Source: Rhodococcus sp. CH91 (GTDB lineage: Bacteria > Actinomycetota > Actinomycetes > Mycobacteriales > Mycobacteriaceae). Taken from it: DNA of 64,000 bases. A model generated the notes under the pieces. It was not told the DNA's origin, ran no database searches, and saw only the letters and a program-made list of their open reading frames with translations. The DNA is taken from the NCBI RefSeq assembly GCF_022554085.1, contig NZ_JAKFYR010000003.1:62001-126000 (forward strand). The letters are read 5' to 3'. Each line of letters opens with the position of its first letter. The first letter of the stretch is position 1. Positions 1-64,000 of this stretch are shown here, piece by piece. Position numbers and translations under genes: made by a program.

Positions 1-1061
1 AGCCACCCCTTCTTCCCCCCGACCGGTGTCCCGGAATCCTCCGGCCGCACATCGCTGCCGACGGTGCGCTGGTGCGCGTGCGGGTACCCGGCGGGCAACT
101 CCCCGACGGCACTCTGCACGCGCTCTCCGCGGCGTCCACCGCGTTCGCCGACGGCGACGTGCATCTGACGTCGCGCGGGAACCTGCAGCTCAGGGGCATC
201 GAACTCGACGAGTGCGGGTCGGTGCCGACTGCCCTGGCGGCAGCGGTGATCGCGGCGGGACTGTTGCCCTCCGGGAGTCACGAACGGGTACGGAACATCG
301 TCGCCTCGCCACTGTCGGGACTGCAGGGCGGTCTCGCCGACGTCCGTCCGCTCGTCCGCGAGCTCGACGCCGCGCTGTGCGCCGATTCCACGCTCACGGA
401 TCTGCCGGGACGGTTCCTGTTCGGCATCGACGACGGTCGCGGTGATATCGCCGCTTTGCGATGCGACCTGGCCGCGATCGTCCGCGACGCCGGGACGGCG
501 ACGATCTCGATCGGCGCGCTCGAGGGCCCGTCGGTCCCCTTTTCGCAGGTGCCGGCGACCCTGATCCGGCTCGCCCGCCGCTTCGTCGAGATACGGGAAT
601 CGGTGTGGCACGTGCGCCTGCTCCCGCGCGCGGGTGCCGAGCTCGGGGGCGGGGATCCCGTACCACGCCCGGCCGGCTTCACCATGCCGTACGGAATGCT
701 CGGTGACGCGGTGTCGGTTCTGGTTCCGCTCGGGATTCTCACCCCGGGAATGGTGGCCGCCCTGCCCGATCGGGGTGTCGTGGTCACGCCCTGGCGTGGT
801 CTGGTGATCGCGGGCGGAACGAATCCCGTTGTCCTGCGGGAAGTCGGCTTCGAGACCACTGCCGAGTCGGCCTGGCAGCGGGTGAGCGCGTGCACGGGCG
901 CGCCCGGGTGTAGCCTCGCCCAGGGTGACACCCGGGCCGAGGCCCGCCGGATCGTCGCCGGAGATACCACCGATTCCCGAATTCATGTCGCCGGGTGCGA
1001 ACGCGCCTGCGGCGCACCGCACTCCCCGCACACTCTTGTCCTCGCCAGGAGCTCACCGTGA
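1..1061 (+). CDS. cobG: Precorrin-3B synthase CobG, 5' partial
   Basis: Monooxygenase-type enzyme of aerobic corrin synthesis that converts precorrin-2-derived precorrin-3A to precorrin-3B; related to sulfite/nitrite reductases. The frame is already open at base 3 and reads CPGILRPHIAADGALVRVRV, the usual N-terminal block of CobG, so the true start lies left of the window and the GTG at 72 is internal. The C-terminus shows the Cys pattern for a 4Fe-4S/siroheme-like centre: C-x5-C in CTGAPGC and C-x3-C in GCERACG. Its stop overlaps the cobH start (GTGA), indicating translational coupling in a cobG-cobH-cobIJ operon, the same order as I recall for M. tuberculosis Rv2064-Rv2066. Confidence 0.93.
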   Translation, partial: PPLLPPDRCPGILRPHIAADGALVRVRVPGGQLPDGTLHALSAASTAFADGDVHLTSRGNLQLRGIELDECGSVPTALAAAVIAAGLLPSGSHERVRNIVASPLSGLQGGLADVRPLVRELDAALCADSTLTDLPGRFLFGIDDGRGDIAALRCDLAAIVRDAGTATISIGALEGPSVPFSQVPATLIRLARRFVEIRESVWHVRLLPRAGAELGGGDPVPRPAGFTMPYGMLGDAVSVLVPLGILTPGMVAALPDRGVVVTPWRGLVIAGGTNPVVLREVGFETTAESAWQRVSACTGAPGCSLAQGDTRAEARRIVAGDTTDSRIHVAGCERACGAPHSPHTLVLARSSP

Positions 1062-1732
1062 CCGTCCAGCCCCCGCTCCCCCCGCGCGTGTCCGCGCCGC
1101 CCCGCCGGTACGACTACGTCACCGACGGCGCCGAGATCTACGTCCGGTCGTTCGCGACGATCCGCGCCGAGTCGGATCTGACCGCGGTCCCCACGAATGC
1201 CGAGAAGGTCGCCGTGCGGATGATCCACGCGAGCGGACAGACCGATCTCGCACGCGATCTCGTGATCCATCCCGATCTCGTTCCGGCAGCGCGCGCTGCG
1301 CTCAACGCCGGCGCGCCGATACTCACCGACGCGAACATGGTCGCCTCCGGCGTCACGCGCACGCGGCTTCCCGCCGGCAACGACGTGGTGTGCCTGCTCG
1401 CCGATCCGCGCGTTCCCGAACTCGCCGAGCGCTGGGCCACCACGCGGGCGGCCGCGGCGGTGTCGTTGTGGACGGACCGGCTCGATGGGGCGGTCGTCGC
1501 GATCGGCAATGCACCGACCGCGCTGTTCCATCTGCTCGAGATGCTCGACGCGGGCGCCCCGCGTCCCGCGGCGATCGTGGGCGTGCCCGTGGGGTTCATC
1601 GGTGCCGCCGAATCCAAGGAAGCACTGCTCGGCCATCCGTTGCGGATACCGCATCTGGTGGTCCGGGGGCGGCGCGGCGGTTCGGCGATGGCGTCGTCCG
1701 CGATCAATGCACTTGCCCAGGAGGCGGAATGA
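1058..1732 (+). CDS. cobH: Precorrin-8X methylmutase CobH
   Basis: Moves the C11 methyl group of precorrin-8X to C12, giving hydrogenobyrinate. The start is taken as the GTG at 1058 (VTVQPPLPP), which overlaps the cobG stop and has a CAGGAG Shine-Dalgarno at 1048-1053; an in-frame ATG at 995 would overlap cobG by 67 bp. The product is 224 aa, near the 210-220 aa typical of CobH/CbiC. Family features include TDANMVASGVTRTRLPAGND and IGNAPTALFHLLEM, with the conserved His in the KVAVRMIHASGQTD segment expected to act in methyl transfer. It overlaps cobIJ by 4 bp (ATGA). Confidence 0.95.
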   Translation: MTVQPPLPPRVSAPPRRYDYVTDGAEIYVRSFATIRAESDLTAVPTNAEKVAVRMIHASGQTDLARDLVIHPDLVPAARAALNAGAPILTDANMVASGVTRTRLPAGNDVVCLLADPRVPELAERWATTRAAAAVSLWTDRLDGAVVAIGNAPTALFHLLEMLDAGAPRPAAIVGVPVGFIGAAESKEALLGHPLRIPHLVVRGRRGGSAMASSAINALAQEAE

Positions 1733-3303
1733 GCGAGACGACGATGCCCGGCAGACTCTACGGGGTGGGCCTCGGGCCCGGCGACCCGGAGCTGATCACG
1801 CTCAAGGCGGCCCGGCTGATCGGTGAGGCCGACGTGCTCGCCTACTATTCCGGCACGCACGGCCGTTCCATCGCCCGATCGATCGCGGCCGGGTTGATCC
1901 CGCACGGGGTGATCGAGGAACTGCTGGTGTATCCGGTGACCACGGGCGCCACCGAACACCCCGGTGGCTACGACGGCGCGATCGCCGACTTCTACGACGA
2001 GTCCGCCGAGCGGCTGGCCGTCCATCTCGGCGCGGGCCGCACCGTGGTGGTGCTGTGCGAGGGTGATCCGCTGTTCTACGGCTCGTACATGTATCTGCAC
2101 GACCGCCTCGCGCCGCGATACCCGACGGAGGTGGTACCGGGTGTGACGTCGGTGTCCGCTGCTGCGGCTGCCGCGGCCGAGCCGATGGTCCGCCGCACCG
2201 ACGTACTCACCATCCTGCCGGGCACGCTTCCCACCCCGGAACTGGCCCGCCGGCTCGCCGACACCGACGGCGCGGCGATCATGAAGCTGGGCAGGACGTT
2301 CCCCGCCGTCCGGGAGGCGCTCGCCCAGTCCGGTCGACTCGACGACGCGGTCTACGTCGAACGCGCATCGATGGATCGGCAACGCATCCTGCCGGTCGCC
2401 GAGGTCGACGCGGACACGGTGCCGTACTTCTCGGTGATCCTCACCGCCGGCGACCGTGCGCCGAAGAACCGCGAGATCGGCGACCGCTCCCGGCCGGTCG
2501 TGGTGGAGCCGCCGGAAGCGGACGTGACGAACGAGTTGCTCGTCGTCGGGCTGGGCCCGGCCGACGACAAGTGGCTGACGTCCGAAGCCGCGGACGCGCT
2601 CACGCAGGTCGATCACGTCGTCGGATACGGACCGTACGTCGACCGCGTTCCGGTTCGCACCGGGCTGCACCGTCATTCGAGTGGCAACACCGTGGAGGTG
2701 GACCGCGCGCGATTCGCGCTCGATCTCGCTCTGTCCGGTGAGAAGGTCGCTGTGGTCTCCGGCGGTGACGCCGGAGTGTTCGGGATGGCGTCGGCGGTCT
2801 TCGAGGCCGCGCAGGACGAGAAGTACGCGTCCGTACCGATCCGCGTCCTGCCGGGTGTCTCCGCGGTGCAGGCCGTGGCAGCGCGGGCGGGCGCCCCTAT
2901 CGGTGGTGACTTCGCGGTGATGAGCCTGTCGGATCGCCTCAAGCCGTGGAACGTGATCGAGAAGCGACTGGCGGCGGTCGCCGAGGCCGACCTCGTCCTG
3001 GCTGTCTACAACCCGGCGTCGCGCTCGCGCAGCACGCAGGTCGCCGATGCGAAAGCGATACTGCTGAAACATCGTCCGGCCGACACCGTCGTCGTGATCG
3101 GGCGCGATGTGGGACGGCCCGGCGAGTCTCTCGAGGTGACGACGCTCGAGAAGCTGGATCCGGTGAGCGTCGACATGAGATGCCTGCTCATCGTCGGCGC
3201 GGCGGCTACGTCGGTGACGTCGACCGGTGCCGTGTGGACGAAGCGGTCGGTCGACGTTCAGAGTTCGGGATCGTCGACGACCGCTTGGACGAGCCGGCCG
3301 TAG
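1729..3303 (+). CDS. cobIJ: Fused precorrin-2 C20- and precorrin-3B C17-methyltransferase CobIJ
   Basis: A 524-aa fusion of two SAM-dependent tetrapyrrole methyltransferases. The N-terminal half (about 1-245) is CobI, with GVGLGPGDPELITLKA and the acceptor-site motif EGDPLFYGS. The C-terminal half (about 260-515) is CobJ, starting LLVVGLGPADDKWLTSEA and containing SGGDAGVFGMAS and VYNPASRSRSTQ. The fusion is the same as in M. tuberculosis CobIJ. The ATG at 1729 overlaps the cobH stop; a much longer open frame upstream (from 925) is antisense-of-coding noise. The last 46 bp overlap the convergent TetR gene. Confidence 0.95.
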   Translation: MSETTMPGRLYGVGLGPGDPELITLKAARLIGEADVLAYYSGTHGRSIARSIAAGLIPHGVIEELLVYPVTTGATEHPGGYDGAIADFYDESAERLAVHLGAGRTVVVLCEGDPLFYGSYMYLHDRLAPRYPTEVVPGVTSVSAAAAAAAEPMVRRTDVLTILPGTLPTPELARRLADTDGAAIMKLGRTFPAVREALAQSGRLDDAVYVERASMDRQRILPVAEVDADTVPYFSVILTAGDRAPKNREIGDRSRPVVVEPPEADVTNELLVVGLGPADDKWLTSEAADALTQVDHVVGYGPYVDRVPVRTGLHRHSSGNTVEVDRARFALDLALSGEKVAVVSGGDAGVFGMASAVFEAAQDEKYASVPIRVLPGVSAVQAVAARAGAPIGGDFAVMSLSDRLKPWNVIEKRLAAVAEADLVLAVYNPASRSRSTQVADAKAILLKHRPADTVVVIGRDVGRPGESLEVTTLEKLDPVSVDMRCLLIVGAAATSVTSTGAVWTKRSVDVQSSGSSTTAWTSRP

Positions 3304-3806
3304 GTCTCGATGAGGGTCGCGCTGGGAATCACGTCGGGTGGCAGCATCCCGAACGTCCTCAGGCTGCCCGCCAGCCCCAGCAGAAGCGTGACGACCATCT
3401 GCGAGCGCGCCGTCCCCGCCGACCGGTCGCCGATCAGCGCCGCGATCCGGCCGACGACCCGCTCGCTCGTGCGTGCGCGGGCAACCGCCGGATCCGTTGC
3501 CTCACGAACCAGGAAGGGTGCCACCGCCCAGAATTCGTAGTCGTCCGAATCCCGTCGTTCGACGACGGCACGCACCATCCGGTATCCGACCGGCTCGTCG
3601 TGACGGACGGCCTCGGCGAGCCCGGGAGAATCCGGAGCCGCCGCCTGGAACAGTTCGGCCTTGCTGCCGGTCAGTTTCATCACGAGCGCCGGTGAGACAC
3701 CTGCCGCTTCGGCGACATCTCTGATGGTGGTGCCGTTGAAGCCCCGCTCGGCGAACAGCGGCCGGGCGGCGTCGAGGATGACCTCGCGGGTGGATCGTTC
3801 GGTCAC
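3258..3806 (-). CDS. TetR-family regulator of the adjacent MFS exporter
   Basis: A 182-aa TetR repressor. The N-terminal helix-turn-helix is plain (ILDAARPLFAERGFNGTTIRDVAEAAGVS, roughly residues 10-38), followed by an all-helical ligand domain of unknown specificity. It starts at a GTG directly abutting the TAA stop of the MFS gene, so the two are co-transcribed with the regulator second. The two palindromes in front of the MFS gene are the obvious operators, implying an autoregulated, substrate-induced efflux unit. The 3' end overlaps cobIJ convergently by 46 bp. Its location inside the B12 island looks incidental; nothing ties it to cobalamin. Confidence 0.85.
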   Translation of the reverse strand: MTERSTREVILDAARPLFAERGFNGTTIRDVAEAAGVSPALVMKLTGSKAELFQAAAPDSPGLAEAVRHDEPVGYRMVRAVVERRDSDDYEFWAVAPFLVREATDPAVARARTSERVVGRIAALIGDRSAGTARSQMVVTLLLGLAGSLRTFGMLPPDVIPSATLIETYGRLVQAVVDDPEL

Positions 3807-5237
3807 TTATGCCTTCGCCTCCACTGATACGTCCGCGACGCTCGCCGTCGACGGTCGATGCCGGGGAAGGAACACGGCTGCCAGGCCAGCGGAGAACGTC
3901 GCGACGCCCGCGATCGCGAACATCACCGTGAAGGCACTGTGGGACGGGAAGACCGTCCCGGCCACCTCGACGGTGAGACCGGCGACCAACGCTGCGACCA
4001 CCGCACTCATACCCGATGATCCGATCGTCCGGAGCAGGCTGTTGAGACCGTTGGCCGCAGCGGTCTCGGAAAGCGGGACGGCTCCCATGATCAGTGCCGG
4101 CATGGTGGCGAAGGCCATCGCGTTGCCGATGCTGACGAGGACACTGCCGATGATGATGAGCGCCACCGTGTCGTCGAAAGCCATCCGGAATCCGTAGGCC
4201 ACGGTCATGAGCAGGCCCGCGGCCAGGAGTGTGGTGCGGCCACCGAAGCGTGCGGTCAGGCGGGCCGACAACGGAGAGACGACGAGCATCGTGAGTCCGC
4301 CCGGAACCATGCACAGTCCCGCGGTCGCTGCGCTGAGTCCGAATCCGAAACCGGTGACCTCGGGGAGTTGCAGTTGCTGCGTAGTGGAGAGCGTGTTCGC
4401 GTACGCCGCGAAGCCGACGAAGAGCCCCGCGAGGTTGGTGAGCAGAACGGGCCGGTGGGACGAGACCCGCAGGTCGATCATGGGAACGGGCACGCGCAGT
4501 TCGTAGGGCACCCAGAGCGCGAGGACGACGGCGGCCACCCCCAGGCTCACCAGGGTCTGTGGACTCGACCAGCCCCACACCGGGCCCTTCGAGATGCCGA
4601 GGAGCAGCGCCACCAGCGCGAGTGACAGCAACACCGCGCCGACGAGGTCGAAGCGGCCCCGGGTACCGGATGCGCTCGCCGGAACCGTGACGAGGATGCC
4701 GACGAGGAGGAGCACACCGGCGGCCGCCGAGACGTAGAAGACCGACGCCCACCCCAGGGTGTCGTAGAGAACGCCCGCTGCGGGCAGTCCCAGGGCGCCG
4801 CCGATGCCCATCGTGGCGCTGGTCAGCGCCACCGCGCCGGCGACCTTCTCGCGGGGCAGCAGGTCGCGCAGTACTGCCATGGCGACGGGGATGAGCGCCG
4901 AGGAGAAGCCCTGCAGGGCGCGCCCGATGAGGACCGTGAGGTAGCTCCCGCCGAGCGCGGCGATCAGCGACCCCACGATCATCATGGCCAGCGACAGCAC
5001 CATCATCCGGCGCTTGCCGAACATGTCGGCGGAGCGGGAGACGATGGGCGTGGCGACCGCTCCGGTCAGCAGCGTGATGGTGACCAGCCAGGTCGCGGCG
5101 CCGGCCGAGGCGTCCAGGATCTCGGGGAAGTCCGGGAGCAGCGGAATGACCAGCGTGGTCTGCAGGGCCGCGACGAGGCCGGCCAGGCTCAGCAGCGTCG
5201 TGATCGTGGTGCTCGACGCCGATGTCGTTCGTGCCAT
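3807..5237 (-). CDS. MFS drug-efflux transporter (DHA2/EmrB-like)
   Basis: Major facilitator superfamily protein of 476 aa predicted in the inner membrane with about 14 hydrophobic segments. Visible features are RSADMFGKRRMMVLSLAMM, the loop 2-3 MFS motif A, and ALQGFSSALIPVAMAVLRDL, typical of DHA2 exporters, with a second related loop SARLTARFGGRTTLL in the second half. The ATG at 5237 is chosen because GGAGAT stands 6 bp upstream; in-frame starts at 5261 and 5273 lie inside the operator and lack a ribosome site. The substrate is unknown. It is followed without a gap by its TetR regulator. Confidence 0.87.
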   Translation of the reverse strand: MARTTSASSTTITTLLSLAGLVAALQTTLVIPLLPDFPEILDASAGAATWLVTITLLTGAVATPIVSRSADMFGKRRMMVLSLAMMIVGSLIAALGGSYLTVLIGRALQGFSSALIPVAMAVLRDLLPREKVAGAVALTSATMGIGGALGLPAAGVLYDTLGWASVFYVSAAAGVLLLVGILVTVPASASGTRGRFDLVGAVLLSLALVALLLGISKGPVWGWSSPQTLVSLGVAAVVLALWVPYELRVPVPMIDLRVSSHRPVLLTNLAGLFVGFAAYANTLSTTQQLQLPEVTGFGFGLSAATAGLCMVPGGLTMLVVSPLSARLTARFGGRTTLLAAGLLMTVAYGFRMAFDDTVALIIIGSVLVSIGNAMAFATMPALIMGAVPLSETAAANGLNSLLRTIGSSGMSAVVAALVAGLTVEVAGTVFPSHSAFTVMFAIAGVATFSAGLAAVFLPRHRPSTASVADVSVEAKA

Positions 5238-5260
5238 GTCCCCATCTCCGTTGTCGCCCA

Positions 5261-5285
5261 TCAGGGTGAACATTGTTCACCCTGA
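5261..5285. promoter_or_regulatory. TetR operator 1 (25-bp perfect palindrome)
   Basis: Perfect inverted repeat with 11-bp arms (TCAGGGTGAAC / GTTCACCCTGA) around a 3-bp centre. It lies just upstream of the MFS start at 5237, and its core GTGAAC-N3-GTTCAC is repeated 24 bp further upstream. This is the expected architecture for repression by the co-transcribed TetR protein. Confidence 0.8.
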
Positions 5286-5289
5286 CCGA

Positions 5290-5304
5290 GTGAACGGTGT
5301 TCAC
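5290..5304. promoter_or_regulatory. TetR operator 2 (GTGAAC-N3-GTTCAC)
   Basis: Second copy of the operator core, perfect 6-bp arms around GGT. The centres of the two copies are 24 bp apart, a little over two helical turns. A TTGACA hexamer on the minus strand (5313-5318) just upstream could be the -35 box, so the operators would cover the spacer, -10 and start region. Confidence 0.75.
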
Positions 5305-5344
5305 CCCCGGCTTGTCAACAGGTCCGGCGCGCGAGGGTGAAGCG

Positions 5345-6106
5345 TTATCCGAGACCGTGACGTTCGCGGGCGGGGTCGTAGAGGTGCGAGCAGGCGACAT
5401 CGGGTTGCTCCCGGACCCCGAGGGCCCGCCCGACGACGATCACAGCGGTGTGCTTCAGTCCCGTTGCCTCGACACTGTCGGCGATGTCCGCGAGGGTGCC
5501 GCGCAGCACGACCTGGCCCGGGCGCGACGCGAACGCGACCACCGCGACGGGGCAGTCGGCGCCGTACTCCACCGTGAGTTCCTCGGCGAGAACCCGGACG
5601 CGTGTGATCGCCAGGTGCAGGACGAGACTCGCCCGGAGCCCGGCGACCCGCGCGAGCGCCTCCGTGCCGGGCATCGCCGTCGACCGGGCCTGGGTGCGGG
5701 TCAGCACGACCGTCTGCACGAGTTCGGGAACGGTCAGTTCGGTACCGAGCGCCGCCGCCGCCGCAGCGTAGGCCGGAACACCGGGTGTGACGTCCCAGGG
5801 CACACCTGCGGCGTCGAGTCGTCGCGTCTGTTCGGTGAGCGCGGAGTACAGCGACGGGTCGCCGGAACACAGCCGCACCGCATCGAGCCCGCGCCGGTGT
5901 GCGTCGACGAGGTGGGCGGTGATCTCGTCGAGGTCCAGATGTTGCGTGTCGATCAGTTCGGCGTCGTCACGGCAGTGCGAGAGGGTCTCGACATCGAGAT
6001 AGGTACCGGCGTACAGAACCACCGGGACCTCGCGGAGCAGGTTCACCGCTCGCAGCGTGAGCAGGTCGGCCGCTCCAGGTCCGGACCCGACGAAATGGAC
6101 GGTCAT
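5345..6106 (-). CDS. cobM: Precorrin-4 C11-methyltransferase CobM
   Basis: SAM-dependent methylation of precorrin-4 at C11 to give precorrin-5. The protein is 253 aa, normal for the family, beginning VHFVGSGPGAADLLTLRA (SAM-binding GxGxGxxDLLT type) and containing RLCSGDPSLYSALTEQ, VTPGVPAYAAAAAALG and VVLTRTQARSTAMP, all hallmark CobM/CbiF segments. The ATG overlaps the cobL stop by 4 bp, so cobL-cobM is one operon transcribed away from the riboswitch-controlled chelatase genes. Confidence 0.95.
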   Translation of the reverse strand: MTVHFVGSGPGAADLLTLRAVNLLREVPVVLYAGTYLDVETLSHCRDDAELIDTQHLDLDEITAHLVDAHRRGLDAVRLCSGDPSLYSALTEQTRRLDAAGVPWDVTPGVPAYAAAAAALGTELTVPELVQTVVLTRTQARSTAMPGTEALARVAGLRASLVLHLAITRVRVLAEELTVEYGADCPVAVVAFASRPGQVVLRGTLADIADSVEATGLKHTAVIVVGRALGVREQPDVACSHLYDPARERHGLG

Positions 6107-7308
6107 CGTTCACCTTTCACTGCACTCCATTGCACCACGGGTCGTTGCGCGCGCCACCCGGTGAATGTTCCGATCGGATCTGCGTGTTCGACGGACAGGC
6201 GCACGAGTTCACCGCCGTGCATCTTCCACCACCGCACCAGGACGGCCTCGGTCTCCAGGGTCACCGCGTGCGCGACGAGCCTTCCGCCGGGAGACAGTGC
6301 GTCCCAGCATGTGCCGAGCACGCCGTCACGGCTTCCTCCCCCACCGACGAAGATCGCGTCGGGCGCTTCGAGACCGGCGAGTGCAGCGGGGGCGGGTCCG
6401 CGCACGACGCGCACGGTGGACGGCACCCCCAGCGCGGCGGCATTGCGCTCGATCGCGTCGGCGCGACCGGCGTTGCCCTCGACCGAGATCGTGCGGCAAC
6501 GGGGATGCGTGCGCGCCCATTCGATTCCGACGGAACCGGCACCGGCACCGACGTCCCACAGCAGCTCCCCCGGACGCGGCGCGAGGGCACATACCGCGGC
6601 GAGGCGCACGGTCCGCTTGCTGAGCTGGCCGTCGTGCTCGAACAGCTCGTCGGCGAGACCGGGCACTGCCGACAACCCTGCGGAACCGTCGACCTCGATG
6701 CACAGCAGACTCAACGACGGAACCAATGCGTTCACGAGATCGTCTGCTGTCGAATCGATCCGGGATTCTGCATCCTCCCCGAGATTCGAGAACACCGTCG
6801 TCCGCGACCGGCCGAATCCCCCCTCGGCGAGCAGCGCCGCGACGTCCGGCACCCGCCCTCCGTCGACGAGGACGACGAGCCGCCGCCCGCGGGTGAGAAA
6901 CCGTCGCAGCGAGTCGATCTCGCGTCCCACCACGGTCACCGTCTCGCATTCCTCCGCAGACCAGCCCATGCGGGCGCGGGCGAGCGCCACCGAGGACACG
7001 GCGGGGATCACCCGCACGGCGTCGCGGCCCAGTCGACGGATCAGGGTGGTACCGATCCCGGAGACCAGCGGATCGCCCGACGCGAGGGCGACGACATCCC
7101 TGCCTGCGTGCCGCTCGAGGAGATCGTCGAGGCCCGGCAGCAGCGGCGACGGCCACGGCTCGCGCATCGCACGGCCGGCAGGTACCAGGCCGAGGTGCCG
7201 CCGGCCGCCGACCAGAACGTCGGCGGCGAGTATTCGTTCCCGGATGAGCGACGGCACACCCGGCCACCCGTCCGCTCCGATACCGACGACGGTGATGCGT
7301 GAACCCAT
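6103..7308 (-). CDS. cobL: Precorrin-6Y C5,15-methyltransferase (decarboxylating) CobL
   Basis: Bifunctional CbiE/CbiT-type enzyme methylating C5 and C15 and removing the C12 acetate carboxyl. The N-terminal CbiE-like domain starts ITVVGIGADGWPGVP and has ASGDPLVSGIGTTL; the C-terminal CbiT-like Rossmann methyltransferase has the SAM motif LLWDVGAGAGSVGIEWART near residue 250. Length 401 aa fits CobL. The ATG at 7308 is preferred; the open frame continues to 7356 but that region is the divergent promoter and the first bases approach the riboswitch. Confidence 0.94.
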   Translation of the reverse strand: MGSRITVVGIGADGWPGVPSLIRERILAADVLVGGRRHLGLVPAGRAMREPWPSPLLPGLDDLLERHAGRDVVALASGDPLVSGIGTTLIRRLGRDAVRVIPAVSSVALARARMGWSAEECETVTVVGREIDSLRRFLTRGRRLVVLVDGGRVPDVAALLAEGGFGRSRTTVFSNLGEDAESRIDSTADDLVNALVPSLSLLCIEVDGSAGLSAVPGLADELFEHDGQLSKRTVRLAAVCALAPRPGELLWDVGAGAGSVGIEWARTHPRCRTISVEGNAGRADAIERNAAALGVPSTVRVVRGPAPAALAGLEAPDAIFVGGGGSRDGVLGTCWDALSPGGRLVAHAVTLETEAVLVRWWKMHGGELVRLSVEHADPIGTFTGWRAQRPVVQWSAVKGER

Positions 7309-7363
7309 GGCGGTGAACCCTAGCCCACGGGTTGGGGTTAGACTCGGCCGCAGCAAGGCAATC

Positions 7364-7530
7364 GAAGGTGCCCCTCACGGGGATAATCGGGAAGCCGGTG
7401 AGAATCCGGCACAGGCCCGCTGCGGTGACCCGGGAGTCGTCGATCACGCGCATACGCGCAGCCACTGGACCACACGGTCCGGGAAGGCGATCGCACGGCG
7501 TCCGACCGGGAAGTCCGAATACCGGCCTTC
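7364..7530 (+). ncRNA. Cobalamin riboswitch ahead of the chelatase-cobO-cobBC-cobD operon
   Basis: The leader contains the class-defining B12 box elements GGGAAGCCGGTGAGAATCCG and GCCCGCTGCGGTGACCCGGG, and closes with AAGTCCGAATACCGGCC. A closing P1 stem can be drawn between GAAGG (7364-7368) and CCTTC (7526-7530). The gene start lies 50 nt downstream at 7580 with its GGAGG site at 7570, so control of translation initiation (or of termination) by adenosylcobalamin feedback is expected. It is on the strand of, and directly upstream of, corrin-ring metal insertion and late B12 genes. Confidence 0.93.
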
Positions 7531-7579
7531 GAACAGCTTGCCCCGGAGAACATCCCAGCGGGAGCCTGTGGAGGTTGGA

Positions 7580-9475
7580 GTGCACGTGTATCCGTTCGGC
7601 GCGGTGGTCGGTTCCGACGACCTCGCGCTGGCCCTGACCCTGTGTGCGGTGTCGCCGTCGATAGGCGGTGTGCTGGTACGCGGCGAGAAGGGCACCGCGA
7701 AATCGACGACGGTGCGTGCCCACGCCGCACTGTTGCCGCCGGTCACCGTCGTGGAGGGGTGCCGATTCTCGTGCGATCCGACCGCACCCGATCCGTCCTG
7801 TCCGGACGGCCCTCATCCGGCCGATGCGGCCGCGCACATCCGGCCGGTGCGGCTCGTGGAACTACCCGTCGGTGCGGCGGAGGATCGTGTCACCGGCTCG
7901 CTGCATCTCGGAAAAGCGCTGTCCGAACGCAGGGCCGAATACGAACCCGGTCTCCTGGCCCTCGCCCATCGGGGTGTGCTGTACGTCGACGAGGTCAACC
8001 TCCTGCACGACCACCTCGTGGATCTGCTGCTCGACGCCGCCGCGATGGGCCGTTCGACCGTCGAACGTGACGGTGTGTCCGTCGCACACGCTTCCCGGTT
8101 CGTGCTGGTCGGAACGATGAATCCCGAAGAAGGCGAACTGCGTCCGCAACTTCTCGACCGCTTCGGACTCGCCGTCGACGTGGCCGCGCCCCGCGACCCG
8201 CGGGTGCGTGCCGAGATCGTACGGCGACGCATGGCCTTCGACGCCGATCCCGCCGGATTCGCCGCCCGCTGGGCGGATCGGGACGCCGAATGGTCGCGGG
8301 GCATCGTCGCCGCGCGCGAACTCGTCCCGCAGGTCGTGCTGAGCGACGACGCACTGGTCTCGATCGCCGAGGTGTGCGCGGCCTTCGACGTGGACGGCAT
8401 GCGTGCCGACCTCGTCACCGCTCGCACCGCGATCGCGCACGCCGCGTGGTACGGGCGCACCGAAGTGACACGCGAGGACATCGCGGCAGCGGCGCGGCTG
8501 GCACTGCCGCACCGGCGGCGGCGCAATCCCTTCGATGCGCCCACCAGCAGCGACGACCTGCTCGACGAGTTGCTGGGCGAGGACGACACCGACCCTGATC
8601 CCGATCCCGGCCCCGACGACGATCCCGGTGGCGGGGAGAGCGCACCCGGCGAGACTGCGGGCGACGTGGCCTCCGACTCGGCCGGCCGGTCGTCCACCAC
8701 GCTGTCGGCGGCGTCGGATCCGTATCGCACCGAGGTGTTCTCCATCGACCGGGTCGGGCGCGGGGCGGCCGGTCGCCGGTCGCGGGCGGTCACCACGATC
8801 GGCCGCGCCGTGGGAAGCCGGCGCGGCGATTCCGGTCCCGTCCACCTGCCCGCGTCGATTCGTGCCACGGTCGTCACCGACAAGGACGGATGGCAGCTGC
8901 GCCGCAAGATCATCGAGGGCCGCGAGGCCAATCTGGTGCTGCTGTGCGTCGACGCCTCCGGATCGATGGCGGCACGCAATCGGATGATCCAGGTCAAGAC
9001 GGCAGTCCTGTCCCTGCTGCTCGACGCCTACCGCCGCCGCGACACCGTCGGTCTCGTGACGTTCCGCGGCACCGGCGCCACCCTCGTACTTCCGCCGACC
9101 GGTTCGGTCGACGTCGCGGCCGCCCGGTTGCAGGAACTTCCGGCGGGCGGACGTACACCGCTCGCAGAGGGACTGCTCGAGGCTGCGAGCACCATCCGGA
9201 AACACGCGCTGCGCGACCCGGAACGGCGGGCACTGCTCGTCGTGGTCACCGATGGCCGCGCGACCGCGGGGCCTCACGCTGTCACGCGATCCCTCGATGC
9301 TGCAGACATCATTGCCGCGCAAGGCATCTCCTCGGTGGTCGTGGACTCCGAGACCGGCCGGTTCCGGATGGGTCTCGCGGCCCGTCTGGCCGAACGCCTC
9401 GGTGCCGAGTACGTACCCGTCGGTGAGGTGGACGCCGACGCACTCGCCGGAATCGTCAGGGAAAGGGCTGCCTGA
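7580..9475 (+). CDS. Fused magnesium/cobalt chelatase-like I/D subunit
   Basis: A 631-aa protein joining a ChlI-type AAA+ ATPase to a ChlD-type von Willebrand A domain. The Walker A is GEKGTAKST (about residue 35), Walker B VLYVDEVNLL. An acidic Asp/Pro/Gly linker (near 330-355) leads to the vWA domain with the MIDAS signature DASGSMAARN. Known homologues (for example Rv2850c) sit in B12 operons and are presumed to power CobN-type cobalt insertion; CobN itself is not in the window. GTG 7580 is chosen for its GGAGG at 7570-7574; GTG 7586 is the alternative. The 2.3 kb of open frame upstream is not coding. It overlaps cobO by 1 bp (TGATG). Confidence 0.9.
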   Translation: MHVYPFGAVVGSDDLALALTLCAVSPSIGGVLVRGEKGTAKSTTVRAHAALLPPVTVVEGCRFSCDPTAPDPSCPDGPHPADAAAHIRPVRLVELPVGAAEDRVTGSLHLGKALSERRAEYEPGLLALAHRGVLYVDEVNLLHDHLVDLLLDAAAMGRSTVERDGVSVAHASRFVLVGTMNPEEGELRPQLLDRFGLAVDVAAPRDPRVRAEIVRRRMAFDADPAGFAARWADRDAEWSRGIVAARELVPQVVLSDDALVSIAEVCAAFDVDGMRADLVTARTAIAHAAWYGRTEVTREDIAAAARLALPHRRRRNPFDAPTSSDDLLDELLGEDDTDPDPDPGPDDDPGGGESAPGETAGDVASDSAGRSSTTLSAASDPYRTEVFSIDRVGRGAAGRRSRAVTTIGRAVGSRRGDSGPVHLPASIRATVVTDKDGWQLRRKIIEGREANLVLLCVDASGSMAARNRMIQVKTAVLSLLLDAYRRRDTVGLVTFRGTGATLVLPPTGSVDVAAARLQELPAGGRTPLAEGLLEAASTIRKHALRDPERRALLVVVTDGRATAGPHAVTRSLDAADIIAAQGISSVVVDSETGRFRMGLAARLAERLGAEYVPVGEVDADALAGIVRERAA

Positions 9476-10089
9476 TGCCCCAGGGACAACCTACCGTCGT
9501 GCCCGCCGACGGTCTCACCACCCGCCAGCGTCGTAACCGGCCCCTGTTGATGGTCAACACCGGTGACGGAAAAGGTAAGTCGACAGCTGCTTTCGGCCTC
9601 GCTCTGCGCGGGTGGAACCAGGGATGGTCGGTCGCGGTCTTCCAGTTCGTCAAGTCCGCCAAGTGGCGCCTCGGTGAACAGACGGCCTTCGAGACTCTCG
9701 CCCGCCTGCACGACGAGCGGGGTACCGGCGGTCCCATCGAGTGGCACAAGATGGGGTCGGGCTGGTCGTGGTCGCGGAAGGAGGGCACCGAGGAGGATCA
9801 CGCGGCGGATGCGCTCGCCGGATGGCGCGAGATCCAGCGACGTCTCGCTGCGGAACAGCACGGGTTGTACGTGCTGGACGAGTTCACCTATCCCATCGGA
9901 TGGGGTTGGATCGACATCGACGAGGTCGTCGAGACCCTCACTTCACGGCCGGGGCGCCAGCACGTGATGATCACGGGCCGCCGGGCCCATCCGAAGCTCG
10001 TCGAGGTCGCCGACCTCGTGACGGAGATGACGAAGATCAAGCATCCGATGGATGCGGGACAGAAGGGTCAGCGAGGGATCGAGTGGTGA
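9475..10089 (+). CDS. cobO: Cob(I)yrinic acid a,c-diamide adenosyltransferase CobO
   Basis: Transfers the adenosyl group of ATP to the cobalt of cob(I)yrinic acid a,c-diamide. The 204-aa protein has the CobA/CobO P-loop GDGKGKSTAAFG (about residue 31) and the conserved WSWSRKEGTEEDHAADALAG and VLDEFTYPIGWGWI segments. It lies between the chelatase (1-bp overlap) and cobB (4-bp GTGA overlap) under the B12 riboswitch. Confidence 0.96.
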   Translation: MPQGQPTVVPADGLTTRQRRNRPLLMVNTGDGKGKSTAAFGLALRGWNQGWSVAVFQFVKSAKWRLGEQTAFETLARLHDERGTGGPIEWHKMGSGWSWSRKEGTEEDHAADALAGWREIQRRLAAEQHGLYVLDEFTYPIGWGWIDIDEVVETLTSRPGRQHVMITGRRAHPKLVEVADLVTEMTKIKHPMDAGQKGQRGIEW

Positions 10090-12461
10090 GAGTTCCACGT
10101 GTGGTCGTCGCCGCACCCGCGTCCGGGCACGGCAAGACGACTGTCGCCACCGGTCTCATGGCCGCTCTGCGAGGGGCCGGACACATCGTGTCGGGCCACA
10201 AGATCGGTCCCGACTACATCGATCCCGGATACCACTCGCTCGCCACGGGCCGGCCCGGTCGTAACCTCGACCCGCATCTCGTCGGCGAGGACCTCGTCGC
10301 TCCCCTCTTCCTGCACGGCGCCGCCGCGGCGGACATCGCCGTGATCGAAGGCGTCATGGGGTTGTACGACGGGATGACCGGCACCGACGGGTACGCGTCC
10401 ACCGCCCACGTCGCGGCACTGCTGGCCGCGCCGGTGGTTCTCGTCGTCGACGTCTCCCATGCCTCCCGGTCGATCGCGGCGATCGCGCACGGCATGGCGT
10501 CCTACGACCGCGGCACACGGATCGCCGGTGTGATCCTGAACAAGGCCGGATCCCGGCGACATTCGGACGAGGTCGTCCGCGCTCTCGAACCGACCGGCAT
10601 CCCGGTCCTCGGAGTCGTCGGGCGCGACGACGGTATCACCGTCCCCTCGCGGCATCTCGGACTCGTTCCGGCCGAGGAGCGCGGCGAGGCGACAGCACAG
10701 GTCGATCGGCTCGCGGCGCAGATCGCCGAACGCATCGATCTCGCCGAGATCGTCGGTATCGCCTCGGCGGCGCCGGATCTCCCGGCCACGGCGTGGGATC
10801 CGGGATCCTCCGCGGAGGACGGTCCGGTGATCGCCGTCGCCGGTGGCCGGGCCTTCACCTTCCGGTACACCGAGACCGAGGAACTTCTGCGCGCACACGG
10901 ATGCCGACCGGTGGCGTTCGATCCACTGCGAGACGAACGACTGCCCGCCGGCACCGCGGGGATCTATCTCGGTGGCGGTTTCCCCGAGCTGCATGCCGCC
11001 GACCTCGCCGCGAACGCGCCTCTGCGCGCACACCTGCGCGACGCGATCGCGGCGGGGCTTCCGACCGTCGCCGAATGTGCCGGTCTGCTCTATCTCGGGC
11101 GCGACGTCGACGGACACGAGATGGTCGGCGCGCTCGACGCCTCGGCGCGGATGACACCGCGCCTGACACTCGGCTACCGCACGGCGATCGCCCCGCAGGA
11201 CACTCTCCTCGCTCCTGCAGGCAGCCGTGTGACCGGACACGAATTCCACCGCACCGTGATCGATTCCGGCTCGTCCCCGGCGTGGCTGCTCGACGGCCGG
11301 CCGGACGGCGTCGCGACCGCGACCGTGCACGCGTCGTATCTGCACACGCACTGGGCCGGACATCCCGAACTCGCACGACGATTCGCGGACGCCGCACGGG
11401 CAGCGGAACCCGCGCCCGAACCCACCTCCGCACCGGCACATCGTCGAACACCCGAACCCGACCTGCACCATCATGGCGACCGCGACGCGACCGAAGGGCT
11501 GGTCGACCTGGCCGTCAACGTCTCGCGCCGACCGCGACCGGCCTGGCTCGACGACGCCCTGCGTTCCTCGCTCGACCGTCTCGATCGTTATCCCGACCCG
11601 AGCGACGCCCGCGCCGCCCTCGCCGCCCGTCACGGCCGCAGCATCGAGGAGGTTCTCCCGACGGCCGGAGGCGCCGAGGCGTTCACCCTGCTCGCCCGGG
11701 CACGCCCGTGGCGGAAGCCGGTCGTGGTGCACCCGCAGTTCACCGAACCCGAGGCCGCCCTGCTCGCCGCGGGACACCGTGTCACCCGTGTGGTGCTGCG
11801 CCGCGAGGACGGATTCGTCCTCGATCCGGCTGCGGTTCCCGAGGACGCCGACCTGGTGATCGTCGGCAATCCCACCAACCCCACCTCGGTGCTGCATCCG
11901 TCCGGCACCATCCTGGCACTGGTGCGACCAGGGCGGGTCGTCGTGGTCGACGAGGCGTTCATGGACGCCGTGCCCGGTGAGACGGAATCGCTGACGGGCC
12001 GGTGCGTTCCGAGGCTCGTGGTGCTGCGGTCGCTCACCAAGACCTGGGCGATCCCGGGTCTGCGCGCCGGGTATGTCGTCGGCGACCCTGAGGTGATCAC
12101 GGATCTCGCTGCGCAGCAACCACCCTGGTCGGTGTCGACTCCCGCCGCGGCTGCGATGATCGCGTGCGCGTCCGACGAAGCGGCATGCGAGACTGCCGTG
12201 ATCGCCCGGGAGATCACCGCCGACAGGGCGGTTCTCGTCGACGCTCTCTCCGGTCTCGGAATCCACGTGGTCCCGTCCGCTACGGCCCCGTTCGTGTTGG
12301 CGGAGGTATCCGAAGGGACTCGGGACAAGCTGCGGGAGAAGGGTTTCGCGCTGCGTCGCGGCGACACCTTCCCCGGTCTCGGTGACGGGTGGGTGCGCAT
12401 CGCGGTGCGCGATGCCGCCACCACGGCGGCGCTCGTCGAGGCATGGAGAACGATCCTGTGA
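10086..12461 (+). CDS. cobB: CobB-CobC fusion: (hydrogeno)cobyrinate a,c-diamide synthase plus threonine-phosphate decarboxylase-like domain
   Basis: A 791-aa two-domain protein. Residues about 1-440 are CobB: P-loop ASGHGKTTVATGLMAAL, the KIGPDYIDPGYH substrate loop and a glutamine amidotransferase domain with the nucleophile in VAECAGLLYLG. A Pro/Ala/Glu-rich linker leads to HHHGDRDATEGLVDLAVNVS and a fold-type I PLP domain with NPTNPTS and the Schiff-base lysine in SLTKTWAIPGLRAGY; this is the CobC (Salmonella CobD) type that makes aminopropanol phosphate from threonine phosphate. The GTG at 10086 overlaps the cobO stop. The fusion couples side-chain amidation with supply of the aminopropanol linker. 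Confidence 0.92.
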   Translation: MRVPRVVVAAPASGHGKTTVATGLMAALRGAGHIVSGHKIGPDYIDPGYHSLATGRPGRNLDPHLVGEDLVAPLFLHGAAAADIAVIEGVMGLYDGMTGTDGYASTAHVAALLAAPVVLVVDVSHASRSIAAIAHGMASYDRGTRIAGVILNKAGSRRHSDEVVRALEPTGIPVLGVVGRDDGITVPSRHLGLVPAEERGEATAQVDRLAAQIAERIDLAEIVGIASAAPDLPATAWDPGSSAEDGPVIAVAGGRAFTFRYTETEELLRAHGCRPVAFDPLRDERLPAGTAGIYLGGGFPELHAADLAANAPLRAHLRDAIAAGLPTVAECAGLLYLGRDVDGHEMVGALDASARMTPRLTLGYRTAIAPQDTLLAPAGSRVTGHEFHRTVIDSGSSPAWLLDGRPDGVATATVHASYLHTHWAGHPELARRFADAARAAEPAPEPTSAPAHRRTPEPDLHHHGDRDATEGLVDLAVNVSRRPRPAWLDDALRSSLDRLDRYPDPSDARAALAARHGRSIEEVLPTAGGAEAFTLLARARPWRKPVVVHPQFTEPEAALLAAGHRVTRVVLRREDGFVLDPAAVPEDADLVIVGNPTNPTSVLHPSGTILALVRPGRVVVVDEAFMDAVPGETESLTGRCVPRLVVLRSLTKTWAIPGLRAGYVVGDPEVITDLAAQQPPWSVSTPAAAAMIACASDEAACETAVIAREITADRAVLVDALSGLGIHVVPSATAPFVLAEVSEGTRDKLREKGFALRRGDTFPGLGDGWVRIAVRDAATTAALVEAWRTIL

Positions 12462-13378
12462 AGCAGAGGGCCCTCGGGCTGGCGCTCGGTTACGCTGCCG
12501 ACCAGGTCTTCGGCGATCCGCAGCGGTGGCATCCCGTGAGCGGTTTCGGAACGTTGGCGCGCACCGCCGAGGACCGGCTCTATGCCGACAACCGCGGTGC
12601 CGGGGTGGTGTTCACCTCGGTGCTGGTGGGTTCCGCCGGAGCGGTGGGGTACGTCGCCGACCGCGCGACCCGCCGTCGCCCGGTGCTGTCGATCGCGGTC
12701 ACGGCCCTCGCGACCTGGGTCGTGCTCGGTGGACGCTCGCTCGGCCACGAGGCGCGGACGATCGATGCCCAGCTCCGCGAGGGCGATCTTGCTGCCGCAC
12801 GCCGCCAGGTGACGCACCTGGTGGGACGCGACCCGTCACGACTGGACGAGCGCGGCATCGCCCGTGCCACCGTCGAATCGGTCGCGGAGAACACCTCCGA
12901 CGCCGTGGTGGCCCCGCTGTGGTGGGGCGCTCTGCTCGGTCCCGCGGGACTGCTGGGTTACCGGGCGGCGAACACACTCGACGCGCGGGTCGGCCATCGC
13001 ACGCCGCGCCTCGCACGGTTCGGGTGGGCAGCGGCGCGATTCGACGACCTGCTCAATCTCGTTCCCGCGCGCGTGACGGCAGTTCTGACCGCGGCGCTCG
13101 GCGACGATCCGCGTGCGGCGGTCACGGCCTGGCGTCGTGATGCCCACAAGCATCCGAGCCCGAATGCCGGCCCGGTGGAGGCGTCGTTCGCGGGTGCACT
13201 CGGCCTGCGCCTCGGCGGCACGAACGTCTACCAGGGGGTCGTCGAGGACCGCGGCACGCTCGGGAACGGACGTGCCCCGGAACCGGCCGACATCGGCCGG
13301 ACCGCCCGGCTGGCCGCGAGGGTGGGCACCGGGGCGCTGGCGACGGCCGTGGCCATAGCGCTCACCTGCCGCTGGTGA
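12458..13378 (+). CDS. cobD: Adenosylcobinamide-phosphate synthase CobD (CbiB)
   Basis: Membrane protein that joins the aminopropanol (phosphate) arm to adenosylcobyric acid. The N-terminus LGLALGYAADQVFGDPQRWHPV and the block RATVESVAENTSDAVVAPLWW are diagnostic, with several hydrophobic segments and the C-terminal APEPADIGRTARLAARVG. Length is 306 aa. I chose the GTG at 12458, which overlaps the CobBC stop (GTGA) and has GGAG about 9 bp upstream; an ATG at 12443 is an alternative. It functions directly after the CobC half of the preceding fusion, consistent with the operon order. Confidence 0.93.
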   Translation: MKQRALGLALGYAADQVFGDPQRWHPVSGFGTLARTAEDRLYADNRGAGVVFTSVLVGSAGAVGYVADRATRRRPVLSIAVTALATWVVLGGRSLGHEARTIDAQLREGDLAAARRQVTHLVGRDPSRLDERGIARATVESVAENTSDAVVAPLWWGALLGPAGLLGYRAANTLDARVGHRTPRLARFGWAAARFDDLLNLVPARVTAVLTAALGDDPRAAVTAWRRDAHKHPSPNAGPVEASFAGALGLRLGGTNVYQGVVEDRGTLGNGRAPEPADIGRTARLAARVGTGALATAVAIALTCRW

Positions 13379-13387
13379 GCGTCGCCG

Positions 13388-14077
13388 TCACGGTATATCC
13401 CGCAGGTCGTCGATGCGATGGTCGAACTCGCCGGAGGTGTCGTCGACCGCGTCCTCGAGGCGACCGGATTCGAGCGGCCGGTACATGAAGACGGTGTTCA
13501 GACCCGCTTCGCGGGCGGCCCGGAGGTCGTACGGATGGGACGCGACCATCGCCGCCCGGGCGGGCTCGACGCCGAGATAGCGGCACGTGCGCTCGTAGAG
13601 GAACAGCTCGGGCTTGAACGCGCCGAACAACTCGGCCGTGAGGATGGCATCGGCCTCGAGCTGCTGGTTGCGGAACAGGTTCACCATCGTGGCCATGTCG
13701 GTGTTCGACAGGGTGGCGACCACGGCCCGGGAGCGGAGCTTCGCCAATCCGGGACGCACATCGGGCCAGGCTTCGAGCCGCTGCCACGCCTGTGCCGCCT
13801 CGGAGCGGAACTCCGGGGGGACGTCGATCCCGAACTGCTCGCACACCGCGCCGAGACCGTCGGCATAGGAATCCTGCACCCGGTACCAATGGTCGACCGA
13901 CTGGTCGAGTTCGAGGATGCGCTCGTAGTAGTCCTGTCTCCAGGCCCGCACGAAATCGCCCACCGCGGACGGATCCACGTACTCACCGAGGACCGTCTCC
14001 ACCGCGCGGGCCACCGGTGTGTAGAAGTCCGTCAAGGTGCCCTGCACGTCGAAGATGTACGCGTCGTATCGGCTCAC
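13388..14077 (-). CDS. HAD-superfamily hydrolase, haloacid dehalogenase type II-like
   Basis: A 229-aa HAD-fold hydrolase. Motif I is FDVQGTLTDF with the nucleophilic Asp near residue 10, motif II is the Ser/Thr in VVATLSNTD, motif III the Lys in FGAFKPELFLYE, and motif IV MVASHPYDLRAAREAGL. The arrangement and the helical cap match the L-2-haloacid dehalogenase subfamily, but many members act on phosphate esters, so the substrate is open. It starts at GTG 14077, converges with cobD (9 bp between stops) and has no evident link to B12 synthesis. Confidence 0.8.
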   Translation of the reverse strand: MSRYDAYIFDVQGTLTDFYTPVARAVETVLGEYVDPSAVGDFVRAWRQDYYERILELDQSVDHWYRVQDSYADGLGAVCEQFGIDVPPEFRSEAAQAWQRLEAWPDVRPGLAKLRSRAVVATLSNTDMATMVNLFRNQQLEADAILTAELFGAFKPELFLYERTCRYLGVEPARAAMVASHPYDLRAAREAGLNTVFMYRPLESGRLEDAVDDTSGEFDHRIDDLRDIP

Positions 14078-14191
14078 GCCCCGAGCATGCCCGTTCGTGT
14101 GCAGGTGAAACCGGGCTCACCGAAGCACGCACGCCGGCGGGGTACGCGCCGCATACTGAGTCGAGGTGTCGCCAGGCTCCGGGGGTACTTC

Positions 14192-14713
14192 ATGGACGAC
14201 CTGTCGGAATATCGTCACGATCTCGACCGCATCGGAAACCGGGTCGCCGGCGAGGTGACCCTGGGACGTTCACGGGCGTGGGCCCTGGCGGGCTGCGTGG
14301 CGTTGCTCGTCGTGGGGCTGCTGCTGCCACAGGCCACCTCTGTCACCTCCCTGACGACCTTGGCACGCTGGGACTCCGCCGCGGTCGCCATGCCGGTACG
14401 GATCTTCGACGCGTTCGTGCTGGTGTTCGGGGTGGTGGCAGCCCTCGTGGCGCTGGTGCGCAGACGCTGGCGCGCCGCGACCGTCGCGATGCTCGGTTCG
14501 GGCCTCGCTTCGATGGTGGGATTGTTCGCCGTCTGGTCGCAGGCCGGGCTGGTCACCCACATGCCCCACACGCCGCAGGTCGGGCTGTATCTGTGCTGGG
14601 GGGCGGTGATGGCGTCCACCGCGGTGTGGCTGCCCGTCGTCGTCTCCGCCGCCCCGCTGCGCACCGCTCCCCCGGTCACCTCCGGTGTTCTGACGCCACG
14701 GAATCGTCGCTGA
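14192..14713 (+). CDS. Small integral membrane protein, unknown function
   Basis: The 173-aa product has a short charged N-terminus (MDDLSEYRHDLDRIGNRVAG) followed by four likely membrane helices: around 30-50 (ALAGCVALLVVGLLLP), 72-92 (IFDAFVLVFGVVAALVALV), 100-118 and 132-155. No family signature was recognised. It is monocistronic, running away from the divergent HAD gene. The ATG at 14192 is chosen because the hydrophilic start fits; the ribosome site is weak (GGGGG). Confidence 0.6.
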   Translation: MDDLSEYRHDLDRIGNRVAGEVTLGRSRAWALAGCVALLVVGLLLPQATSVTSLTTLARWDSAAVAMPVRIFDAFVLVFGVVAALVALVRRRWRAATVAMLGSGLASMVGLFAVWSQAGLVTHMPHTPQVGLYLCWGAVMASTAVWLPVVVSAAPLRTAPPVTSGVLTPRNRR

Positions 14714-14752
14714 TCCGCAGCAGATCGGTGCATGGTGGCGCGCGCCTCGGTG

Positions 14753-14780
14753 CAGTGCAACACTGTAATCAGTGCAACAC
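14753..14780. repeat. Pair of 11-bp direct repeats around a putative -10 box
   Basis: CAGTGCAACAC occurs exactly at 14753-14763 and again at 14770-14780, 17 bp apart start to start. Between them, overlapping the gap, is TGTAAT (14764-14769), a plausible actinobacterial -10 hexamer, 43 bp before the ATG at 14812. Direct repeats of this kind are typical binding sites for ribbon-helix-helix dimers, and the downstream gene encodes such a protein candidate. Confidence 0.65.
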
Positions 14781-14811
14781 GCACTTCGGGTCGCGTCCCT
14801 GGGAGGGCATC

Positions 14812-15360
14812 ATGCGACATTCACATATCCACGGATTCGGACGGCCGGGCGGCTGGCAGCAGGCCGATGTGCCCGACGCGGGCGATGCCGGCGAGTGGTT
14901 CGCCGGCAGACTTCCCGAGGACTGGTTCTCCGGACCGCCCGCCATCGACATCGACAGGGAAGAGATCGTCGTCGTCGGTCCCCTCGAGGTGCCCGACGGC
15001 ACGAGTGACACCGAGATCGACGGACGGATCGCTCGATTTCGCGAGACCACACGCGCCGACCGGATGCGGATCGCCGACGAGGCCGAAGCCCGTTACGGCC
15101 GCAAAGTGGCGTGGGGAGTGACGGCCGGTGACCGCACCGTCCTGTTCACCCACCTCGCCGTACCCGTGATGACGCGGTTGCGGCAGCCCGAGCGGAAGGT
15201 TCTCGACACCCTCGTCGACGCGGGTGTGGCACGGTCTCGTTCGGACGCACTGAAATGGACCGTCCGGCTCGCCGGACAGCACTCCGAACAGTGGCTCAGT
15301 GAGCTGCGGGAGGCCATGAAGAAGGTCGACGATCTGCGCTCCGAAGGTCCGCAGGTCTGA
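14812..15360 (+). CDS. Unrecognised protein with a C-terminal ribbon-helix-helix-like segment
   Basis: A 182-aa protein with a strong ribosome site (GGGAGG, 6 bp before the ATG). I do not recognise the N-terminal 125 residues, which have conserved-looking WFAGRLPEDWFSG and REEIVVVGPLEVPDG blocks and a charged middle. From about residue 128, a short strand-like segment followed by LVDAGVARSRSDALKWTVRL resembles a RHH/MetJ-Arc DNA-binding motif, and the tail is a charged helix. Two 11-bp direct repeats overlap its promoter, suggesting autoregulation. The 3' end overlaps convergent cobK by 65 bp. Function unknown; a regulator is an inference. Confidence 0.7.
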   Translation: MRHSHIHGFGRPGGWQQADVPDAGDAGEWFAGRLPEDWFSGPPAIDIDREEIVVVGPLEVPDGTSDTEIDGRIARFRETTRADRMRIADEAEARYGRKVAWGVTAGDRTVLFTHLAVPVMTRLRQPERKVLDTLVDAGVARSRSDALKWTVRLAGQHSEQWLSELREAMKKVDDLRSEGPQV

Positions 15361-16093
15361 CCTCCGCGACCCGGAGAACCCAGTCCCGCGCCGTCGCCAC
15401 GGAATCCACCGTGGCGACCCCGCGGGGTGTGGCAGGCCGGCGCACGACGATCACGCGCACGCCCAACTCGTCTGCGGCGTCGAGTTTCCCGCGCGTGAGC
15501 GCACCACCCGAGTCCTTCGTGACGAGGGTGTCGATCCTGTTGTCGAGCAATAGACTCCGTTCTTCTTCCCTGCCGTAGGGGCCGCGTCCGAGCAGCACGG
15601 ACCAGTCCGGTGGCAGTTCGATCGCGGGCGGGTCCACGACGCGGACGAGCACGTCGTGCGCAGCGAGCGGTCCGACGAAGCGGTCGAGAGTCTGCCGTCC
15701 CGTGCTGAGGAAGATCCGCCGGCCGGTCGCGGCGGCATTCGCGGCGGCATGGTGGTCGTCGGCCCATGTCCATCGACCGTGCCGGTCGTGCCAGCCGGGT
15801 CGCTGCAGACGCAGCAACGGCACGTCTGCGGCGGCGCATGCCCCAGCGGCGTTCGTACTGATGCCGGCAGCGAACGGATGGGTGGCGTCGACGACGGCTC
15901 GGATGCCGCGCTCGTTCAGGTACCGGGCGAGGCCCTCGGCGCCACCGAACCCTCCGATGCGCACCGGGCCGACGGGCAGGCGCGGGTTGCGGACCCGGCC
16001 TGCGAGCGAGGACTCGAACTCGATCGCGTCGTCGTCCAGAGCCGCGGCGAGCGCGCGTGCTTCACCGGTTCCGCCCAGGATCAGGACCGTCAC
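15296..16093 (-). CDS. cobK: Precorrin-6A reductase CobK
   Basis: NADPH-dependent reductase converting precorrin-6A to dihydroprecorrin-6 (precorrin-6Y). The N-terminus VTVLILGGTGEARALAAAL and the blocks VDATHPFAAGISTNA, RIFLSTGRQTLDRF and VTKDSGGALTRGKLDAA are CobK hallmarks; 265 aa. The GTG at 16093 overlaps the cobQ stop (GTGA). The C-terminus is about 20 residues longer than I expect and overlaps the convergent gene at 14812-15360. Confidence 0.93.
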   Translation of the reverse strand: MTVLILGGTGEARALAAALDDDAIEFESSLAGRVRNPRLPVGPVRIGGFGGAEGLARYLNERGIRAVVDATHPFAAGISTNAAGACAAADVPLLRLQRPGWHDRHGRWTWADDHHAAANAAATGRRIFLSTGRQTLDRFVGPLAAHDVLVRVVDPPAIELPPDWSVLLGRGPYGREEERSLLLDNRIDTLVTKDSGGALTRGKLDAADELGVRVIVVRRPATPRGVATVDSVATARDWVLRVAEVRPADLRSADRRPSSWPPAAH

Positions 16094-17568
16094 CGCAGAG
16101 TCCCCGTCAGCACCGGCAGGGTCCGCTCGTCGGACAGCATGCCGAGCAGGGAATCCATGTCGAGGTACTCGTCGACGAGATCGGCGAGTGCCTCGATCCG
16201 GGATTCGCGTGCAGCCGGGAAACTCACCTCGCCGGTACGGATCTCGCGGTCCATCGCCGCAGCGACCTCGCGCAGCCACGCCCGACGCAGAGCGTCCCCT
16301 TCGAGGGCGCCGTGCCACATGGTGCCGAACACCGAACCCACACGGGTGCCACCGAGGAAATCCGTGCCGCCGTCGACAGTGATGCGTCCGTGATGGATCT
16401 CGTATCCGGAGGCAGCCGCATCCAACGCCGCACCCCTGGGTAATCGCAGAACCTTCTCGGGGCCGAATGTGGTTCGCACCGGGAGCAGTCCGAGGCCGGT
16501 CGCGCTCGCGCCGGCCACACCTTCGACACCGTGCGGGTCGTCGATGCGTGTGCCGAGCATCTGGAACCCCCCGCAGATGCCGAGGACCGGGTATCCCCGG
16601 CTCGCGTGTTCGACGATCGCGGTGTCGAGACCCCGCGAACGAAGCCACGCGAGATCCGCCAGGGTCGCGCGGGTTCCGGGCACGATCACCACATCGGCTC
16701 CGACGAGTGCCCGAGGATCGTCGACGAAACGAACCCGCACGTCCGGCTCCAGACACAACGCGTCGACGTCCGTGAAGTTGCTGACGCGCGGCAACATCAC
16801 GACGCCGATGGTCACAGCGCCGTCGCCGTCGTGCGCGGGACGGGAGGTGAGGGCGAGCGAATCCTCGGAGTCGAGCCACAGATCGCGTTGCCAGGGCAGC
16901 ACGCCCAGTGCCGGGCGGCCGGTGAGTTGTTCGAGCGAATCCAGTCCGGGTTTCAGGAGCGAGACCTCTCCCCGGAACTTGTTGATCACGAAGCCGCGGA
17001 TCAACTGCTGGTCGGCAGGATCGAGCAGTGCCAGCGTGCCGTACATCGACGCGAACACACCGCCGCGGTCGATGTCGCCGACGACGATGGTGGGCAGGGA
17101 TCCGTGTCGCGCCAGACCCATGTTCACGTAGTCGTGGGAGCGCAGGTTGATCTCCGCGGCACTCCCCGCGCCTTCGCAGACCACCACATCGAACCGGGAC
17201 CGCAGGTCGTCGAAGGCGGCGAAGGCGGATTCTGCGAGATGACGCCGTCCACCGGCGAATTCACCGGACTCGAGGGTCCCTGCCGGTCGCCCGAGCACCA
17301 CGACATGGCTCCGGCGGTCACTGCCCGGTTTCAGCAGCACCGGATTCATCGCCGGTTCGGGCTCTACGCGGGCGGCGACCGCCTGGACCCACTGGGCACG
17401 CCCGATCTCGGCGCCGGCACTCGTCACCATCGAGTTGTTCGACATGTTCTGTGCCTTGAACGGCGCGACCTTCAGGCCACGGCGGGACAAGGACCGGCAT
17501 ATCCCGGTGACGACCACGGACTTTCCCGCATCCGAGGTGGTCCCGGCGACGAGCAGACCCGCTCCCAC
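16090..17568 (-). CDS. cobQ: Cobyric acid synthase CobQ
   Basis: Glutamine-dependent amidation of carboxylates b, d, e and g of adenosylcobyrinic acid a,c-diamide. N-terminal ATPase domain LLVAGTTSDAGKSVVVTGIC with P-loop; FKAQNMSNNSMVT; C-terminal triad glutaminase with the nucleophile Cys in VLGICGGFQMLG and the His in GSVFGTMWHGALEGD. The GTG at 17568 yields 492 aa, with the family block beginning at residue 4, and starts 4 bp after the cbtA stop; an ATG at 17631 would overlap cbtA by 59 bp. It is part of the riboswitch-controlled cbtB-cbtA-cobQ-cobK operon. Confidence 0.94.
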   Translation of the reverse strand: MGAGLLVAGTTSDAGKSVVVTGICRSLSRRGLKVAPFKAQNMSNNSMVTSAGAEIGRAQWVQAVAARVEPEPAMNPVLLKPGSDRRSHVVVLGRPAGTLESGEFAGGRRHLAESAFAAFDDLRSRFDVVVCEGAGSAAEINLRSHDYVNMGLARHGSLPTIVVGDIDRGGVFASMYGTLALLDPADQQLIRGFVINKFRGEVSLLKPGLDSLEQLTGRPALGVLPWQRDLWLDSEDSLALTSRPAHDGDGAVTIGVVMLPRVSNFTDVDALCLEPDVRVRFVDDPRALVGADVVIVPGTRATLADLAWLRSRGLDTAIVEHASRGYPVLGICGGFQMLGTRIDDPHGVEGVAGASATGLGLLPVRTTFGPEKVLRLPRGAALDAAASGYEIHHGRITVDGGTDFLGGTRVGSVFGTMWHGALEGDALRRAWLREVAAAMDREIRTGEVSFPAARESRIEALADLVDEYLDMDSLLGMLSDERTLPVLTGTLR

Positions 17569-17572
17569 GTCG

Positions 17573-18136
17573 TCAGGCAGCGATCGGCGTACGACGGGAT
17601 GCGCGTTCGGTGAGGTACGCGAGGACCACACCCAGCGCCGCCCACAGGCCGAGCTGCACGGCGAACGACGCGGCCCGGAATTCCCACGACAACGTTGAGG
17701 GGAAGCCTTCCCCGACCTCGTCGACGCTCGGCAGCACGAGATAGCCGAGGCCCACCACGACGAGGAATGCGAAGGCCGGACCTGCGATACGCACGGTGTG
17801 CAGATCCTGGGTGGCGAGTGCCTTGGCCACCGCCACGGCGACTACGATCGCGACGAGTCCGAGGACGACCGAGGCGAGCCACAGCAGGGTGGGTTCGTTG
17901 ATCGTGTCGGGATCACCCACTGCCGGTGGGTTCGCCGGGTACTTCAGGAAGGGGACGGCCTCGATCGCGAGCCACGCCCCGGCCGCTCCGAACAATCCGA
18001 GCTCCCAGCCCGGCATGTCGGTGAGACGACGCGCGAAGTGCAGGACGGACGCGTAGAGGGCACCGAGTGCGAGCAGACCCGCAACAAGGCCGGCGAGCAG
18101 GCCCCTGCACAGCAACTGGATGTGGTTTCCAAGCAT
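17573..18136 (-). CDS. cbtA: Cobalt transporter subunit CbtA
   Basis: Predicted five-helix membrane protein for cobalt uptake, found with CbtB under B12 riboswitches. The N-terminus contains the LLCRGLLAGLVAGLLALGALY helix, and the family signature FLKYPANPPAVGDPDTI is present near residue 70. The ATG at 18136 is chosen (187 aa), preceded by a GGGGA; a GTG at 18160 would overlap cbtB by 10 bp. Its place between cbtB and cobQ makes cobalt supply co-regulated with corrin amidation. Confidence 0.88.
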   Translation of the reverse strand: MLGNHIQLLCRGLLAGLVAGLLALGALYASVLHFARRLTDMPGWELGLFGAAGAWLAIEAVPFLKYPANPPAVGDPDTINEPTLLWLASVVLGLVAIVVAVAVAKALATQDLHTVRIAGPAFAFLVVVGLGYLVLPSVDEVGEGFPSTLSWEFRAASFAVQLGLWAALGVVLAYLTERASRRTPIAA

Positions 18137-18150
18137 CGTGGTCCCCGTTC

Positions 18151-18339
18151 TCAATGGCACGGAAGACCGAGCAAGTGCCGGCCGTCGTGCATCAGTTCGT
18201 GCATGAACATCCCGGTGCGCGAGATCGCGCCCCGATCGAATCCGGCCGGATAGAGAACGAGAAATGTCGCCACGATCACTGCGGCGAGAGCGACTGCGGC
18301 AGAGCCGAGCGACTCGTCTGGCGTATGAGCAACAGCCAT
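18151..18339 (-). CDS. cbtB: Cobalt transporter subunit CbtB
   Basis: A 62-aa single-span membrane protein with one hydrophobic helix (VALAAVIVATFLVLYPAGF) and the C-terminal His-rich signature MHELMHDGRHLLGLPCH, characteristic of CbtB, where the histidines presumably bind cobalt. The ATG at 18339 has a very good ribosome site (GGAGG, 6 bp upstream). It is the first gene after the minus-strand cobalamin riboswitch. Confidence 0.9.
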   Translation of the reverse strand: MAVAHTPDESLGSAAVALAAVIVATFLVLYPAGFDRGAISRTGMFMHELMHDGRHLLGLPCH

Positions 18340-18381
18340 GACAATCCTCCAGGGATTTCGCGTCCCATTCGATTCCGTCAT

Positions 18382-18479
18382 GTACCGCGGGAGTTTTCTG
18401 GCTTCCGGAGACCTCGTGTTCTCCGGTTACAGTGGCGCGACCGCTCCGGTCTCACACCGGATTGCCTACACCTCGGCAC
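18382..18479 (-). ncRNA. Cobalamin riboswitch ahead of cbtB-cbtA-cobQ-cobK
   Basis: Read on the minus strand, the leader shows the B12 aptamer elements GGCAATCCGGTGTGAGACCG, GGAGCGGTCGCGCCACTGTA and AAGCCAGAAAACTCCCGCGG. A closing stem pairs GTGCCG (at 18474-18479) with CGGTAC (at 18382-18387). It ends 42 nt upstream of the cbtB start, so repression of cobalt import and CobQ/CobK by adenosylcobalamin is expected. Its promoter must lie in 18480-18545 next to the divergent phosphatase gene. Confidence 0.92.
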
Positions 18480-18544
18480 ATCGTTACCGGACGAACCTTC
18501 GCACCGCCCGGTCGACGATGTCAAGCGGAAAGGACATACCTACC

Positions 18545-19081
18545 ATGACTCGATTGTTCCTCCTCGCACACGCATCCACGCTTGCGACGGAGCAAGCCCG
18601 ATTCCCCCGCGACGAGCCGATCTCGGAAAGAGGCCGACGCGAATTCGACCGCGCCTCCGCACCGGTCGTCGACCGGTGGGTGTCTGCACCGGAGCGGCGC
18701 ACGGTCGGCACCGTCCACGCCTTCGGGTTCGCCGCCGAGGTCGAACCCGCTCTACGCGAGCTCGACTACGGCACGTGGGCCGGAACTGCGATGGACGACG
18801 TACCCGAGAGCGAGTTGGCGGCGTGGCTGACCGATCCGGCAACGGCACCGCACGGCGGCGAATCCGTCGAAGACCTGCTCGGCCGGGTCTACGACTGGCT
18901 GGCAGCACAGGACGACGGTTACGAACGCGTCGCAGCGGTGACACACCCCTCGGTGGTCCGGGCCGCGACGGTGTGTGCTCTCGACGCTCCGGCGACCGCG
19001 TTCTGGCGGGTCGACGTGCGGCCGCTGGACGTCGTCCGGTTGCACGGTCGGCCGGGTCGGTGGACGTTGCGTCTGCACTGA
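18545..19081 (+). CDS. Histidine phosphatase-fold protein with altered RHG motif
   Basis: A 178-aa member of the histidine phosphatase (phosphoglycerate mutase-like) superfamily. The family N-terminal motif, normally hydrophobic-RHG, is here LFLLAHAST: the phosphate-acceptor His (residue 8) is kept but the preceding Arg and following Gly are Ala. LRELDYGTWAG, GGESVEDLLGRVYDWLAA and AAVTHPSVVRAATV carry the later Glu/His positions. Placement divergent from the cbtB riboswitch suggests a role related to alpha-ribazole-phosphate dephosphorylation (CobC type), but loss of the Arg may mean altered or no catalysis. ATG 18545 follows GAAAGGA. Confidence 0.72.
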   Translation: MTRLFLLAHASTLATEQARFPRDEPISERGRREFDRASAPVVDRWVSAPERRTVGTVHAFGFAAEVEPALRELDYGTWAGTAMDDVPESELAAWLTDPATAPHGGESVEDLLGRVYDWLAAQDDGYERVAAVTHPSVVRAATVCALDAPATAFWRVDVRPLDVVRLHGRPGRWTLRLH

Positions 19082-19112
19082 CCCTGCCGTCGCCGTGCGG
19101 CTTCGGCTGCGC

Positions 19113-19430
19113 TCAGCTCACCGCATGCAGGGCCTCGTCGCGAATCGGCTCCGCCGTCCGGAAGTGGTCGCGCAGCGTCGAGGTCTCGTGTTCGTGCCGG
19201 TACAGGCCGCGTGCCCGGAGCAATGGGACCACCTCGTCGGCGGTGGCATCCAGCTGAAGCACTATCTGTCCGGGGTCCCGACGTCCGAGGGGCTTCCAGG
19301 GGTCTGGTCGACCGGCCTCCAGCGCTGGATTATTCGTTCCGGCAGAACACGCTGCTGACGGAATTTCATCCGAATGGGCCCGGCGCCTGCTACTGCCGTG
19401 GCCGACCCTGGCGACCGCCGAGATCGGCAT
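19113..19430 (-). pseudogene. Remnant of an LLM-class flavin monooxygenase C-terminus
   Basis: On the minus strand the segment VVPLLRARGLYRHEHE followed by TLRDHF (about 19150-19215) resembles the C-terminal tail of nitrilotriacetate/DszA-type FMN-dependent monooxygenases (PELQRRGLYRTEYEG-TTLRDHL in intact proteins). The upstream part of the open frame does not resemble the rest of the family and no start with a ribosome site is visible, so I read it as a decayed fragment. The whole stretch 19082-19553 otherwise shows no confident gene; a plus-strand frame containing TAEIGIFQWEGTRVERVVHH (about 19402-19470) has no plausible start. Confidence 0.4.
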
Positions 19431-19553
19431 CTTCCAGTGGGAGGGGACGCGGGTCGAGAGGGTCGTGCATCATCGTCACGCGCTGGAGGCGGCGCTGAAC
19501 CCTCGTCGTCACTCTCAGCGGTCTCGAACTCGCCGTGATGATGGGCGGGGGAA

Positions 19554-20483
19554 TCACCACGTCACGTCCTTCTCGCACTGCGTGCCGTCGACCGTCGACT
19601 CGACCTGCACCGTGGCGTGTTCGAGCCCGTGCGACGAGAGCGTCGTGCGAGCGGAATCGAGGATCCACTGCGGGTCGTGGTCACTGACGAGGTGGACGGT
19701 CGCGACGTCCATTCCGGTCGTGAGCGTCCACACGTGCAGGTCGTGCACGCCGCACACCCCGGGTAGGGCGAGCAGGTCGGTGCGCAGGAGGTCGACGTCG
19801 AGATGTGCGGGCGAGGTCTGGGTGAGAATCCGCAGCGACTCCGCGGCCAGTCGCAGGGCGCGCGGCACGACCCACAGGGAGATGAGCACGCCGACGACGA
19901 CGTCGGCCAGGCTCCACCCGAAGATCATGACGAGAGCGCCCGCGATCAGGACGCCGACCGATCCGACGGCATCGGCGAGCACCTCCATGTAGGCGCCGCG
20001 CACCGCGAGACTGTCCTTCGCGTCGGATCGGAGCATGAGCATCACGACGATGTTGGCGGCCAGACCCGCGAGGGCGGTGACGATCATGGGCAGGCCGGGA
20101 AGTTCCGGGGTGTCGCCGATGCGGTCGATCGCTTCGTAGAAGACCCAGCCCGCGACCCCGAGCAGCAGCACCGCGTTGACCATGGCGGTGAGGACTTCGG
20201 CGCGGTGCCAGCCGAAGGTCCGCGAGGCCGCGGCGCTTCCCCGGCGGGCGAGGATCAGCGCCACCATGCCCATCGAGACCCCGACGATGTCGGTGAGCAT
20301 GTGGCCGGCGTCGGCGAGCAGTGCAAGGGATCCGATCAGGACACCGACGACGACCTCGAGCACGAAGAACGCCGCGAGGATGCCCAGTGCGACAGCCATG
20401 CGCCGAATGACGGCACGCGTGGGGCCTGCGCCCCGGCCGTGCCCGTGGCCGACGCCGTGTGAGTGCCCGTGACCCGAACTCAT
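19554..20483 (-). CDS. Cation diffusion facilitator (CzcD/ZitB-like metal exporter)
   Basis: A 309-aa CDF antiporter that would export Zn, Co or related divalent ions. A His-rich N-terminus (HGHSHGVGHGHGRG) precedes six membrane helices; the transport-site motifs are LLADAGHMLTD in helix 2 (HxxxD) and YMEVLADAVGSVGV in helix 5. A cytosolic C-terminal domain with GVHDLHVWTLTTGMD follows. ATG 20483 has a good site (GGAGAGGGAGA); the frame extends to 20540 but that segment carries an operator-like repeat. Proximity to cobalt uptake genes suggests, but does not prove, a role in cobalt homeostasis. Confidence 0.9.
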   Translation of the reverse strand: MSSGHGHSHGVGHGHGRGAGPTRAVIRRMAVALGILAAFFVLEVVVGVLIGSLALLADAGHMLTDIVGVSMGMVALILARRGSAAASRTFGWHRAEVLTAMVNAVLLLGVAGWVFYEAIDRIGDTPELPGLPMIVTALAGLAANIVVMLMLRSDAKDSLAVRGAYMEVLADAVGSVGVLIAGALVMIFGWSLADVVVGVLISLWVVPRALRLAAESLRILTQTSPAHLDVDLLRTDLLALPGVCGVHDLHVWTLTTGMDVATVHLVSDHDPQWILDSARTTLSSHGLEHATVQVESTVDGTQCEKDVTW

Positions 20484-20514
20484 CGCTCTCCCTCTCCGAA
20501 ACCTCCGGACATCG

Positions 20515-20532
20515 TATGCATGAATGCGCATA
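20515..20532. promoter_or_regulatory. Inverted repeat upstream of the CDF exporter
   Basis: TATGC-N8-GCATA (20515-20519 and 20528-20532), within an AT-rich island, 32 bp upstream of the exporter start. The ATGCAT/GCATAT composition resembles operators of ArsR/SmtB-type metal sensors, though no sensor gene is adjacent. No experimental support is implied. Confidence 0.4.
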
Positions 20533-20568
20533 TGTATCAACAGCCACGCAGACGTTGCGGATCGGGAG

Positions 20569-21714
20569 TCAGTTCTCCGGTTCGTATGCCGGATGCTCGA
20601 CGGTGGGAGGAAGAGTCGCGATCGCGGAGATCCGCTTGAGTCCGGCGGTCTGCAGCAGATCGACGATCAGCGACCTCATCTGAGCGAACACGACGGTCGC
20701 CGAGACACCTGCATCCGCGACCAGTTCCGGATCCATCTTCTTCGCCACACTGCGCAACACCCGCGCGGCCTCGGCCTGATCGGGCTGCTCCCCCGGCTCG
20801 GCCAGCACCATCTCCCGGAGGACGTCCACCGCGTCGGCGACTTCGACGAAACGGTTCACCAGTCGCGGGTCGAGGATCTCGTCGTCGCGGACGAGGGTCA
20901 ACGCACGTCGGGCGAGGACGCGGATGTTGCGCATGGCGTGATCGATGGGATCCGCGGCAGCCGTCAGCACCGCCAGACGCTTTCGGCTGTTCCAGTACAG
21001 CGGCGAGATCCGGCTGATCTCCCTGCCGCCCTTGAGATGGGATCGCATCGCGTCGATCGCAGGCTGTGTCGCGCGGGCCTGCCGCAGCGCCTCCTCGATC
21101 GGTTTCGGGTTGTTCTCGACGAGACCGGTCTCGACCTTGCGCAACACCTCGCTCGCGGTGGCGAGGATCTCGGCAGCGTTGCGGCGGGCGCGCCGCACCG
21201 GATGGGTGGGAACGAGCGCGACGACGGCGATCCCCATGAGCCCGCCCACGAGGGCGTCGACCATCCGGTCCACGCCTCCCGCGTCGCCCGGCGGCAGGAG
21301 GGTGGCGACGAGCACCGCAGAGTTTCCTGCCTGCATCGAGAAGATCGGACCGCTGTTGATCGCCACGGCGGTACCCATCGCCATCATCACCACCAGAGCG
21401 ATCTGCCACGGCCCGCTGCCGATCAGGGAGACGATCAGGTCGCCCACCCCGATACCGACGGTGACACCGCAGACCAGCTCGACGGAACGCCGCATCCGCG
21501 CCCCGAGCGACAGGCCGAGCGACACGACGGCGGCGATCGGCGCGAAGAAGGGCTGGCTGTGGCCGACGAGATCCTTCGCCACCCACCACGCCAGTCCCGC
21601 CGCGAGTGCGCACTGCACGATGGGCAGCGCGGACGAACGCAGACGCCCGACCGAATCCTCCAGGCGCTGACGAACCTCCTGACGGGTGGGCCGGCGCCTG
21701 TTCGCCGCGAACAT
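20569..21714 (-). CDS. FUSC/aromatic-acid-exporter-like membrane protein
   Basis: A 381-aa protein with six hydrophobic segments in residues about 25-170 (SSALPIVQCALAAGLAWWV, PFFAPIAAVVSLGLSLG, ELVCGVTVGIGVGDLIVSLIG, and others) followed by a long hydrophilic helical domain. The block FAPIAAVVSLGLSLGARMRR and the layout are those of the FUSC/ArAE_2 family, whose members include fusaric-acid and p-hydroxybenzoate efflux proteins. The substrate is unknown. It lies 10 bp after the DUF3151 gene on the same strand, so probable co-transcription. Confidence 0.78.
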   Translation of the reverse strand: MFAANRRRPTRQEVRQRLEDSVGRLRSSALPIVQCALAAGLAWWVAKDLVGHSQPFFAPIAAVVSLGLSLGARMRRSVELVCGVTVGIGVGDLIVSLIGSGPWQIALVVMMAMGTAVAINSGPIFSMQAGNSAVLVATLLPPGDAGGVDRMVDALVGGLMGIAVVALVPTHPVRRARRNAAEILATASEVLRKVETGLVENNPKPIEEALRQARATQPAIDAMRSHLKGGREISRISPLYWNSRKRLAVLTAAADPIDHAMRNIRVLARRALTLVRDDEILDPRLVNRFVEVADAVDVLREMVLAEPGEQPDQAEAARVLRSVAKKMDPELVADAGVSATVVFAQMRSLIVDLLQTAGLKRISAIATLPPTVEHPAYEPEN

Positions 21715-21724
21715 TCAGCGGCGT

Positions 21725-22150
21725 CTATTCGACGCCGAGAGCTTCCGCTGCCCGCGGATCGCAGTCCTCGAGCAGGTCGAGGCAGCGGGCGTGCTCGTCC
21801 GCCTCACCGATCAGTTTCGCGGCGCGGGCGAGCACAGCGACGCAGCGCAGGAAACCGCGGTTGGGTTCGTGGCTGTAGGGGACGGGACCGAAACCCTTCC
21901 ATCCGTTGCGGCGCAACTGGTCGAGACCGCGGTGATATCCGGTGCGCGCGTAGGCATAGGCCTGGATGGTTTCGCCCCGGTCGAGCGCGGCCTCGGCGAG
22001 ATGGGCCCATGCGATCGAGGCGGTGGGATGGTCGGCTGCGACCTTCGCCGGATCCTCGTTGTTCAGCAGGGCCGACTCCGCCTCGTCGTCGCCGGGAAGC
22101 AAGGTGGGCTGCGGGCCGAGAAGATCACCGAAAGACGTCATGAGGGCCAT
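21725..22150 (-). CDS. DUF3151 family protein (Rv0360c-like)
   Basis: A 141-aa soluble protein beginning MALMTSFGDLLGPQPTLLPG, with DEAESALLNNEDPAKVAADHP and the strongly conserved RTGYHRGLDQLRRNGWKGFG and EPNRGFLRCVAVLARAA blocks. I match it to the actinobacterial DUF3151 family; the helical repeats look TPR-like, but no activity is known. ATG 22150 has GGAGGG upstream. It is divergent from the Rv0361-like gene, as in mycobacteria. Confidence 0.82.
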   Translation of the reverse strand: MALMTSFGDLLGPQPTLLPGDDEAESALLNNEDPAKVAADHPTASIAWAHLAEAALDRGETIQAYAYARTGYHRGLDQLRRNGWKGFGPVPYSHEPNRGFLRCVAVLARAAKLIGEADEHARCLDLLEDCDPRAAEALGVE

Positions 22151-22221
22151 TCTGCCCTCCGCGCTCGGAGGCTGGATAGAGTCCCCGGGTAACCGCAGGC
22201 CGTCGAGCGAGGTGCAGCACG

Positions 22222-23172
22222 TTGTCGGACCCGAAGAACGAAGAGACACCCGAGAAGACTTCGACGACCCCCAGCGTCGACGCGGCAGACGACGTCGCGA
22301 CGAACGAGGTCGTCGCACAGGATCCGAGTCCCGTCGATCCCGAGGGCGGGGCAGCGGGCCGGGAACCTGCAGCCTCTCCGGCCGGTGCGGACGAGAGCCT
22401 CGATGTCCCCCACATCGAGAGCGGTGACGGACACAGCACCGAGAGCGGTGACGAAGACCGTGACGAGAGCGGTGACGAACGCAGCGACGGCACGGCCGAG
22501 AACCGGGTCGAGGAGGAAGCCGAGACACGCAGCATCGACGGGAGTGCCGCCGAGACCGTCGCCCTCCCCGTCGTCGCGCCCGGCCCCGCCGAGGCACCCA
22601 CGGTGCAGATCCCGGTGCGCAGTCACGTCCCCAAGGCACCGCCCCAGCGAATCCCCCCGCGCACCGAGAGGCCACCGGCCCAGCCCGAGCCCGCCCGCGT
22701 CACCATCCAGCCCACCCCCACACGCATCCCCCCGGCACGCGACACGAGACGCGGACGGCGGCTCGTCGCGGCCGGTGGAGCCGTCCTGGTCGTGGCCGTG
22801 GTCGCGGCCGTGGCGTTCGTGTTCCTGCAGCAGCGCGCGGACGACTCGCCCGAGAGCCGGATCCGGGCGAGCATCGACACCTTCGTCGGAGCGCTCGAGG
22901 CAGGGGACCTCGACGCCTTGCGGGCGTCCACATGCGGAGGCCTCGCCGACTTCTACGCCTCGGTCGATCCGGAGGACTTCCGCGAGATCCACCGGCTCGC
23001 GGTGGAACAGGGCGAGATCCCGGTGGTGACGAGCGTCGATCGCGTCCAGATCACCGAGAACAACGCCATCGCCCAGGTCACCGCGCACACGACGAACAGC
23101 CCGTCCGACGTCACCGACCGCACGTTCGATCTCGAACTCGTGGGCGAGGAATGGAAGGTGTGCAGCGAATAG
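22222..23172 (+). CDS. Anchored protein with long disordered N-terminus (Rv0361-like)
   Basis: A 316-aa protein. Residues 1-175 are low-complexity, rich in Glu, Asp, Pro, Ala and Thr, including five ESGD/DESGDE-type repeats; a single membrane helix (LVAAGGAVLVVAVVAAVAFVFL, about 181-202) follows, and a 110-residue extracellular domain resembling the NTF2/DUF4878 fold (RIRASIDTFVGALEAGDLDALRAS ... TFDLELVGEEWKVCSE). The start is a TTG at 22222 with GAGG upstream. Position between the DUF3151 gene and fba matches Rv0361. Function unknown. Confidence 0.75.
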   Translation: MSDPKNEETPEKTSTTPSVDAADDVATNEVVAQDPSPVDPEGGAAGREPAASPAGADESLDVPHIESGDGHSTESGDEDRDESGDERSDGTAENRVEEEAETRSIDGSAAETVALPVVAPGPAEAPTVQIPVRSHVPKAPPQRIPPRTERPPAQPEPARVTIQPTPTRIPPARDTRRGRRLVAAGGAVLVVAVVAAVAFVFLQQRADDSPESRIRASIDTFVGALEAGDLDALRASTCGGLADFYASVDPEDFREIHRLAVEQGEIPVVTSVDRVQITENNAIAQVTAHTTNSPSDVTDRTFDLELVGEEWKVCSE

Positions 23173-23204
23173 GCGCGCTGCCCGGACGTGCGGCAGTCGT
23201 CGTT

Positions 23205-23242
23205 CGCGCCCGGCCCGGCACGACGCGCCCGGCCCGGCACGA
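23205..23242. repeat. 19-bp tandem duplication
   Basis: CGCGCCCGGCCCGGCACGA is present twice with no spacer (23205-23223 and 23224-23242), in the 147-bp gap between two convergent genes, upstream of the shared terminator. It looks like a slippage product; no function is evident. Confidence 0.75.
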
Positions 23243-23272
23243 CGGGACTGCGCACCGATCGGAATCGCGAAA

Positions 23273-23298
23273 GGGCGCCGACGAGAACGTCGGCGCCC
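23273..23298. terminator. Bidirectional terminator between the Rv0361-like gene and fba
   Basis: Perfect 11-bp GC-rich stem GGGCGCCGACG / CGTCGGCGCCC with a 4-nt loop, located 22 bp from the fba stop between convergent genes. There is no real U-tract, as is common in high-GC actinobacteria. Confidence 0.75.
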
Positions 23299-23319
23299 CT
23301 GTCGTGTGTCGGATCGGTC

Positions 23320-24357
<1,038 letters not shown>

Positions 24358-24524
24358 AGCGGCTGTCCTCCAGATGAGAGTCGATCGGCACACCACCGGG
24401 ATGTGGCGGGTGCCCGGGTTGTCCTTGCAGTATGTCAAGTGACGGGTTCGTTCGATACTCGGGCCGTCCCGGGTGGCGGGTCGGAATTCGGGAAGACGTT
24501 GCCCCCGCCGGTACCCTGGACCGC

Positions 24525-25268
24525 GTGACTGTGCTCGAAGCCTCGGAGTCCGTGACCAATCTGGCCCTACTGCCGGGGTTTCTGGATCCTGTCAATCTGC
24601 TCAATTCGTTCGGCACCTGGATGCTCATCGGGCTTCTGGTGGTGGTGTTCGTCGAGTCCGGGCTGCTGTTCCCGCTGCTGCCCGGCGACTCCCTGCTGTT
24701 CACCGCCGGTCTGATCGCGGCGTCGAAGTCGACGGAGGTCGAGCCGTTCGCCCCGCTGTGGGTGCTGATGGTGACGATCCCGATCGCCGCGGTTCTCGGT
24801 GACCAGGTCGGCTACTTCATCGGCGCGAAGGGCGGCACCAGACTCTTCAAGGAAGATGCGAAGCTCTTCAAGCAGGCCTACATCGACGAGGCCCACAAGT
24901 TCTTCCTCCGTCACGGACCCGCGATGATCTTCCTCGCGCGTTTCGTGCCGATCGTGCGTACCTACGCCCCGCTCGTCGCGGGCGCCGCGAAGATGCCCTA
25001 CCGGGTGTTCATCACCTACAACATCATCGGCGGCATCGTGTGGGGCGCGGGTGTGACCCTGCTCGGTTACCTGCTGGGCCAGATCGGCTTCATCGCCGAC
25101 AACATCGACATCATCTTCCTGCTGATCGTGTTCGTCTCGGTCATCCCCATCTTCACCGAGGTCGGCAAGCGCGTGCTGGCCTCGCGTCGCGCGGCGAAGA
25201 ACGCCGAACCGTCGGTCGTCGAGGCGGATGCCGCGACCACCCCGATCAAGCGCATCGAGACTCCGTAG
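24525..25268 (+). CDS. DedA family membrane protein (Rv0364-like)
   Basis: A 247-aa inner-membrane protein of the DedA/SNARE-associated family, implicated in lipid flipping and membrane homeostasis. Characteristic blocks are VVVFVESGLLFPLLPGDSLLF, AVLGDQVGYFIGAKGG and RHGPAMIFLARFVPIVRTYAPLVAG, the last containing the conserved membrane-embedded Arg residues. GTG 24525 is chosen; the frame is open to 24432 but homologues begin near here. Convergent with the GH76 gene, separated by a terminator. Confidence 0.9.
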   Translation: MTVLEASESVTNLALLPGFLDPVNLLNSFGTWMLIGLLVVVFVESGLLFPLLPGDSLLFTAGLIAASKSTEVEPFAPLWVLMVTIPIAAVLGDQVGYFIGAKGGTRLFKEDAKLFKQAYIDEAHKFFLRHGPAMIFLARFVPIVRTYAPLVAGAAKMPYRVFITYNIIGGIVWGAGVTLLGYLLGQIGFIADNIDIIFLLIVFVSVIPIFTEVGKRVLASRRAAKNAEPSVVEADAATTPIKRIETP

Positions 25269-25298
25269 ACCTTCGCACCAGCCATTCGCACACCCGGA

Positions 25299-25339
25299 AA
25301 GGTGGATGCGCGGCCCGCAGAGCGGCCGTCATCCACCTT
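25299..25339. terminator. Bidirectional terminator between DedA and GH76 genes
   Basis: Ten-base-pair stem AAGGTGGATG / CATCCACCTT enclosing a smaller GCGGCC/GGCCGT hairpin, between the convergent stops at 25268 and 25368. Confidence 0.7.
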
Positions 25340-25367
25340 CTTCCGTCTTCGGGGCCGGGGGGAGACG

Positions 25368-26510
25368 TCACGACCGGGACGCGGCGACGGCGTAGGCCGC
25401 TTCCATGAGCATCCACCCGCCGAGCTGGACCGACATGTCCCGCTCGGGCACGGACGACTCGCGGACGCTGCCGCCGGTCGACCGCGCGATCGATCGCCCC
25501 AGGCCCGGCAGACGCGCCTGCCGGGACCAGTCGCGGCCGAAGACGGGCAGTTCCTCGACCTGCAGGCGGTTCTCCCAGGCCGCCTCCGCCGACGCCAGCA
25601 CGATGCGGGCGGCGGCGTTGCGGGCACGCACGTCCTCGCTGTCGACGACGGGCAGCGTGGTGGCGACCATCGCGAGATAACGAGCCAGGATGCCGTTGAA
25701 CAGCCCGCCGTCGCCTCCTCCCCCGCCGGTGACGACACTGCGCTCGGTGAGATGGTCGTCCACCGCGGCGACGAGCGCATGGACTCTCCGGCGGTGCCGC
25801 GGATCGTCGAGTTGCACCGCGAGTTCCGTCTCGAGGCCGAGCGTCACGCCCTGGCAGTAGCTGTAGATCGCCCGCTCATGCACACCGTCGCGGATTCCGT
25901 CGAAGACGAGGCCGGTCTCGGGATCGAGCAGGCTGTCGTGGATCCAGTCGGCCATCTCCTGGGCGCGGTAGACCTTTCCAGTGCGGGCGAGCAGCAGCGC
26001 TGCCGGGCCGTTCGCGGGGGCGTTGAAGAAGTTGTCGTGCCGGCGCCACGGGATACCGCCTCCGTGGTCGGGCTGCCACGCGTCGACGAGTTCGTCGACG
26101 AGGGTGGCGATCGCGCTGCGGTGATCGACGTACAGATGGCGTTCGGCGCGTTCGAGCGACAGGCCGAGCCACGCCATGTCGTCGAAGTAGTTGTTCGTCC
26201 ACCCGGTGATGTTGCGGATGCGGTGGGTGCGTGCGAGCCGGACGACGCGACGACGACGGCGCGTGGTGGCGTCGCGCTCGGCGGCATCGACGGCCGTGTC
26301 GATCAGATGCGCCTGCCACCAGTAGTGCCAGGTGAAGAACAGCCGTTCACGACGAACGGCCGGCCACCCGACCACCCCGAGCGCTGTGCCCGGAAGCGAC
26401 CAGAGACGACGTACGTGACGCGAGACCACCGCTTCCTCAGCGGCATCGGCGCGATTCGACCACTGGGAGGCCGCGGCCCGAGCCGACCTCTCTCCCGACC
26501 CCGAGTTCAT
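25368..26510 (-). CDS. Glycoside hydrolase family 76-like protein (Rv0365c-like)
   Basis: A 380-aa protein of the alpha-helical toroid GH76 group (alpha-1,6-mannanases). The catalytic Asp pair is visible in NNYFDDMAWLGL (about residue 113), and GGGIPWRR, NFFNAPANGPAALLLAR and IYSYCQGVTLGLE are conserved GH76 blocks. No signal peptide is obvious, so it may be cytosolic. In Corynebacteriales it could trim mannan-containing lipids or glycans, but this is inference. ATG 26510 has GGAGGG directly upstream. Confidence 0.82.
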   Translation of the reverse strand: MNSGSGERSARAAASQWSNRADAAEEAVVSRHVRRLWSLPGTALGVVGWPAVRRERLFFTWHYWWQAHLIDTAVDAAERDATTRRRRRVVRLARTHRIRNITGWTNNYFDDMAWLGLSLERAERHLYVDHRSAIATLVDELVDAWQPDHGGGIPWRRHDNFFNAPANGPAALLLARTGKVYRAQEMADWIHDSLLDPETGLVFDGIRDGVHERAIYSYCQGVTLGLETELAVQLDDPRHRRRVHALVAAVDDHLTERSVVTGGGGGDGGLFNGILARYLAMVATTLPVVDSEDVRARNAAARIVLASAEAAWENRLQVEELPVFGRDWSRQARLPGLGRSIARSTGGSVRESSVPERDMSVQLGGWMLMEAAYAVAASRS

Positions 26511-26585
26511 CACCCTCCACCTGCCCGACATGCGTCCCGCCCCGACGACGGTCCGCGACTTTCATCCCGGAATACGGGCCGGGTG

Positions 26586-27272
26586 TTACCAGGCGCCCGA
26601 CAAGTCGGCGTGCTGGCGGATCCACGCGTGCATCGCGATGCCCGCCGCGACCCCCGCATTGATGGACCGTGTCGAGCCGAACTGAGCGATCGACACGGTC
26701 ATCGACGCAACCTCCCGGGCCTGTTCGGTCACGCCCGGGCCTTCCTGGCCGAACAGCAGCAGGCAGCGTTCGGGCAGCGTCGCCGTCTCCAGCCGCACCG
26801 AACCGGGGGTGTTGTCCACCGCGACGACGGTGAGATCCTGTTCGGCCGCCCACGCGACGAGCGCGTCGACATCGGGGTGGTGGAGAAGATGCTGGTAGCG
26901 GTCGGTGACCATCGCGCCACGCCGATTCCACCGCCGTCGGCCGACGATGTGGACGGTGCCCACGGCGAACGCGTTGGCGGTCCGGACGACGGTGCCGATG
27001 TTCGCGTCGTGGGCGAAGTTCTCGATGGCGACGTGCAGGGGGTGTCGCCGCCGGTCGATGTCCTGCACGATCGCGTCGCGGGTCCAGTAGCGGTAGGCGT
27101 CGACGACGTTGCGCCGGTCGCCGTGGGCGAGCAGTTCCGGGTCGTACCGCGGGTCGTCGGGGGGCTCGGTACCGAACTCCTCCGTCCAGGGTCCGACACC
27201 GTGCGGATGCTCACCCCACTCGGTGGGTCCGGCTGTCTCCTCGGGTCGGGTCGCGAGCTCGTCGGTCACCAT
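26586..27272 (-). CDS. SpoU/TrmH-family RNA 2'-O-methyltransferase
   Basis: A 228-aa SPOUT methyltransferase. The three family motifs are visible: motif 1 IENFAHDANIGTVVRTANAF, motif 2 CLLLFGQEGPGVTEQ and motif 3 STRSINAGVAAGIAMHAW, which together form the knotted SAM site. About 60 N-terminal residues before the catalytic domain are poorly conserved. Substrate (tRNA or rRNA ribose) cannot be told. The ATG overlaps the stop of the lipoprotein gene by one base, suggesting coupling. Confidence 0.88.
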   Translation of the reverse strand: MVTDELATRPEETAGPTEWGEHPHGVGPWTEEFGTEPPDDPRYDPELLAHGDRRNVVDAYRYWTRDAIVQDIDRRRHPLHVAIENFAHDANIGTVVRTANAFAVGTVHIVGRRRWNRRGAMVTDRYQHLLHHPDVDALVAWAAEQDLTVVAVDNTPGSVRLETATLPERCLLLFGQEGPGVTEQAREVASMTVSIAQFGSTRSINAGVAAGIAMHAWIRQHADLSGAW

Positions 27273-27883
27273 CAGAACGTTTCGTTCGAATCCGGCGCGA
27301 CGCGGAAGCCGTGGCCGGTGGTGTCGTTGCTGCAGGTCACGTCGACCTCGGTGGTGGAGCACGTGTAGCCGAGCTGCGACAGCTCCGATCCGGGCGGAAG
27401 CACCGGGCTCACGCCGTCGGGCGAGAGGTAGACCGGCCCTCCGGAACACACGAAGCCACCTTCACCGGTGTCCTGCACGCGGATGCCCTGTCCCCAGTTG
27501 ACCATGCAGTCGTCGGGCCGCGGGGGGATCGGATCGGTGGGACCCTCACAACCGGCCTCGGTGCGGGTGGGCAGGCGGACGATGCCGCACTGGAAGGCAC
27601 CGTCGGGACTGCTGAAATAGTACGACTCGTTGCGTTCGTATTCGACGTCCACGAGCGGAGCCGGTTCCGCGGATGCGATCGCCGAAGTGGACGAAGGTGC
27701 GGGGGTCGACGGCGGGGTGGTCGTCTCCTCGACCGGACTCGGGGCGAGGCTCGTCGAGGAGATCGTGCTGCTGGTCGTCGTCGTTCCGGACGCCGTCTCC
27801 GCGTCGTCCGCGGAGCCTCCACAACCTGCGACGACCAGCGCCGCACCCGCGACGATTGCGATGGGCCACATCCGAGTTCTCAC
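27272..27883 (-). CDS. Secreted lipoprotein with two-part Cys-rich domain, unknown function
   Basis: The 203-aa product has a signal peptide with lipobox (IAIVAGAALVVAGC), so it should be acylated and held on the outer face of the membrane. A Ser/Thr/Pro-rich linker (about 25-75) precedes a domain with six or more cysteines, FSSPDGAFQCGIVRLPTR, CMVNWGQGIRVQ and CSNDTTGHGFRVA, a layout common in actinobacterial secreted proteins of unknown role. GTG 27883 (GGAAGG upstream) is preferred over ATG 27871. Confidence 0.75.
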   Translation of the reverse strand: MRTRMWPIAIVAGAALVVAGCGGSADDAETASGTTTTSSTISSTSLAPSPVEETTTPPSTPAPSSTSAIASAEPAPLVDVEYERNESYYFSSPDGAFQCGIVRLPTRTEAGCEGPTDPIPPRPDDCMVNWGQGIRVQDTGEGGFVCSGGPVYLSPDGVSPVLPPGSELSQLGYTCSTTEVDVTCSNDTTGHGFRVAPDSNETF

Positions 27884-27931
27884 GCAACACCCTTCCCGAC
27901 GACGTGCGGATGTCACTCTATCGACCCGACG

Positions 27932-28714
27932 TCAGCGACCTGTCAGGCGGCGGTTGACCAGGCGGTTCGCCCATCCGGGCGAGATCTGGGCGAGCGCGGA
28001 CAGCACGGTGGCCTGCCGGCCGACCGGGCGGTGTACCCGCCCGGAACGCCGGCCGGGACGGGTCGCGTCGAGTACGGCGCGGGCGACGTCGTCGGCGCCG
28101 AGATTCACACCGAGCGACCGGCGCGCACCGATGTCCATGCCGTCGACCATGTGGGTGTCGACGAACAGCGGCCACATCGCCGTCACCGTGATGTCGTGCT
28201 GCGCCCATTCGAGTTCCAGCGCCTCGGTCAGGCCCCGCACGGCGAACTTGGTGGCGCTGTAGGTGGCGAGATCGGGCTGTCCGTAGAGCGCCGAAGCCGA
28301 GCACATGTTCACGATCTGCGCGCCGGGGGTGTCGCGGAGATACGGGAATGCCGCATGGCATCCGAGGACGACTCCGGTGACGTTGACATCGACGATCTGC
28401 CGGTGCCGGCTCGCCGGGATCTCCTCGAACGGGCCGGACGACAAGAGGCCGGCATTGTTGACGAGGATGTCGAGCCCGCCGTCTCCGCAGAACCCGGCGA
28501 GCGCACGGGTCCAGGCGTCGGCATCGGTCACGTCCAGGACCCCGGTGACGAGCTGTCCCGCCGTGATCGGCGCGCTTTCGCCGGCGAGGCTGATGAGACC
28601 TGCCTCGTCGATGTCGAATGCGCCGACGCGATAACCACGCCGGGCGAAGAGCAGGGCGGTGGAGCGGCCGATTCCGGCGGCGGCACCGGTGACGACCACA
28701 CGGGGAGCGGACAT
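27932..28714 (-). CDS. Short-chain dehydrogenase/reductase
   Basis: A 260-aa classical SDR: cofactor motif TGAAAGIGRS, NNAG motif LVNNAGLLSSGP, catalytic Ser in MCSASALYG and YSATK (Tyr-x3-Lys). After the NADP site the sequence RRGYRVGAFDID, with Asp at the end of strand 2, favours NAD(H). The substrate is unknown. It stands alone between the lipoprotein gene and a divergent small membrane-protein gene. Confidence 0.85.
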   Translation of the reverse strand: MSAPRVVVTGAAAGIGRSTALLFARRGYRVGAFDIDEAGLISLAGESAPITAGQLVTGVLDVTDADAWTRALAGFCGDGGLDILVNNAGLLSSGPFEEIPASRHRQIVDVNVTGVVLGCHAAFPYLRDTPGAQIVNMCSASALYGQPDLATYSATKFAVRGLTEALELEWAQHDITVTAMWPLFVDTHMVDGMDIGARRSLGVNLGADDVARAVLDATRPGRRSGRVHRPVGRQATVLSALAQISPGWANRLVNRRLTGR

Positions 28715-28781
28715 GGCGCCAGCCTAACCACGGTGGTACCCCGCAGGGAACGCGCGGCGATAGGCTGGGACCCGAGCAGCC

Positions 28782-29222
28782 ATGAATCGTCGTATCGTCA
28801 GCACCGTCGCGTTCGTCACCGTGGGATATCTCGTCGTTCTCGCGGTGTGGTTGAACCTGTTCCTGCCGATCTCGGAGCCGGGCACCGAGGGCTTCCAGGT
28901 GGTCTTCCTCGTCTGTCTGTACGGCACCGTGCTCGGTCTGTCCCTGGCGTTCGCGGGTCGCCGTTCGAAGACCATGCGCAGGATCGAACGCGAGGGCTAC
29001 GAAGGGTGGGCCACCATCCGCTCCGCGACCCCTCTGGACCGGACGTCGACCGGTCAGTTGACCCGGCTCGATCTCGAACTCACGGTGCCGGGTTCGGAGT
29101 CCTACAGCGGCACGGTCGTCTACGAGGTCAATCGCCGCGACCTGCACCGCTACGTTCCCGGGGAGACCGTGAGCGTGTGGGTCGATCCCCTCGACCGGGA
29201 TCGGATCGTGCTCTATCCGTGA
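28782..29222 (+). CDS. Small membrane protein, DUF3592-like
   Basis: A 146-aa protein with two N-terminal membrane helices (VSTVAFVTVGYLVVLAVWLN and FQVVFLVCLYGTVLGLSLAF) and a soluble C-terminal beta domain ending ETVSVWVDPLDRDRIVLYP. The last block (VPG-x-V-V-DP-x-x-P) resembles DUF3592 proteins. No function is known; the ribosome site is weak. Confidence 0.65.
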   Translation: MNRRIVSTVAFVTVGYLVVLAVWLNLFLPISEPGTEGFQVVFLVCLYGTVLGLSLAFAGRRSKTMRRIEREGYEGWATIRSATPLDRTSTGQLTRLDLELTVPGSESYSGTVVYEVNRRDLHRYVPGETVSVWVDPLDRDRIVLYP

Positions 29223-29238
29223 GTGCGGCGGCCGGGCG

Positions 29239-29961
29239 TCAGCGCGTGCGACGGGCCAGCGCGATCAGCCCTTCGACGAGCAGCAGCTGCGCGGCGACAT
29301 AGGTGACCAGGACGAGCCCTTCCGCAGCCGCGCGGGCCTTCTCGTCCTTCAGCAGAGTGCGGCGTACCACGATGGACCCGTCGGAGAGCGTGAAGATCAG
29401 GCCGCCGAGACCGAGCAGACTGCGCCGATCCGAATTCGGCACCGGCAGACCCGCACGGACGGGCGATCCCGGTGCGAGAGCAGGATCGCCGGCGAGGGTC
29501 GCAGTGGTGGCGAGCAGCGCACCGTATCCGGTCAGCGGCGCCGCCACGGACTGGTTGCGGGCGGCGAGCAGACCGGCCGCGCCGGCGAGCGCTCCGGCGC
29601 GCTGCACCGCGACAGGCGTGGAGAGACGTGCCCCGTGCCGGGCGAGTATCGCCGAGTAGGCCGTCTGCATGACGCCGAAACATCCCGCACCGGCAAGGAT
29701 CCGGCGATCCTCGTCCGAACGGATCATGGCGATGTCGCCGAGGGTGGCGGCGGTGAGACCGGCGAGCAGCAGCGCGGTGTCGGTGCGGTCGCTCTCGCGG
29801 GATCTGCGCAGCACCCGTACGGCGAGTGCCGGTGCGATGAGCGGTTTGGCGATCTTCTGCAGTGTCTCGTTCCCCGAGACTCCACCGACGACGGTGGCGG
29901 CCGATGCCGCGGCGAAGACCGCGTGCTCGACACCCCAGGCCTTGCGACTGAACCAACCCAT
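29239..29961 (-). CDS. Lysoplasmalogenase-like YhhN/TMEM86 membrane protein
   Basis: A 240-aa multi-helix membrane protein with LQKIAKPLIAPALAVRVL, LLLAGLTAATLGDIAMI and LLGLGGLIFTLSDGSIVVRR, the conserved block pattern of the YhhN family (AGLxFSxxGD ... GxxxFxxSD), whose characterised members hydrolyse lysoplasmalogen vinyl-ether lipids. In bacteria without plasmalogens the substrate is unclear. ATG 29961 is chosen; the open frame upstream runs into galK. Confidence 0.75.
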   Translation of the reverse strand: MGWFSRKAWGVEHAVFAAASAATVVGGVSGNETLQKIAKPLIAPALAVRVLRRSRESDRTDTALLLAGLTAATLGDIAMIRSDEDRRILAGAGCFGVMQTAYSAILARHGARLSTPVAVQRAGALAGAAGLLAARNQSVAAPLTGYGALLATTATLAGDPALAPGSPVRAGLPVPNSDRRSLLGLGGLIFTLSDGSIVVRRTLLKDEKARAAAEGLVLVTYVAAQLLLVEGLIALARRTR

Positions 29962-29983
29962 GCGCGCACAGTACCGGGGACGG

Positions 29984-31105
29984 TCAGCAGCGGCGCGCAC
30001 CACCGGAGGCGCTGGCACGCAGGAAGGCAGGCGCCGGAAGGTCGCGGCGCGCCGCGGCATCGGCGACCGCCTGCCGCACGTCGTCGACACGCGCGTCCTC
30101 GCACAAAGCGATCACCGACCCACCGAAGCCTCCCCCGACCATCCGGGCACCGAGAGCCCCGGCGGCGACGGCCGCGTCGACGGCGGTGTCGAGTTCGAGG
30201 CAGCTGACCTCGAAGTCGTCCCGCAAGGAGCGATGCGAGGCATCGAGCAGCGGTCCGAGATCGCGGATCCGGCCTGCCCGCAGCGACTCGGCGGCCTGAC
30301 GGACACGGGAGATCTCACCGATCACGTGCCGGGCGCGGCGGTGCAGGAGCGGGTCGGCGATCGGTTCCGCCGACCGGGCCTCGCGCAGCGATCCGACGTC
30401 GAGGAGCCTGGTGGCGTCCTCCACCTCGCGGCGGCGCTGTCCGTACTGGCCGTCGGCGAGCCGGTGCCCTGTTCCGGTGTCGACGACGAGCACCGTCAAT
30501 CCCTGTTTTCCGGCGTCGAACGGGATGTGATCGCTGGTGCCGTCGGCGAAGTCGAGCAGGAGGGCGTGCCCGGCCCGTCCGTGCAGGGCGATCCGCTGGT
30601 CCAGCCCACCGGTGGGTGCCCCTGCGTAGTCGTTCTCCGCGCGCACGCACGCCTCGGCGAGCCGTTCGCGGCCCTCGTCGTCGAGGGGAAGACCGCACAG
30701 GTCGGCGAGGGCGACTGCGACCGCTGTCTCGAGCGCGGCGGACGACGAGAGACCCGCCCCGACCGGCACCTCGGAGGCGATCGCGATGTCGGCACCGGCG
30801 AATCCCGGGGGTTCGAGTGCCCAGGCGACTCCGGCGACATAGGCGGCCCAGCCGTCGATCTGCCGGTCGCGCAGATCGATGTCGACGGGATCGAAGCCGG
30901 AGCTGCGGATGCGGAGCCGGCCGTCGGCGCGACGGCGCATCGCGACGGTGGTGACCTGCGGGAGGGCTATCGGCAGGCACAGGCCGCCGGCGTAGTCGAC
31001 GTGTTCGCCGATGAGGTTGACCCGGCCGGGTGCACACCAGCATCCCTCGGGTTCGGATCCGAACTCCGCTTCGAACACCGCTCGGGCGGCTTCCCCGGCC
31101 TTCAC
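29984..31105 (-). CDS. galK: Galactokinase
   Basis: GHMP-family kinase making galactose 1-phosphate in the Leloir pathway, 373 aa. The galactokinase signature GRVNLIGEHVDYAGG is at about residue 27, the GHMP ATP-binding motif VPVGAGLSSSAALE at about 115, and the third motif MVGGGFGGSVIAL near 320. GTG 31105 overlaps the galT stop (GTGA). Product flows directly from the preceding uridylyltransferase gene; galE is not in the window. Confidence 0.95.
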   Translation of the reverse strand: MKAGEAARAVFEAEFGSEPEGCWCAPGRVNLIGEHVDYAGGLCLPIALPQVTTVAMRRRADGRLRIRSSGFDPVDIDLRDRQIDGWAAYVAGVAWALEPPGFAGADIAIASEVPVGAGLSSSAALETAVAVALADLCGLPLDDEGRERLAEACVRAENDYAGAPTGGLDQRIALHGRAGHALLLDFADGTSDHIPFDAGKQGLTVLVVDTGTGHRLADGQYGQRRREVEDATRLLDVGSLREARSAEPIADPLLHRRARHVIGEISRVRQAAESLRAGRIRDLGPLLDASHRSLRDDFEVSCLELDTAVDAAVAAGALGARMVGGGFGGSVIALCEDARVDDVRQAVADAAARRDLPAPAFLRASASGGARRC

Positions 31106-32217
31106 GTCGCGATCTCACGCAGTCGTGAGGCGATCCGCTCGGGTGTGGTGTCGCTGATCCACGCCCCCATCGCGGATTCGGATCCGGCCAGATACTTCAG
31201 TTTGTCCGGGGCCCGCCGCAACGAGAAGATCTGGCAGAACAGGCGCATCTCCCCCAGCTCCGCCCCGGTCGGGGCCTGATGCCACGCCGCGATGTAGGGA
31301 GCGCGGCCCACTCCGGGGAAGAACCGGTCCACCCGTCCGAGCAGGTCGCGGTAGGCGACGGCCAGTTCGTCGCGTTCGCCGTCGTCGAGGGCAGCGAGAT
31401 CCGGCACCTCGCGGTGCGGGACGAGATGCACCTCGACCGGCCAGCGTGCCGCGGCGGGAACGTAGGCCGACCACGCCTCACCCGACCACACGATGCGCTC
31501 TCCGACCCGTCGTTCGGCGTCGAGGATGTCGTGCTGCAGCGACCTGCCGGTGCGGGAACGGTGTTCGCGAGAACGGTCCAGCAGGGTCTGCGAACGCGGC
31601 GGAACGAACGGGTACGCGTAGATCTGCCCGTGTGGATGTTGCAGTGTCACACCGATCTCCACTCCCCGGTTCTCGAAGCAGAAGACCTGGCGCACCTCCG
31701 GCCGGCGCGACAGGGCGGCCGTGCGGGCGGCGAGCGCATCGATGACGGTGCGCGCCCGCGGCAGGGCGAGATCGGCGAACCGCGCGTCGTGCTCGGGGGT
31801 GAATGCGACGACCTCGCAACGACCGGTCGCCGGGCGGCGCGGCCACAGCGGCTCACCGTCGACGAGATCTCCCTCGCCGGACGGCGTCCCGAGCGCGGGG
31901 AACCGGTTCTCGAACACGACGACGTCGTAGCCGGGGGCGGGGATCTCCGTGGCCGCACCCGCACGGCTCGGGCACAGCGGGCAGTCCGCCACGGCGGGCA
32001 GGAAGGTGCGGTCCATGCGGTGCGCCGCGAAGGTCACCCACTCTCCGGTGAGCGGGTCGCGGCGCAGCTCGGAGGCTGCGGCAACGGACGGCAGGTCGCG
32101 CCCGTCGTGCAGCTCGCGGGTCGCGGCACCCGAGACGAACGGCTCGGTATCGTCGAAGTAGATCAGCTCCCGTCCGTCCGCGAGATGCGTGACGGTCTGC
32201 CGGACCCGCGCGGCCAC
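31102..32217 (-). CDS. galT: Galactose-1-phosphate uridylyltransferase
   Basis: Exchanges the uridylyl group between UDP-glucose and galactose 1-phosphate. The 371-aa product has the zinc-site Cys pair in DCPLCPSR, the active-site HPHGQ (TLQHPHGQIYAY) whose second His carries the uridylyl intermediate, and VEVHLVPHREVPDL. The start is the GTG at 32217, 4 bp after the pyrE stop; no strong Shine-Dalgarno is seen, so translational coupling is likely. The open frame to 32553 lies inside pyrE and is not coding. Confidence 0.94.
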   Translation of the reverse strand: MAARVRQTVTHLADGRELIYFDDTEPFVSGAATRELHDGRDLPSVAAASELRRDPLTGEWVTFAAHRMDRTFLPAVADCPLCPSRAGAATEIPAPGYDVVVFENRFPALGTPSGEGDLVDGEPLWPRRPATGRCEVVAFTPEHDARFADLALPRARTVIDALAARTAALSRRPEVRQVFCFENRGVEIGVTLQHPHGQIYAYPFVPPRSQTLLDRSREHRSRTGRSLQHDILDAERRVGERIVWSGEAWSAYVPAAARWPVEVHLVPHREVPDLAALDDGERDELAVAYRDLLGRVDRFFPGVGRAPYIAAWHQAPTGAELGEMRLFCQIFSLRRAPDKLKYLAGSESAMGAWISDTTPERIASRLREIAT

Positions 32218-32221
32218 GCGA

Positions 32222-32761
32222 CTACTCGTCGGCCAGACCCAGGTCGGCCAGCCCGAGCAGGGAACGGTACTCGACTCCCTCGGCGGCGATGACCTGGTCG
32301 GCGCCTGTCGCGCGGTCGACGACGGTCGCGACACCCACGACGGTCGCGCCGGCTTCGCGCAGCGCCTTGACGGCGGTGAGCGGGGAGTTGCCGGTGGTGG
32401 TGGTGTCCTCGACGACGAGCACACGCTTGCCGGTGACATCCGGTCCTTCGATCTGCCGCTGCATGCCGTGGGCCTTGGCAGCCTTGCGGACGACGAAGGC
32501 GTCGATGGGACGACCCGGGGCGTGCATGACGGCGAGGGCGACCGGATCGGCACCCATGGTCAGCCCGCCGACGGCGTCGAAGTCCCAGTCGGACACGAGT
32601 TCACGCAGCAGCGAGCCGATGAGCGGGCCTGCCTTGTGATGCAGGGTGGCCCGGCGCAGATCGACGTAGTAGTCGGCTTCCTTGCCGGACGAGAGGGTCA
32701 CACGGCCGTGCACCACCGCCAGCTCGCGTACCAGTGCTGCCAGTTCGTCGCGGTCACTCAT
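32222..32761 (-). CDS. pyrE: Orotate phosphoribosyltransferase
   Basis: Joins orotate to PRPP to form orotidine 5'-monophosphate in pyrimidine synthesis; 179 aa, the short actinobacterial form. The PRPP-binding motif is VLVVEDTTTTGNSPL (about residue 114); VTLSSGKEADYYVDLR and VVRKAAKAHGMQRQIEG carry the substrate loop residues. ATG 32761 has GTGAGGA upstream. The pyrE-clpB neighbourhood matches Rv0382c-Rv0384c. Confidence 0.96.
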   Translation of the reverse strand: MSDRDELAALVRELAVVHGRVTLSSGKEADYYVDLRRATLHHKAGPLIGSLLRELVSDWDFDAVGGLTMGADPVALAVMHAPGRPIDAFVVRKAAKAHGMQRQIEGPDVTGKRVLVVEDTTTTGNSPLTAVKALREAGATVVGVATVVDRATGADQVIAAEGVEYRSLLGLADLGLADE

Positions 32762-32838
32762 TGTGTCCTCACCCGTCGGTCGTCGTCGCGGCCCTGTTCC
32801 GGTCGCGCTCGTTGTCGGGGAAAGAGCCTAGTCGCCGC

Positions 32839-33459
32839 TTATGCGGCGGCGGTGCCGGAGGGTGCCGGGGCCTGGGACCGAACGGGCGTTCCGGTGACGG
32901 GCGCGCCCTCGGATCCGGTTGCGGGTGCGGCCATCGGCGCGGGCGCCTCGAACAGTGCGACCGGACCGATCGCGGCGAGTTTCGCGAACAGCGAGGTCGG
33001 GAACCGGCCGATCGCCGTGTTGAGTGTGCGCCCGAGGTCGTTGTAGACCCGCACCGCACCGGCGAGCCGCTGTTCGCGGAGCTGAAGTTCACGGGCGACC
33101 CGGATGAACGGCCAGTGCGAGACCCCGTCGAGTCCTCCGATGAGCTCGTGCAGCGTCGCGGAGAGCGCGTTCTCGGCACCGGCGCGTTCGGCGAGGCCGA
33201 GGCGCTGATCGCGCACACCGATCGCGAGCGACCGGGCCCCCACGACCGGCCGGATGCGCTCGCGCTCGACGCCGGCACCCGCCGATGCCGCGATGAGCGC
33301 GGGCACGAGGTCGTACCGGTCGTCGAGTTCGTGGACGAGCAGGCGCAGACTCTCACGGTGTCGTTGCTGGAGCGTCCGGAGGCGACGCACACCTGCTCGC
33401 ATCCACAGCACCACCGCTATCACGACAGCAACACAGATCACCACAGCCACAGACGTCAC
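32839..33459 (-). CDS. LemA-like membrane-anchored protein
   Basis: A 206-aa protein with an N-terminal membrane helix (VAVVICVAVVIAVVLWM) and a helical domain containing the LemA family elements DRYDLVPALI, ELQLREQRLAGAVRVYND and TLNTAIGRFPTSLFAKL; the tail is Ala/Pro-rich and disordered. LemA proteins have no settled function. It starts at a GTG without a clear ribosome site, perhaps leaderless. Confidence 0.7.
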   Translation of the reverse strand: MTSVAVVICVAVVIAVVLWMRAGVRRLRTLQQRHRESLRLLVHELDDRYDLVPALIAASAGAGVERERIRPVVGARSLAIGVRDQRLGLAERAGAENALSATLHELIGGLDGVSHWPFIRVARELQLREQRLAGAVRVYNDLGRTLNTAIGRFPTSLFAKLAAIGPVALFEAPAPMAAPATGSEGAPVTGTPVRSQAPAPSGTAAA

Positions 33460-33569
33460 GGGCAGAATGTACCGAGCCGAACTTTCGGGCCGAAGACTGC
33501 ACCCGGCGTGTCCGCGTCGGTGTGTCCGTACCGTGACCTGGGATCACCGCCGGCTCCCTCCGGGGCAGG

Positions 33570-34352
33570 TCAGGTGCGGCCGCGACCGTTGCCGAAAGTG
33601 TTGGTCAGTTTCCGCACGAGATTCTGTGGCACGAGCCGGCCCGCTGTGGCGAGCACCTTGTACTGCGCCCCGGGGATGCTGCGCACCTTGCCCTTGTCGA
33701 GATCGGCGAGGGAGGTGCGCACCACCTCGTCGACGTCGAGCCACAACAGGTCCGGAGTGGACGACATGTCGATCCCGGCGCGCTGGTGGAACTCGGTGCG
33801 GACGAAACCGGGGCACAGGGCCTGCACGCGTACACCCGTACCGGTGAGTCCACCGGCCAGTCCCTCGGTGAACGACACCACGTAGGCCTTGCTGCCGGAA
33901 TAGGTCGAACCGCGGCCGGGCAGCAGGCCGGCCACGCTCGCGACGTTGACGATGTCGCCCCTGCCCGCCTCGATCATCGAGGGCAGCGCGGCACGGGTGA
34001 AGGCCACCACGGAGGTGACGTTGACGTCGAGCTGGGCCTGCAGCAGCGCGGGGTCGGCGGTCCAGAACTCGCCGTGCGTGCCGAAACCGGCATTGTTGAC
34101 GAGCATGTCGACCCCGCGGCCGAGGCGCTCGACCACTCGGTCGCGACCCTCGACGGTCGCGAGATCGGCGACGACGATCTCGGACGACGAGCCGTAGCGC
34201 TGCTGCAGTTCGTCGGCGAGCCGATCGAGAGCGGGACGTGTGCGGGCGACGAGCACCAGGTCGTATCCGCGACTCGCGAGGGTGCGGGCGAAGCCGGCAC
34301 CGATTCCCGAAGTGGGTCCGGTCACGAGCGCGACGGGTCGGGCGGAAGTCAT
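33570..34352 (-). CDS. Short-chain dehydrogenase (SDR, DltE/acyl-reductase-like)
   Basis: A 260-aa SDR with cofactor motif [17 protein letters not shown] in [13 protein letters not shown], the catalytic Ser in [10 protein letters not shown] and [27 protein letters not shown] after strand 2 has basic residues typical of NADPH use. The [20 protein letters not shown] block is shared with mycobacterial SDRs of unknown substrate. ATG 34352 is chosen; a GTG at 34361 is possible. Confidence 0.85.
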
Positions 34353-34392
34353 GGCCGTCACCCTACTGACGCGCGGTGGTCGCGACCACCTT

Positions 34393-35061
34393 TCAGCGTT
34401 GCGCCGACGGGCGTCCCGGATCCTGCATACCGCGATCGAGCTCGTCGGGTTCGACGACGGGCGGCAGCACGTGCAGGATACCGGAGAGCCGGGCGACGGT
34501 TTCGATCGCCGAATCCCATTCGCGTCCGGTGCTGCCGATCGGGATCGACCCGAGGGTCCACTCCCCTTCGCTCCACAACATCTGCACGTGGTCGGGGATG
34601 GACTCGGTGAACGCGACCATCCGCTGATCGCATACACGGCGCGCGATCTCGAGGTCGGTGGCGAACACGATGCGCGGCCCGATCGAACCGAGCAGGTTCA
34701 TGTCGGGATCCTTCGGCGGCGGCGTCGACTTGAGTCGCAGGTCGATGTCGACGTCCGAACCGACCTTGCGACGGACCGCGACGATCGTGGCGGTCTCCTC
34801 GATGTCGAAGAGGACGAACTCCTCGCCGCGACGGACCCCTCGCACGACGTCGATCGCGCCCAGATATTCCTGCTTGGCCAGCGCGGCACGGTGCCAGGTG
34901 GACGGCAGGTGGTCCTCGGCGGAGGTGTACTTGTAACCCTGCGCCTTGGCCCAGATCTCCCGGATACGACCCGACTGTTCCCGCCGTGTCCGGTCGACGT
35001 AGAGCAGGGCGCCCGCGCCGAGGAGCGCGACCGCCGCCAGAGCGAACCACATGACAGTCAT
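34393..35061 (-). CDS. Conserved membrane-anchored protein (possibly Rv0383c-like)
   Basis: A 222-aa protein with one N-terminal membrane helix ([20 protein letters not shown]) and a soluble domain containing [39 protein letters not shown] and [18 protein letters not shown] recognise no catalytic motif. By position near clpB and pyrE it may correspond to the mycobacterial secreted protein Rv0383c, which is inference from synteny only. Confidence 0.7.
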
Positions 35062-35081
35062 CGTCGAGTCAGCCTAGCGGT

Positions 35082-36017
35082 TCATCCGCCCGGTCCGTCG
35101 AAGGACGGGATGGACGCGCTGACGACGGTCTCTGCCGTCATCCTCCCGTCTTCGACGGAGCTGCCCGTCGCCACGGCGGTCGAACCGACCTCGAGGCTGT
35201 CCGCGGTGTTCCCGGACAGCGTGATGATCTCCGTCTCGGGGGTCAGTGCGACGGTGACGGCGGAACCTCCGATCACCGAGAGCGTGATGCTCCCGCCGTC
35301 GTTCGCCGTGATCGTGCCGACGACCGCACCCACATCGCCCATGACCTCGCCGAGTCCTCCCGGAAGCCCGTCGAGAGGCAGTCCGGGTTCGGTGGACTCG
35401 TCGTCCGGCGCCGGAAGAGTGGCCGGGGGTTGCGGAGCGAGGGTCGCCGGATTCCGGTCCGAGGCGACCCGCGAGGCGGAGTCGTCGGGACGGCTGAGCA
35501 GGAAGCCGATGGTGCCGCCGAGGGCGACGAGAACGACGGCGGCGAGCGCGATCAGCCCCCAGCGCGGTCCGCGCGGTGACGTGCCGGGCTCCTGCCCGGG
35601 GACCGGCCCCGCCGGCGGATATCCCTGACCGGGAGGCGTGGGCGCGTCGGGTGGTCCCTGCATCGGCTGGTAGCCGGGGAACACCTGTGTCGGCTGATGA
35701 CCCTGGGAGAACTGGTAGCCCTGTGGGACCGGATGAGCCTGCGTGGGCTGATGATCCTGTGGGACCGGATGAGCCTGCGTGGGCTGATGATCCTGCGGAA
35801 TCGGATAGGCCTGCGTGGCTCGGTATTCCTCACCCGGGCGACCCCACTGGTCGTACTGCGTGTACGCCACGGTCGGGTTGCTCACCGGGCGTCCGTACGC
35901 CTGGGTCGGGTCGTCGGTGTGCAGCACCCGGGTGGCGTCGGCGTCCTGCTCGCTCGACGACTCGTCGAGCGCGTAGGCCCGTTCCTGCGGGGTGCGCGGA
36001 TCCTGAGGATTCGTCAT
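35082..36017 (-). CDS. Single-span membrane protein with Gln/Pro repeats and DUF5666-like outer domain
   Basis: A 311-aa protein. Residues 1-155 are cytosolic and low-complexity, with a 12-residue repeat QDHQPTQAHPVP and degenerate copies, then a Pro/Gly stretch; one membrane helix (WGLIALAAVVLVALGGTIGFLL) follows, and an outer domain with VVGTITANDGGSITLSVIG and TPETEIITL, a pattern resembling DUF5666. ATG 36017 has TGGAGG upstream. A strong terminator separates it from clpB. Function unknown. Confidence 0.75.
   Translation of the reverse strand: MTNPQDPRTPQERAYALDESSSEQDADATRVLHTDDPTQAYGRPVSNPTVAYTQYDQWGRPGEEYRATQAYPIPQDHQPTQAHPVPQDHQPTQAHPVPQGYQFSQGHQPTQVFPGYQPMQGPPDAPTPPGQGYPPAGPVPGQEPGTSPRGPRWGLIALAAVVLVALGGTIGFLLSRPDDSASRVASDRNPATLAPQPPATLPAPDDESTEPGLPLDGLPGGLGEVMGDVGAVVGTITANDGGSITLSVIGGSAVTVALTPETEIITLSGNTADSLEVGSTAVATGSSVEDGRMTAETVVSASIPSFDGPGG
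35720..35827. repeat. 36-bp coding tandem repeat, three units
   Basis: Two identical 36-bp units (35720-35755 and 35756-35791) plus a degenerate third (35792-35827) inside the preceding gene, encoding the 12-residue Gln/His/Pro unit. The length is a multiple of three, so copy-number change would keep the frame. It is not CRISPR-like: there are no spacers. Confidence 0.85.
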
Positions 36018-36035
36018 AGCGCCCTCCAGAGTAGG

Positions 36036-36079
36036 CCGTGCGCGTTTCCGGCAGTCGGAGCTGCCGGAAACGCGCACGG
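36036..36079. terminator. Strong rho-independent-type hairpin downstream of clpB
   Basis: A perfect 19-bp stem (36036-36054 with 36061-36079) closed by the 6-nt loop TCGGAG, starting 6 bp after the clpB stop. No U-tract follows. It lies just upstream of the next minus-strand gene, whose ribosome site begins about 10 bp past it. Confidence 0.85.
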
Positions 36080-36085
36080 GTGCCG

Positions 36086-38641
36086 TCAGGCGCTGATCAC
36101 GAGGTGGTCGCCGTCCTCGCTCACGCCCACGTGGACGGTGTCGCCGTCCTTGATCTCACCTGCGAGCAGTTTCCGGGCGAGCTGGTCGCCCACGGACTGC
36201 TGGATCAGGCGACGCAGCGGGCGTGCACCGTACTGCGGGTCGTAGCCGCGCACCGCGAGCCAGAACCGCGCGGTACCGGAGACGTCCAGCGTCAGCCGCC
36301 GTGCCGACATGCGCTCGGCGAACTGGTCGAGCTGGATGTCGACGATCTTCTCGAGCTGCTCTTCCGAGAGCGGGTCGAAGATGACGACATCGTCGAGCCG
36401 GTTGATGAACTCCGGCTTGAAGGCCGCGCGCACCGCCGCCATCACGTGCTCCTTGTCGCCACCGGCACCGAGGTTGGACGTGAGGATCAGGATGGTGTTG
36501 CGGAAATCGACCGTTCGTCCCTGGCCGTCGGTGAGCCGGCCGTCGTCGAGTACCTGCAGCAGGGTGTCGAAGACGTCCGGATGAGCCTTCTCGACCTCGT
36601 CGAAGAGCACCACCGTGTACGGGCGGCGGCGCACGGCCTCGGTGAGCTGACCGCCGGCCTCGTAACCGACGTAACCCGGAGGTGCACCGACGAGCCGGGC
36701 CACCGAGTGCTTCTCGCTGTACTCGGACATGTCGATGCGGACCATGGCGCGTTCGTCGTCGAACAGGAAGTCCGCCAGTGCCTTGGCAAGCTCCGTCTTG
36801 CCGACACCGGTCGGGCCGAGGAACAGGAACGATCCGGTGGGGCGGTTCGGATCGGCCACTCCGGCACGGGCGCGACGCACCGCGTCGGACACGGCCTGCA
36901 CCGCAACGTCCTGGCCGACGACCCGCCGACGCAGTTCGTCCTCCATGCGCAGCAGTTTGGCGGTCTCACCCTCGAGCATGCGACCGGCGGGGATACCCGT
37001 CCAGGCCGCGACGACATCGGCGACGTCGTCCGGGCCGACCTCCTCCTTGAGCATCACGTCGCCACCGGAGGGGGCACCCGAGGCAGCGGCCGCGGCCTCG
37101 AGCTTCTTCTCCAGTTCGGGGATGCGGCCGTAGCGCAGTTCGGCGGCCTTGCCCAGGTCGCCGTCACGTTCGGCGCGCTCCTCCTCCCCGCGCAGGGATT
37201 CGAGCTGTTCCTTGATCTCCCGCACGGAGTCGATCGCGGTCTTCTCGTTCTGCCAGCGCGTGGTGAGCTGGCTGAGCTTCTCGCGTTCGTCGGCGAGTTC
37301 GGCGCGCAGCTTCTCGAGACGCTCCTTCGAGGCCTCGTCGCTCTCCTTCTGCAGTGCCATTTCCTCGATCTCGAGGCGACGCACGATGCGTTCGACGGTG
37401 TCGATCTCCTCGGGACGCGAGTCGATCTCCATGCGCAGCCGGGAGGCGGCCTCGTCGACGAGGTCGATTGCCTTGTCCGGCAGGAAACGCGAGGTGATGT
37501 ACCGGTCGGACAGGGTCGCGGCTGCCACCAAGGCGGAGTCGGTGATGCGCACGCCGTGGTGGACCTCGTAGCGTTCCTTGAGTCCGCGCAGGATGCCCAC
37601 GGTGTCCTCGACGCTCGGTTCGCCGACGAAGACCTGCTGGAAGCGGCGTTCGAGCGCGGCGTCCTTCTCGATGTACTTGCGGTACTCGTCGAGGGTCGTC
37701 GCACCGACCAGGCGCAGCTCACCGCGGGCGAGCATCGGCTTGATCATGTTGCCGGCGTCCATCGCCGACTCGCCGGTCGCGCCGGCGCCGACGATGGTGT
37801 GGAGTTCGTCGATGAAGGTGATGATCTGCCCGGCGGAGTCCTTGATCTCGTCGAGCACCGCCTTGAGCCGTTCTTCGAACTCACCGCGGTACTTGGCGCC
37901 CGCGACCATGGACCCCAGGTCGAGCGAGATGACGGTCTTGCCGCGCAGCGACTCGGGCACGTCTCCGGCGACGACCCGCTGGGCGAGGCCCTCGACGATC
38001 GCCGTCTTGCCGACGCCGGGTTCACCGATGAGGACGGGGTTGTTCTTGGTACGCCGCGAGAGCACCTGCACGACACGACGGATCTCGTTGTCGCGGCCGA
38101 TCACCGGGTCGAGCTTGCCTTCGCGCGCCCGAGCGGTCAGATCGGTGGAGTACTTCTCGAGGGCCTGATAGGTGGCCTCGGGATCGGCGTTGGTCACGCG
38201 GCGGTTGCCCCGGACGGTCGTGAACGCCTCCCGCAGGGCGGCCGGCGTCGCGCCGTGCCCCGCGAGGAGCTTCGCCACGTCGGAGTCGCCACTGGCGAGG
38301 CCGACGAGTACGTGCTCGGTCGAGACGAACTCGTCGGTCAGGTCGGTGGCGAGTTTCTGCGCCGCGGTCATCGCCGCGATGGCCTCACGACCGAGCTGCG
38401 GTGTGGTGGTCGCACCGCTGGTCTGCGGGAGCCGGCGGACGAGCTCCTCGGCCTCCCGCCGGACGGCGGCGGGTGCGACACCGACCGCTTCGAGCAGCGG
38501 ACCGGCGATGCCGTCCTCCTGGTCGAGCAACGCCACCAGCAGGTGGGCCGGACGGATCTCCGGATTGCCCGCAGCGGACGCCGTCTGAAGTGCAGCGGTG
38601 AGTGCGGCCTGGGTCTTGGTCGTCGGATTGAACGAGTCCAC
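36086..38641 (-). CDS. clpB: ATP-dependent disaggregase ClpB
   Basis: Hexameric AAA+ chaperone that works with DnaK/DnaJ/GrpE to solubilise aggregated proteins. The 851-aa product has a double-repeat N-domain (about 1-145), NBD1 with Walker A GEPGVGKT, a coiled-coil M-domain (about 400-520, [19 protein letters not shown]), and NBD2 with Walker A GPTGVGKT. No ClpP-binding IGF loop is seen, which distinguishes it from ClpA/C. GTG 38641 begins [14 protein letters not shown] as in homologues and has AAAGGGG upstream. The HAIR element at 38764 implies HspR control. Confidence 0.97.
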
Positions 38642-38763
38642 TGCGCGCCCCTTTCGTTCTCGCGTGCACCCCGACGCGCAGTCGAGTGCACCCATGTCGA
38701 TTCTGCAGTCGATCCTGTCCGGTGGACAGGACTCTGCGATGTCGATCTCTCCAACGCCTCACT

Positions 38764-38786
38764 AGTTGAGTTTGTTCCACTCAACT
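38764..38786. promoter_or_regulatory. HAIR element (HspR operator) upstream of clpB
   Basis: AGTTGAGT-N7-ACTCAACT, a perfect 8-bp-arm inverted repeat with the 7-bp spacer of the HspR-associated inverted repeat (consensus CTTGAGT-N7-ACTCAAG). It is 123 bp upstream of the clpB start, where HspR represses clpB in mycobacteria and streptomycetes; the reductase gene diverging at 38914 could share it. Confidence 0.88.
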
Positions 38787-38913
38787 TTCATGAGTTACGT
38801 GACTCGCATCACACCAACGGATGTTGCTGCGGCGGAGGCACCGGGAGTGGCTCGCCGTCACGCGAGCGACTACAGTGACGGCGTTCGCGCAGGACGGCTA
38901 CAGGGAGGATGGC

Positions 38914-40074
38914 GTGGAGGCTTTCGCCATCGCCCGGGTTCAGCTCAGCTTCGCCTCGATCATCGCCACCCCCACCGGCGCCGAACGTTTCGCCGGCGCG
39001 TTCTACACCTCCCTGTGGTCCGAGTCCACCGGCATCCGCGCACTGTTCCCCGCCGGAATGGAGAGCATGCGGCGCCGGTTCGCAACCGCCGTCGGCTGGG
39101 TCGTGGGCCGTCTCCACGAACCGCACACGGTCGAGAAGTTCCTGTCACAGCTCGCCCGCGATCATCGCAAGTACGGTGTCGAACCCGCGCACTACCGCGT
39201 CGCCGGACACGCACTGCTCCTCGCCGTCCGGGAATGCACCCCGCTGATCCTGTGGACGGCGGCGCTCGAACGGACCTGGGCCGAGGTGATCGATCGGCTC
39301 GTCGAGACGATGGCGACGGCCGCCGCCACCGACGACCTGCCCGCCTCGTGGGGAGCGACCGTCGTGGGCCACGAGCGAGTCCTCCCCGATCTGGCGATCA
39401 TCCGGCTCGAGACCGACGGCCCGATCCCCTACCACGCGGGCCAGTACATGAGCGTCCAGATCCCGCAGCGTCCCCACATGTGGCGCTATCTCTCCGCGGC
39501 GATCCCGCCGAACCCGCACGGGCAGATCGAATTCCACGTGCGACGCGTCTCCACCGGATGGGTGAGCCCCGCCCTCGTCGGCGAGACCGCGGTGGGTGAC
39601 CGGTGGACGATCGGCCCGCCGCTCGGTGGCCTGCACATCGACCGCGAGAGCGGGCAGGACGTCCTGATGATCGCCTCCGGCACCGGTCTCGCGCCGATGC
39701 GCGCCCAGATCATGGAAATGGCCATGCGCGGCGACAATCCGCGCGTGCACCTGTTCTACGGCGGGAAGTATCCGTGCGATCTGTACGATCTCGAGACCCT
39801 GTGGCAGATCGCCATGACCAATCCGTGGCTGACGATCGTGCCGGTGCTCGAGGAGTCGGAAAACCCTTGGTGGCATCCGGTTCCCGTGAAGGAACCACCT
39901 CCCGGACTGAACCGGCCGATGTTCGGCAAACTCGGCAAGGTGGCCGGGCAGTTCGGCGCGTGGGCCGACCGTCAGATCCAGATCGCGGGATCGCCGTCGA
40001 TGATCCGGACGACGCTGTACGCGCTCTCGGCCGTCGGCACCCCGCGCCAGAACATCAGCTTCGACCCGCTGTGA
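38914..40074 (+). CDS. Globin-coupled FAD/NAD(P) reductase (flavohemoglobin-like, Rv0385-like)
   Basis: A 386-aa protein with an N-terminal globin-like domain (about 10-140; IRALFPAGM holds a Phe at the CD1-like position and FLSQLARDHRKYGV the likely proximal His) and a ferredoxin-reductase module with GQYMSVQIPQR for FAD and LMIASGTGLAPMRAQI for NAD(P)H. The RxYS flavin motif is RYLSAA, with Leu in place of Tyr-Ser order seen in true Hmp. It may detoxify NO or be an oxidoreductase of other type. GTG 38914 has GGGAGGA 5 bp upstream. Divergent from clpB as in mycobacteria. Confidence 0.85.
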   Translation: MEAFAIARVQLSFASIIATPTGAERFAGAFYTSLWSESTGIRALFPAGMESMRRRFATAVGWVVGRLHEPHTVEKFLSQLARDHRKYGVEPAHYRVAGHALLLAVRECTPLILWTAALERTWAEVIDRLVETMATAAATDDLPASWGATVVGHERVLPDLAIIRLETDGPIPYHAGQYMSVQIPQRPHMWRYLSAAIPPNPHGQIEFHVRRVSTGWVSPALVGETAVGDRWTIGPPLGGLHIDRESGQDVLMIASGTGLAPMRAQIMEMAMRGDNPRVHLFYGGKYPCDLYDLETLWQIAMTNPWLTIVPVLEESENPWWHPVPVKEPPPGLNRPMFGKLGKVAGQFGAWADRQIQIAGSPSMIRTTLYALSAVGTPRQNISFDPL

Positions 40075-40099
40075 CCCGTGCCGGGCACCAACCGGGAGA

Positions 40100-40669
40100 C
40101 TATGTCGTCCGCTGCGCCGCGACCGTCCGCGCGAACTCCGGATGCGCCTGCGAGACGACCAGTTCCGAACCGTCCTCGGTGACGCTCAGACCCAGTGAGG
40201 CCCGTCGCGGTTCGAGGACACGCAGCGCGACGTAGATCGGCAGGAAGGACAGACCGAAGACGGTGAGCAGCGCAAGGCCGTAGATCTTCGGAGCACCCTG
40301 CACAAGGGCGAACACCAGCGCCAGGAAGATGACCCCGAGGACCGTGCACGTCGCGGCGGCCGCGATCTGCCAGCGCGTGCGGACCGCGACACATCTCGCG
40401 CACACGGGCCAGTCGAGTGCGGCCACCTGGACGGTGTAGGCGGCCTCGAGAGCCGATCCGAGCTTGTTCGCCCCGCCCCGGGGCTCCGACGAATCGGACG
40501 CGACCGTCACCCGGACACGATTGATCTCCGGTTCACCGTGCCGGGGGCAGACGGGAGGGATGGGCTCCACGGGTCGCATCGCGCCGTCGCCGAGAGTGTT
40601 CGACGCCCCGGAACCCCGATACTCGACAGCCAACCGCACCTCGACCCGCTGGGGTCCCCCGTTCACCAT
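40100..40669 (-). CDS. Two-helix membrane protein, unknown function
   Basis: A protein of up to 189 aa. From Met-31 (start 40579) it reads RPVEPIPPVCPRHGEPEINR, with CPRHG and later PVCARC suggestive of a small metal site, then two membrane helices (AAAATCTVLGVIFLALVFALV and IYGLALLTVFGLSFLPIYVAL) and a soluble tail. No family was recognised. Neither the ATG at 40669 nor that at 40579 has a convincing ribosome site, so the start is uncertain. Confidence 0.6.
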   Translation of the reverse strand: MVNGGPQRVEVRLAVEYRGSGASNTLGDGAMRPVEPIPPVCPRHGEPEINRVRVTVASDSSEPRGGANKLGSALEAAYTVQVAALDWPVCARCVAVRTRWQIAAAATCTVLGVIFLALVFALVQGAPKIYGLALLTVFGLSFLPIYVALRVLEPRRASLGLSVTEDGSELVVSQAHPEFARTVAAQRTT

Positions 40670-40732
40670 GCGAGGGAGTATGTCAGGAGGCCATCGGCAG
40701 TGGAAGTCGGGAGTTCACCCATCCCCGGCCCG

Positions 40733-42286
40733 CTACCGATAGGACGCGCGCAAGGTCTTCTTGTCGAGCTTGCCGAGCGGGGTCAGAGGCAGCGCGTCGA
40801 GGAAGTCCACCGACTTCGGTGCGTGCACCGAGCCCTTCGCGGCGCGCACCTTCTCGATGAGTTCCTCGGCGGGGACCGACTGCCCGTCGCGGAGTACGAC
40901 GCACGCCTTGACCGCCTCACCCCACTTCGCGTCGGGCACACCGACGACCGCGACGGAGGCGACCGCGGGGTGCGAGGAGATGACGTCCTCGATCTCCCGG
41001 GGGAAGACGTTGAACCCGCCGGTGACGATCATGTCCTTCTTCCGGTCGACGATCGTCATGAAACCGTTCTTGTCCGCCCGCGCCACGTCGCCGGTGTGCA
41101 GCCAGCCGCCGCGCAGTGCCTCCGCGGTTTCCTCGGGCTTGTTCAGATAGCCCTTCATCACCAGCGGGCCACGCACGCAGATCTCGCCCAGCTCGCCCTG
41201 CGGCACCTCGTTCAGGTCGTCGTCGAGCAGGCGCACGTCGAGCCACGGCACGGGACGCCCGCACGACGCGAGGCGGCCCGGATCGTCGGGCAGATGCTCT
41301 TCCTTGCGCAGCACGGAGATCGTCATGCCGCATTCGGACTGCCCGTAGAACTGGAAGAAGACCGGACCGAGACGTTCGATTCCTTCGCGCAGCCGGGACG
41401 GCGACATGGCCGATGCTCCGTAGAACAGCGTTTCGAGGCTCGACAGGTCGCGGCTGTCGAAGTCGGGATGATCGAGCAGCATGTAGATCATCGTCGGCAC
41501 GAGCATGGTGGCGTTGATCCGGTGCTTCTCGATCGCCTCGAGCACCAGCGCGGGATCGAAGTGCGGCAGCACGTACAGGCATCCGCCGCGCAGGAGGGTG
41601 GGGACGAAGAAGGCCGCGCCGGCATGCGAGAGCGGTGTGCACATCAGGAAACGCGGCTGGTCGGGCCACTGCCACTCGGCCATCTGGATCTGGTTGAGCG
41701 CCGCTCCGGAGCGGAAGGACCCCATCACACCCTTCGGCTTCCCGGTGGTGCCGCCGGTGTAGACGATGGACGAGGTGTCCTCGATGTCGACGGGCGCCGA
41801 CACGAGCCGTTGCTCTGTGAAGCGGTCCGACAGGGCGAGGATGTCGGTGCCGACCGAGGACGGACCGAGGGAGAACAGGTTCTTCAGGGTCGGCACCTGC
41901 TCGCGCAGCTCCGCGGCGCGCTCCTCGAAGTGGCGGGGGTCGAAGACGAGGGTCTCGATCTCGGCGTCGGTCGCGATGTAGAGGTGGTCGGACAGCGAGC
42001 CCATGGGGTTCAGTGACGAGTTGCGGCATCCGGCGACCATCGTGGCACCCATGGAGATGAGCACCTCGGGCCGGTTCTTCGACAACATCGCCACGGCCGA
42101 GCCCTGCCCTACGCCGACGGAGGCGAGCGCCTGCTGGAACCGGCTGATGGCAGCGCGCATCTCGGCTCCGGTGAGGACGACGTCGCCGAGGTGGAGGGCG
42201 GGTCGGTCGGCACTGCGGTCGAGCGCGGTGATGAGGAGGTCTGGCGTGAATGCGGGACGGTAGAGGTCGGCGTACTCCTCGGGCAT
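40733..42286 (-). CDS. Acyl-CoA synthetase/AMP-dependent CoA ligase (FadD-type)
   Basis: A 517-aa adenylate-forming enzyme that would activate a carboxylic acid as its CoA thioester. Motifs: P-loop SSIVYTGGTTGKPKGVMG (about 168), FYGQSECGMT (A5), GWLHTGDVARADKNGFMTIVDRKKD and the catalytic C-terminal Lys in LPLTPLGKLDKKTL. ATG 42286 has GGAAGGA upstream. The divergent promoter carries a perfect match to the KstR consensus, pointing to a steroid acid or side-chain substrate, but the sequence does not identify it. Confidence 0.88.
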   Translation of the reverse strand: MPEEYADLYRPAFTPDLLITALDRSADRPALHLGDVVLTGAEMRAAISRFQQALASVGVGQGSAVAMLSKNRPEVLISMGATMVAGCRNSSLNPMGSLSDHLYIATDAEIETLVFDPRHFEERAAELREQVPTLKNLFSLGPSSVGTDILALSDRFTEQRLVSAPVDIEDTSSIVYTGGTTGKPKGVMGSFRSGAALNQIQMAEWQWPDQPRFLMCTPLSHAGAAFFVPTLLRGGCLYVLPHFDPALVLEAIEKHRINATMLVPTMIYMLLDHPDFDSRDLSSLETLFYGASAMSPSRLREGIERLGPVFFQFYGQSECGMTISVLRKEEHLPDDPGRLASCGRPVPWLDVRLLDDDLNEVPQGELGEICVRGPLVMKGYLNKPEETAEALRGGWLHTGDVARADKNGFMTIVDRKKDMIVTGGFNVFPREIEDVISSHPAVASVAVVGVPDAKWGEAVKACVVLRDGQSVPAEELIEKVRAAKGSVHAPKSVDFLDALPLTPLGKLDKKTLRASYR

Positions 42287-42400
42287 GGTCGTCCTTCCGG
42301 TGTGCTGTGACGGTCCGATGTGTGACAGCGCCCGGCGGCGTCCCCGCCTGTGGTGCCCATCACCCACCCTGGGCCACGATAACCGGTCCGGAGCAAAAAC

Positions 42401-42414
42401 TGAAACACGTTCCA
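42401..42414. promoter_or_regulatory. KstR-consensus operator
   Basis: TGAAACACGTTCCA matches the published KstR motif TnnAACnnGTTnnA at every fixed position. It lies in the 221-bp divergent intergenic region, 115 bp from the CoA ligase start and 94 bp from the reductase start. KstR is the TetR repressor of cholesterol catabolism in mycobacteria and rhodococci; the regulator gene itself is not in the window. Confidence 0.65.
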
Positions 42415-42507
42415 CTATGCCCATCCGGCGCTTTCTCGCCTAGAGTCTTGGCACAACCGGCGACGACGCCGTTCGGGCACACCACAGCACACCACCGGGG
42501 GTCACGC

Positions 42508-43299
42508 ATGCAGTCGGCCACGCCGTCACCGACCGAGACCGAGACGGCCGTCTCCGCGACCGTCGTCGAACATCACCGCTTGCGGCACGATCTCGCCGTC
42601 GTCCGGCTCGAATGCGACGACGCGATCGTCGACTTCCGCCCCGGCCAGTACGTCGACGTCGCAGTGCCGCAGCGGCCCACGCTGCCCCGCCGGTTGTCCC
42701 CGGCGCTGCCGCCGTCGATGGACGGCAAACTCGAGTTCCACGTGCGCACGGTCCCGGGTGGCTGGGTGAGTGGGGCGATCGTCGCCGAGACACAACCGGG
42801 CGACGTGTGGCAGATCGGTGCGGCCCGCGGCGGCGACCTGCACATCGACGACACCGGGCGCATCGCGATCATGGTCGCCGGCGGAACAGGACTCGCACCG
42901 CTGCGTTCACTGGTGCTCGATGTGGCGCGGCGACCGGCACCGCCGCGCACCTTCCTCTTCACCGGAGCTCGCAATCCCCGCGACCTCTACGCCGCCGACA
43001 TGCTCACCCTGCTGGCGGAGGCATTGCCCTGGCTGACGGTGGTGCCGGTCGTCGAGACCCTCGAGATCCCCGACCTCCCCGATCCCTGGTTCGACCGCAT
43101 CGCGTCGCAGATCGGCGACTTCGGGCCCGACCCCGACGAACTGCTCGAGGGCAGCATCGACGAGGTCGTCACGTCCTACGGCGCGTTCGGCGACCACCAG
43201 GTGCTCGTGTGCGGGCCTGCGGCGATGGTGCGCACCACCGCCCAGCGGCTCGTCGAGACCGGCACGCCGGCGGAGAACATCCGGTACGACCCGTACTGA
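42508..43299 (+). CDS. FAD/NAD(P)-binding oxidoreductase, globin-less paralogue of the 38914 protein
   Basis: A 263-aa ferredoxin-reductase-type protein with FRPGQYVDVAVPQRPTLPRR, LEFHVRTVPGGWVSGAIV, IMVAGGTGLAPLRSLV and CGPAAMVRTTAQRL. It aligns visibly along its full length with the reductase half of the protein at 38914-40074 but lacks the globin domain and any 2Fe-2S Cys motif. It could supply electrons to an oxygenase. Divergent from the CoA ligase, with the KstR-type site between them. ATG 42508; ribosome site weak. Confidence 0.82.
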   Translation: MQSATPSPTETETAVSATVVEHHRLRHDLAVVRLECDDAIVDFRPGQYVDVAVPQRPTLPRRLSPALPPSMDGKLEFHVRTVPGGWVSGAIVAETQPGDVWQIGAARGGDLHIDDTGRIAIMVAGGTGLAPLRSLVLDVARRPAPPRTFLFTGARNPRDLYAADMLTLLAEALPWLTVVPVVETLEIPDLPDPWFDRIASQIGDFGPDPDELLEGSIDEVVTSYGAFGDHQVLVCGPAAMVRTTAQRLVETGTPAENIRYDPY

Positions 43300-43325
43300 A
43301 TACGCCCGCCGGACCGGCGGGTGCT

Positions 43326-43844
43326 CTACGAATCGGCCGCGACGGTCACCCAGGCACGAGCGACCACGGATCCGGACGAATCCGTGCCGACGAGCGCGAC
43401 GTCCTCGACGCGTTCGTGATCGGTGCGGTACTGCTGCAGCACCGTTGCGGACCAACTCGGCGATGCGACACCCGCCGGGTGTCCGCGGAACCGCATCCGG
43501 ATCCGCCGCACATCGGCGAGGTCGAACCGCTCGGCGACCGAATGCAGGAGCTCACCGGCGAGCGGATCGACCTCACCGCGCCCACCGCCCGGATGCACGG
43601 ATCCGGACACGAAGACCTCGGCGACGACTCGCCCGACCTCGTCGACGTATCCGAGCGTCCGGTCGACCCGGCCGGACTCCTCGTCGCGATGCTCCCGGGC
43701 CCGGCATCCCAGCGTGTCGCCGGCAGGTGGGGCGAAGAAGACGATGTCCACTTCGTCCACCCGAGCATCGTCGAGACGAGGCCCGGTTCCCCAGAGGGAC
43801 AGCACGGTAGGGAGGGGACGGACGTCCCCGTTCGTGATCGTCAC
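43326..43844 (-). CDS. Unknown protein, possible hot-dog fold
   Basis: A 172-aa protein. The C-terminal part (RIRMRFRGHPAGVASPSWSA and ALVGTDSSGSVVARAWVTVA) vaguely resembles hot-dog enzymes such as MaoC-like hydratases, but no catalytic motif is clear. GTG 43844 has a good GGGAGGG site and follows the KstD-like gene by 29 bp on the same strand, so the two form an operon. A role in processing the same substrate is likely by context only. Confidence 0.6.
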   Translation of the reverse strand: MTITNGDVRPLPTVLSLWGTGPRLDDARVDEVDIVFFAPPAGDTLGCRAREHRDEESGRVDRTLGYVDEVGRVVAEVFVSGSVHPGGGRGEVDPLAGELLHSVAERFDLADVRRIRMRFRGHPAGVASPSWSATVLQQYRTDHERVEDVALVGTDSSGSVVARAWVTVAADS

Positions 43845-43873
43845 ATGCCCTCCCTACCTCTCGAACCGTTCGC

Positions 43874-45586
43874 TCAGGCGACCGGCGCGTCCGGCGATGC
43901 CGCGTCGCGCGCCGCGATGTACCCGAACACCAGTCCCTGCCCGATCGTGGCGCCGGCACCGGGATAGCTGTGGCCGAACGCATTGGCGGCAGTGTTGCCG
44001 ATCGCGTAGAGACCGGCGATCGGCGTGCCGTCCTCGCGCAGGACCCGAGCCCGCTCATCGGCGCGCACGCCACCGCAGGTGCCCAGATCGCTCAGGGTCA
44101 TCTTCACGGCGTAGAGCGGTCCGTGCGTCAGGGGCCGCATGTTGGGGTTGGGCTGGACGGTGGGATCACCGTAGTAGCGGTCGTAGGCGCTGCTCCCACG
44201 GCCGAACTCGGAATCCGTTCCGGCAGCGGCATCGTCGTTGAACTTGCCGAAGGTCGCGGCGAAGTTCTCCACCGGCACGCCCATCGAGGCCGCAAGTTCT
44301 TCCGCGGTGGAGGCGCGGTGAGCGACACCCGCCTTGTACCAGGCCTCCGGCAGCGGCTGACGGGGGAACACCCCGGCCGCGAACACGTAGCTGTTGCGGT
44401 ACTTCTGGTCGAAGACGATCCACATCGACTCGATCGGATCACCGGCGCGTTCACGTTCGAGCACCAACTGCCCGAAGGACATGTAGTCCGACGACTCGTT
44501 CGTGAAGCGTCGGCCGCTCTGATCGACGATGAACGAACCGGGCAGCGACCGCTCCGCGAGCATGACCAGCGGCGGCTTGCCCGGCCGGGTCGGTGCGACT
44601 GCCGGGAACCACCACGCCTGATCCATGAGGTCCAGGTCGGCACCGATCTCCTGTGCCGCCTTGATCGCATCACCGGTGTTCGTCTCGGCGCCGAGGCTCT
44701 CGTTGTCGAGCAGACGCTCGGACTGGAATTTGCGCCGCATCGCCATATCGTGGTCGAAACCGCCTGCGGCGAGCACCACTCCGCGGCGCGCGGTCACCGT
44801 CACCTCGCGTCCGTTCTGCTCGAGGACGGCACCGGTGACCCGGTCACCCTCGGTGATCAGACGCACCAGCGACGTCTCGGTCCACACGGGAATGCCCGCT
44901 CGCAGTACACCCGCGAACAGTCCCGCCGCGATCGCCTGCCCGCCGGCGACGTATTCACGCTTGACCGCGAGCCCCGCGACACCCTGCGCGAGCCTCTTGA
45001 AGATCCGCGGAAAACCCTTGTGCGGCACGCGGAGCATGAGGTTCATCCACTTGTAGTCGGCTCCGGTGGTGGGCATCGGCAGGCCCGCCTCCATGAGCCC
45101 CGGGCGCAGACGCGAACGCTCCTCCCCCAGCACCGACATGTCGAACGGCAGGCACTCGCAGCTGCGTCCGACCGCCGACCCACCGGGCAGTTCCGGGTGG
45201 TAGTCGGAATAGCCCTTCGCCCAGAACAGCTTCATGGGTGTGGTGCGACGGAGCATCTCGACCGTCTCGACTCCGTGGTCGACGAAGGCCTCACCCCGTT
45301 CGACCGGCGCCGTTCCGTCCACGACCGACCGGACGTAGGTGTGGCCGCGTTCGACGCTGTCTCCCGAACCCGACTCCACCAGAACGGGATTGGCCGGCAC
45401 CCAGAAGGCACCACCCGAACGCGCGGTGGAGCCGCCGACGTATTCCGACTTCTCCACGATGAGGGTGGACAGTCCCGCTTCGTGCGCGGTGAGTGCGGCG
45501 GCCATGCCGGTACCGGACCCGATCACGAGCAGGTCCACAGTGGTGTCGCGGGCGGGGGTCACGGCCGGCAGGGGTGTCGTCGCCAT
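43874..45586 (-). CDS. KstD-like FAD-dependent ketosteroid dehydrogenase family protein
   Basis: A 570-aa flavoprotein of the 3-ketosteroid-delta1-dehydrogenase / fumarate-reductase family. FAD motif LLVIGSGTGMAAALTAHEAG (about 19), EKSEYVGGSTARSGGAFWVP, RRGVVLAAGGFDHD, and the C-terminal GPLYAVKMTLSDLGTCGGVR and GLYAIGNTAANAFGHSYPGA, which correspond to the substrate-end signature of KstDs. It may dehydrogenate C1-C2 or C4-C5 of a 3-ketosteroid; delta4(5alpha)-dehydrogenase is an alternative. ATG 45586 has AAGGAG upstream. Confidence 0.85.
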   Translation of the reverse strand: MATTPLPAVTPARDTTVDLLVIGSGTGMAAALTAHEAGLSTLIVEKSEYVGGSTARSGGAFWVPANPVLVESGSGDSVERGHTYVRSVVDGTAPVERGEAFVDHGVETVEMLRRTTPMKLFWAKGYSDYHPELPGGSAVGRSCECLPFDMSVLGEERSRLRPGLMEAGLPMPTTGADYKWMNLMLRVPHKGFPRIFKRLAQGVAGLAVKREYVAGGQAIAAGLFAGVLRAGIPVWTETSLVRLITEGDRVTGAVLEQNGREVTVTARRGVVLAAGGFDHDMAMRRKFQSERLLDNESLGAETNTGDAIKAAQEIGADLDLMDQAWWFPAVAPTRPGKPPLVMLAERSLPGSFIVDQSGRRFTNESSDYMSFGQLVLERERAGDPIESMWIVFDQKYRNSYVFAAGVFPRQPLPEAWYKAGVAHRASTAEELAASMGVPVENFAATFGKFNDDAAAGTDSEFGRGSSAYDRYYGDPTVQPNPNMRPLTHGPLYAVKMTLSDLGTCGGVRADERARVLREDGTPIAGLYAIGNTAANAFGHSYPGAGATIGQGLVFGYIAARDAASPDAPVA

Positions 45587-45708
45587 CGGCAGTCTCCTTC
45601 ATGTGGTTGTCTGCGGGACGGTAGGTCAGTTTCCGGGCCGTGCGGCCCGTGATCCCGATCACCGGGAGAGTACGAGGTCAGGTGCTCGGTTTTCCGGAAA
45701 TGTCCGGA

Positions 45709-46632
45709 TCATCTCTGCCGCGTGAAGACTTCGGCGAGATAGTCGACGATCTGATCGAACAGTTCCTTCGCTGCGGGGAGCACGGTCGTCATGGTCGCGA
45801 AGCCGTGCATCATGCCCTCGTACCGTCGCAGGTCGACCTGCACACCGGCCTCCTGCATACGTCGCGCGTACTCTTCGGTCCCGTCGCGGGTGGGATCGAT
45901 CTCGGCAGTGACCACGAGGGCCGGCGGCAGGCCACCGAGGTCGGGAGCGAGGCCCGGAGACGCCTGCCGAGAATTCCGGTCGGCGGGGTCGGGCACGTAC
46001 ATGCCCCAGAACCAGTAACAGTCCTCGGGGGACAGAAGCGCCGTGGCGTGCTCCGGATTGGTCACTTCCATCACCGCCGTGCCGTAGAGTGAGATCTGCG
46101 CGGCGGGAAGTGGGAGCCCCTCGTCCCGGAGTTGCTGAGACAACGCGAAGGACAGCGCCCCACCTGCACTTTCGCCTGCGAGGACCGCTCTGGTCACGTC
46201 GACGGACCGAAGCTCATCGGGTGCAGACGTGATCCATTCCCACACCTCCCGGCAATCGTCGAGTGCGGCAGGGCACGGATGTTCCGGGGCGAGGCGATAG
46301 TCCACCGAGACGATGACGGCCTGCGATGCGATGCTCAGTTTCCGCAGATACTCCTCGTTCTGATCGAGATTCCCGACGGCGAAGCCCCCGCTGTGCATCC
46401 ATTGGACCACCGGCAATCCCGGATCATCGGACGGCCGGTAGATACGCACCCGGACACCGCCCCCCGCGGAGGGAACCACCACGTCCCGACTCTGATGAAT
46501 GGGTGTCACCACCGGGATGGCGCTCGCGGTGAGTGCGGCGCGTAGTTCCGCAACGGGTGTCTCGTGCATGGCTTTCGCCATACGCGCTGCGGAGTTGTCG
46601 ACCACTCGCTGGGCGTCGGGAGACAGCGGCAT
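45709..46632 (-). CDS. Alpha/beta hydrolase, hormone-sensitive-lipase type
   Basis: A 307-aa esterase/lipase of family IV. The oxyanion motif, normally HGGG, is here MHSGGFAVG; the nucleophile is in LAGESAGGALS, the acid in VTAEIDPTRDG and the catalytic His in EGMMHGFATM. It is the last gene of the minus-strand SDR/SnoaL series, 64 bp after the third SnoaL gene. In a pathway with Baeyer-Villiger monooxygenases such an enzyme would cleave the lactone or ester formed; that link is inference. Confidence 0.85.
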   Translation of the reverse strand: MPLSPDAQRVVDNSAARMAKAMHETPVAELRAALTASAIPVVTPIHQSRDVVVPSAGGGVRVRIYRPSDDPGLPVVQWMHSGGFAVGNLDQNEEYLRKLSIASQAVIVSVDYRLAPEHPCPAALDDCREVWEWITSAPDELRSVDVTRAVLAGESAGGALSFALSQQLRDEGLPLPAAQISLYGTAVMEVTNPEHATALLSPEDCYWFWGMYVPDPADRNSRQASPGLAPDLGGLPPALVVTAEIDPTRDGTEEYARRMQEAGVQVDLRRYEGMMHGFATMTTVLPAAKELFDQIVDYLAEVFTRQR

Positions 46633-46680
46633 CTTCGTTCTCGTTTCGTCGACGGAGGGGTGGGGCCGGTTCCGGCCGCT

Positions 46681-46692
46681 ATCGGATCCGAT
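46681..46692. promoter_or_regulatory. 12-bp palindrome in front of the esterase gene
   Basis: ATCGGATCCGAT, perfect palindrome in the 64-bp gap upstream of the esterase. It differs only symmetrically from ATTGGATCCAAT at 62685-62696 (10 of 12 positions match), so a common regulator is possible, but both could be chance. Confidence 0.35.
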
Positions 46693-46696
46693 CCGA

Positions 46697-47182
46697 TCAG
46701 ACCGCTGGGGTGGACGCTCCCACGGGATGATCGGCGTAGCGCACCGACTCCTGCGTGTCGAGTACGACATGTACAGCACTGAAGACCGGTCCCGTTTCGG
46801 TGGCCCGGATGCTGCCGCGCACGATGCCACTCGATACAGCGAACGGCTTTCCCGCGACGATCTTCGTCACGAAGATGTAGGACGAGAACTCGACCTCTCC
46901 GTCCGCGACGCCGGTGACGAACACATTGGTGCCGTTGTGACGCAGTGGATAAGGGCTGTTGCGCCGGTGATCGTCCTTCCATGCCATCACGTCGTCGGCT
47001 CCGCGCACATCGACGCGGATGAAATCCTCGTAGTCGGTGGTACCCGTGTCGCTCGCACACGTGAAGGCGATGTCGTCGGCCATCAAGGCCCGCAACTCGA
47101 CGGGATTCCATTCGTCGTAGTGGAACCACCAGGCTGCGACGAGGGCGCTGACGGTGCCCGGAGTGAGGGTCGATTCGTTCAT
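46697..47182 (-). CDS. SnoaL/NTF2-fold protein 1
   Basis: A 161-aa protein of the SnoaL-like superfamily: start helices SALVAAWWFHYDEWNPVELRALMADDI, then curved-sheet strands such as EVEFSSYIFVTKIVAG and SSGIVRGSIRATETG. This fold includes ketosteroid isomerases and bile-acid 7-dehydratases (BaiE), but catalytic residues cannot be assigned from the text. The ATG has CAGGAG 7 bp upstream and starts 3 bp after the stop of the next SnoaL gene. One of three such genes in a row. Confidence 0.75.
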   Translation of the reverse strand: MNESTLTPGTVSALVAAWWFHYDEWNPVELRALMADDIAFTCASDTGTTDYEDFIRVDVRGADDVMAWKDDHRRNSPYPLRHNGTNVFVTGVADGEVEFSSYIFVTKIVAGKPFAVSSGIVRGSIRATETGPVFSAVHVVLDTQESVRYADHPVGASTPAV

Positions 47183-47185
47183 GAG

Positions 47186-47728
47186 TTACTCCTGCGGAGA
47201 TCGAGACCGATAGTCGAAGAATCCGGGGGTGTGATCGACGCGCAGACGCGTCAGGGTCCTGTACGCGATCAGCCACACACCGTCGACCCTGCGGTACGTC
47301 TCGTGGTAATGGCCGTATCCGTGCAGGTGTTCCTCGGTCGAGCCGTTGCGCCACCACAACTTGTCTTCCATCGCCCAGACACCGGTCGCCGTCGTGTCCG
47401 AGGTCAATGTGATCTCCGGTGCATGCCCGTGGTGCACGCTGGTCACCGGAACAGGTCCGTCGAGAACACCTTCGATCGCGCGCCTCAGTGCATCCCGTCC
47501 GACCACCGCCGGCCGCCGCGCCGACCCGTCGCCGACCGCAGCACCGAAGGTCTCGCTCACGACATCTTCGGTATGCACGCTGCCGTACAGGTCCCACTGT
47601 TTGGTGTCCATGATGCGCAGCCGCGCGGCGAAGACATTCTCGATCTCCCGGATCGCAAGCGCGCGCTCCGCCGGATCGAGGGTGATCTCTCGTACCGATT
47701 CGGTCGTGCTCCCGCCTCCGCCACTCAT
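47186..47728 (-). CDS. SnoaL/NTF2-fold protein 2
   Basis: A 180-aa SnoaL_4-type protein: IREIENVFAARLRIMDTKQWDLYGSVHTEDVVSE in two helices (written here as positions about 24-57), ALRRAIEGVL, SVHHGHAPEITL and GHYHETYRRVDGVWLIAYRT, the ending typical of the family. The HHGH segment is conserved in many SnoaL_4 dehydratase-like proteins. The ATG overlaps the stop of the preceding gene by 4 bp. Probable isomerase or dehydratase on a ketone ring, inferred from context. Confidence 0.78.
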   Translation of the reverse strand: MSGGGGSTTESVREITLDPAERALAIREIENVFAARLRIMDTKQWDLYGSVHTEDVVSETFGAAVGDGSARRPAVVGRDALRRAIEGVLDGPVPVTSVHHGHAPEITLTSDTTATGVWAMEDKLWWRNGSTEEHLHGYGHYHETYRRVDGVWLIAYRTLTRLRVDHTPGFFDYRSRSPQE

Positions 47729-48258
47729 CGGTCGGCCGCCGACGAGGGGACGGTCTCGGGGTAGACCTGCGCGAACCAGGCGCGCTGGGTGGCGTCGAAC
47801 GTGCCCAGTTCCATTGCACGTCGCCCCCAGGCCTTGATCAGGTCGAGGAAACTCGTGACGTCGTAGATGTCCTCTTGTCTGGAGAACCTGCCGTTCCCGG
47901 CGTAGGTCAAGATGCTGACATGGGGCGCTCCCCACACCGAGCCATCACCGGGATCGCTCATCACGTTGTCGAGCTTGGCCACGATCGTGCCGTTGGTTTC
48001 GTCGATCACATGAAAGTGCTCGGGGAAGGAGACCGTGTGGGAGCCGGGAAATTGGGCGAGGCTCGGCTCTGCCCATTTCCAGATACCCTCTCTCCCTTCG
48101 AGTACGCCGGCCATCTGCTCGTGGTAGACGACATCCTCGGTGAACAGTTCGAGGAAATCCCGCCAGCTTCCCTCCCCCGAACCCGCACGATTCACCGTGG
48201 CGTGCCAGTTTTGATATGCGTTCTCGAGTTCTTCTCTGCTCCAGCTGTTTTCGGCCAT
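47725..48258 (-). CDS. SnoaL/NTF2-fold protein 3
   Basis: A 177-aa protein with LENAYQNWHATVNRAG, WRDFLELFTEDVVYHEQMAG and GREGIWKWAEPSLAQFPG, then IVAKLDNVMSDPGDGS and RQEDIYDVTSFLDLIKAWG. The layout matches SnoaL-like polyketide cyclase/dehydratase proteins and, more distantly, steroid isomerases. It is first of the three SnoaL genes, 76 bp after an SDR gene. Substrate unknown. Confidence 0.77.
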   Translation of the reverse strand: MAENSWSREELENAYQNWHATVNRAGSGEGSWRDFLELFTEDVVYHEQMAGVLEGREGIWKWAEPSLAQFPGSHTVSFPEHFHVIDETNGTIVAKLDNVMSDPGDGSVWGAPHVSILTYAGNGRFSRQEDIYDVTSFLDLIKAWGRRAMELGTFDATQRAWFAQVYPETVPSSAADR

Positions 48259-48334
48259 ATTTCACCCTATGGTCCGGAATGCCCATCGTCCTACGAAACG
48301 TCCCATCACGCGGGAATCGGACACGAAGCCCCTG

Positions 48335-49225
48335 TCATGCCCCGTGCTCGACGGTGATGCCCATGCGTGTGAGCATGGCGTGAGGATCGGCCGGTGGCGA
48401 AAGATCGAGAAGCTGTTGTCCGCGTCGATGCATCGCGGCGATGCACAGGTCGTCGTCGGAGTGGACCCAGAACTCGCCGCGCGCGATCTGCTCGATCATG
48501 TGCTCGGCGGCGACGAGCGGATCGAGTCCCTTCTCGACGTTGTCGCGTTGCATGGCAGCGAACACCGCGTTCGCCGTCGGATTGTCCGTGGGCGCCTCTC
48601 GCTGAGCCGACAGGAAGATCTCGCTCCGGATGGAATGCGGGATCACGGCACTCACCTGGATCGGGGCACCGACGATGGCCAGGTCTTGATGCAGGCACTC
48701 CGTCATCGCCAGTACCGCGTGCTTGCTCACGATGTACGGGGATTGCACCGCAACGGCATTGAGCCCACCCACCGAGGACAGGTTGGCGATGCACGAGGGA
48801 GTTCCTGCGGCGATCATCCGCGGGACGAAGGATCGAAGGCAGTAGAAGACACCGTCGACGTTGATCTGCATCAGCCGCTGCCACCGCTCCCGGTCGATCT
48901 CCCACAGCAGGCCGGACGATTCGATGCCGGCATTGTTCACCAGGAGCTCGACGCTGCCGTGACGATCGAAGATCTCGCTCGCCATCGCCTCGACGGCGTC
49001 GGGGTCTGCGACGTCGACGGCACAGGCTTCCGCCTTGCCTCCCGAAGCGGCGATATCGTCCGCGACCTTCACAGCGCGATCTCCGTCGATGTCCGAGACG
49101 ACGACCGTCATTCCCAGCGACGAGAGGTGCCGCGCCAGACCTTCACCGATGCCGGCGGCTGCGCCGGTCACCACTGCAACGCCCCGGCAGAAACGTTCCC
49201 GCGCACCGTTCGACTGCATCGTCAT
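48335..49225 (-). CDS. Short-chain dehydrogenase, C-terminally extended
   Basis: A 296-aa SDR: TGAAAGIGEGLAR cofactor motif, Asp in VVVSDIDGDRAV suggesting NAD(H), LVNNAGIESSGLL, the catalytic Ser in ANLSSVGGLNAV and YIVSKHAVL with Tyr-x3-Lys. The C-terminus is about 40 residues longer than a minimal SDR. ATG 49225 overlaps the stop of the upstream SDR gene by 4 bp. Probably oxidises a hydroxyl of the cluster's substrate. Confidence 0.85.
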   Translation of the reverse strand: MTMQSNGARERFCRGVAVVTGAAAGIGEGLARHLSSLGMTVVVSDIDGDRAVKVADDIAASGGKAEACAVDVADPDAVEAMASEIFDRHGSVELLVNNAGIESSGLLWEIDRERWQRLMQINVDGVFYCLRSFVPRMIAAGTPSCIANLSSVGGLNAVAVQSPYIVSKHAVLAMTECLHQDLAIVGAPIQVSAVIPHSIRSEIFLSAQREAPTDNPTANAVFAAMQRDNVEKGLDPLVAAEHMIEQIARGEFWVHSDDDLCIAAMHRRGQQLLDLSPPADPHAMLTRMGITVEHGA

Positions 49226-50115
49226 GCCCTCAGTCCGTCCTCGGCGATGTTGGGATTGCACCAGGCCGGTGGCTCGCGGCGAGGCAGTTCGTCCCTGCCG
49301 TCGAGGCTCTTGACCGGTATTCCCTGCGACCACGGGAAGTGCAGGCTGAAACCGACCAGACCGGTACGTTCGGCCGCAGGAAGGGTGCACATCTCGAGAA
49401 CGGTCTGCGCCAGGTACTCCGGCGGCTCGGTTTCGTAGCCTTCGGGCAGCAGCGTGGCAGCACCCGGGGTCATGATCGCCGTGGACGGACCGACAGCATT
49501 GACGGCGATATCGTCGTCGACGAGTTCTGCGGCGAGGCCTTGCGTGAATCGATGCAGGGCAGCCTTCGCCGACGCATAGATCACGTCGCCGGAGGTCTTG
49601 TTGTATTCACGGAACGGCCGGATCGGGCTCATGCCGGTCGACGAACCGATATTGACGATCCACCCGGAACCGGACTTGCGCATGTGAGGAATCGCCGCTT
49701 GCGAGAGCAGGAACGGGACCTTCAGGTAGTGCTCGATCGTCCTGTCGAACGTTTCCTCGCTCATCTTCTCGATCGAGGAGTAATCGGCGAAACCCGCGTT
49801 GTTGACCAGGATGTCGAGGCCGCCGACGGCGTCCACCGCTGCGTCGATCAGTCCCGCGCGCTGGTCGCGGTCCTCGAGATCGGCCGCGATCGGAACCGCG
49901 CGACCGCCGGCCTGTTCTATCAGTTGCACCGTCTCTTCCAGGGTGCCCGCGAGCACATGCTCCTGTCCGTCCCGAACCGACCGGGAAGGGGACATGGAAC
50001 GAGCGGTGACCACTACGGTGGCACCTTCGGATGCGAGACGCTGCGCGATCGCCCGGCCGATACCCCGGCTGCTCCCTGTCACGAGAGCCGTACGTCCGGT
50101 CAGTCGTTGTGTCAT
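49222..50115 (-). CDS. Short-chain dehydrogenase
   Basis: A 297-aa SDR with VTGSSRGIGRAIAQ, Arg in VVVTARSMSPSR (NADP(H) preference likely), ILVNNAGFADYSS, and the active-site block NIGSSTGMSPIRP followed by VIYASAKAALHRF, with Tyr-Ala-Ser-Ala-Lys as Tyr-x3-Lys. The tail is long. It is the first gene of the SDR-SDR-SnoaL3 operon. The shared 19-bp palindrome is 90 bp upstream of its ATG. Confidence 0.85.
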   Translation of the reverse strand: MTQRLTGRTALVTGSSRGIGRAIAQRLASEGATVVVTARSMSPSRSVRDGQEHVLAGTLEETVQLIEQAGGRAVPIAADLEDRDQRAGLIDAAVDAVGGLDILVNNAGFADYSSIEKMSEETFDRTIEHYLKVPFLLSQAAIPHMRKSGSGWIVNIGSSTGMSPIRPFREYNKTSGDVIYASAKAALHRFTQGLAAELVDDDIAVNAVGPSTAIMTPGAATLLPEGYETEPPEYLAQTVLEMCTLPAAERTGLVGFSLHFPWSQGIPVKSLDGRDELPRREPPAWCNPNIAEDGLRA

Positions 50116-50204
50116 ATCGGTTCCTGCTGCCTGTTCGTCTGTGTGCTCGGACTTCTCGTCGAACCACTCCGAAGTTATGCCGCAGCTCGCACGGGCGGAC
50201 CGTT

Positions 50205-50223
50205 CCCTCCCGTTGTGCGGGAG
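50205..50223. promoter_or_regulatory. Shared 19-bp palindromic element, copy A
   Basis: CCCTCCCGTTGTGCGGGAG, the exact reverse complement of the element at 60484-60502. The core is CTCCCG-N5-CGGGAG. It lies 90 bp upstream of the SDR start at 50115 and 11 bp past the stop of the SDR at 50234-51082. Operator for a cluster regulator is inferred from the exact repetition in two cognate promoters. Confidence 0.65.
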
Positions 50224-50233
50224 GTCACGTCGG

Positions 50234-51082
50234 CTACCTCCCCGATCGACGGAACCGAACCAGATAGGACAGGAGCTGACGAACCGGAACCGACCGGGGC
50301 CAGTCGTCGGCACGGAAGTACGCGTCGGAACCGCCGTCGACGAACACCACACTGCCGCACAGGAAATCCGCGGCGTCCGACAGCATGAAGACCGCCCACG
50401 CAGCAAGTTGTCCGGCATCACCGAAGCCACCGACCGGCACGGGGAACGAGCGGATCGCCTTCGCTTCGGACGGCGTGGACAATTGCTTCTCCAGCAGCGG
50501 TGTCATGATCGCTCCCGGCGCCAGAGCGTTGAGCCGGATACCGACGCCCGCCCAGTCGGGTCGCACGGCGGTGCGGCGCACCCATCTGCTGACGGCGATC
50601 TTCGAAGCCGCGTAGATGATCGACGGCGCAACCTTGCCGAACAACCGGACCGATCGGACTGCCTTGTCCGCATCGCCGTTCAGAAACGCCTTGACCGTCC
50701 GGCCCGGAACCGCGGGCGTGGTGGTCGTCGAATTGCTCGAGAACACGACGACCTTGGCGTTGCCCGCTGCCTCGAGGGCCGACCGCCAGCCCGTCAGCAG
50801 GTCGACGACCCCGAAGTAGTTGACCTCCGCGATCAGCCGGGGGCGTTCCGGGCCGGGCGCCGGGCCGAGACCCGCAGCGAGCACGGCGCCGTCCAGCCGG
50901 CCTTCGGCGGCCTCGAGCACGTTCTCGATGGCGCCCTTCCTGCCCTGAGGCGTCGACAGGTCGGCGACGACCTCCGCCTCCTTGACGTCGACACCGATGA
51001 CGGTGTGCCCGGCGGCGCGAAGTTGTTCTGCGACGGCACGCCCCATGCCCGAAGCAGATCCTGTCACCACATAGACGCCCAT
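50234..51082 (-). CDS. Short-chain dehydrogenase, 3-alpha-hydroxysteroid dehydrogenase-like
   Basis: A 282-aa SDR beginning VYVVTGSASGMGRAVAEQL, with IGVDVKEAEVVADLSTPQGR (NAD-type Asp) and the catalytic Tyr-x3-Lys in YAASKIAVSRW. Insertions such as NSTTTTPAVPGRTVKAFLNG before the Tyr are seen in 3-alpha-HSDH/carbonyl reductase relatives. ATG 51082 has a near-perfect GGGAGGAG site. It is divergent from the TetR gene; the AT-rich intergenic palindrome probably controls both. Confidence 0.84.
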   Translation of the reverse strand: MGVYVVTGSASGMGRAVAEQLRAAGHTVIGVDVKEAEVVADLSTPQGRKGAIENVLEAAEGRLDGAVLAAGLGPAPGPERPRLIAEVNYFGVVDLLTGWRSALEAAGNAKVVVFSSNSTTTTPAVPGRTVKAFLNGDADKAVRSVRLFGKVAPSIIYAASKIAVSRWVRRTAVRPDWAGVGIRLNALAPGAIMTPLLEKQLSTPSEAKAIRSFPVPVGGFGDAGQLAAWAVFMLSDAADFLCGSVVFVDGGSDAYFRADDWPRSVPVRQLLSYLVRFRRSGR

Positions 51083-51130
51083 GCCGTCTCCTCCCGTCCC
51101 CGCACGCCGGCCTTCCCGGCGGCTGATATT

Positions 51131-51145
51131 TGACATAATAGGACA
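51131..51145. promoter_or_regulatory. Candidate TetR operator in the SDR/TetR divergent promoter
   Basis: TGACATAATAGGACA, a near-palindrome (5 of 7 positions symmetric) in a locally AT-rich patch, overlapping a TTGACA hexamer on + and a TATTAT hexamer on -. It sits between the SDR start (51082) and the TetR gene. Typical place and size for a TetR operator. Confidence 0.45.
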
Positions 51146-51212
51146 AAAATGGTGTTCTGCGTATGTGCGTCAGGAATCCTCCGAACTTCCAAGGACATAC
51201 ACCGGATCGACG

Positions 51213-51809
51213 GTGGGACGCAGGCGCGGCCGACCGTCGGTCATCGACCCCGAAGCGATCGCCGAGGCGGCTTTCCACCTCTGGTCCCGGCAGGGATACG
51301 CCGACACCAGCTGGAACGACCTGGCCGAAGCGACCGGGGTCAGCGCCCGCACCCTCATCAGGCACTTCTCCGTCAAATCCGCGATCGCCTGGATCGGTGT
51401 CACCCCTGCGACCGAGCGCCTGCGCGCATCTCTGTCCGCCACCTCCGAGACTGCCCCACTGACGGACGCGGTGCGCACCGCGATCGTCGAATCGGTCTCG
51501 CATCGTCCGCGCATCCAGCGAGTCGGGCCTGATTGGCTCCGTCTCATCGCCGGCACACCCGAACTGGCCGCGATGGCGTCGGAGGCGTACCAGCCGTGGA
51601 TCATCGAGCTGGCCGGTTACATCGGCCGGCGAGTCCCCGAAGTGCCGGCAGCGGTCGCGCGCGCGTTGGCGACCGCATACCAGGCCGCATCGTTCGCAGC
51701 CTTGACGGAGTGGGCCGAAGAGGGCGCACACGGGGATCCCGCCGACGCCGTCGACGCGATGTTGCGCTGGATGGACATCGTTCCCCGCTCGTCGGCACAG
51801 TCCGCCTGA
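51213..51809 (+). CDS. TetR-family regulator
   Basis: A 198-aa TetR protein: GRRRGRPSVIDPEAIAEAAF, then WSRQGYADTSWNDLAEATGV and the recognition helix SARTLIRHFSVKS, followed by an all-alpha ligand domain. GTG 51213 is the most likely start, giving the common RRGRP-type N-terminus; a GTG at 51165 is possible and neither has a strong ribosome site. It is divergent from the SDR gene and precedes the OYE gene by 54 bp, so it probably regulates both. Confidence 0.8.
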   Translation: MGRRRGRPSVIDPEAIAEAAFHLWSRQGYADTSWNDLAEATGVSARTLIRHFSVKSAIAWIGVTPATERLRASLSATSETAPLTDAVRTAIVESVSHRPRIQRVGPDWLRLIAGTPELAAMASEAYQPWIIELAGYIGRRVPEVPAAVARALATAYQAASFAALTEWAEEGAHGDPADAVDAMLRWMDIVPRSSAQSA

Positions 51810-51863
51810 ATCAACACCGGACGCCCGAAAGTCCTCTCACAGCCCGAGAACCCGGAGACCACC

Positions 51864-53072
51864 ATGTCGACAGTCCACCCCGAACCAGCGTCCGTTCCTA
51901 CGGTCGATCCACTGGCGCCTGCCCGCCTCGGACCGATCACACTGCGCAACAGAGTCATCAAATCCGCAACCTTCGAGGGTGCCAGCCCCGACGCCCTGGT
52001 CAGCGACCGGCTCATCGACTTCCATGTCAGGGTCGGTGAAGGAGGCGTCGGAATGACCACCGTCGCCTACCTCGCCGTGGCGCCCGAAGGGCGGACCGAG
52101 AAGGATCAGATCTACTGGCGCCCGGAGGCGCTCGACGGGCTCCGGCGTCTCACCGACGCCGTGCACGCCACCGGCGCGAAGGTCTCGGCACAGATCGGCC
52201 ACGCCGGTCCCGTGGCCAACTCCCGATCGAACGGGCTCCCCTCGCTGGCGCCCTCCGCGCGCCCGAATCCCCTGTCCATGAGTATCGACAGGAAGGCGAG
52301 CGAGGACGACATCCGGCGGATCATTGCCGCGCACGGCGAGGCGACACGATACGCCCGCGAGGTCGGATTCGATGCAGTCGAGGTCCACCTCGGACACAAT
52401 TACCTCGCCAGTTCGTTCCTGAGCCCGAAGGTGAACCGCCGCAAGGATCGCTGGGGCGGCTCCCTGGCCAACCGTGCCGAGTTCGCCCGCCGCATCCTCG
52501 CCGCCGTTGCGGAGGCAGCGGACGGTGAGATCGCTGTGCTGGCCAAGATGAACATGGCCGACGGAGTGTCCGGGGGATTCTGGCTGGACGAGTCCCTGCC
52601 GTTCGCGAAGATGCTCGAATCGGACGGTCACCTCGACGCACTCGAACTCACCGGCGGTTCGTCGCTGCTCAATCCCATGTATCTGTTCCGCGGCGACGTA
52701 CCGCTACGCGAGATGGCCGAGACACAGATTCCGATCCTGCAACTCGGGATGAAGATGTTCGGCAACTTCGTCTTCCAGCATTATCCGTACGAACCGCTGT
52801 ACTTCCTCGAGTACGCCCGTCAGTTCCGCGACGAGCTCGACCTGCCGCTCGTGCTGCTCGGCGGCATCACCGATCTCGACGGAATGCAGGTCGCGATGCG
52901 CGAGGGTTTCGAGTTCGTCGCGATGGCCCGAGCACTGCTGCGCGAGCCCGATCTGATCGCACAGATCCAGCGGGACAGGGACACCCGGTCGTTGTGCATC
53001 CACTGCAATCGGTGCGCGGCCAGCATCTTCACGGGCACCCGGTGCCCCTTGGTTCTCGAATCCCACTCCTGA
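51864..53072 (+). CDS. Old Yellow Enzyme-family NADH:flavin oxidoreductase
   Basis: A 402-aa FMN TIM-barrel protein. ARLGPITLRNRVIKSATFEG is the family N-terminus, VSAQIGHAGP and VEVHLGHNYLASSFLSP the FMN/substrate sites, and NRRKDRWGGSLANRAEFA the conserved barrel segment; the C-terminus CIHCNRCAAS has a Cys pattern (CxxCxxC) that recalls the 4Fe-4S site of 2-enoate-reductase-type members but without their second reductase domain. It likely reduces an enone double bond. The start has GGAG 7 bp upstream; a terminator follows. Confidence 0.88.
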   Translation: MSTVHPEPASVPTVDPLAPARLGPITLRNRVIKSATFEGASPDALVSDRLIDFHVRVGEGGVGMTTVAYLAVAPEGRTEKDQIYWRPEALDGLRRLTDAVHATGAKVSAQIGHAGPVANSRSNGLPSLAPSARPNPLSMSIDRKASEDDIRRIIAAHGEATRYAREVGFDAVEVHLGHNYLASSFLSPKVNRRKDRWGGSLANRAEFARRILAAVAEAADGEIAVLAKMNMADGVSGGFWLDESLPFAKMLESDGHLDALELTGGSSLLNPMYLFRGDVPLREMAETQIPILQLGMKMFGNFVFQHYPYEPLYFLEYARQFRDELDLPLVLLGGITDLDGMQVAMREGFEFVAMARALLREPDLIAQIQRDRDTRSLCIHCNRCAASIFTGTRCPLVLESHS

Positions 53073-53080
53073 GAACAGAC

Positions 53081-53119
53081 GAAGGGGCCCCGCTGCAGAT
53101 TCTGCTGCGGGGCCCCTTC
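53081..53119. terminator. Bidirectional terminator between OYE and zinc-ribbon genes
   Basis: Perfect 13-bp stem GAAGGGGCCCCGC / GCGGGGCCCCTTC with a 13-nt loop, in the 55-bp gap between convergent genes. Confidence 0.85.
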
Positions 53120-53127
53120 TGTCACTC

Positions 53128-53388
53128 TCAGTGCAATCGGGGCAGAGATGGACCGTCCGGCAACTCGATGTGTGATTCGGTCAGCACACTTTTCGCCACG
53201 GCGCGGTCGATGCTGTCTCGAAGCGCGCTGCACTCCCGATGGTGCTCACCGGGCGCGAAGCCGCTCCCCGAGATGAGTGGACATTCGGAAGTGTCGGATT
53301 GCCATTGGATCGACGTGTGTGCGGGACTGAATTTCTCGACGAGCACACCCAGTCCGCACTGCTCGCACGCCAGTGCCTGCATCGTCAT
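53128..53388 (-). CDS. Small Cys-rich (zinc-ribbon/ferredoxin-like) protein
   Basis: An 86-aa protein with CEQCGLGVLVEKFSPAHTSIQW at the start (C-x2-C) and two further cysteines in SECPLISGS and HRECSALRD. Too few and unevenly spaced for a classical 4Fe-4S ferredoxin; zinc or a single mononuclear site is plausible. The ATG overlaps the BVMO stop by 4 bp and has GGGGAGG upstream, so it is the last gene of the kshA operon. Electron carrier or assembly partner of the oxygenases is a guess. Confidence 0.7.
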   Translation of the reverse strand: MTMQALACEQCGLGVLVEKFSPAHTSIQWQSDTSECPLISGSGFAPGEHHRECSALRDSIDRAVAKSVLTESHIELPDGPSLPRLH

Positions 53389-55382
53389 GCCGGCCTCCCC
53401 TCCCCGTTCGTGTGCGCGGAGTCGAAGAACTCGAAGTGGTCGGGATTCGGCTCACGCAGCAGGGTCCAGTAGTCGACGAGCCGCCACGGGCACGGCACGA
53501 CGGCGCGTCCTTCGCTGTTCCGGTAGTAGCCGTTGGTCTCCGCACCGGGGTGCACCCACACGGTCTTGTCCAGCGCCTCGTCGACCCTGCGGTTGTACTC
53601 GTCGAGCACATCCTGCCGCACATCCATCGCGTCGTGCCCGGTCTCCACGAGGTACTGCAGACACTCGACGATGTAGTGGACGTGTTCCTCACTGAGGATG
53701 TTGTGGCCGGCACCGTGGTTGGGCGCCGAGTTCGGCCCCGCGGTGACGAAGAGGTTGGGGAAACCGGACACCTGGATGCCCAGATACGCCCGAGGGTCGT
53801 CACCCCCCTTCCACTGCTCGGCGAGGGTACGTCCCTCGGTCCCCACGATGTCGATCGAGGTCGTGAACTCCAGCTTGAAACCCGTCGCGAGAACGATGAC
53901 GTCGGCGGGCACGAAGGTGCCCTCCGTCGTGACCACACCCTCCGGTGTCACCTCCCGGAACGACGCGCGATGCAGGGTCACGTGATCCCGGGTGAGCGCC
54001 GCGAAGAAGCCCGGGTCCTTGACGATCCGCTTGCTGTAGGGACGGAAGTCGGGCGTCAGCTTCTCGATGAGATCCGGACGGTCGGGGAAGCTCGCCTGCA
54101 GGTGGTTCAACGCCGTCTGGAGCACCATCTCGTTCGCCGGCGAGGCCGAGAAGTGCGTCTTCGCCCATTCGGGATCGATGCGTGGCATCACATAGAGGTT
54201 GTCCGAGGCGAACCAGTACGAGCGCAACCGGAACCACTCGTGATAGCGGGGAAGATGGGCCAGTGCCCATTTCTCGCCGTCCGGAACCTGGTTCACGACA
54301 GCCTTCTCGGGGACGATCCAGTGCGGCGACCTGACGACGACGTCGAGTGCCTCCACCTGATCGACGATGCTCGCGACCACCTGGACGGACGTGCATCCCG
54401 TACCCAGAACGACGACGCGTTTACCGGTGAGGTCGAGGCTGTCGTCCCATTCGGCGGTGTGCACGATGGTGCCGCCGAAGGTGTCCATCCCCTCGACATC
54501 CGGAATGTTCGGTGCGTTGAGCATCCCGAGCGCTGTCACGACGGCCTTGGCGTGGTGCACCGCGCGAGTCCCGTCGGCGGACTCGACGGTGACCTCCCAG
54601 ACATGCTGATCGTCGAGCCACCGCGCGGACTGCACCCGCGTGCGGAACGAGATGTTCTCCGTGATTCCGTAGGTGTCCACGACACCCTTCAGGTACTTCT
54701 GGTATTCGGTTCCGGTCGGGTAGTACTTGGACCATCCTGGATTCAGCTCGAACGAATACGAGTAGTAGTGGCTGGGCGTATCGACGGCAGCACCGGGATA
54801 GGTGTTGCGCGACCAGGTTCCGCCGATCTCGTCGCGAGCTTCGAACACACGGTAGGTGAAACCGGCCTGGCCGAGCTTGATCGCTGCGTTGATACCGACG
54901 ATCCCGGCACCGATCACGATCACGGAGAACTCCGGCGCCGGTGTCCGTGTGACCGGGACGCAGCGCTCGGACAGGACGAAGCCCGCTTGCTCACGGAGAA
55001 TCGGAACGAATTCCTCGTCGACGCGCTCCGAGGTGGCAACCGTCGCCATGCGGAGGAACAGATCCGGGTCGGGGACACCCAGCCGATCTCCTGCATCCGG
55101 CGTGAGCAGTTCGTGGGCGCGCGCCCGGATATCTGCGACCACCTCCTCCGGGTACTGTCCCGGTGGCGTCGTCGGACGCGTCCCGGTGCGATAGTGGTTG
55201 CCCGGCTCGCTGATCGTCAGGCGCGCTGCGAACTCGTCGAGCAGGCCGGTGTCGCCGGTCGCGTGGACCAGGGACATGAGAAGCGGTGCCGGATCGCACA
55301 CATCGATGGCGGCGTGCAGCAGAGCCTGGCGGTCTTCCACGTGCTCGGCACCCGCGCCGAGGGACATCGTCTCGGTCATCAT
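53385..55382 (-). CDS. Baeyer-Villiger monooxygenase with N-terminal extension (HAPMO-like)
   Basis: A 665-aa FAD/NADPH enzyme inserting oxygen next to a ketone. An N-terminal helical domain (about 1-145) precedes the FAD Rossmann motif GAGIVG (158-163), the BVMO fingerprint FGGTIVHTAEWD (302-313) and the second nucleotide motif GTGCTS. The extension is the layout of 4-hydroxyacetophenone monooxygenases. The ATG overlaps the stop of the next BVMO gene by one base. The open frame continues upstream to 56531 but that part is antisense-frame noise inside the other BVMO. Confidence 0.9.
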   Translation of the reverse strand: MMTETMSLGAGAEHVEDRQALLHAAIDVCDPAPLLMSLVHATGDTGLLDEFAARLTISEPGNHYRTGTRPTTPPGQYPEEVVADIRARAHELLTPDAGDRLGVPDPDLFLRMATVATSERVDEEFVPILREQAGFVLSERCVPVTRTPAPEFSVIVIGAGIVGINAAIKLGQAGFTYRVFEARDEIGGTWSRNTYPGAAVDTPSHYYSYSFELNPGWSKYYPTGTEYQKYLKGVVDTYGITENISFRTRVQSARWLDDQHVWEVTVESADGTRAVHHAKAVVTALGMLNAPNIPDVEGMDTFGGTIVHTAEWDDSLDLTGKRVVVLGTGCTSVQVVASIVDQVEALDVVVRSPHWIVPEKAVVNQVPDGEKWALAHLPRYHEWFRLRSYWFASDNLYVMPRIDPEWAKTHFSASPANEMVLQTALNHLQASFPDRPDLIEKLTPDFRPYSKRIVKDPGFFAALTRDHVTLHRASFREVTPEGVVTTEGTFVPADVIVLATGFKLEFTTSIDIVGTEGRTLAEQWKGGDDPRAYLGIQVSGFPNLFVTAGPNSAPNHGAGHNILSEEHVHYIVECLQYLVETGHDAMDVRQDVLDEYNRRVDEALDKTVWVHPGAETNGYYRNSEGRAVVPCPWRLVDYWTLLREPNPDHFEFFDSAHTNGEGRPA

Positions 55383-57037
55383 CAGTCCTTCTTCGACGAG
55401 AAATCGGCAGGCGTCCGGATCGCCCCTCGCCGCGCGATCTCGAATCCCTTGTAGCCGGCTGCCGCGATCTCGGCACAGATGGTGCCGTAATTCGCGAAGC
55501 CGCCGATGTACGGCATGAACACTCGTGGTTTGCCGGGAATGTTCGCACCCATGTACCAGGAGTTCGCCGAGGGGAACAGAGTGCCTGCGGCCTTCTCGTT
55601 GCACTCGGCCACCCATTCGTCGACGGCCTGCTCCGTCGCTTCGATCGAGGTGGCATCGTGCTCGTCGAGATGGTCGAGGCAGTCCGAAATCCAGTCCACC
55701 TGCTGTTCGGCCATCAGCACCATGTTCGCCAGGACGCTCGGGCTGCCCGCACCGACCATGAAGAACATGTTGGGGAACCCGTGGGACGCGAGCCCCAGAT
55801 AGGTTCGCGGTCCTGCGGACCATTCCTCTCGGAGGGTACGTCCCCCGCGGCCACGGATATCGATACGTGCCAGCGCCCCCGTCATCGCATCGAACCCGGT
55901 AGCGAAGACGATCATGTCGAGGGGGTAGTGGTGTTCGCTCGTGCGCACGCCGTCTTCTGTGATCTCCGCGATCGGCGTGGTTCGCAGATTCACCAGCGTC
56001 ACATTGTCGCGGTTGAACGTCTCGAAGTATCCGTCGTCGGTGACGATGCGCTTCGTACCGATGGGATGGTCGTTCGGAATCAGCTGGTTCGCGATCTCCG
56101 GGTCTTTCACCATCTCCCGGATCTTCGCTTCGACGTATTCGCGGGCCGTGTCGTTCGCCTGGAGGTTGGTCGTCTGGTCCGGGAACGCTTTCGCGAAGAG
56201 ATAACCTCCGCGCTGCCACCATTCGTCGTAGACCCTGCGACGCTCGGCCTCGTCGACCTCCATCGCGCCCTTCGGGTACGGGGTGAACGGGGTGCCTCCA
56301 CCGCTCATCCGGGCCAGTCGCCGTCGCTCCGGATATGTCGCCTTGACCTCGGCGATCTGCTCGGCGGTCAGCGCGCGGTTGCCGGCCGGGAGCGAATAGT
56401 TGGGGGTCCGCTGGAAGACGAACACGTGGTCGGCTTCCTTCGCGATCAAAGGAATCGATTGGATGCCCGACGAACCCGTTCCGATCACTCCGACACGCTT
56501 GCCGGCGAACTCGACCGGTTCGTGAGGCCATTCACCGGTGTGGTAGGACTCGCCGGCGAAGGTGTCGCGGCCGGGAATGTCGGGCCGGTTCGTCGCCGAC
56601 AGCACCCCCGTTGCCATGATGCAGAATCGCGCCGTGACCGATCGTCCGGTATCGGTGGTGACGGTCCACAGCGCCGACTCCTCGTCGTACACGGTGGACA
56701 CCACCCGGGTGAGGAACTCGAAAGCGCTCCGCAGGTCGTGCCGGTCGGCGACGTGTTCCAGATACGCCAGGATTTCTTCCTGAGTGGCGAACCGCTCGGA
56801 CCACGTCCATTCCTGCTGCAGTTCCTCGTCGAACGAGTACGAGTAGTCGATGCTCTCGACGTCGCAGCGGGCACCCGGATAACGGTTGTGGAACCAGGTC
56901 CCCCCGACTCCCGCGGCGGATTCGAAGCCGTGGACGGTCATGCCGCGCTCTCGGAGCTTGTACACGGCGTAGAGCCCGGAGATGCCCGCACCGATCACGA
57001 CGGCGTCGACATCACTCGAAGGCGTTGCGGGAATCAT
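55382..57037 (-). CDS. Baeyer-Villiger monooxygenase (cyclohexanone-monooxygenase type)
   Basis: A 551-aa type I BVMO without extension. FAD motif GAGISG (16-21), GVGGTWFHNRYPGARCD, fingerprint FAGESYHTGEWP (160-171) and NADPH motif GTGSSG; C-terminal ANSWYMGANIPGKPRVFMPY is typical of CHMO/CPDMO-type enzymes. It would convert a cyclic ketone to a lactone. The ATG overlaps the dioxygenase stop by 4 bp. Having two different BVMOs in tandem suggests two ketone positions or two sequential oxidations. Confidence 0.9.
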   Translation of the reverse strand: MIPATPSSDVDAVVIGAGISGLYAVYKLRERGMTVHGFESAAGVGGTWFHNRYPGARCDVESIDYSYSFDEELQQEWTWSERFATQEEILAYLEHVADRHDLRSAFEFLTRVVSTVYDEESALWTVTTDTGRSVTARFCIMATGVLSATNRPDIPGRDTFAGESYHTGEWPHEPVEFAGKRVGVIGTGSSGIQSIPLIAKEADHVFVFQRTPNYSLPAGNRALTAEQIAEVKATYPERRRLARMSGGGTPFTPYPKGAMEVDEAERRRVYDEWWQRGGYLFAKAFPDQTTNLQANDTAREYVEAKIREMVKDPEIANQLIPNDHPIGTKRIVTDDGYFETFNRDNVTLVNLRTTPIAEITEDGVRTSEHHYPLDMIVFATGFDAMTGALARIDIRGRGGRTLREEWSAGPRTYLGLASHGFPNMFFMVGAGSPSVLANMVLMAEQQVDWISDCLDHLDEHDATSIEATEQAVDEWVAECNEKAAGTLFPSANSWYMGANIPGKPRVFMPYIGGFANYGTICAEIAAAGYKGFEIARRGAIRTPADFSSKKD

Positions 57038-57945
57038 ACGGCCGCTTCCTTCATCTGCTTGGCCCACAACCATTCGTGGCCCCAATAGCTGTCCGCGGTG
57101 ATCTCTTCGGCCGTGTAGTAGGTCTCGTCGACGAGCATGCCTTCGGTGCCGTATTCGATGTCCCATCCGCCGGGGACCTGAACATAGAAGGACACCATCT
57201 TGTCGTTGGTGTGACGGCCCAGCGTGGACGACACCGGGAAGTCCCGGGCGGTGACCTGATCGAGGGCACGACCGACTGCATCGAGAGAGTCGACCTCCAC
57301 CATCACGTGAACGAGTCCGGGGTCTCGATCCTCGGGGCTGGGCATGAGCGCCAGACTGTGATGACGCTGGTTGACACCGAGGAACCGGATGCGCATCGGG
57401 TCCACGCCGGGAGGCGTCGGCATGCGGAACGCTCCTCGCGGAAGGAATTCGAGCACGTCGGTGTAGAAATGGAACGATTCGTCGAAGGCGGTGGTAGGCA
57501 TCACCACGTGCCCCAGGCCTTGTGCACCCGTCACGAATCTCTGTCCGTAGCGCGTGATCACAGGGCTGTGATCGAGAGCCGGCCCGAAGAAGAATTCGAG
57601 CGGAGTACCGCCCGGGTCCTTCATGATCAGCCCGCCTTCGACGCGCCGTCGCTCGCATGTGTCGAACGGCATGGCCTCGAACTCGTATCCCGCGGTGGTC
57701 AGCCGGTCCGCGAGGGACCGCAGAGCGGTACCGTCCCGGACCTCCCAGCCGACTGCGGTCACGCGGTCGGTGTCGCCTGGTTCGACGGTGATCCGAGCCG
57801 GACGTTCGTCCATGCGGAAGTGCAGTGCGTCCTCCTCCGGACCGGTGCCCGGTGCGAAGCCGAGTACGTCGAACCCGAGTTCGCGCCAGCGGGCCATGTC
57901 GGTGGCCTGGACGCGGACGTAGCCGAGGCTTTTGATCTCAGTCAC
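57034..57945 (-). CDS. Extradiol ring-cleavage dioxygenase (HsaC/BphC-type VOC)
   Basis: A 303-aa two-module type I extradiol dioxygenase. The 2-His-1-Glu iron ligands are seen at His146 (GLGHVV), His213 (LVHVMVEV) and Glu264 (WDIEYGTEG), with the catalytic His in NQRHHSLAL near 195; spacing agrees with HsaC/BphC. It would open a catechol such as 3,4-dihydroxy-seco-steroid. GTG 57945 has AAAGGA upstream. It follows the HsaA-like gene by 28 bp, reproducing the hydroxylase-dioxygenase pair of steroid A-ring cleavage. Confidence 0.88.
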   Translation of the reverse strand: MTEIKSLGYVRVQATDMARWRELGFDVLGFAPGTGPEEDALHFRMDERPARITVEPGDTDRVTAVGWEVRDGTALRSLADRLTTAGYEFEAMPFDTCERRRVEGGLIMKDPGGTPLEFFFGPALDHSPVITRYGQRFVTGAQGLGHVVMPTTAFDESFHFYTDVLEFLPRGAFRMPTPPGVDPMRIRFLGVNQRHHSLALMPSPEDRDPGLVHVMVEVDSLDAVGRALDQVTARDFPVSSTLGRHTNDKMVSFYVQVPGGWDIEYGTEGMLVDETYYTAEEITADSYWGHEWLWAKQMKEAAV

Positions 57946-57973
57946 AGAATTCCTTTCGAGTACGCAAGAAGTG

Positions 57974-59158
57974 TCAGATCATCACGCGGAGGGGCCCGTC
58001 CGGAACGTCGATTCCGAGGGACGCCATGGCCGACGCGTGATAGGTGGTGCTGGTGACGTGGATGGCGTGATGCAGGCCGGCGTGCGCGTCCCGCCAGTAC
58101 CGCTGCAACGGATTGTCGACGCGGAGCGCATTCCCACCCGAGCGATCGAAGATCTCGTCCGCAGCACGGACGGCCCGCCAGGCGGAGCGCACCTGGTTGC
58201 GCCGCGACGTGGCACGGGTTTCGAAGTCGACCTCCTTGCCGGAGTCGACGAGATCCCAGATGCGATCGACGTTCGCCAGGAGTTGCTGGCGGGCCGCGTC
58301 GATCTCTGCGGCCGCTTCACCGAGTGCATGCAGGACGTACGGATCGTCCTTGATGGCCGTTCCCGCCGCACCGACGCGCCCGCGCTGATAGTCGATTCCG
58401 GCCGCGAGCACACCTTCACAGATCCCGATGGTGGCGGACGTGATGCCGAGCGGGAACATCGTCGACCACGGCATCCGATAGAGGGTCTCGGTGACGCCGT
58501 ACTCCTTGGCCGCTGTCCCGTCGATCACCGCTCCGCCATCCATCACCCGGTAGTCGGGAATGAACGCGTCCTTCACCACGATGTCCTTGCTGCCCGTGCC
58601 ACGCAGACCGACGACATCCCATGAGTCGTCGACGATCTCGTAATCGGAACGCGGAAGGATCACGTGCAGACTGACGGGCGGCATGATGGGAGCGCCGTCC
58701 TCACCGCCGGCCATCGCGCCGAGGAAGATCCAGTCGCAGTGATCGGTTCCGGACGAGAACTGCCACCGTCCCGACATCCGGTACCCACCGTCGACAGGAA
58801 CCGCGATCCCGCCCGGCATGTACGGCGACGCCTGCCAGGTATCGGCGTCGGTGCCGAGCACTTCGTCCTGCACCTTGGGGTCGGCGAAGGCGAGCTGCCA
58901 CGGGTGGACACCGACGATCCCGCCGACCCATCCTGCAGAACCGTAGATGCTGGCGGTCTTCATCACCGTCTCGGCGAACTCACGAGGGTGTGCTTCGTAC
59001 CCGTTGTACTTCTTCCGCTGCAGCAGCCGGATGATGCCGGACTGCCGGAGACCGGCGGCCACGTCGTTCGTCAGCCGTCCGAGCTGGTCGGAGTCGTCGG
59101 CCCCCGCGCGGATCTCGTCTGCGATGGCGACGATGTTGTCGAGCACTTCGTAACTCAT
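57974..59158 (-). CDS. HsaA-like flavin-dependent monooxygenase (acyl-CoA dehydrogenase fold)
   Basis: A 394-aa oxygenase component of the HsaA/HpaH-type two-component phenol hydroxylases. SIYGSAGWVGGIVGVHPWQ, PYMPGGIAVPVDGGYRMSG and RWQFSSGTDHCDWIFLGAM are HsaA-like, and RATSRRNQVRSAWRAVRAADEI is the C-terminal helix of the fold. It would hydroxylate the phenolic ring to a catechol using reduced flavin from a separate reductase (HsaB), which is not present here. ATG 59158 has TGGAGAAA upstream. Confidence 0.87.
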   Translation of the reverse strand: MSYEVLDNIVAIADEIRAGADDSDQLGRLTNDVAAGLRQSGIIRLLQRKKYNGYEAHPREFAETVMKTASIYGSAGWVGGIVGVHPWQLAFADPKVQDEVLGTDADTWQASPYMPGGIAVPVDGGYRMSGRWQFSSGTDHCDWIFLGAMAGGEDGAPIMPPVSLHVILPRSDYEIVDDSWDVVGLRGTGSKDIVVKDAFIPDYRVMDGGAVIDGTAAKEYGVTETLYRMPWSTMFPLGITSATIGICEGVLAAGIDYQRGRVGAAGTAIKDDPYVLHALGEAAAEIDAARQQLLANVDRIWDLVDSGKEVDFETRATSRRNQVRSAWRAVRAADEIFDRSGGNALRVDNPLQRYWRDAHAGLHHAIHVTSTTYHASAMASLGIDVPDGPLRVMI

Positions 59159-59198
59159 GGTTTCTCCAGGAGGGTATGTAGTGATGCGGAATTGGGGG

Positions 59199-60398
59199 TC
59201 AGGATCCCGATTCGGCGGAGGCCGTCTCACGAGCCCGGGTGAGGTTCGGGGCGAAGGCACTACGTCCGGCAGCGACGTTCTCGTCGACTTCGGCCTGCCA
59301 GCTCGTCAGTGCGCGCGTGGTGTCGATCTCGTACTCGAAGCGGTTGACCATTTCGGGTCGAATGTCCTCGACGTCGACGTAGAACTGTTCGTACCACCGC
59401 CGCAGTTGGTAGACGGGACCGTCCTCCTCACACAGCAGGGGATTGTCGATCCGCGACTTGTTCTTCCAGATCTCGACGTCTTGCTCGAATCCGATCGCGA
59501 TGCCCTGGGCGACGGCCTGGGCGATCTGCTCCGCCTGCTCCGGAGGCATTCCCTCGGGCCTTTCGACGATCACGCCGTACTGCAGGCGGAAGGCCGTCGG
59601 AGAGATGGGGTAATGGCAGTTGATCAGATAGATGTTCGGCGTCGACTCGGGATCACGGCCGCCGCTCCACAACTTGTCGATCATGTACGAGGGACCGTAA
59701 TAGGTTGCGTCGGATTGGTTTTCTTCACTGTAGTTGGTGCTCTGGCTGACGCCGGCGGCATCTTCCCGAGGCCGGGACCGCATCACCTGGGTAGCCGTAT
59801 GGCCTTCGAACACGTTTCGGAAGTAGGTCGGCATCCCGTAATGGACGTAGAAGAAGTGCGCCATGTCGACGACGTTGTCCACGATCTCGCGACAGTGGGA
59901 TCCGGTCACCTCGATCGAGTTCCACACCCAGTCGGTCCAGCCGGGGTCGCCGTAGGTGGGAATCTCGGGAATGGCGAGCTCCGCAGGCGGCGTGCCGCCC
60001 TGCGGGTCGTGCCACACGAAGAGCTGACCGCTCACTTCCGCTACCGGCCATGCCCGGGTGCGGGCAAGCGGCGGGACGCGACGCGCATAGGGAATCTCGG
60101 CGCACTTACCGTCACCGCGCCAGCGCCAGTCGTGGAACGGACAGGCGATGGTGTTGCCCTTCACGGATCCCTGTGCCAGATTTCCGCCCATGTGCCTGCA
60201 GTAGGCGTCGAGAACGTTGATCTTGCCGTCCTCACCGGCGAACACCACGAGCGAGGTCCCGAACGCGTCGACGTGATGGGGCTTGCCGTCTGCGAAATCA
60301 CGCACAAGCCCCACGCAGTGCCATCCTCGCGCATAGCGCTCCGGCGGCGTGCCGACATCGATGGTGCGGACCTGATCTTCGGTGTCTGTGGAACCCAC
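59199..60398 (-). CDS. kshA: 3-ketosteroid 9-alpha-hydroxylase oxygenase KshA homologue
   Basis: A 399-aa Rieske non-heme iron oxygenase. The Rieske ligands are C67-x-H69 (YCRHMGGN) and C86-x2-H89 (CPFHDW); the mononuclear iron site is D178/H181/H186 in DNVVDMAHFFYVHYG with a further Asp near 307. The block CRHMGGNLAQGSVKGNT and the PYARRVPPLARTRAW region are KshA-specific. In the steroid pathway it opens ring B together with KstD. No KshB reductase is next to it. GTG 60398 has CAGGAGG upstream; the shared palindrome is 86 bp upstream. Confidence 0.88.
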   Translation of the reverse strand: MGSTDTEDQVRTIDVGTPPERYARGWHCVGLVRDFADGKPHHVDAFGTSLVVFAGEDGKINVLDAYCRHMGGNLAQGSVKGNTIACPFHDWRWRGDGKCAEIPYARRVPPLARTRAWPVAEVSGQLFVWHDPQGGTPPAELAIPEIPTYGDPGWTDWVWNSIEVTGSHCREIVDNVVDMAHFFYVHYGMPTYFRNVFEGHTATQVMRSRPREDAAGVSQSTNYSEENQSDATYYGPSYMIDKLWSGGRDPESTPNIYLINCHYPISPTAFRLQYGVIVERPEGMPPEQAEQIAQAVAQGIAIGFEQDVEIWKNKSRIDNPLLCEEDGPVYQLRRWYEQFYVDVEDIRPEMVNRFEYEIDTTRALTSWQAEVDENVAAGRSAFAPNLTRARETASAESGS

Positions 60399-60483
60399 GG
60401 TGCCTCCTGGTCGGCTGATCGCGACAACTCACCCGTCGCACAGTGACCAGGATCAAGAACCCGGACGTCGCTGTGATGTCCGT

Positions 60484-60502
60484 CTCCCGCACAACGGGAG
60501 GG
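60484..60502. promoter_or_regulatory. Shared 19-bp palindromic element, copy B
   Basis: CTCCCGCACAACGGGAGGG, exact reverse complement of the element at 50205-50223. It lies 86 bp upstream of the kshA start and 110 bp upstream of the divergent IclR start, so one site may control kshA and the regulator. Confidence 0.68.
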
Positions 60503-60612
60503 TAGTTTCGACGAGCGAGGGACTACCTGGCACGGTCTGTTCGTGGTTGCCGCGCGCGGCGCATCGCAGGTACCGTGACGCGCGTCACACTTGGGGGTGT
60601 CAGGAGGAGAAT

Positions 60613-61383
60613 GTGAGTACGTCACGCACCGATGGGCTGCCCGTGTCCGTCGTGGACCGGATCTCCCTGGTCCTGGAGGCCCTGAGCACGGGCCCGATGA
60701 CGTTGGCCAAGGTCACGGCGCGCACCGGGCTCCCCCGCTCGTCGGCACACCGCCTGCTGGAACAGCTGGCCAATGCGGGCTGGCTCGCCAGATCACCCGA
60801 GCAGACCTACGAGCTCGGAGTGAAGGCGTACGAAATGGGTCAGGCGGCACTCAATCAGAACCGGCTCCTGCATCATGCGCGTCCTCTCATGCATGCCTTC
60901 GCACATCGCTCCGGGTTCACGGTGCAACTGGGAGTCGTCGACCGCGGGGACACCGTCTATCTGGTCAAGGTGAACGGACGCACCTCGGGGTCGACGCCGA
61001 CGGCCGTCGGCCAGCGGGTGCCGGCCCACACGACCGCCCTGGGCAAGGTCATCATGGCGCACTCGGCGGTCTCGTCCCGGACGCCTCCGGACAGTGCCCG
61101 GACCGACTCCGCGACAGCACCTTCGGGACGGAACCGTTTCGACGACGAGATGGCCCAGGTGCGCGATCGTGGCGCCGCATTCGACCGCGGGGAGGCATTC
61201 CCCGGCACGGCCTGTGTCGGGGTGTCCATCGGTCCTCCCGATCACATGTACGGGAATCTCGCAGCGCTGTCCGTGTGCGCCCCCGTGAGCGTGCTGGATC
61301 ATCAGAAGATGATCGGGCCCTTACGGGTTCTGGCCGGCGAGATCTGGCAGCGCTGCGTCGCGACAGATCTTTCGAGGCACTAA
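60613..61383 (+). CDS. IclR-family regulator
   Basis: A 256-aa IclR protein: winged HTH with SVVDRISLVLEALSTGPMTL and TGLPRSSAHRLLEQLANAGW (about 10-60), LGVKAYEMGQAALNQNR, then an effector domain with GDTVYLVKVNGRTSGSTPTA, AHTTALGKVIMAH and PGTACVGVSIGPPD. Start GTG 60613 has a perfect AGGAGG site. It is divergent from kshA and the obvious candidate for recognising the 60484 palindrome; IclR proteins in catabolic clusters often act as activators or repressors sensing pathway acids. Confidence 0.86.
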   Translation: MSTSRTDGLPVSVVDRISLVLEALSTGPMTLAKVTARTGLPRSSAHRLLEQLANAGWLARSPEQTYELGVKAYEMGQAALNQNRLLHHARPLMHAFAHRSGFTVQLGVVDRGDTVYLVKVNGRTSGSTPTAVGQRVPAHTTALGKVIMAHSAVSSRTPPDSARTDSATAPSGRNRFDDEMAQVRDRGAAFDRGEAFPGTACVGVSIGPPDHMYGNLAALSVCAPVSVLDHQKMIGPLRVLAGEIWQRCVATDLSRH

Positions 61384-61390
61384 CCGACAG

Positions 61391-61426
61391 CGGCCGGCGC
61401 GGGACATATGCGCCCCGCGCCGGCCG
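61391..61426. terminator. Bidirectional terminator between IclR and glyoxalase-like genes
   Basis: Perfect 13-bp stem CGGCCGGCGCGGG / CCCGCGCCGGCCG with a 10-nt loop, in the 62-bp gap between convergent genes. Confidence 0.85.
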
Positions 61427-61445
61427 TCGCGTCGACGAGTTCGGA

Positions 61446-61847
61446 TCAGCCGCGCTGCACGAACTCCACGAGATAACCGTCCGGGTCGCGGACCGTGCCG
61501 ACCACCATTCCGTAGGCCTCGAGTTTCGTCGCCGGTGTCTCCTCGACGCCACCGTGACTACATGCGTCGGCCATCCTCCCCTCGACGTCGTCGGTGTTCA
61601 ACACGATCTTGACGAACATGTGGCCGTGATCGTGCGGGGTTTCCGCGTCGATGCCTGTCGGCAGGACGAGCTCGAGACCTGCGGCACCGGCCCGGACGAT
61701 CGACGCACGGAAGGCGGGGGTGTCCAGATCCTTGTCGTGCACGAATCCGCATCCCCGGATGTAGAATTCGGCCGACTTTTCCAGGTCGGCAACCCTCAGC
61801 GCAGTGAGTGAGAGCAACGTCTGCGTATCCGGACTCTGTACGGTCAT
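61446..61847 (-). CDS. Glyoxalase/VOC-superfamily small protein
   Basis: A 133-aa single-module VOC protein: LTALRVADLEKSAEFYIRGCG, LELVLPTGIDAETPHDHGHM, FVKIVLNTDDVEG and VGTVRDPDGYLVEFVQ, the last giving a Glu metal ligand; resembles lactoylglutathione-lyase-type VOC enzymes and some ketosteroid-pathway isomerases. The ATG overlaps the SDR stop by 4 bp. Its exact reaction is unknown. Confidence 0.78.
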   Translation of the reverse strand: MTVQSPDTQTLLSLTALRVADLEKSAEFYIRGCGFVHDKDLDTPAFRASIVRAGAAGLELVLPTGIDAETPHDHGHMFVKIVLNTDDVEGRMADACSHGGVEETPATKLEAYGMVVGTVRDPDGYLVEFVQRG

Positions 61848-62602
61848 CGCGTTTGGGACCCGCCGTTGAAGTCCAGCGTCTGACCGGTGATTCCGCCGGC
61901 CTCGTTCGAGGCCAGGTAGGCGCAGAACGCGCCGACCTCGATGGGATCGCCCAGGCGGCCGATCGGGATGGTCCGGAGGATCTGCTCGATCATCTCCGGA
62001 CTCATCTTGTCCTCGAGGTTCTTCTGATGGCCCAGCGCCACGATGTTCGCGGTCACACCGTACTGTCCGGTCTCGGCCGCCAGGTGACGGATGAACCCTT
62101 CGATACCGCTCTTACCCGTGGCGTACATCGATTGATTGATGTTCTGACCCGTGCGTGCGGAACCCGACGAGATCTGGACGACCCGGCCCCAGCCGGCCTC
62201 GCACATCCCGTCGATGGCGACCTTGATGCAATTCATCGCGCCGAAGATGTTGAGATCGATCGGAGCGCGCCACTCCTCGGGCGACAACTCGCGGAACGGT
62301 TTGATCACGCGTCCTTCCGCGACGCCCGCATTGTTGACGACGATGTCGACGTGGCCGCCGAGTTCCTTCTCCGCCGCTCGTACGTGTTCGAGCGTGGCGT
62401 CGTAGTCGGTGACGTCGAACGCCGATGCGACCGCCGCGTTCCCCTCCTCGACGATCGACGCGGCGACCTTCTCGGCCCGATCTGCGAACAGGTCGTTGAC
62501 GATGACCGACGCCCCCTGCCGTGCAAGGACCTTCGCGATTCCTTCACCGACACTCTGACCGGCACCGCTGACGAGCGCGATGCGTCCGGCAAGACTGAAC
62601 AC
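61844..62602 (-). CDS. Short-chain dehydrogenase
   Basis: A 252-aa SDR: LVSGAGQSVGEGIAKVL cofactor site, VNDLFADRAEKV (NAD-type Asp), VVNNAGVAEGR, catalytic Ser in QISSGSARTG and YATGKSGIEGF. The family of LDFNGGSQTR at the end is the usual SDR C-terminus. GTG 62602 has AAGGAG 6 bp upstream; the frame is open to 62695 but there the promoter palindrome begins. Likely hydroxyacyl or hydroxyl dehydrogenase of the cluster. Confidence 0.84.
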   Translation of the reverse strand: MFSLAGRIALVSGAGQSVGEGIAKVLARQGASVIVNDLFADRAEKVAASIVEEGNAAVASAFDVTDYDATLEHVRAAEKELGGHVDIVVNNAGVAEGRVIKPFRELSPEEWRAPIDLNIFGAMNCIKVAIDGMCEAGWGRVVQISSGSARTGQNINQSMYATGKSGIEGFIRHLAAETGQYGVTANIVALGHQKNLEDKMSPEMIEQILRTIPIGRLGDPIEVGAFCAYLASNEAGGITGQTLDFNGGSQTR

Positions 62603-62683
62603 AGGTACTCCTTCCCGTCGACAAGATTCGACGAATCGTGGTGTGGCCCAGTGCACAACAGTCGACCATTTTTTGTCAACAAA

Positions 62684-62697
62684 TATTGGATCCAATA
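62684..62697. promoter_or_regulatory. 14-bp palindrome in the divergent SDR/ECH promoter
   Basis: TATTGGATCCAATA, perfect palindrome, 29 bp before the enoyl-CoA hydratase start and 82 bp before the SDR start, in an AT-rich patch unusual for this window. Size and position suit a TetR- or GntR-type operator controlling both directions. Confidence 0.6.
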
Positions 62698-62725
62698 ATC
62701 GCTGCGGATCTGTTAGGGTCTCCGC

Positions 62726-63538
62726 ATGACCCAGATCTCATCCGATTCGGACCTGGGCGCAGGCCCGGCCGAACCGATTCTCTGCTCCGTCGCAGACGGC
62801 GTCGCCCGCCTGACCCTGAACAATCCGCGCCGCAAGAATGCGATCACCCTGGAGATGGCCGCCGAGATCGCAGCCTTCTGCGACCGGGTCGAATCCGACA
62901 CGGCCATCGGTGTTGTGGTGATCGACGCCCGCGGCAGTTATTTCTGCAGCGGTGCCGACACTCGCGACCTCGCATCCTCGTCTGCGGATCCGGCATCTCC
63001 CGAAGCAGTACAACGCACGTCGGCGGTCTACAACGCCTTCGTGCGGATCGGATCGCTACCGGTACCGACGATCGCCGTCGTGGTCGGCGGCGCTGTCGGG
63101 GCAGGACTGAACCTCGCCATGGCCGCCGACATCATGGTGGTCACGCCCGACACCGTCCTCGACAGCGGCTTCTCCGCCCGGAACATCCATCCCGGTGGTG
63201 GCCATATCTCCCTGCTGGGACGCGCAATGGGCTGGTCGGGGGCGATCGCGCTTGCCGCATGCGGCCAGTCCCTGAACGGGTCCGAAGCCGTGGCGCGAGG
63301 ACTCGCCTACACCGCGGTGGCCGCCGAAGACATACCGGGCACCGTCGAGGAGTTGACCCGCACGGCCGCCGCCGATCCCGAACTGACTCGACGCATCATG
63401 ACGAGCGCACGCCTCGAATTGGGACCGCCCGCCGTGAGCTGGGAATCGGCGCTGGAGATCGAACGCGGCGTACAGATGTGGTCGATGGCCCGCAAGGGCC
63501 GGGCATCGTGGTCGTCGCGAGGACCGAGCCGCTCATGA
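62726..63538 (+). CDS. Enoyl-CoA hydratase/isomerase (crotonase fold)
   Basis: A 270-aa crotonase-family protein: LTLNNPRRKNAITLEM at the CoA-binding start, SYFCSGADTRDLASS (oxyanion loop), and VGGAVGAGLNLAMAADIMV. In the second half the expected catalytic Glu positions are replaced by hydrophobic/Gly residues (SGFSARNIHPGGGHISLL), so it may be an isomerase or C-C lyase rather than a hydratase. Its TGA overlaps the acyl-CoA dehydrogenase ATG (ATGA). Confidence 0.87.
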   Translation: MTQISSDSDLGAGPAEPILCSVADGVARLTLNNPRRKNAITLEMAAEIAAFCDRVESDTAIGVVVIDARGSYFCSGADTRDLASSSADPASPEAVQRTSAVYNAFVRIGSLPVPTIAVVVGGAVGAGLNLAMAADIMVVTPDTVLDSGFSARNIHPGGGHISLLGRAMGWSGAIALAACGQSLNGSEAVARGLAYTAVAAEDIPGTVEELTRTAAADPELTRRIMTSARLELGPPAVSWESALEIERGVQMWSMARKGRASWSSRGPSRS

Positions 63539-64000
63539 CCGTCACAGGGACCGAGCACCTCGACGTGATCGAATCCGGGCTCGAGCACCTGCGTACCGAA
63601 GTACGAGCCTTCCTGTCCCACGAGAGCGCCACAGGCGGGTTCGTACCGGACACCGACAGCTGGATGACCGGATTCGACCCCGGCTTCAGCGCTCGCGTGG
63701 CCGAACGAGGCTGGCTGGGCATGACCATTCCCACGGAGTACGGCGGACACGGACGCAGCCCACTCGAGCGCTTCGTCGTCAGCGAGGAGATGCTTGCGCA
63801 CGGCGCTCCCGTCGCGGCGCACTGGATCGCCGACCGCCAGATGGCCCCGAGCATCCTGGCCAACGGCTCCGAGGAGCAGAAGCGACGATATCTCCCGGGA
63901 ATCGCCTCGGGCCGTTCGTTCTTCGCGATCGGCATGAGCGAACCCGACGCAGGATCGGATCTGGCCGCGGTGCGCACCCGCGCCGTCGACAACGGCGATT
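63535..64000 (+). CDS. Acyl-CoA dehydrogenase, 3' partial
   Basis: The window ends after 155 codons. The visible part is the acyl-CoA dehydrogenase N-domain: VRAFLSHESATGGFVP, ERGWLGMTIPTEYGGHGRSP, HWIADRQMAPSILANGSEEQ and the FAD/substrate block FAIGMSEPDAGSDLAA. ATG 63535 overlaps the preceding stop by 4 bp. It probably forms the dehydrogenase step matching the hydratase for a CoA-linked side-chain or ring fragment; actinobacterial steroid ACADs are often heterodimeric, and a partner gene may follow outside the window. Confidence 0.9.
   Translation, partial: MTVTGTEHLDVIESGLEHLRTEVRAFLSHESATGGFVPDTDSWMTGFDPGFSARVAERGWLGMTIPTEYGGHGRSPLERFVVSEEMLAHGAPVAAHWIADRQMAPSILANGSEEQKRRYLPGIASGRSFFAIGMSEPDAGSDLAAVRTRAVDNGD

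What the first reader, a model, noticed from the sequence alone, without database searches (positions are those of the whole stretch)
50205..60502. Identical 19-bp palindrome controls two distant operons of one catabolic cluster
CTCCCGCACAACGGGAGGG occurs at 60484-60502 and as its exact reverse complement at 50205-50223. The copies sit 86 and 90 bp upstream of the start codons of kshA and of the first SDR of the SDR/SnoaL operon. A 19-base exact match with 6-bp palindromic arms in two functionally related promoters is very unlikely by chance. The divergent IclR gene (60613) next to one copy is the natural candidate regulator. I saw no third copy in the other intergenic regions I read.
Basis: partly seen in the sequence, partly recalled or inferred. 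Interest (0 to 1): 0.78.

Follow-up and report, generated by a model that had tools for sequence, protein, structure and literature searches.

The report
Shared switch for steroid-breakdown genes
A short mirror-image DNA sign sits in front of several steroid-breakdown gene sets in a Rhodococcus bacterium and its relatives, often at a fixed distance from where reading of the genes should begin, and the regulator gene beside it is its likely reader; it is a new example of a known kind of gene switch.

Summary
The 19-mer occurs exactly twice in the window; its core CTCCCG-N5-CGGGAG, as a perfect palindrome, occurs only at these two places in the 4.89-Mb genome. Best reading: operator of the adjacent IclR-family regulator (60613-61383). 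Support: a site centred 93-105 bp upstream of kshA in 29 of 33 loci, some genomes counted twice; within the genus the near-exact motif lies between genes in the 6 of 18 genomes with the IclR ortholog and in none of the other 12; it fits the inner part of the group-1 IclR consensus. New here: a TANNNT box lies 28-32 bp downstream in 24 of 62 site orientations (21 of 31 intergenic sites) against 1 of 82 control orientations. In the kshA-iclR gap one operator is equidistant from two divergent, weaker -10-like boxes. An operator centred near -50 fits an activator better than a blocking repressor. Binding, sign and ligand are untested. No KstR-like site lies at these promoters.

The parts
60484..60502 (+). 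operator copy 1 (17-bp palindrome 60484-60500 plus GG), between divergent kshA and iclR; centre -94 from the kshA start, -121 from the iclR start
50205..50223 (-). operator copy 2 (palindrome 50207-50223) upstream of the SDR/SnoaL operon; centre -100 from the SDR start
45652..45668 (-). one-mismatch operator upstream of kstD (centre -75); a related site with at least 9 of 12 arm bases at -75 to -87 in 7 of 7 loci with a kstD ortholog of at least 69% identity
60449..60454 (-). -10-like box GATCCT for kshA, 29 bp from the operator; NANNNT at 28-30 bp in 22 of 22 distinct kshA promoters
   Evidence: sequence only, no start-site mapping
60531..60536 (+). -10-like box CACGGT for iclR, 30 bp from the operator on the other side; NANNNT at 28-30 bp in 25 of 26 distinct iclR promoters
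   Evidence: sequence only
50172..50177 (-). -10-like box TAACTT for the SDR operon, 29 bp from the operator
45618..45623 (-). -10-like box TACCGT for kstD, 28 bp from the operator; TANNNT at 28-29 bp in all 7 aligned kstD promoters
60613..61383 (+). IclR-family regulator gene (HTH_IclR + IclR_C), proposed reader of the operators
59199..60398 (-). kshA, 3-ketosteroid 9alpha-hydroxylase oxygenase
57974..59158 (-). flavoprotein of the Acyl-CoA_dh_2 family, called HsaA-like from its place and family (name recalled); start approximate
57034..57945 (-). HsaC-like extradiol dioxygenase
55382..57034 (-). Baeyer-Villiger monooxygenase, closest solved relative steroid monooxygenase 4aos; true start not fixed
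53385..55382 (-). second, divergent FMO/BVMO-like protein
49222..50115 (-). first SDR of the SDR/SnoaL operon
48335..49225 (-). second SDR; start approximate
47186..48258 (-). two SnoaL-like genes (47725-48258 and 47186-about 47698)
45709..46650 (-). alpha/beta hydrolase (Abhydrolase_3), candidate steroid esterase; start approximate
43874..45586 (-). KstD-like 3-ketosteroid dehydrogenase

Best explanation
The palindrome CTCCCG-N5-CGGGAG is the operator of the IclR-family regulator encoded at 60613-61383. A dimer (or a tetramer on more than one site) sits about 42-58 bp upstream of the inferred start points of a KstR-independent steroid regulon: kshA with its HsaA-like, HsaC-like and BVMO genes, the SDR/SnoaL/esterase operon, kstD, a LIV-type ABC transporter operon outside the window, and probably iclR itself. 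When the cell meets the inducing steroid (guess: a C21/C19 3-ketosteroid or a ring-cleavage product) the regulator recruits RNA polymerase to promoters with poor -35/-10 boxes. In this genome one operator lies midway between divergent kshA and iclR -10-like boxes and could serve both. Shown: site identity, rarity, conservation, co-occurrence with the regulator gene, conserved sites at several targets, fixed spacing to a -10-like box. Inferred: binding by this protein, activation rather than repression, the start points, the ligand.
For: Rarity. Co-occurrence: IclR ortholog (at least 78% identity) in 6 of 18 genus genomes; CTCCCGYWCAACGGGAG within 1 mismatch in 7 of 18, those 6 plus G013, whose 2 hits are both inside predicted genes. 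Footprint: the site is a conserved block in 6 Rhodococcus kshA-iclR gaps. Position: at least 9 of 12 arm bases at -85 to -109 from kshA in 29 of 33 rows, and at least 8 of 12 at -115 to -149 from iclR in 35 of 42 rows (some genomes appear twice); transporter site at -142 to -146 in the 5 Rhodococcus loci where the gene was found; kstD site in 7 of 7 orthologs of at least 69% identity, aligned block with a TA-box. Consensus: group-1 IclR motif GKTYCRYW3-4RYGRAMC (PMC8222616 passages); the palindrome matches its inner YCRY...RYGR. Spacing: TANNNT 28-32 bp downstream in 24 of 62 orientations (21 of 31 intergenic sites) against 1 of 82 control orientations; in 40 gene-facing orientations 20 hits at 28-31 against 8 at all other offsets 0-79; NANNNT at 28-30 in 22 of 22 distinct kshA and 25 of 26 distinct iclR promoters, against at most 0.41 and 0.23 of sequences in 3-bp windows away from that place. 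kshA has a GTCACA/ATCACA hexamer 16-17 bp before its -10-like box, about 6 bp past the operator.
Against: No binding, expression or start-site data. The palindrome departs from the published consensus at positions 3/15 (C/G for T/A) and its outer bases C1/G17 are the reverse of the published G/C. Three IclR paralogs in the wider region share the recognition helix PRSS(A/T)HR. 4 of 33 kshA rows and 7 of 42 iclR rows fail the positional test, and at least one passing iclR row (L115) looks like chance. Only 6 of 19 rows with an SDR_A ortholog of at least 75% identity have the site before that gene. At least 9 of 12 arm bases within a 300-bp upstream stretch is not rare by itself (second-best scores reach 9). 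In HM1, R. phenolicus and G175 extra sequence separates operator and iclR, so the symmetric arrangement is not universal. Orthologs are not independent; the 28-32 window was chosen; 4 of the 24 TANNNT hits face no called gene within 450 bp; kshA, iclR and transporter promoters lack a TANNNT in the window, and NANNNT is a loose pattern.
Confidence: 0.72

Rival explanations
1. Same operator and same IclR, but as a repressor: bound without steroid it blocks polymerase at all targets and leaves when the ligand binds.
For: Many catabolic IclR regulators repress (recalled). In three of six aligned Rhodococcus kshA-iclR gaps the operator also abuts TAGTTT or TAGTTC, 2 bp away on the iclR side, which would allow self-repression.
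Against: In kshA promoters the operator ends about 6 bp upstream of the -35 position rather than over -35/-10 or the start, and the spacing is held to a few bp over many promoters with poor boxes, more than a roadblock would need.
Confidence: 0.25
2. One or more IclR paralogs of the same steroid region (C22:168.8 kb, 247.5 kb, 248.3 kb) read these sites instead of, or together with, the adjacent IclR.
For: Nearly identical recognition helices; related conserved palindromes flank the paralog at 168.8 kb.
Against: Across the genus the near-exact motif follows the 60613 ortholog; the other 12 of 18 genomes have only IclR relatives below 50% identity and no intergenic hit within 1 mismatch. In Nocardia and Gordonia the sites stay with the ortholog.
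Confidence: 0.2
3. The TetR-family gene at about 51213-51809, near copy 2, is the reader.
For: It lies 1 kb from copy 2.
Against: A TetR relative was found in the fetched regions of only 3 of the 6 motif-bearing Rhodococcus genomes (window, L090, L099; regions are partial); the site stays with iclR; no high-scoring match lies upstream of SDR_C, the gene divergent from TetR (window and L090 rows).
Confidence: 0.04
4. The palindrome is a hairpin (terminator or attenuator), a sigma-factor element or a repeat element rather than an operator.
For: 6-bp GC stem with a 5-nt loop; copy 2 lies just after a stop codon.
Against: No U tract and not among the terminator-like sites; it lies upstream of the -10-like box; the gap of 28-32 bp to that box is too long for a -35 element; only two exact copies genome-wide, without shared flanks.
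Confidence: 0.03

Closest known systems
Group-1 IclR-family operators (PMC8222616, passages and sections 14, 15, 17: CatR, PcaR, PobR, NpdR, OphR and others)
   Same: 17-bp palindrome with inner YCRY-N3-RYGR; regulator gene next to catabolic targets; LIV-type transporter genes also occur in IclR regulogs.
   Different: C/G at positions 3/15 and outer C...G; the word steroid does not occur in that paper's main text.
KstR / KstR2 (TetR) regulons of actinobacterial sterol catabolism
   Same: Control steroid-ring genes of the kshA/kstD type.
   Different: Other protein family and motifs (as given in PMC8228715 passages); no KstR-like site at these promoters.
SRTF1 / SRTF2 of a steroid-responsive island (PMC7062782, passages)
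   Same: SRTF2 is a predicted IclR-family gene beside a ketosteroid dehydrogenase gene.
   Different: The operator work there is on SRTF1 (TetR, 22-bp palindrome, released by progesterone); SRTF2 is not characterised in the passages seen; orthology to our IclR was not tested.
Steroid gene clusters with kshA, hsaC, iclR in R. ruber Chol-4 (PMC6498646, passages)
   Same: A figure legend lists iclR, kshA, hsaC and chnB (cyclohexanone monooxygenase) among steroid genes.
   Different: No operator or regulon of that iclR described in the passages seen.

Membership tests
IclR-family regulator | N-terminal HTH_IclR and C-terminal IclR_C domains | tested here: met
   Pfam PF09339 43.3 bits and PF01614 81.1 bits, both above cut-off
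IclR group-1 operator | 17-18-bp palindrome GKTYCRYW3-4RYGRAMC | tested here: inconclusive
   Length and inner YCRY...RYGR match; positions 3/15 and 1/17 differ (compared by eye with the consensus)
IclR operator | Site conserved with the regulator gene in orthologous loci | tested here: met
IclR operator | Physical binding of the protein to the site | not testable with these tools
   needs EMSA or footprinting
IclR-type activator | Operator upstream of -35 at fixed phase; expression lost in the mutant | tested here: inconclusive
   Fixed spacing to a -10-like box seen; expression not testable here
KstR regulon | TNNAACNNGTTNNA-type site at the promoter | tested here: not met
   10 window matches within 1 mismatch (shuffle mean 4.63; 1 of 100 shuffles reached 10), none at the kshA, SDR or kstD promoters

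The most novel reading that the evidence does not exclude
A whole steroid-catabolism region (about 65 kb of this genome, with further parts near 250 kb) is wired by one operator class read by several paralogous IclR activators with almost the same recognition helix. The operators are held 28-32 bp from the -10 box, and the five central bases (CACAA, TTCAA, CTGCG, CGARG), largely conserved for each target across species, act as the address telling paralogs apart or letting them cross-talk.
Probability: 0.3. Interest if true: 0.7.

Novelty: new member of a known kind. Interest (0 to 1): 0.52.

Why it matters
Steroid catabolism in actinobacteria is described mainly through KstR/KstR2, yet work on R. 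ruber kshA promoters proposed that other regulators must act (PMC8228715 passages). This gives a candidate regulator, a defined operator and a testable regulon for a cluster whose Baeyer-Villiger enzyme is closest to the progesterone-converting steroid monooxygenase. The fixed spacing makes activation versus repression directly testable, and the regulator is a candidate steroid sensor.

Tried and rejected
KstR control: rejected at these promoters. TetR as reader: unlikely. Terminator, repeat and sigma-element readings: rejected (spacing). E. coli-type promoter scan: 0 found against a shuffle mean of 1.4, uninformative in this GC-rich DNA. A PWM trained on 6 Rhodococcus sites separates Nocardia and Gordonia kshA and iclR sites poorly on its own (p about 0.06-0.25; its background set contains the sites themselves), and in many of those loci the best arm match was no better than in shuffles; position and footprint carried the argument there. 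Three paralogous kshA genes (62-63% identity; L089, L098, L101) have no strong match. Loci with IclR relatives of 47-56% identity (L128-L132) and two loci with a BVMO instead of kshA beside iclR (L115, L125) gave no site at the usual kshA/iclR positions; L128 and L129 have CTCTCGCTGATCGGGAG farther upstream. Reading the recognition helix against the published residue-base correlations was dropped because position numbers could not be matched safely. A lookup of activator positions was listed but nothing from it was read. Paper searches for this operator or regulator: no listed row was seen to describe it, but only the listed rows were seen (for example 20 of 31, 10 of 1,655), papers were read only as passages or sections, and most subscription papers are not held.
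Full report
OBSERVATION. Both copies are exact and where stated. In the whole genome (4,890,499 bases, 39 contigs; window = C22:62001-126000) the 17-bp core is exact only at these two places. Among all CTCCCG-N5-CGGGAG palindromes only these two are perfect; with up to one mismatch there are 57 sites, against 21 for the backwards pattern. Eight of the 57 lie in C22:107-171 kb (Poisson P about 1e-6, but the region was chosen afterwards), and 7 of these 8 are intergenic. Of 41 sites examined elsewhere (of 49) 9 are intergenic (Fisher P 0.0009; simple gene caller of my own). So the two copies are the strongest members of a local family of sites.

WHAT THE GENES ARE. The minus-strand operon from 60398 is KshA (Pfam KshA_C, solved relative 4qdc), a flavoprotein of the Acyl-CoA_dh_2 family that I call HsaA-like (name recalled), an HsaC-like dioxygenase (relative 2zi8), a Baeyer-Villiger monooxygenase closest to steroid monooxygenase 4aos (750 bits) and a second FMO-like protein. 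The other operon, from 50115, holds two SDRs, two SnoaL-like proteins and an alpha/beta hydrolase, followed by a KstD. A pathway for C21 keto-steroids (BVMO, then esterase, then SDR, with ring enzymes) is my inference; the activity of the Rhodococcus steroid monooxygenase on progesterone is stated in PMC12239570 (passages).

CONSERVATION. A named-genome search for the IclR gave 20 loci, one of them distant (30% identity). In 6 aligned Rhodococcus kshA-iclR gaps the palindrome is a conserved block (G004 has CTCCCGAAGAGCGGGAG). With 22 further loci, a kshA-side site with at least 9 of 12 arm bases at -85 to -109 is present in 29 of 33 rows (misses L028, L031, L038, L127), and an iclR-side site with at least 8 of 12 at -115 to -149 in 35 of 42 (misses L021, L022, L094, L099, L111, L125, L127; L115 passes at chance level). 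Several genomes appear under two handles; distinct promoter sequences number 22 (kshA) and 26 (iclR). In most of the Nocardia and Gordonia loci each promoter has its own copy; in the rhodococci a single copy lies between the two genes. In a draw of 401 family genomes the IclR ortholog is in 27 at E up to 1e-70.

CO-OCCURRENCE. Close IclR orthologs: 6 of 18 genus genomes. Motif within one mismatch of CTCCCGYWCAACGGGAG: 7 of 18, the same six plus G013, whose two hits lie inside predicted genes.

WIDER REGULON. kstD: a site with at least 9 of 12 arm bases at -75 to -87 in 7 of 7 loci with orthologs of at least 69% identity; absent at a 68% copy in R. phenolicus that appears as two rows. That threshold alone is loose; the aligned block and the TA-box 28-29 bp downstream in all seven carry it. 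ABC transporter (binding protein, fused permease/ATPase, ATPase): site at -142 to -146 in the 5 Rhodococcus loci where the gene was found; in this genome it is C22:140742, 14.7 kb past the window. SDR operon: 6 of 19 rows with an SDR_A ortholog of at least 75% identity have the site 88-100 bp before SDR_A; in HM1 and R. phenolicus a site lies 50-51 bp before SnoaL2.

SPACING. After first seeing a TANNNT box at a constant distance in kstD, SDR_A and SnoaL2 promoters, I tested every site with at least 11 of 12 arm bases in the window, L088, L089, L108 and L090-L105 (not L106, L107, L109, L110). TANNNT starts 28-32 bp past the operator in 24 of 62 orientations (21 of 31 intergenic sites), against 1 of 82 orientations at non-region sites and 0.9% of intergenic 5-bp windows. 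Of the 31 sites, 13 were not shown and all 13 have the box (15 of 15 with two shown there only in the other direction; my count); several of the 13 are orthologous to each other, so independent promoters are fewer. In the 40 gene-facing orientations 20 hits fall at 28-31 and 8 at all other offsets 0-79; the other 22 orientations, with no called gene within 450 bp, hold 4 hits at 28-32. In this genome alone 5 of 9 gene-facing orientations have it. kshA and iclR promoters lack TANNNT there but have NANNNT at 28-30 (22 of 22 and 25 of 26 distinct sequences), and the transporter has CATAAT at 30 (5 of 5). If these are -10 boxes, the operator spans about -58 to -42.

MECHANISM. An operator just upstream of the -35 region, at nearly constant phase, before promoters with poor boxes, is what I would expect of an activator that touches RNA polymerase; this is inference, and the comparison with other IclR activators is recalled. 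Repression remains the main rival. The IclR paralogs at C22:168.8, 247.5 and 248.3 kb share the helix PRSS(A/T)HR; of the 30 HTH matches of this genome printed (33 found) only these and our IclR have exactly that helix.

KNOWN CONTEXT. PMC8222616 (passages, sections 14, 15, 17) gives the group-1 motif; our site fits its inner part only. PMC8228715 (passages) argues for unknown, non-KstR regulators of kshA genes in R. ruber. PMC7062782 (passages) reports an IclR-family gene, SRTF2, in a steroid-responsive island. I saw no paper describing this operator in the searches named in Tried and rejected.

CHANGES AT CHECKING. Mended: spacing now compared on one unit (orientations), the count of sites not seen beforehand (13 of 13), the iclR spacing window, the -35 spacing, the site range before kshA, and wording on the consensus and on shared operators.

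Noticed in passing
60575-60588: GTGACGCGCGTCAC, a 14-bp palindrome of CRP/GlxR type (GTGA-N6-TCAC; family recalled), just before iclR; kept in 5 of 6 aligned Rhodococcus gaps, and a GTGA-N6-TCAC site is in 5 of 5 aligned transporter promoters. Suggests a second, cAMP-type input. By count alone the pattern is not rare (4 in the window, 1.33 expected).
   Followed up: partly
42401-42414: The window's only exact TNNAACNNGTTNNA match (KstR-like), in the gap between predicted genes ending at 42286 and starting at 42508.
   Followed up: no
L109:7217-11005 (C22:245.2-249.0 kb): Second HsaA-like/HsaC-like pair followed by two tandem IclR genes, with another kshA-like gene at L109:12541-13677 and TTTCCGTTCAACGGGAC at 7059 (assigned by sequence likeness of the printed starts).
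   Followed up: partly
L089:15367, L092:6833, L098:458, L101:11707: CTCCCGCGARGCGGGA(T/G), conserved in four genomes 382-383 bp before a predicted 213-aa gene (in this genome 60 bp after a second kshA), with TANNNT at 29-30 bp.
   Followed up: partly
L108:4280, L098:7094, L101:18679: Palindromes with a TANNNT box at 28-31 bp on both sides, i.e. another symmetric two-way operator; in this genome between divergent genes near an IclR paralog. The G004 counterpart (L092:12601) has the box on one side only.
   Followed up: partly
53081-53119: Near-perfect hairpin, 19-nt arms with 1 nt between them, where the convergent OYE and FMO genes meet; probably a bidirectional terminator.
   Followed up: no
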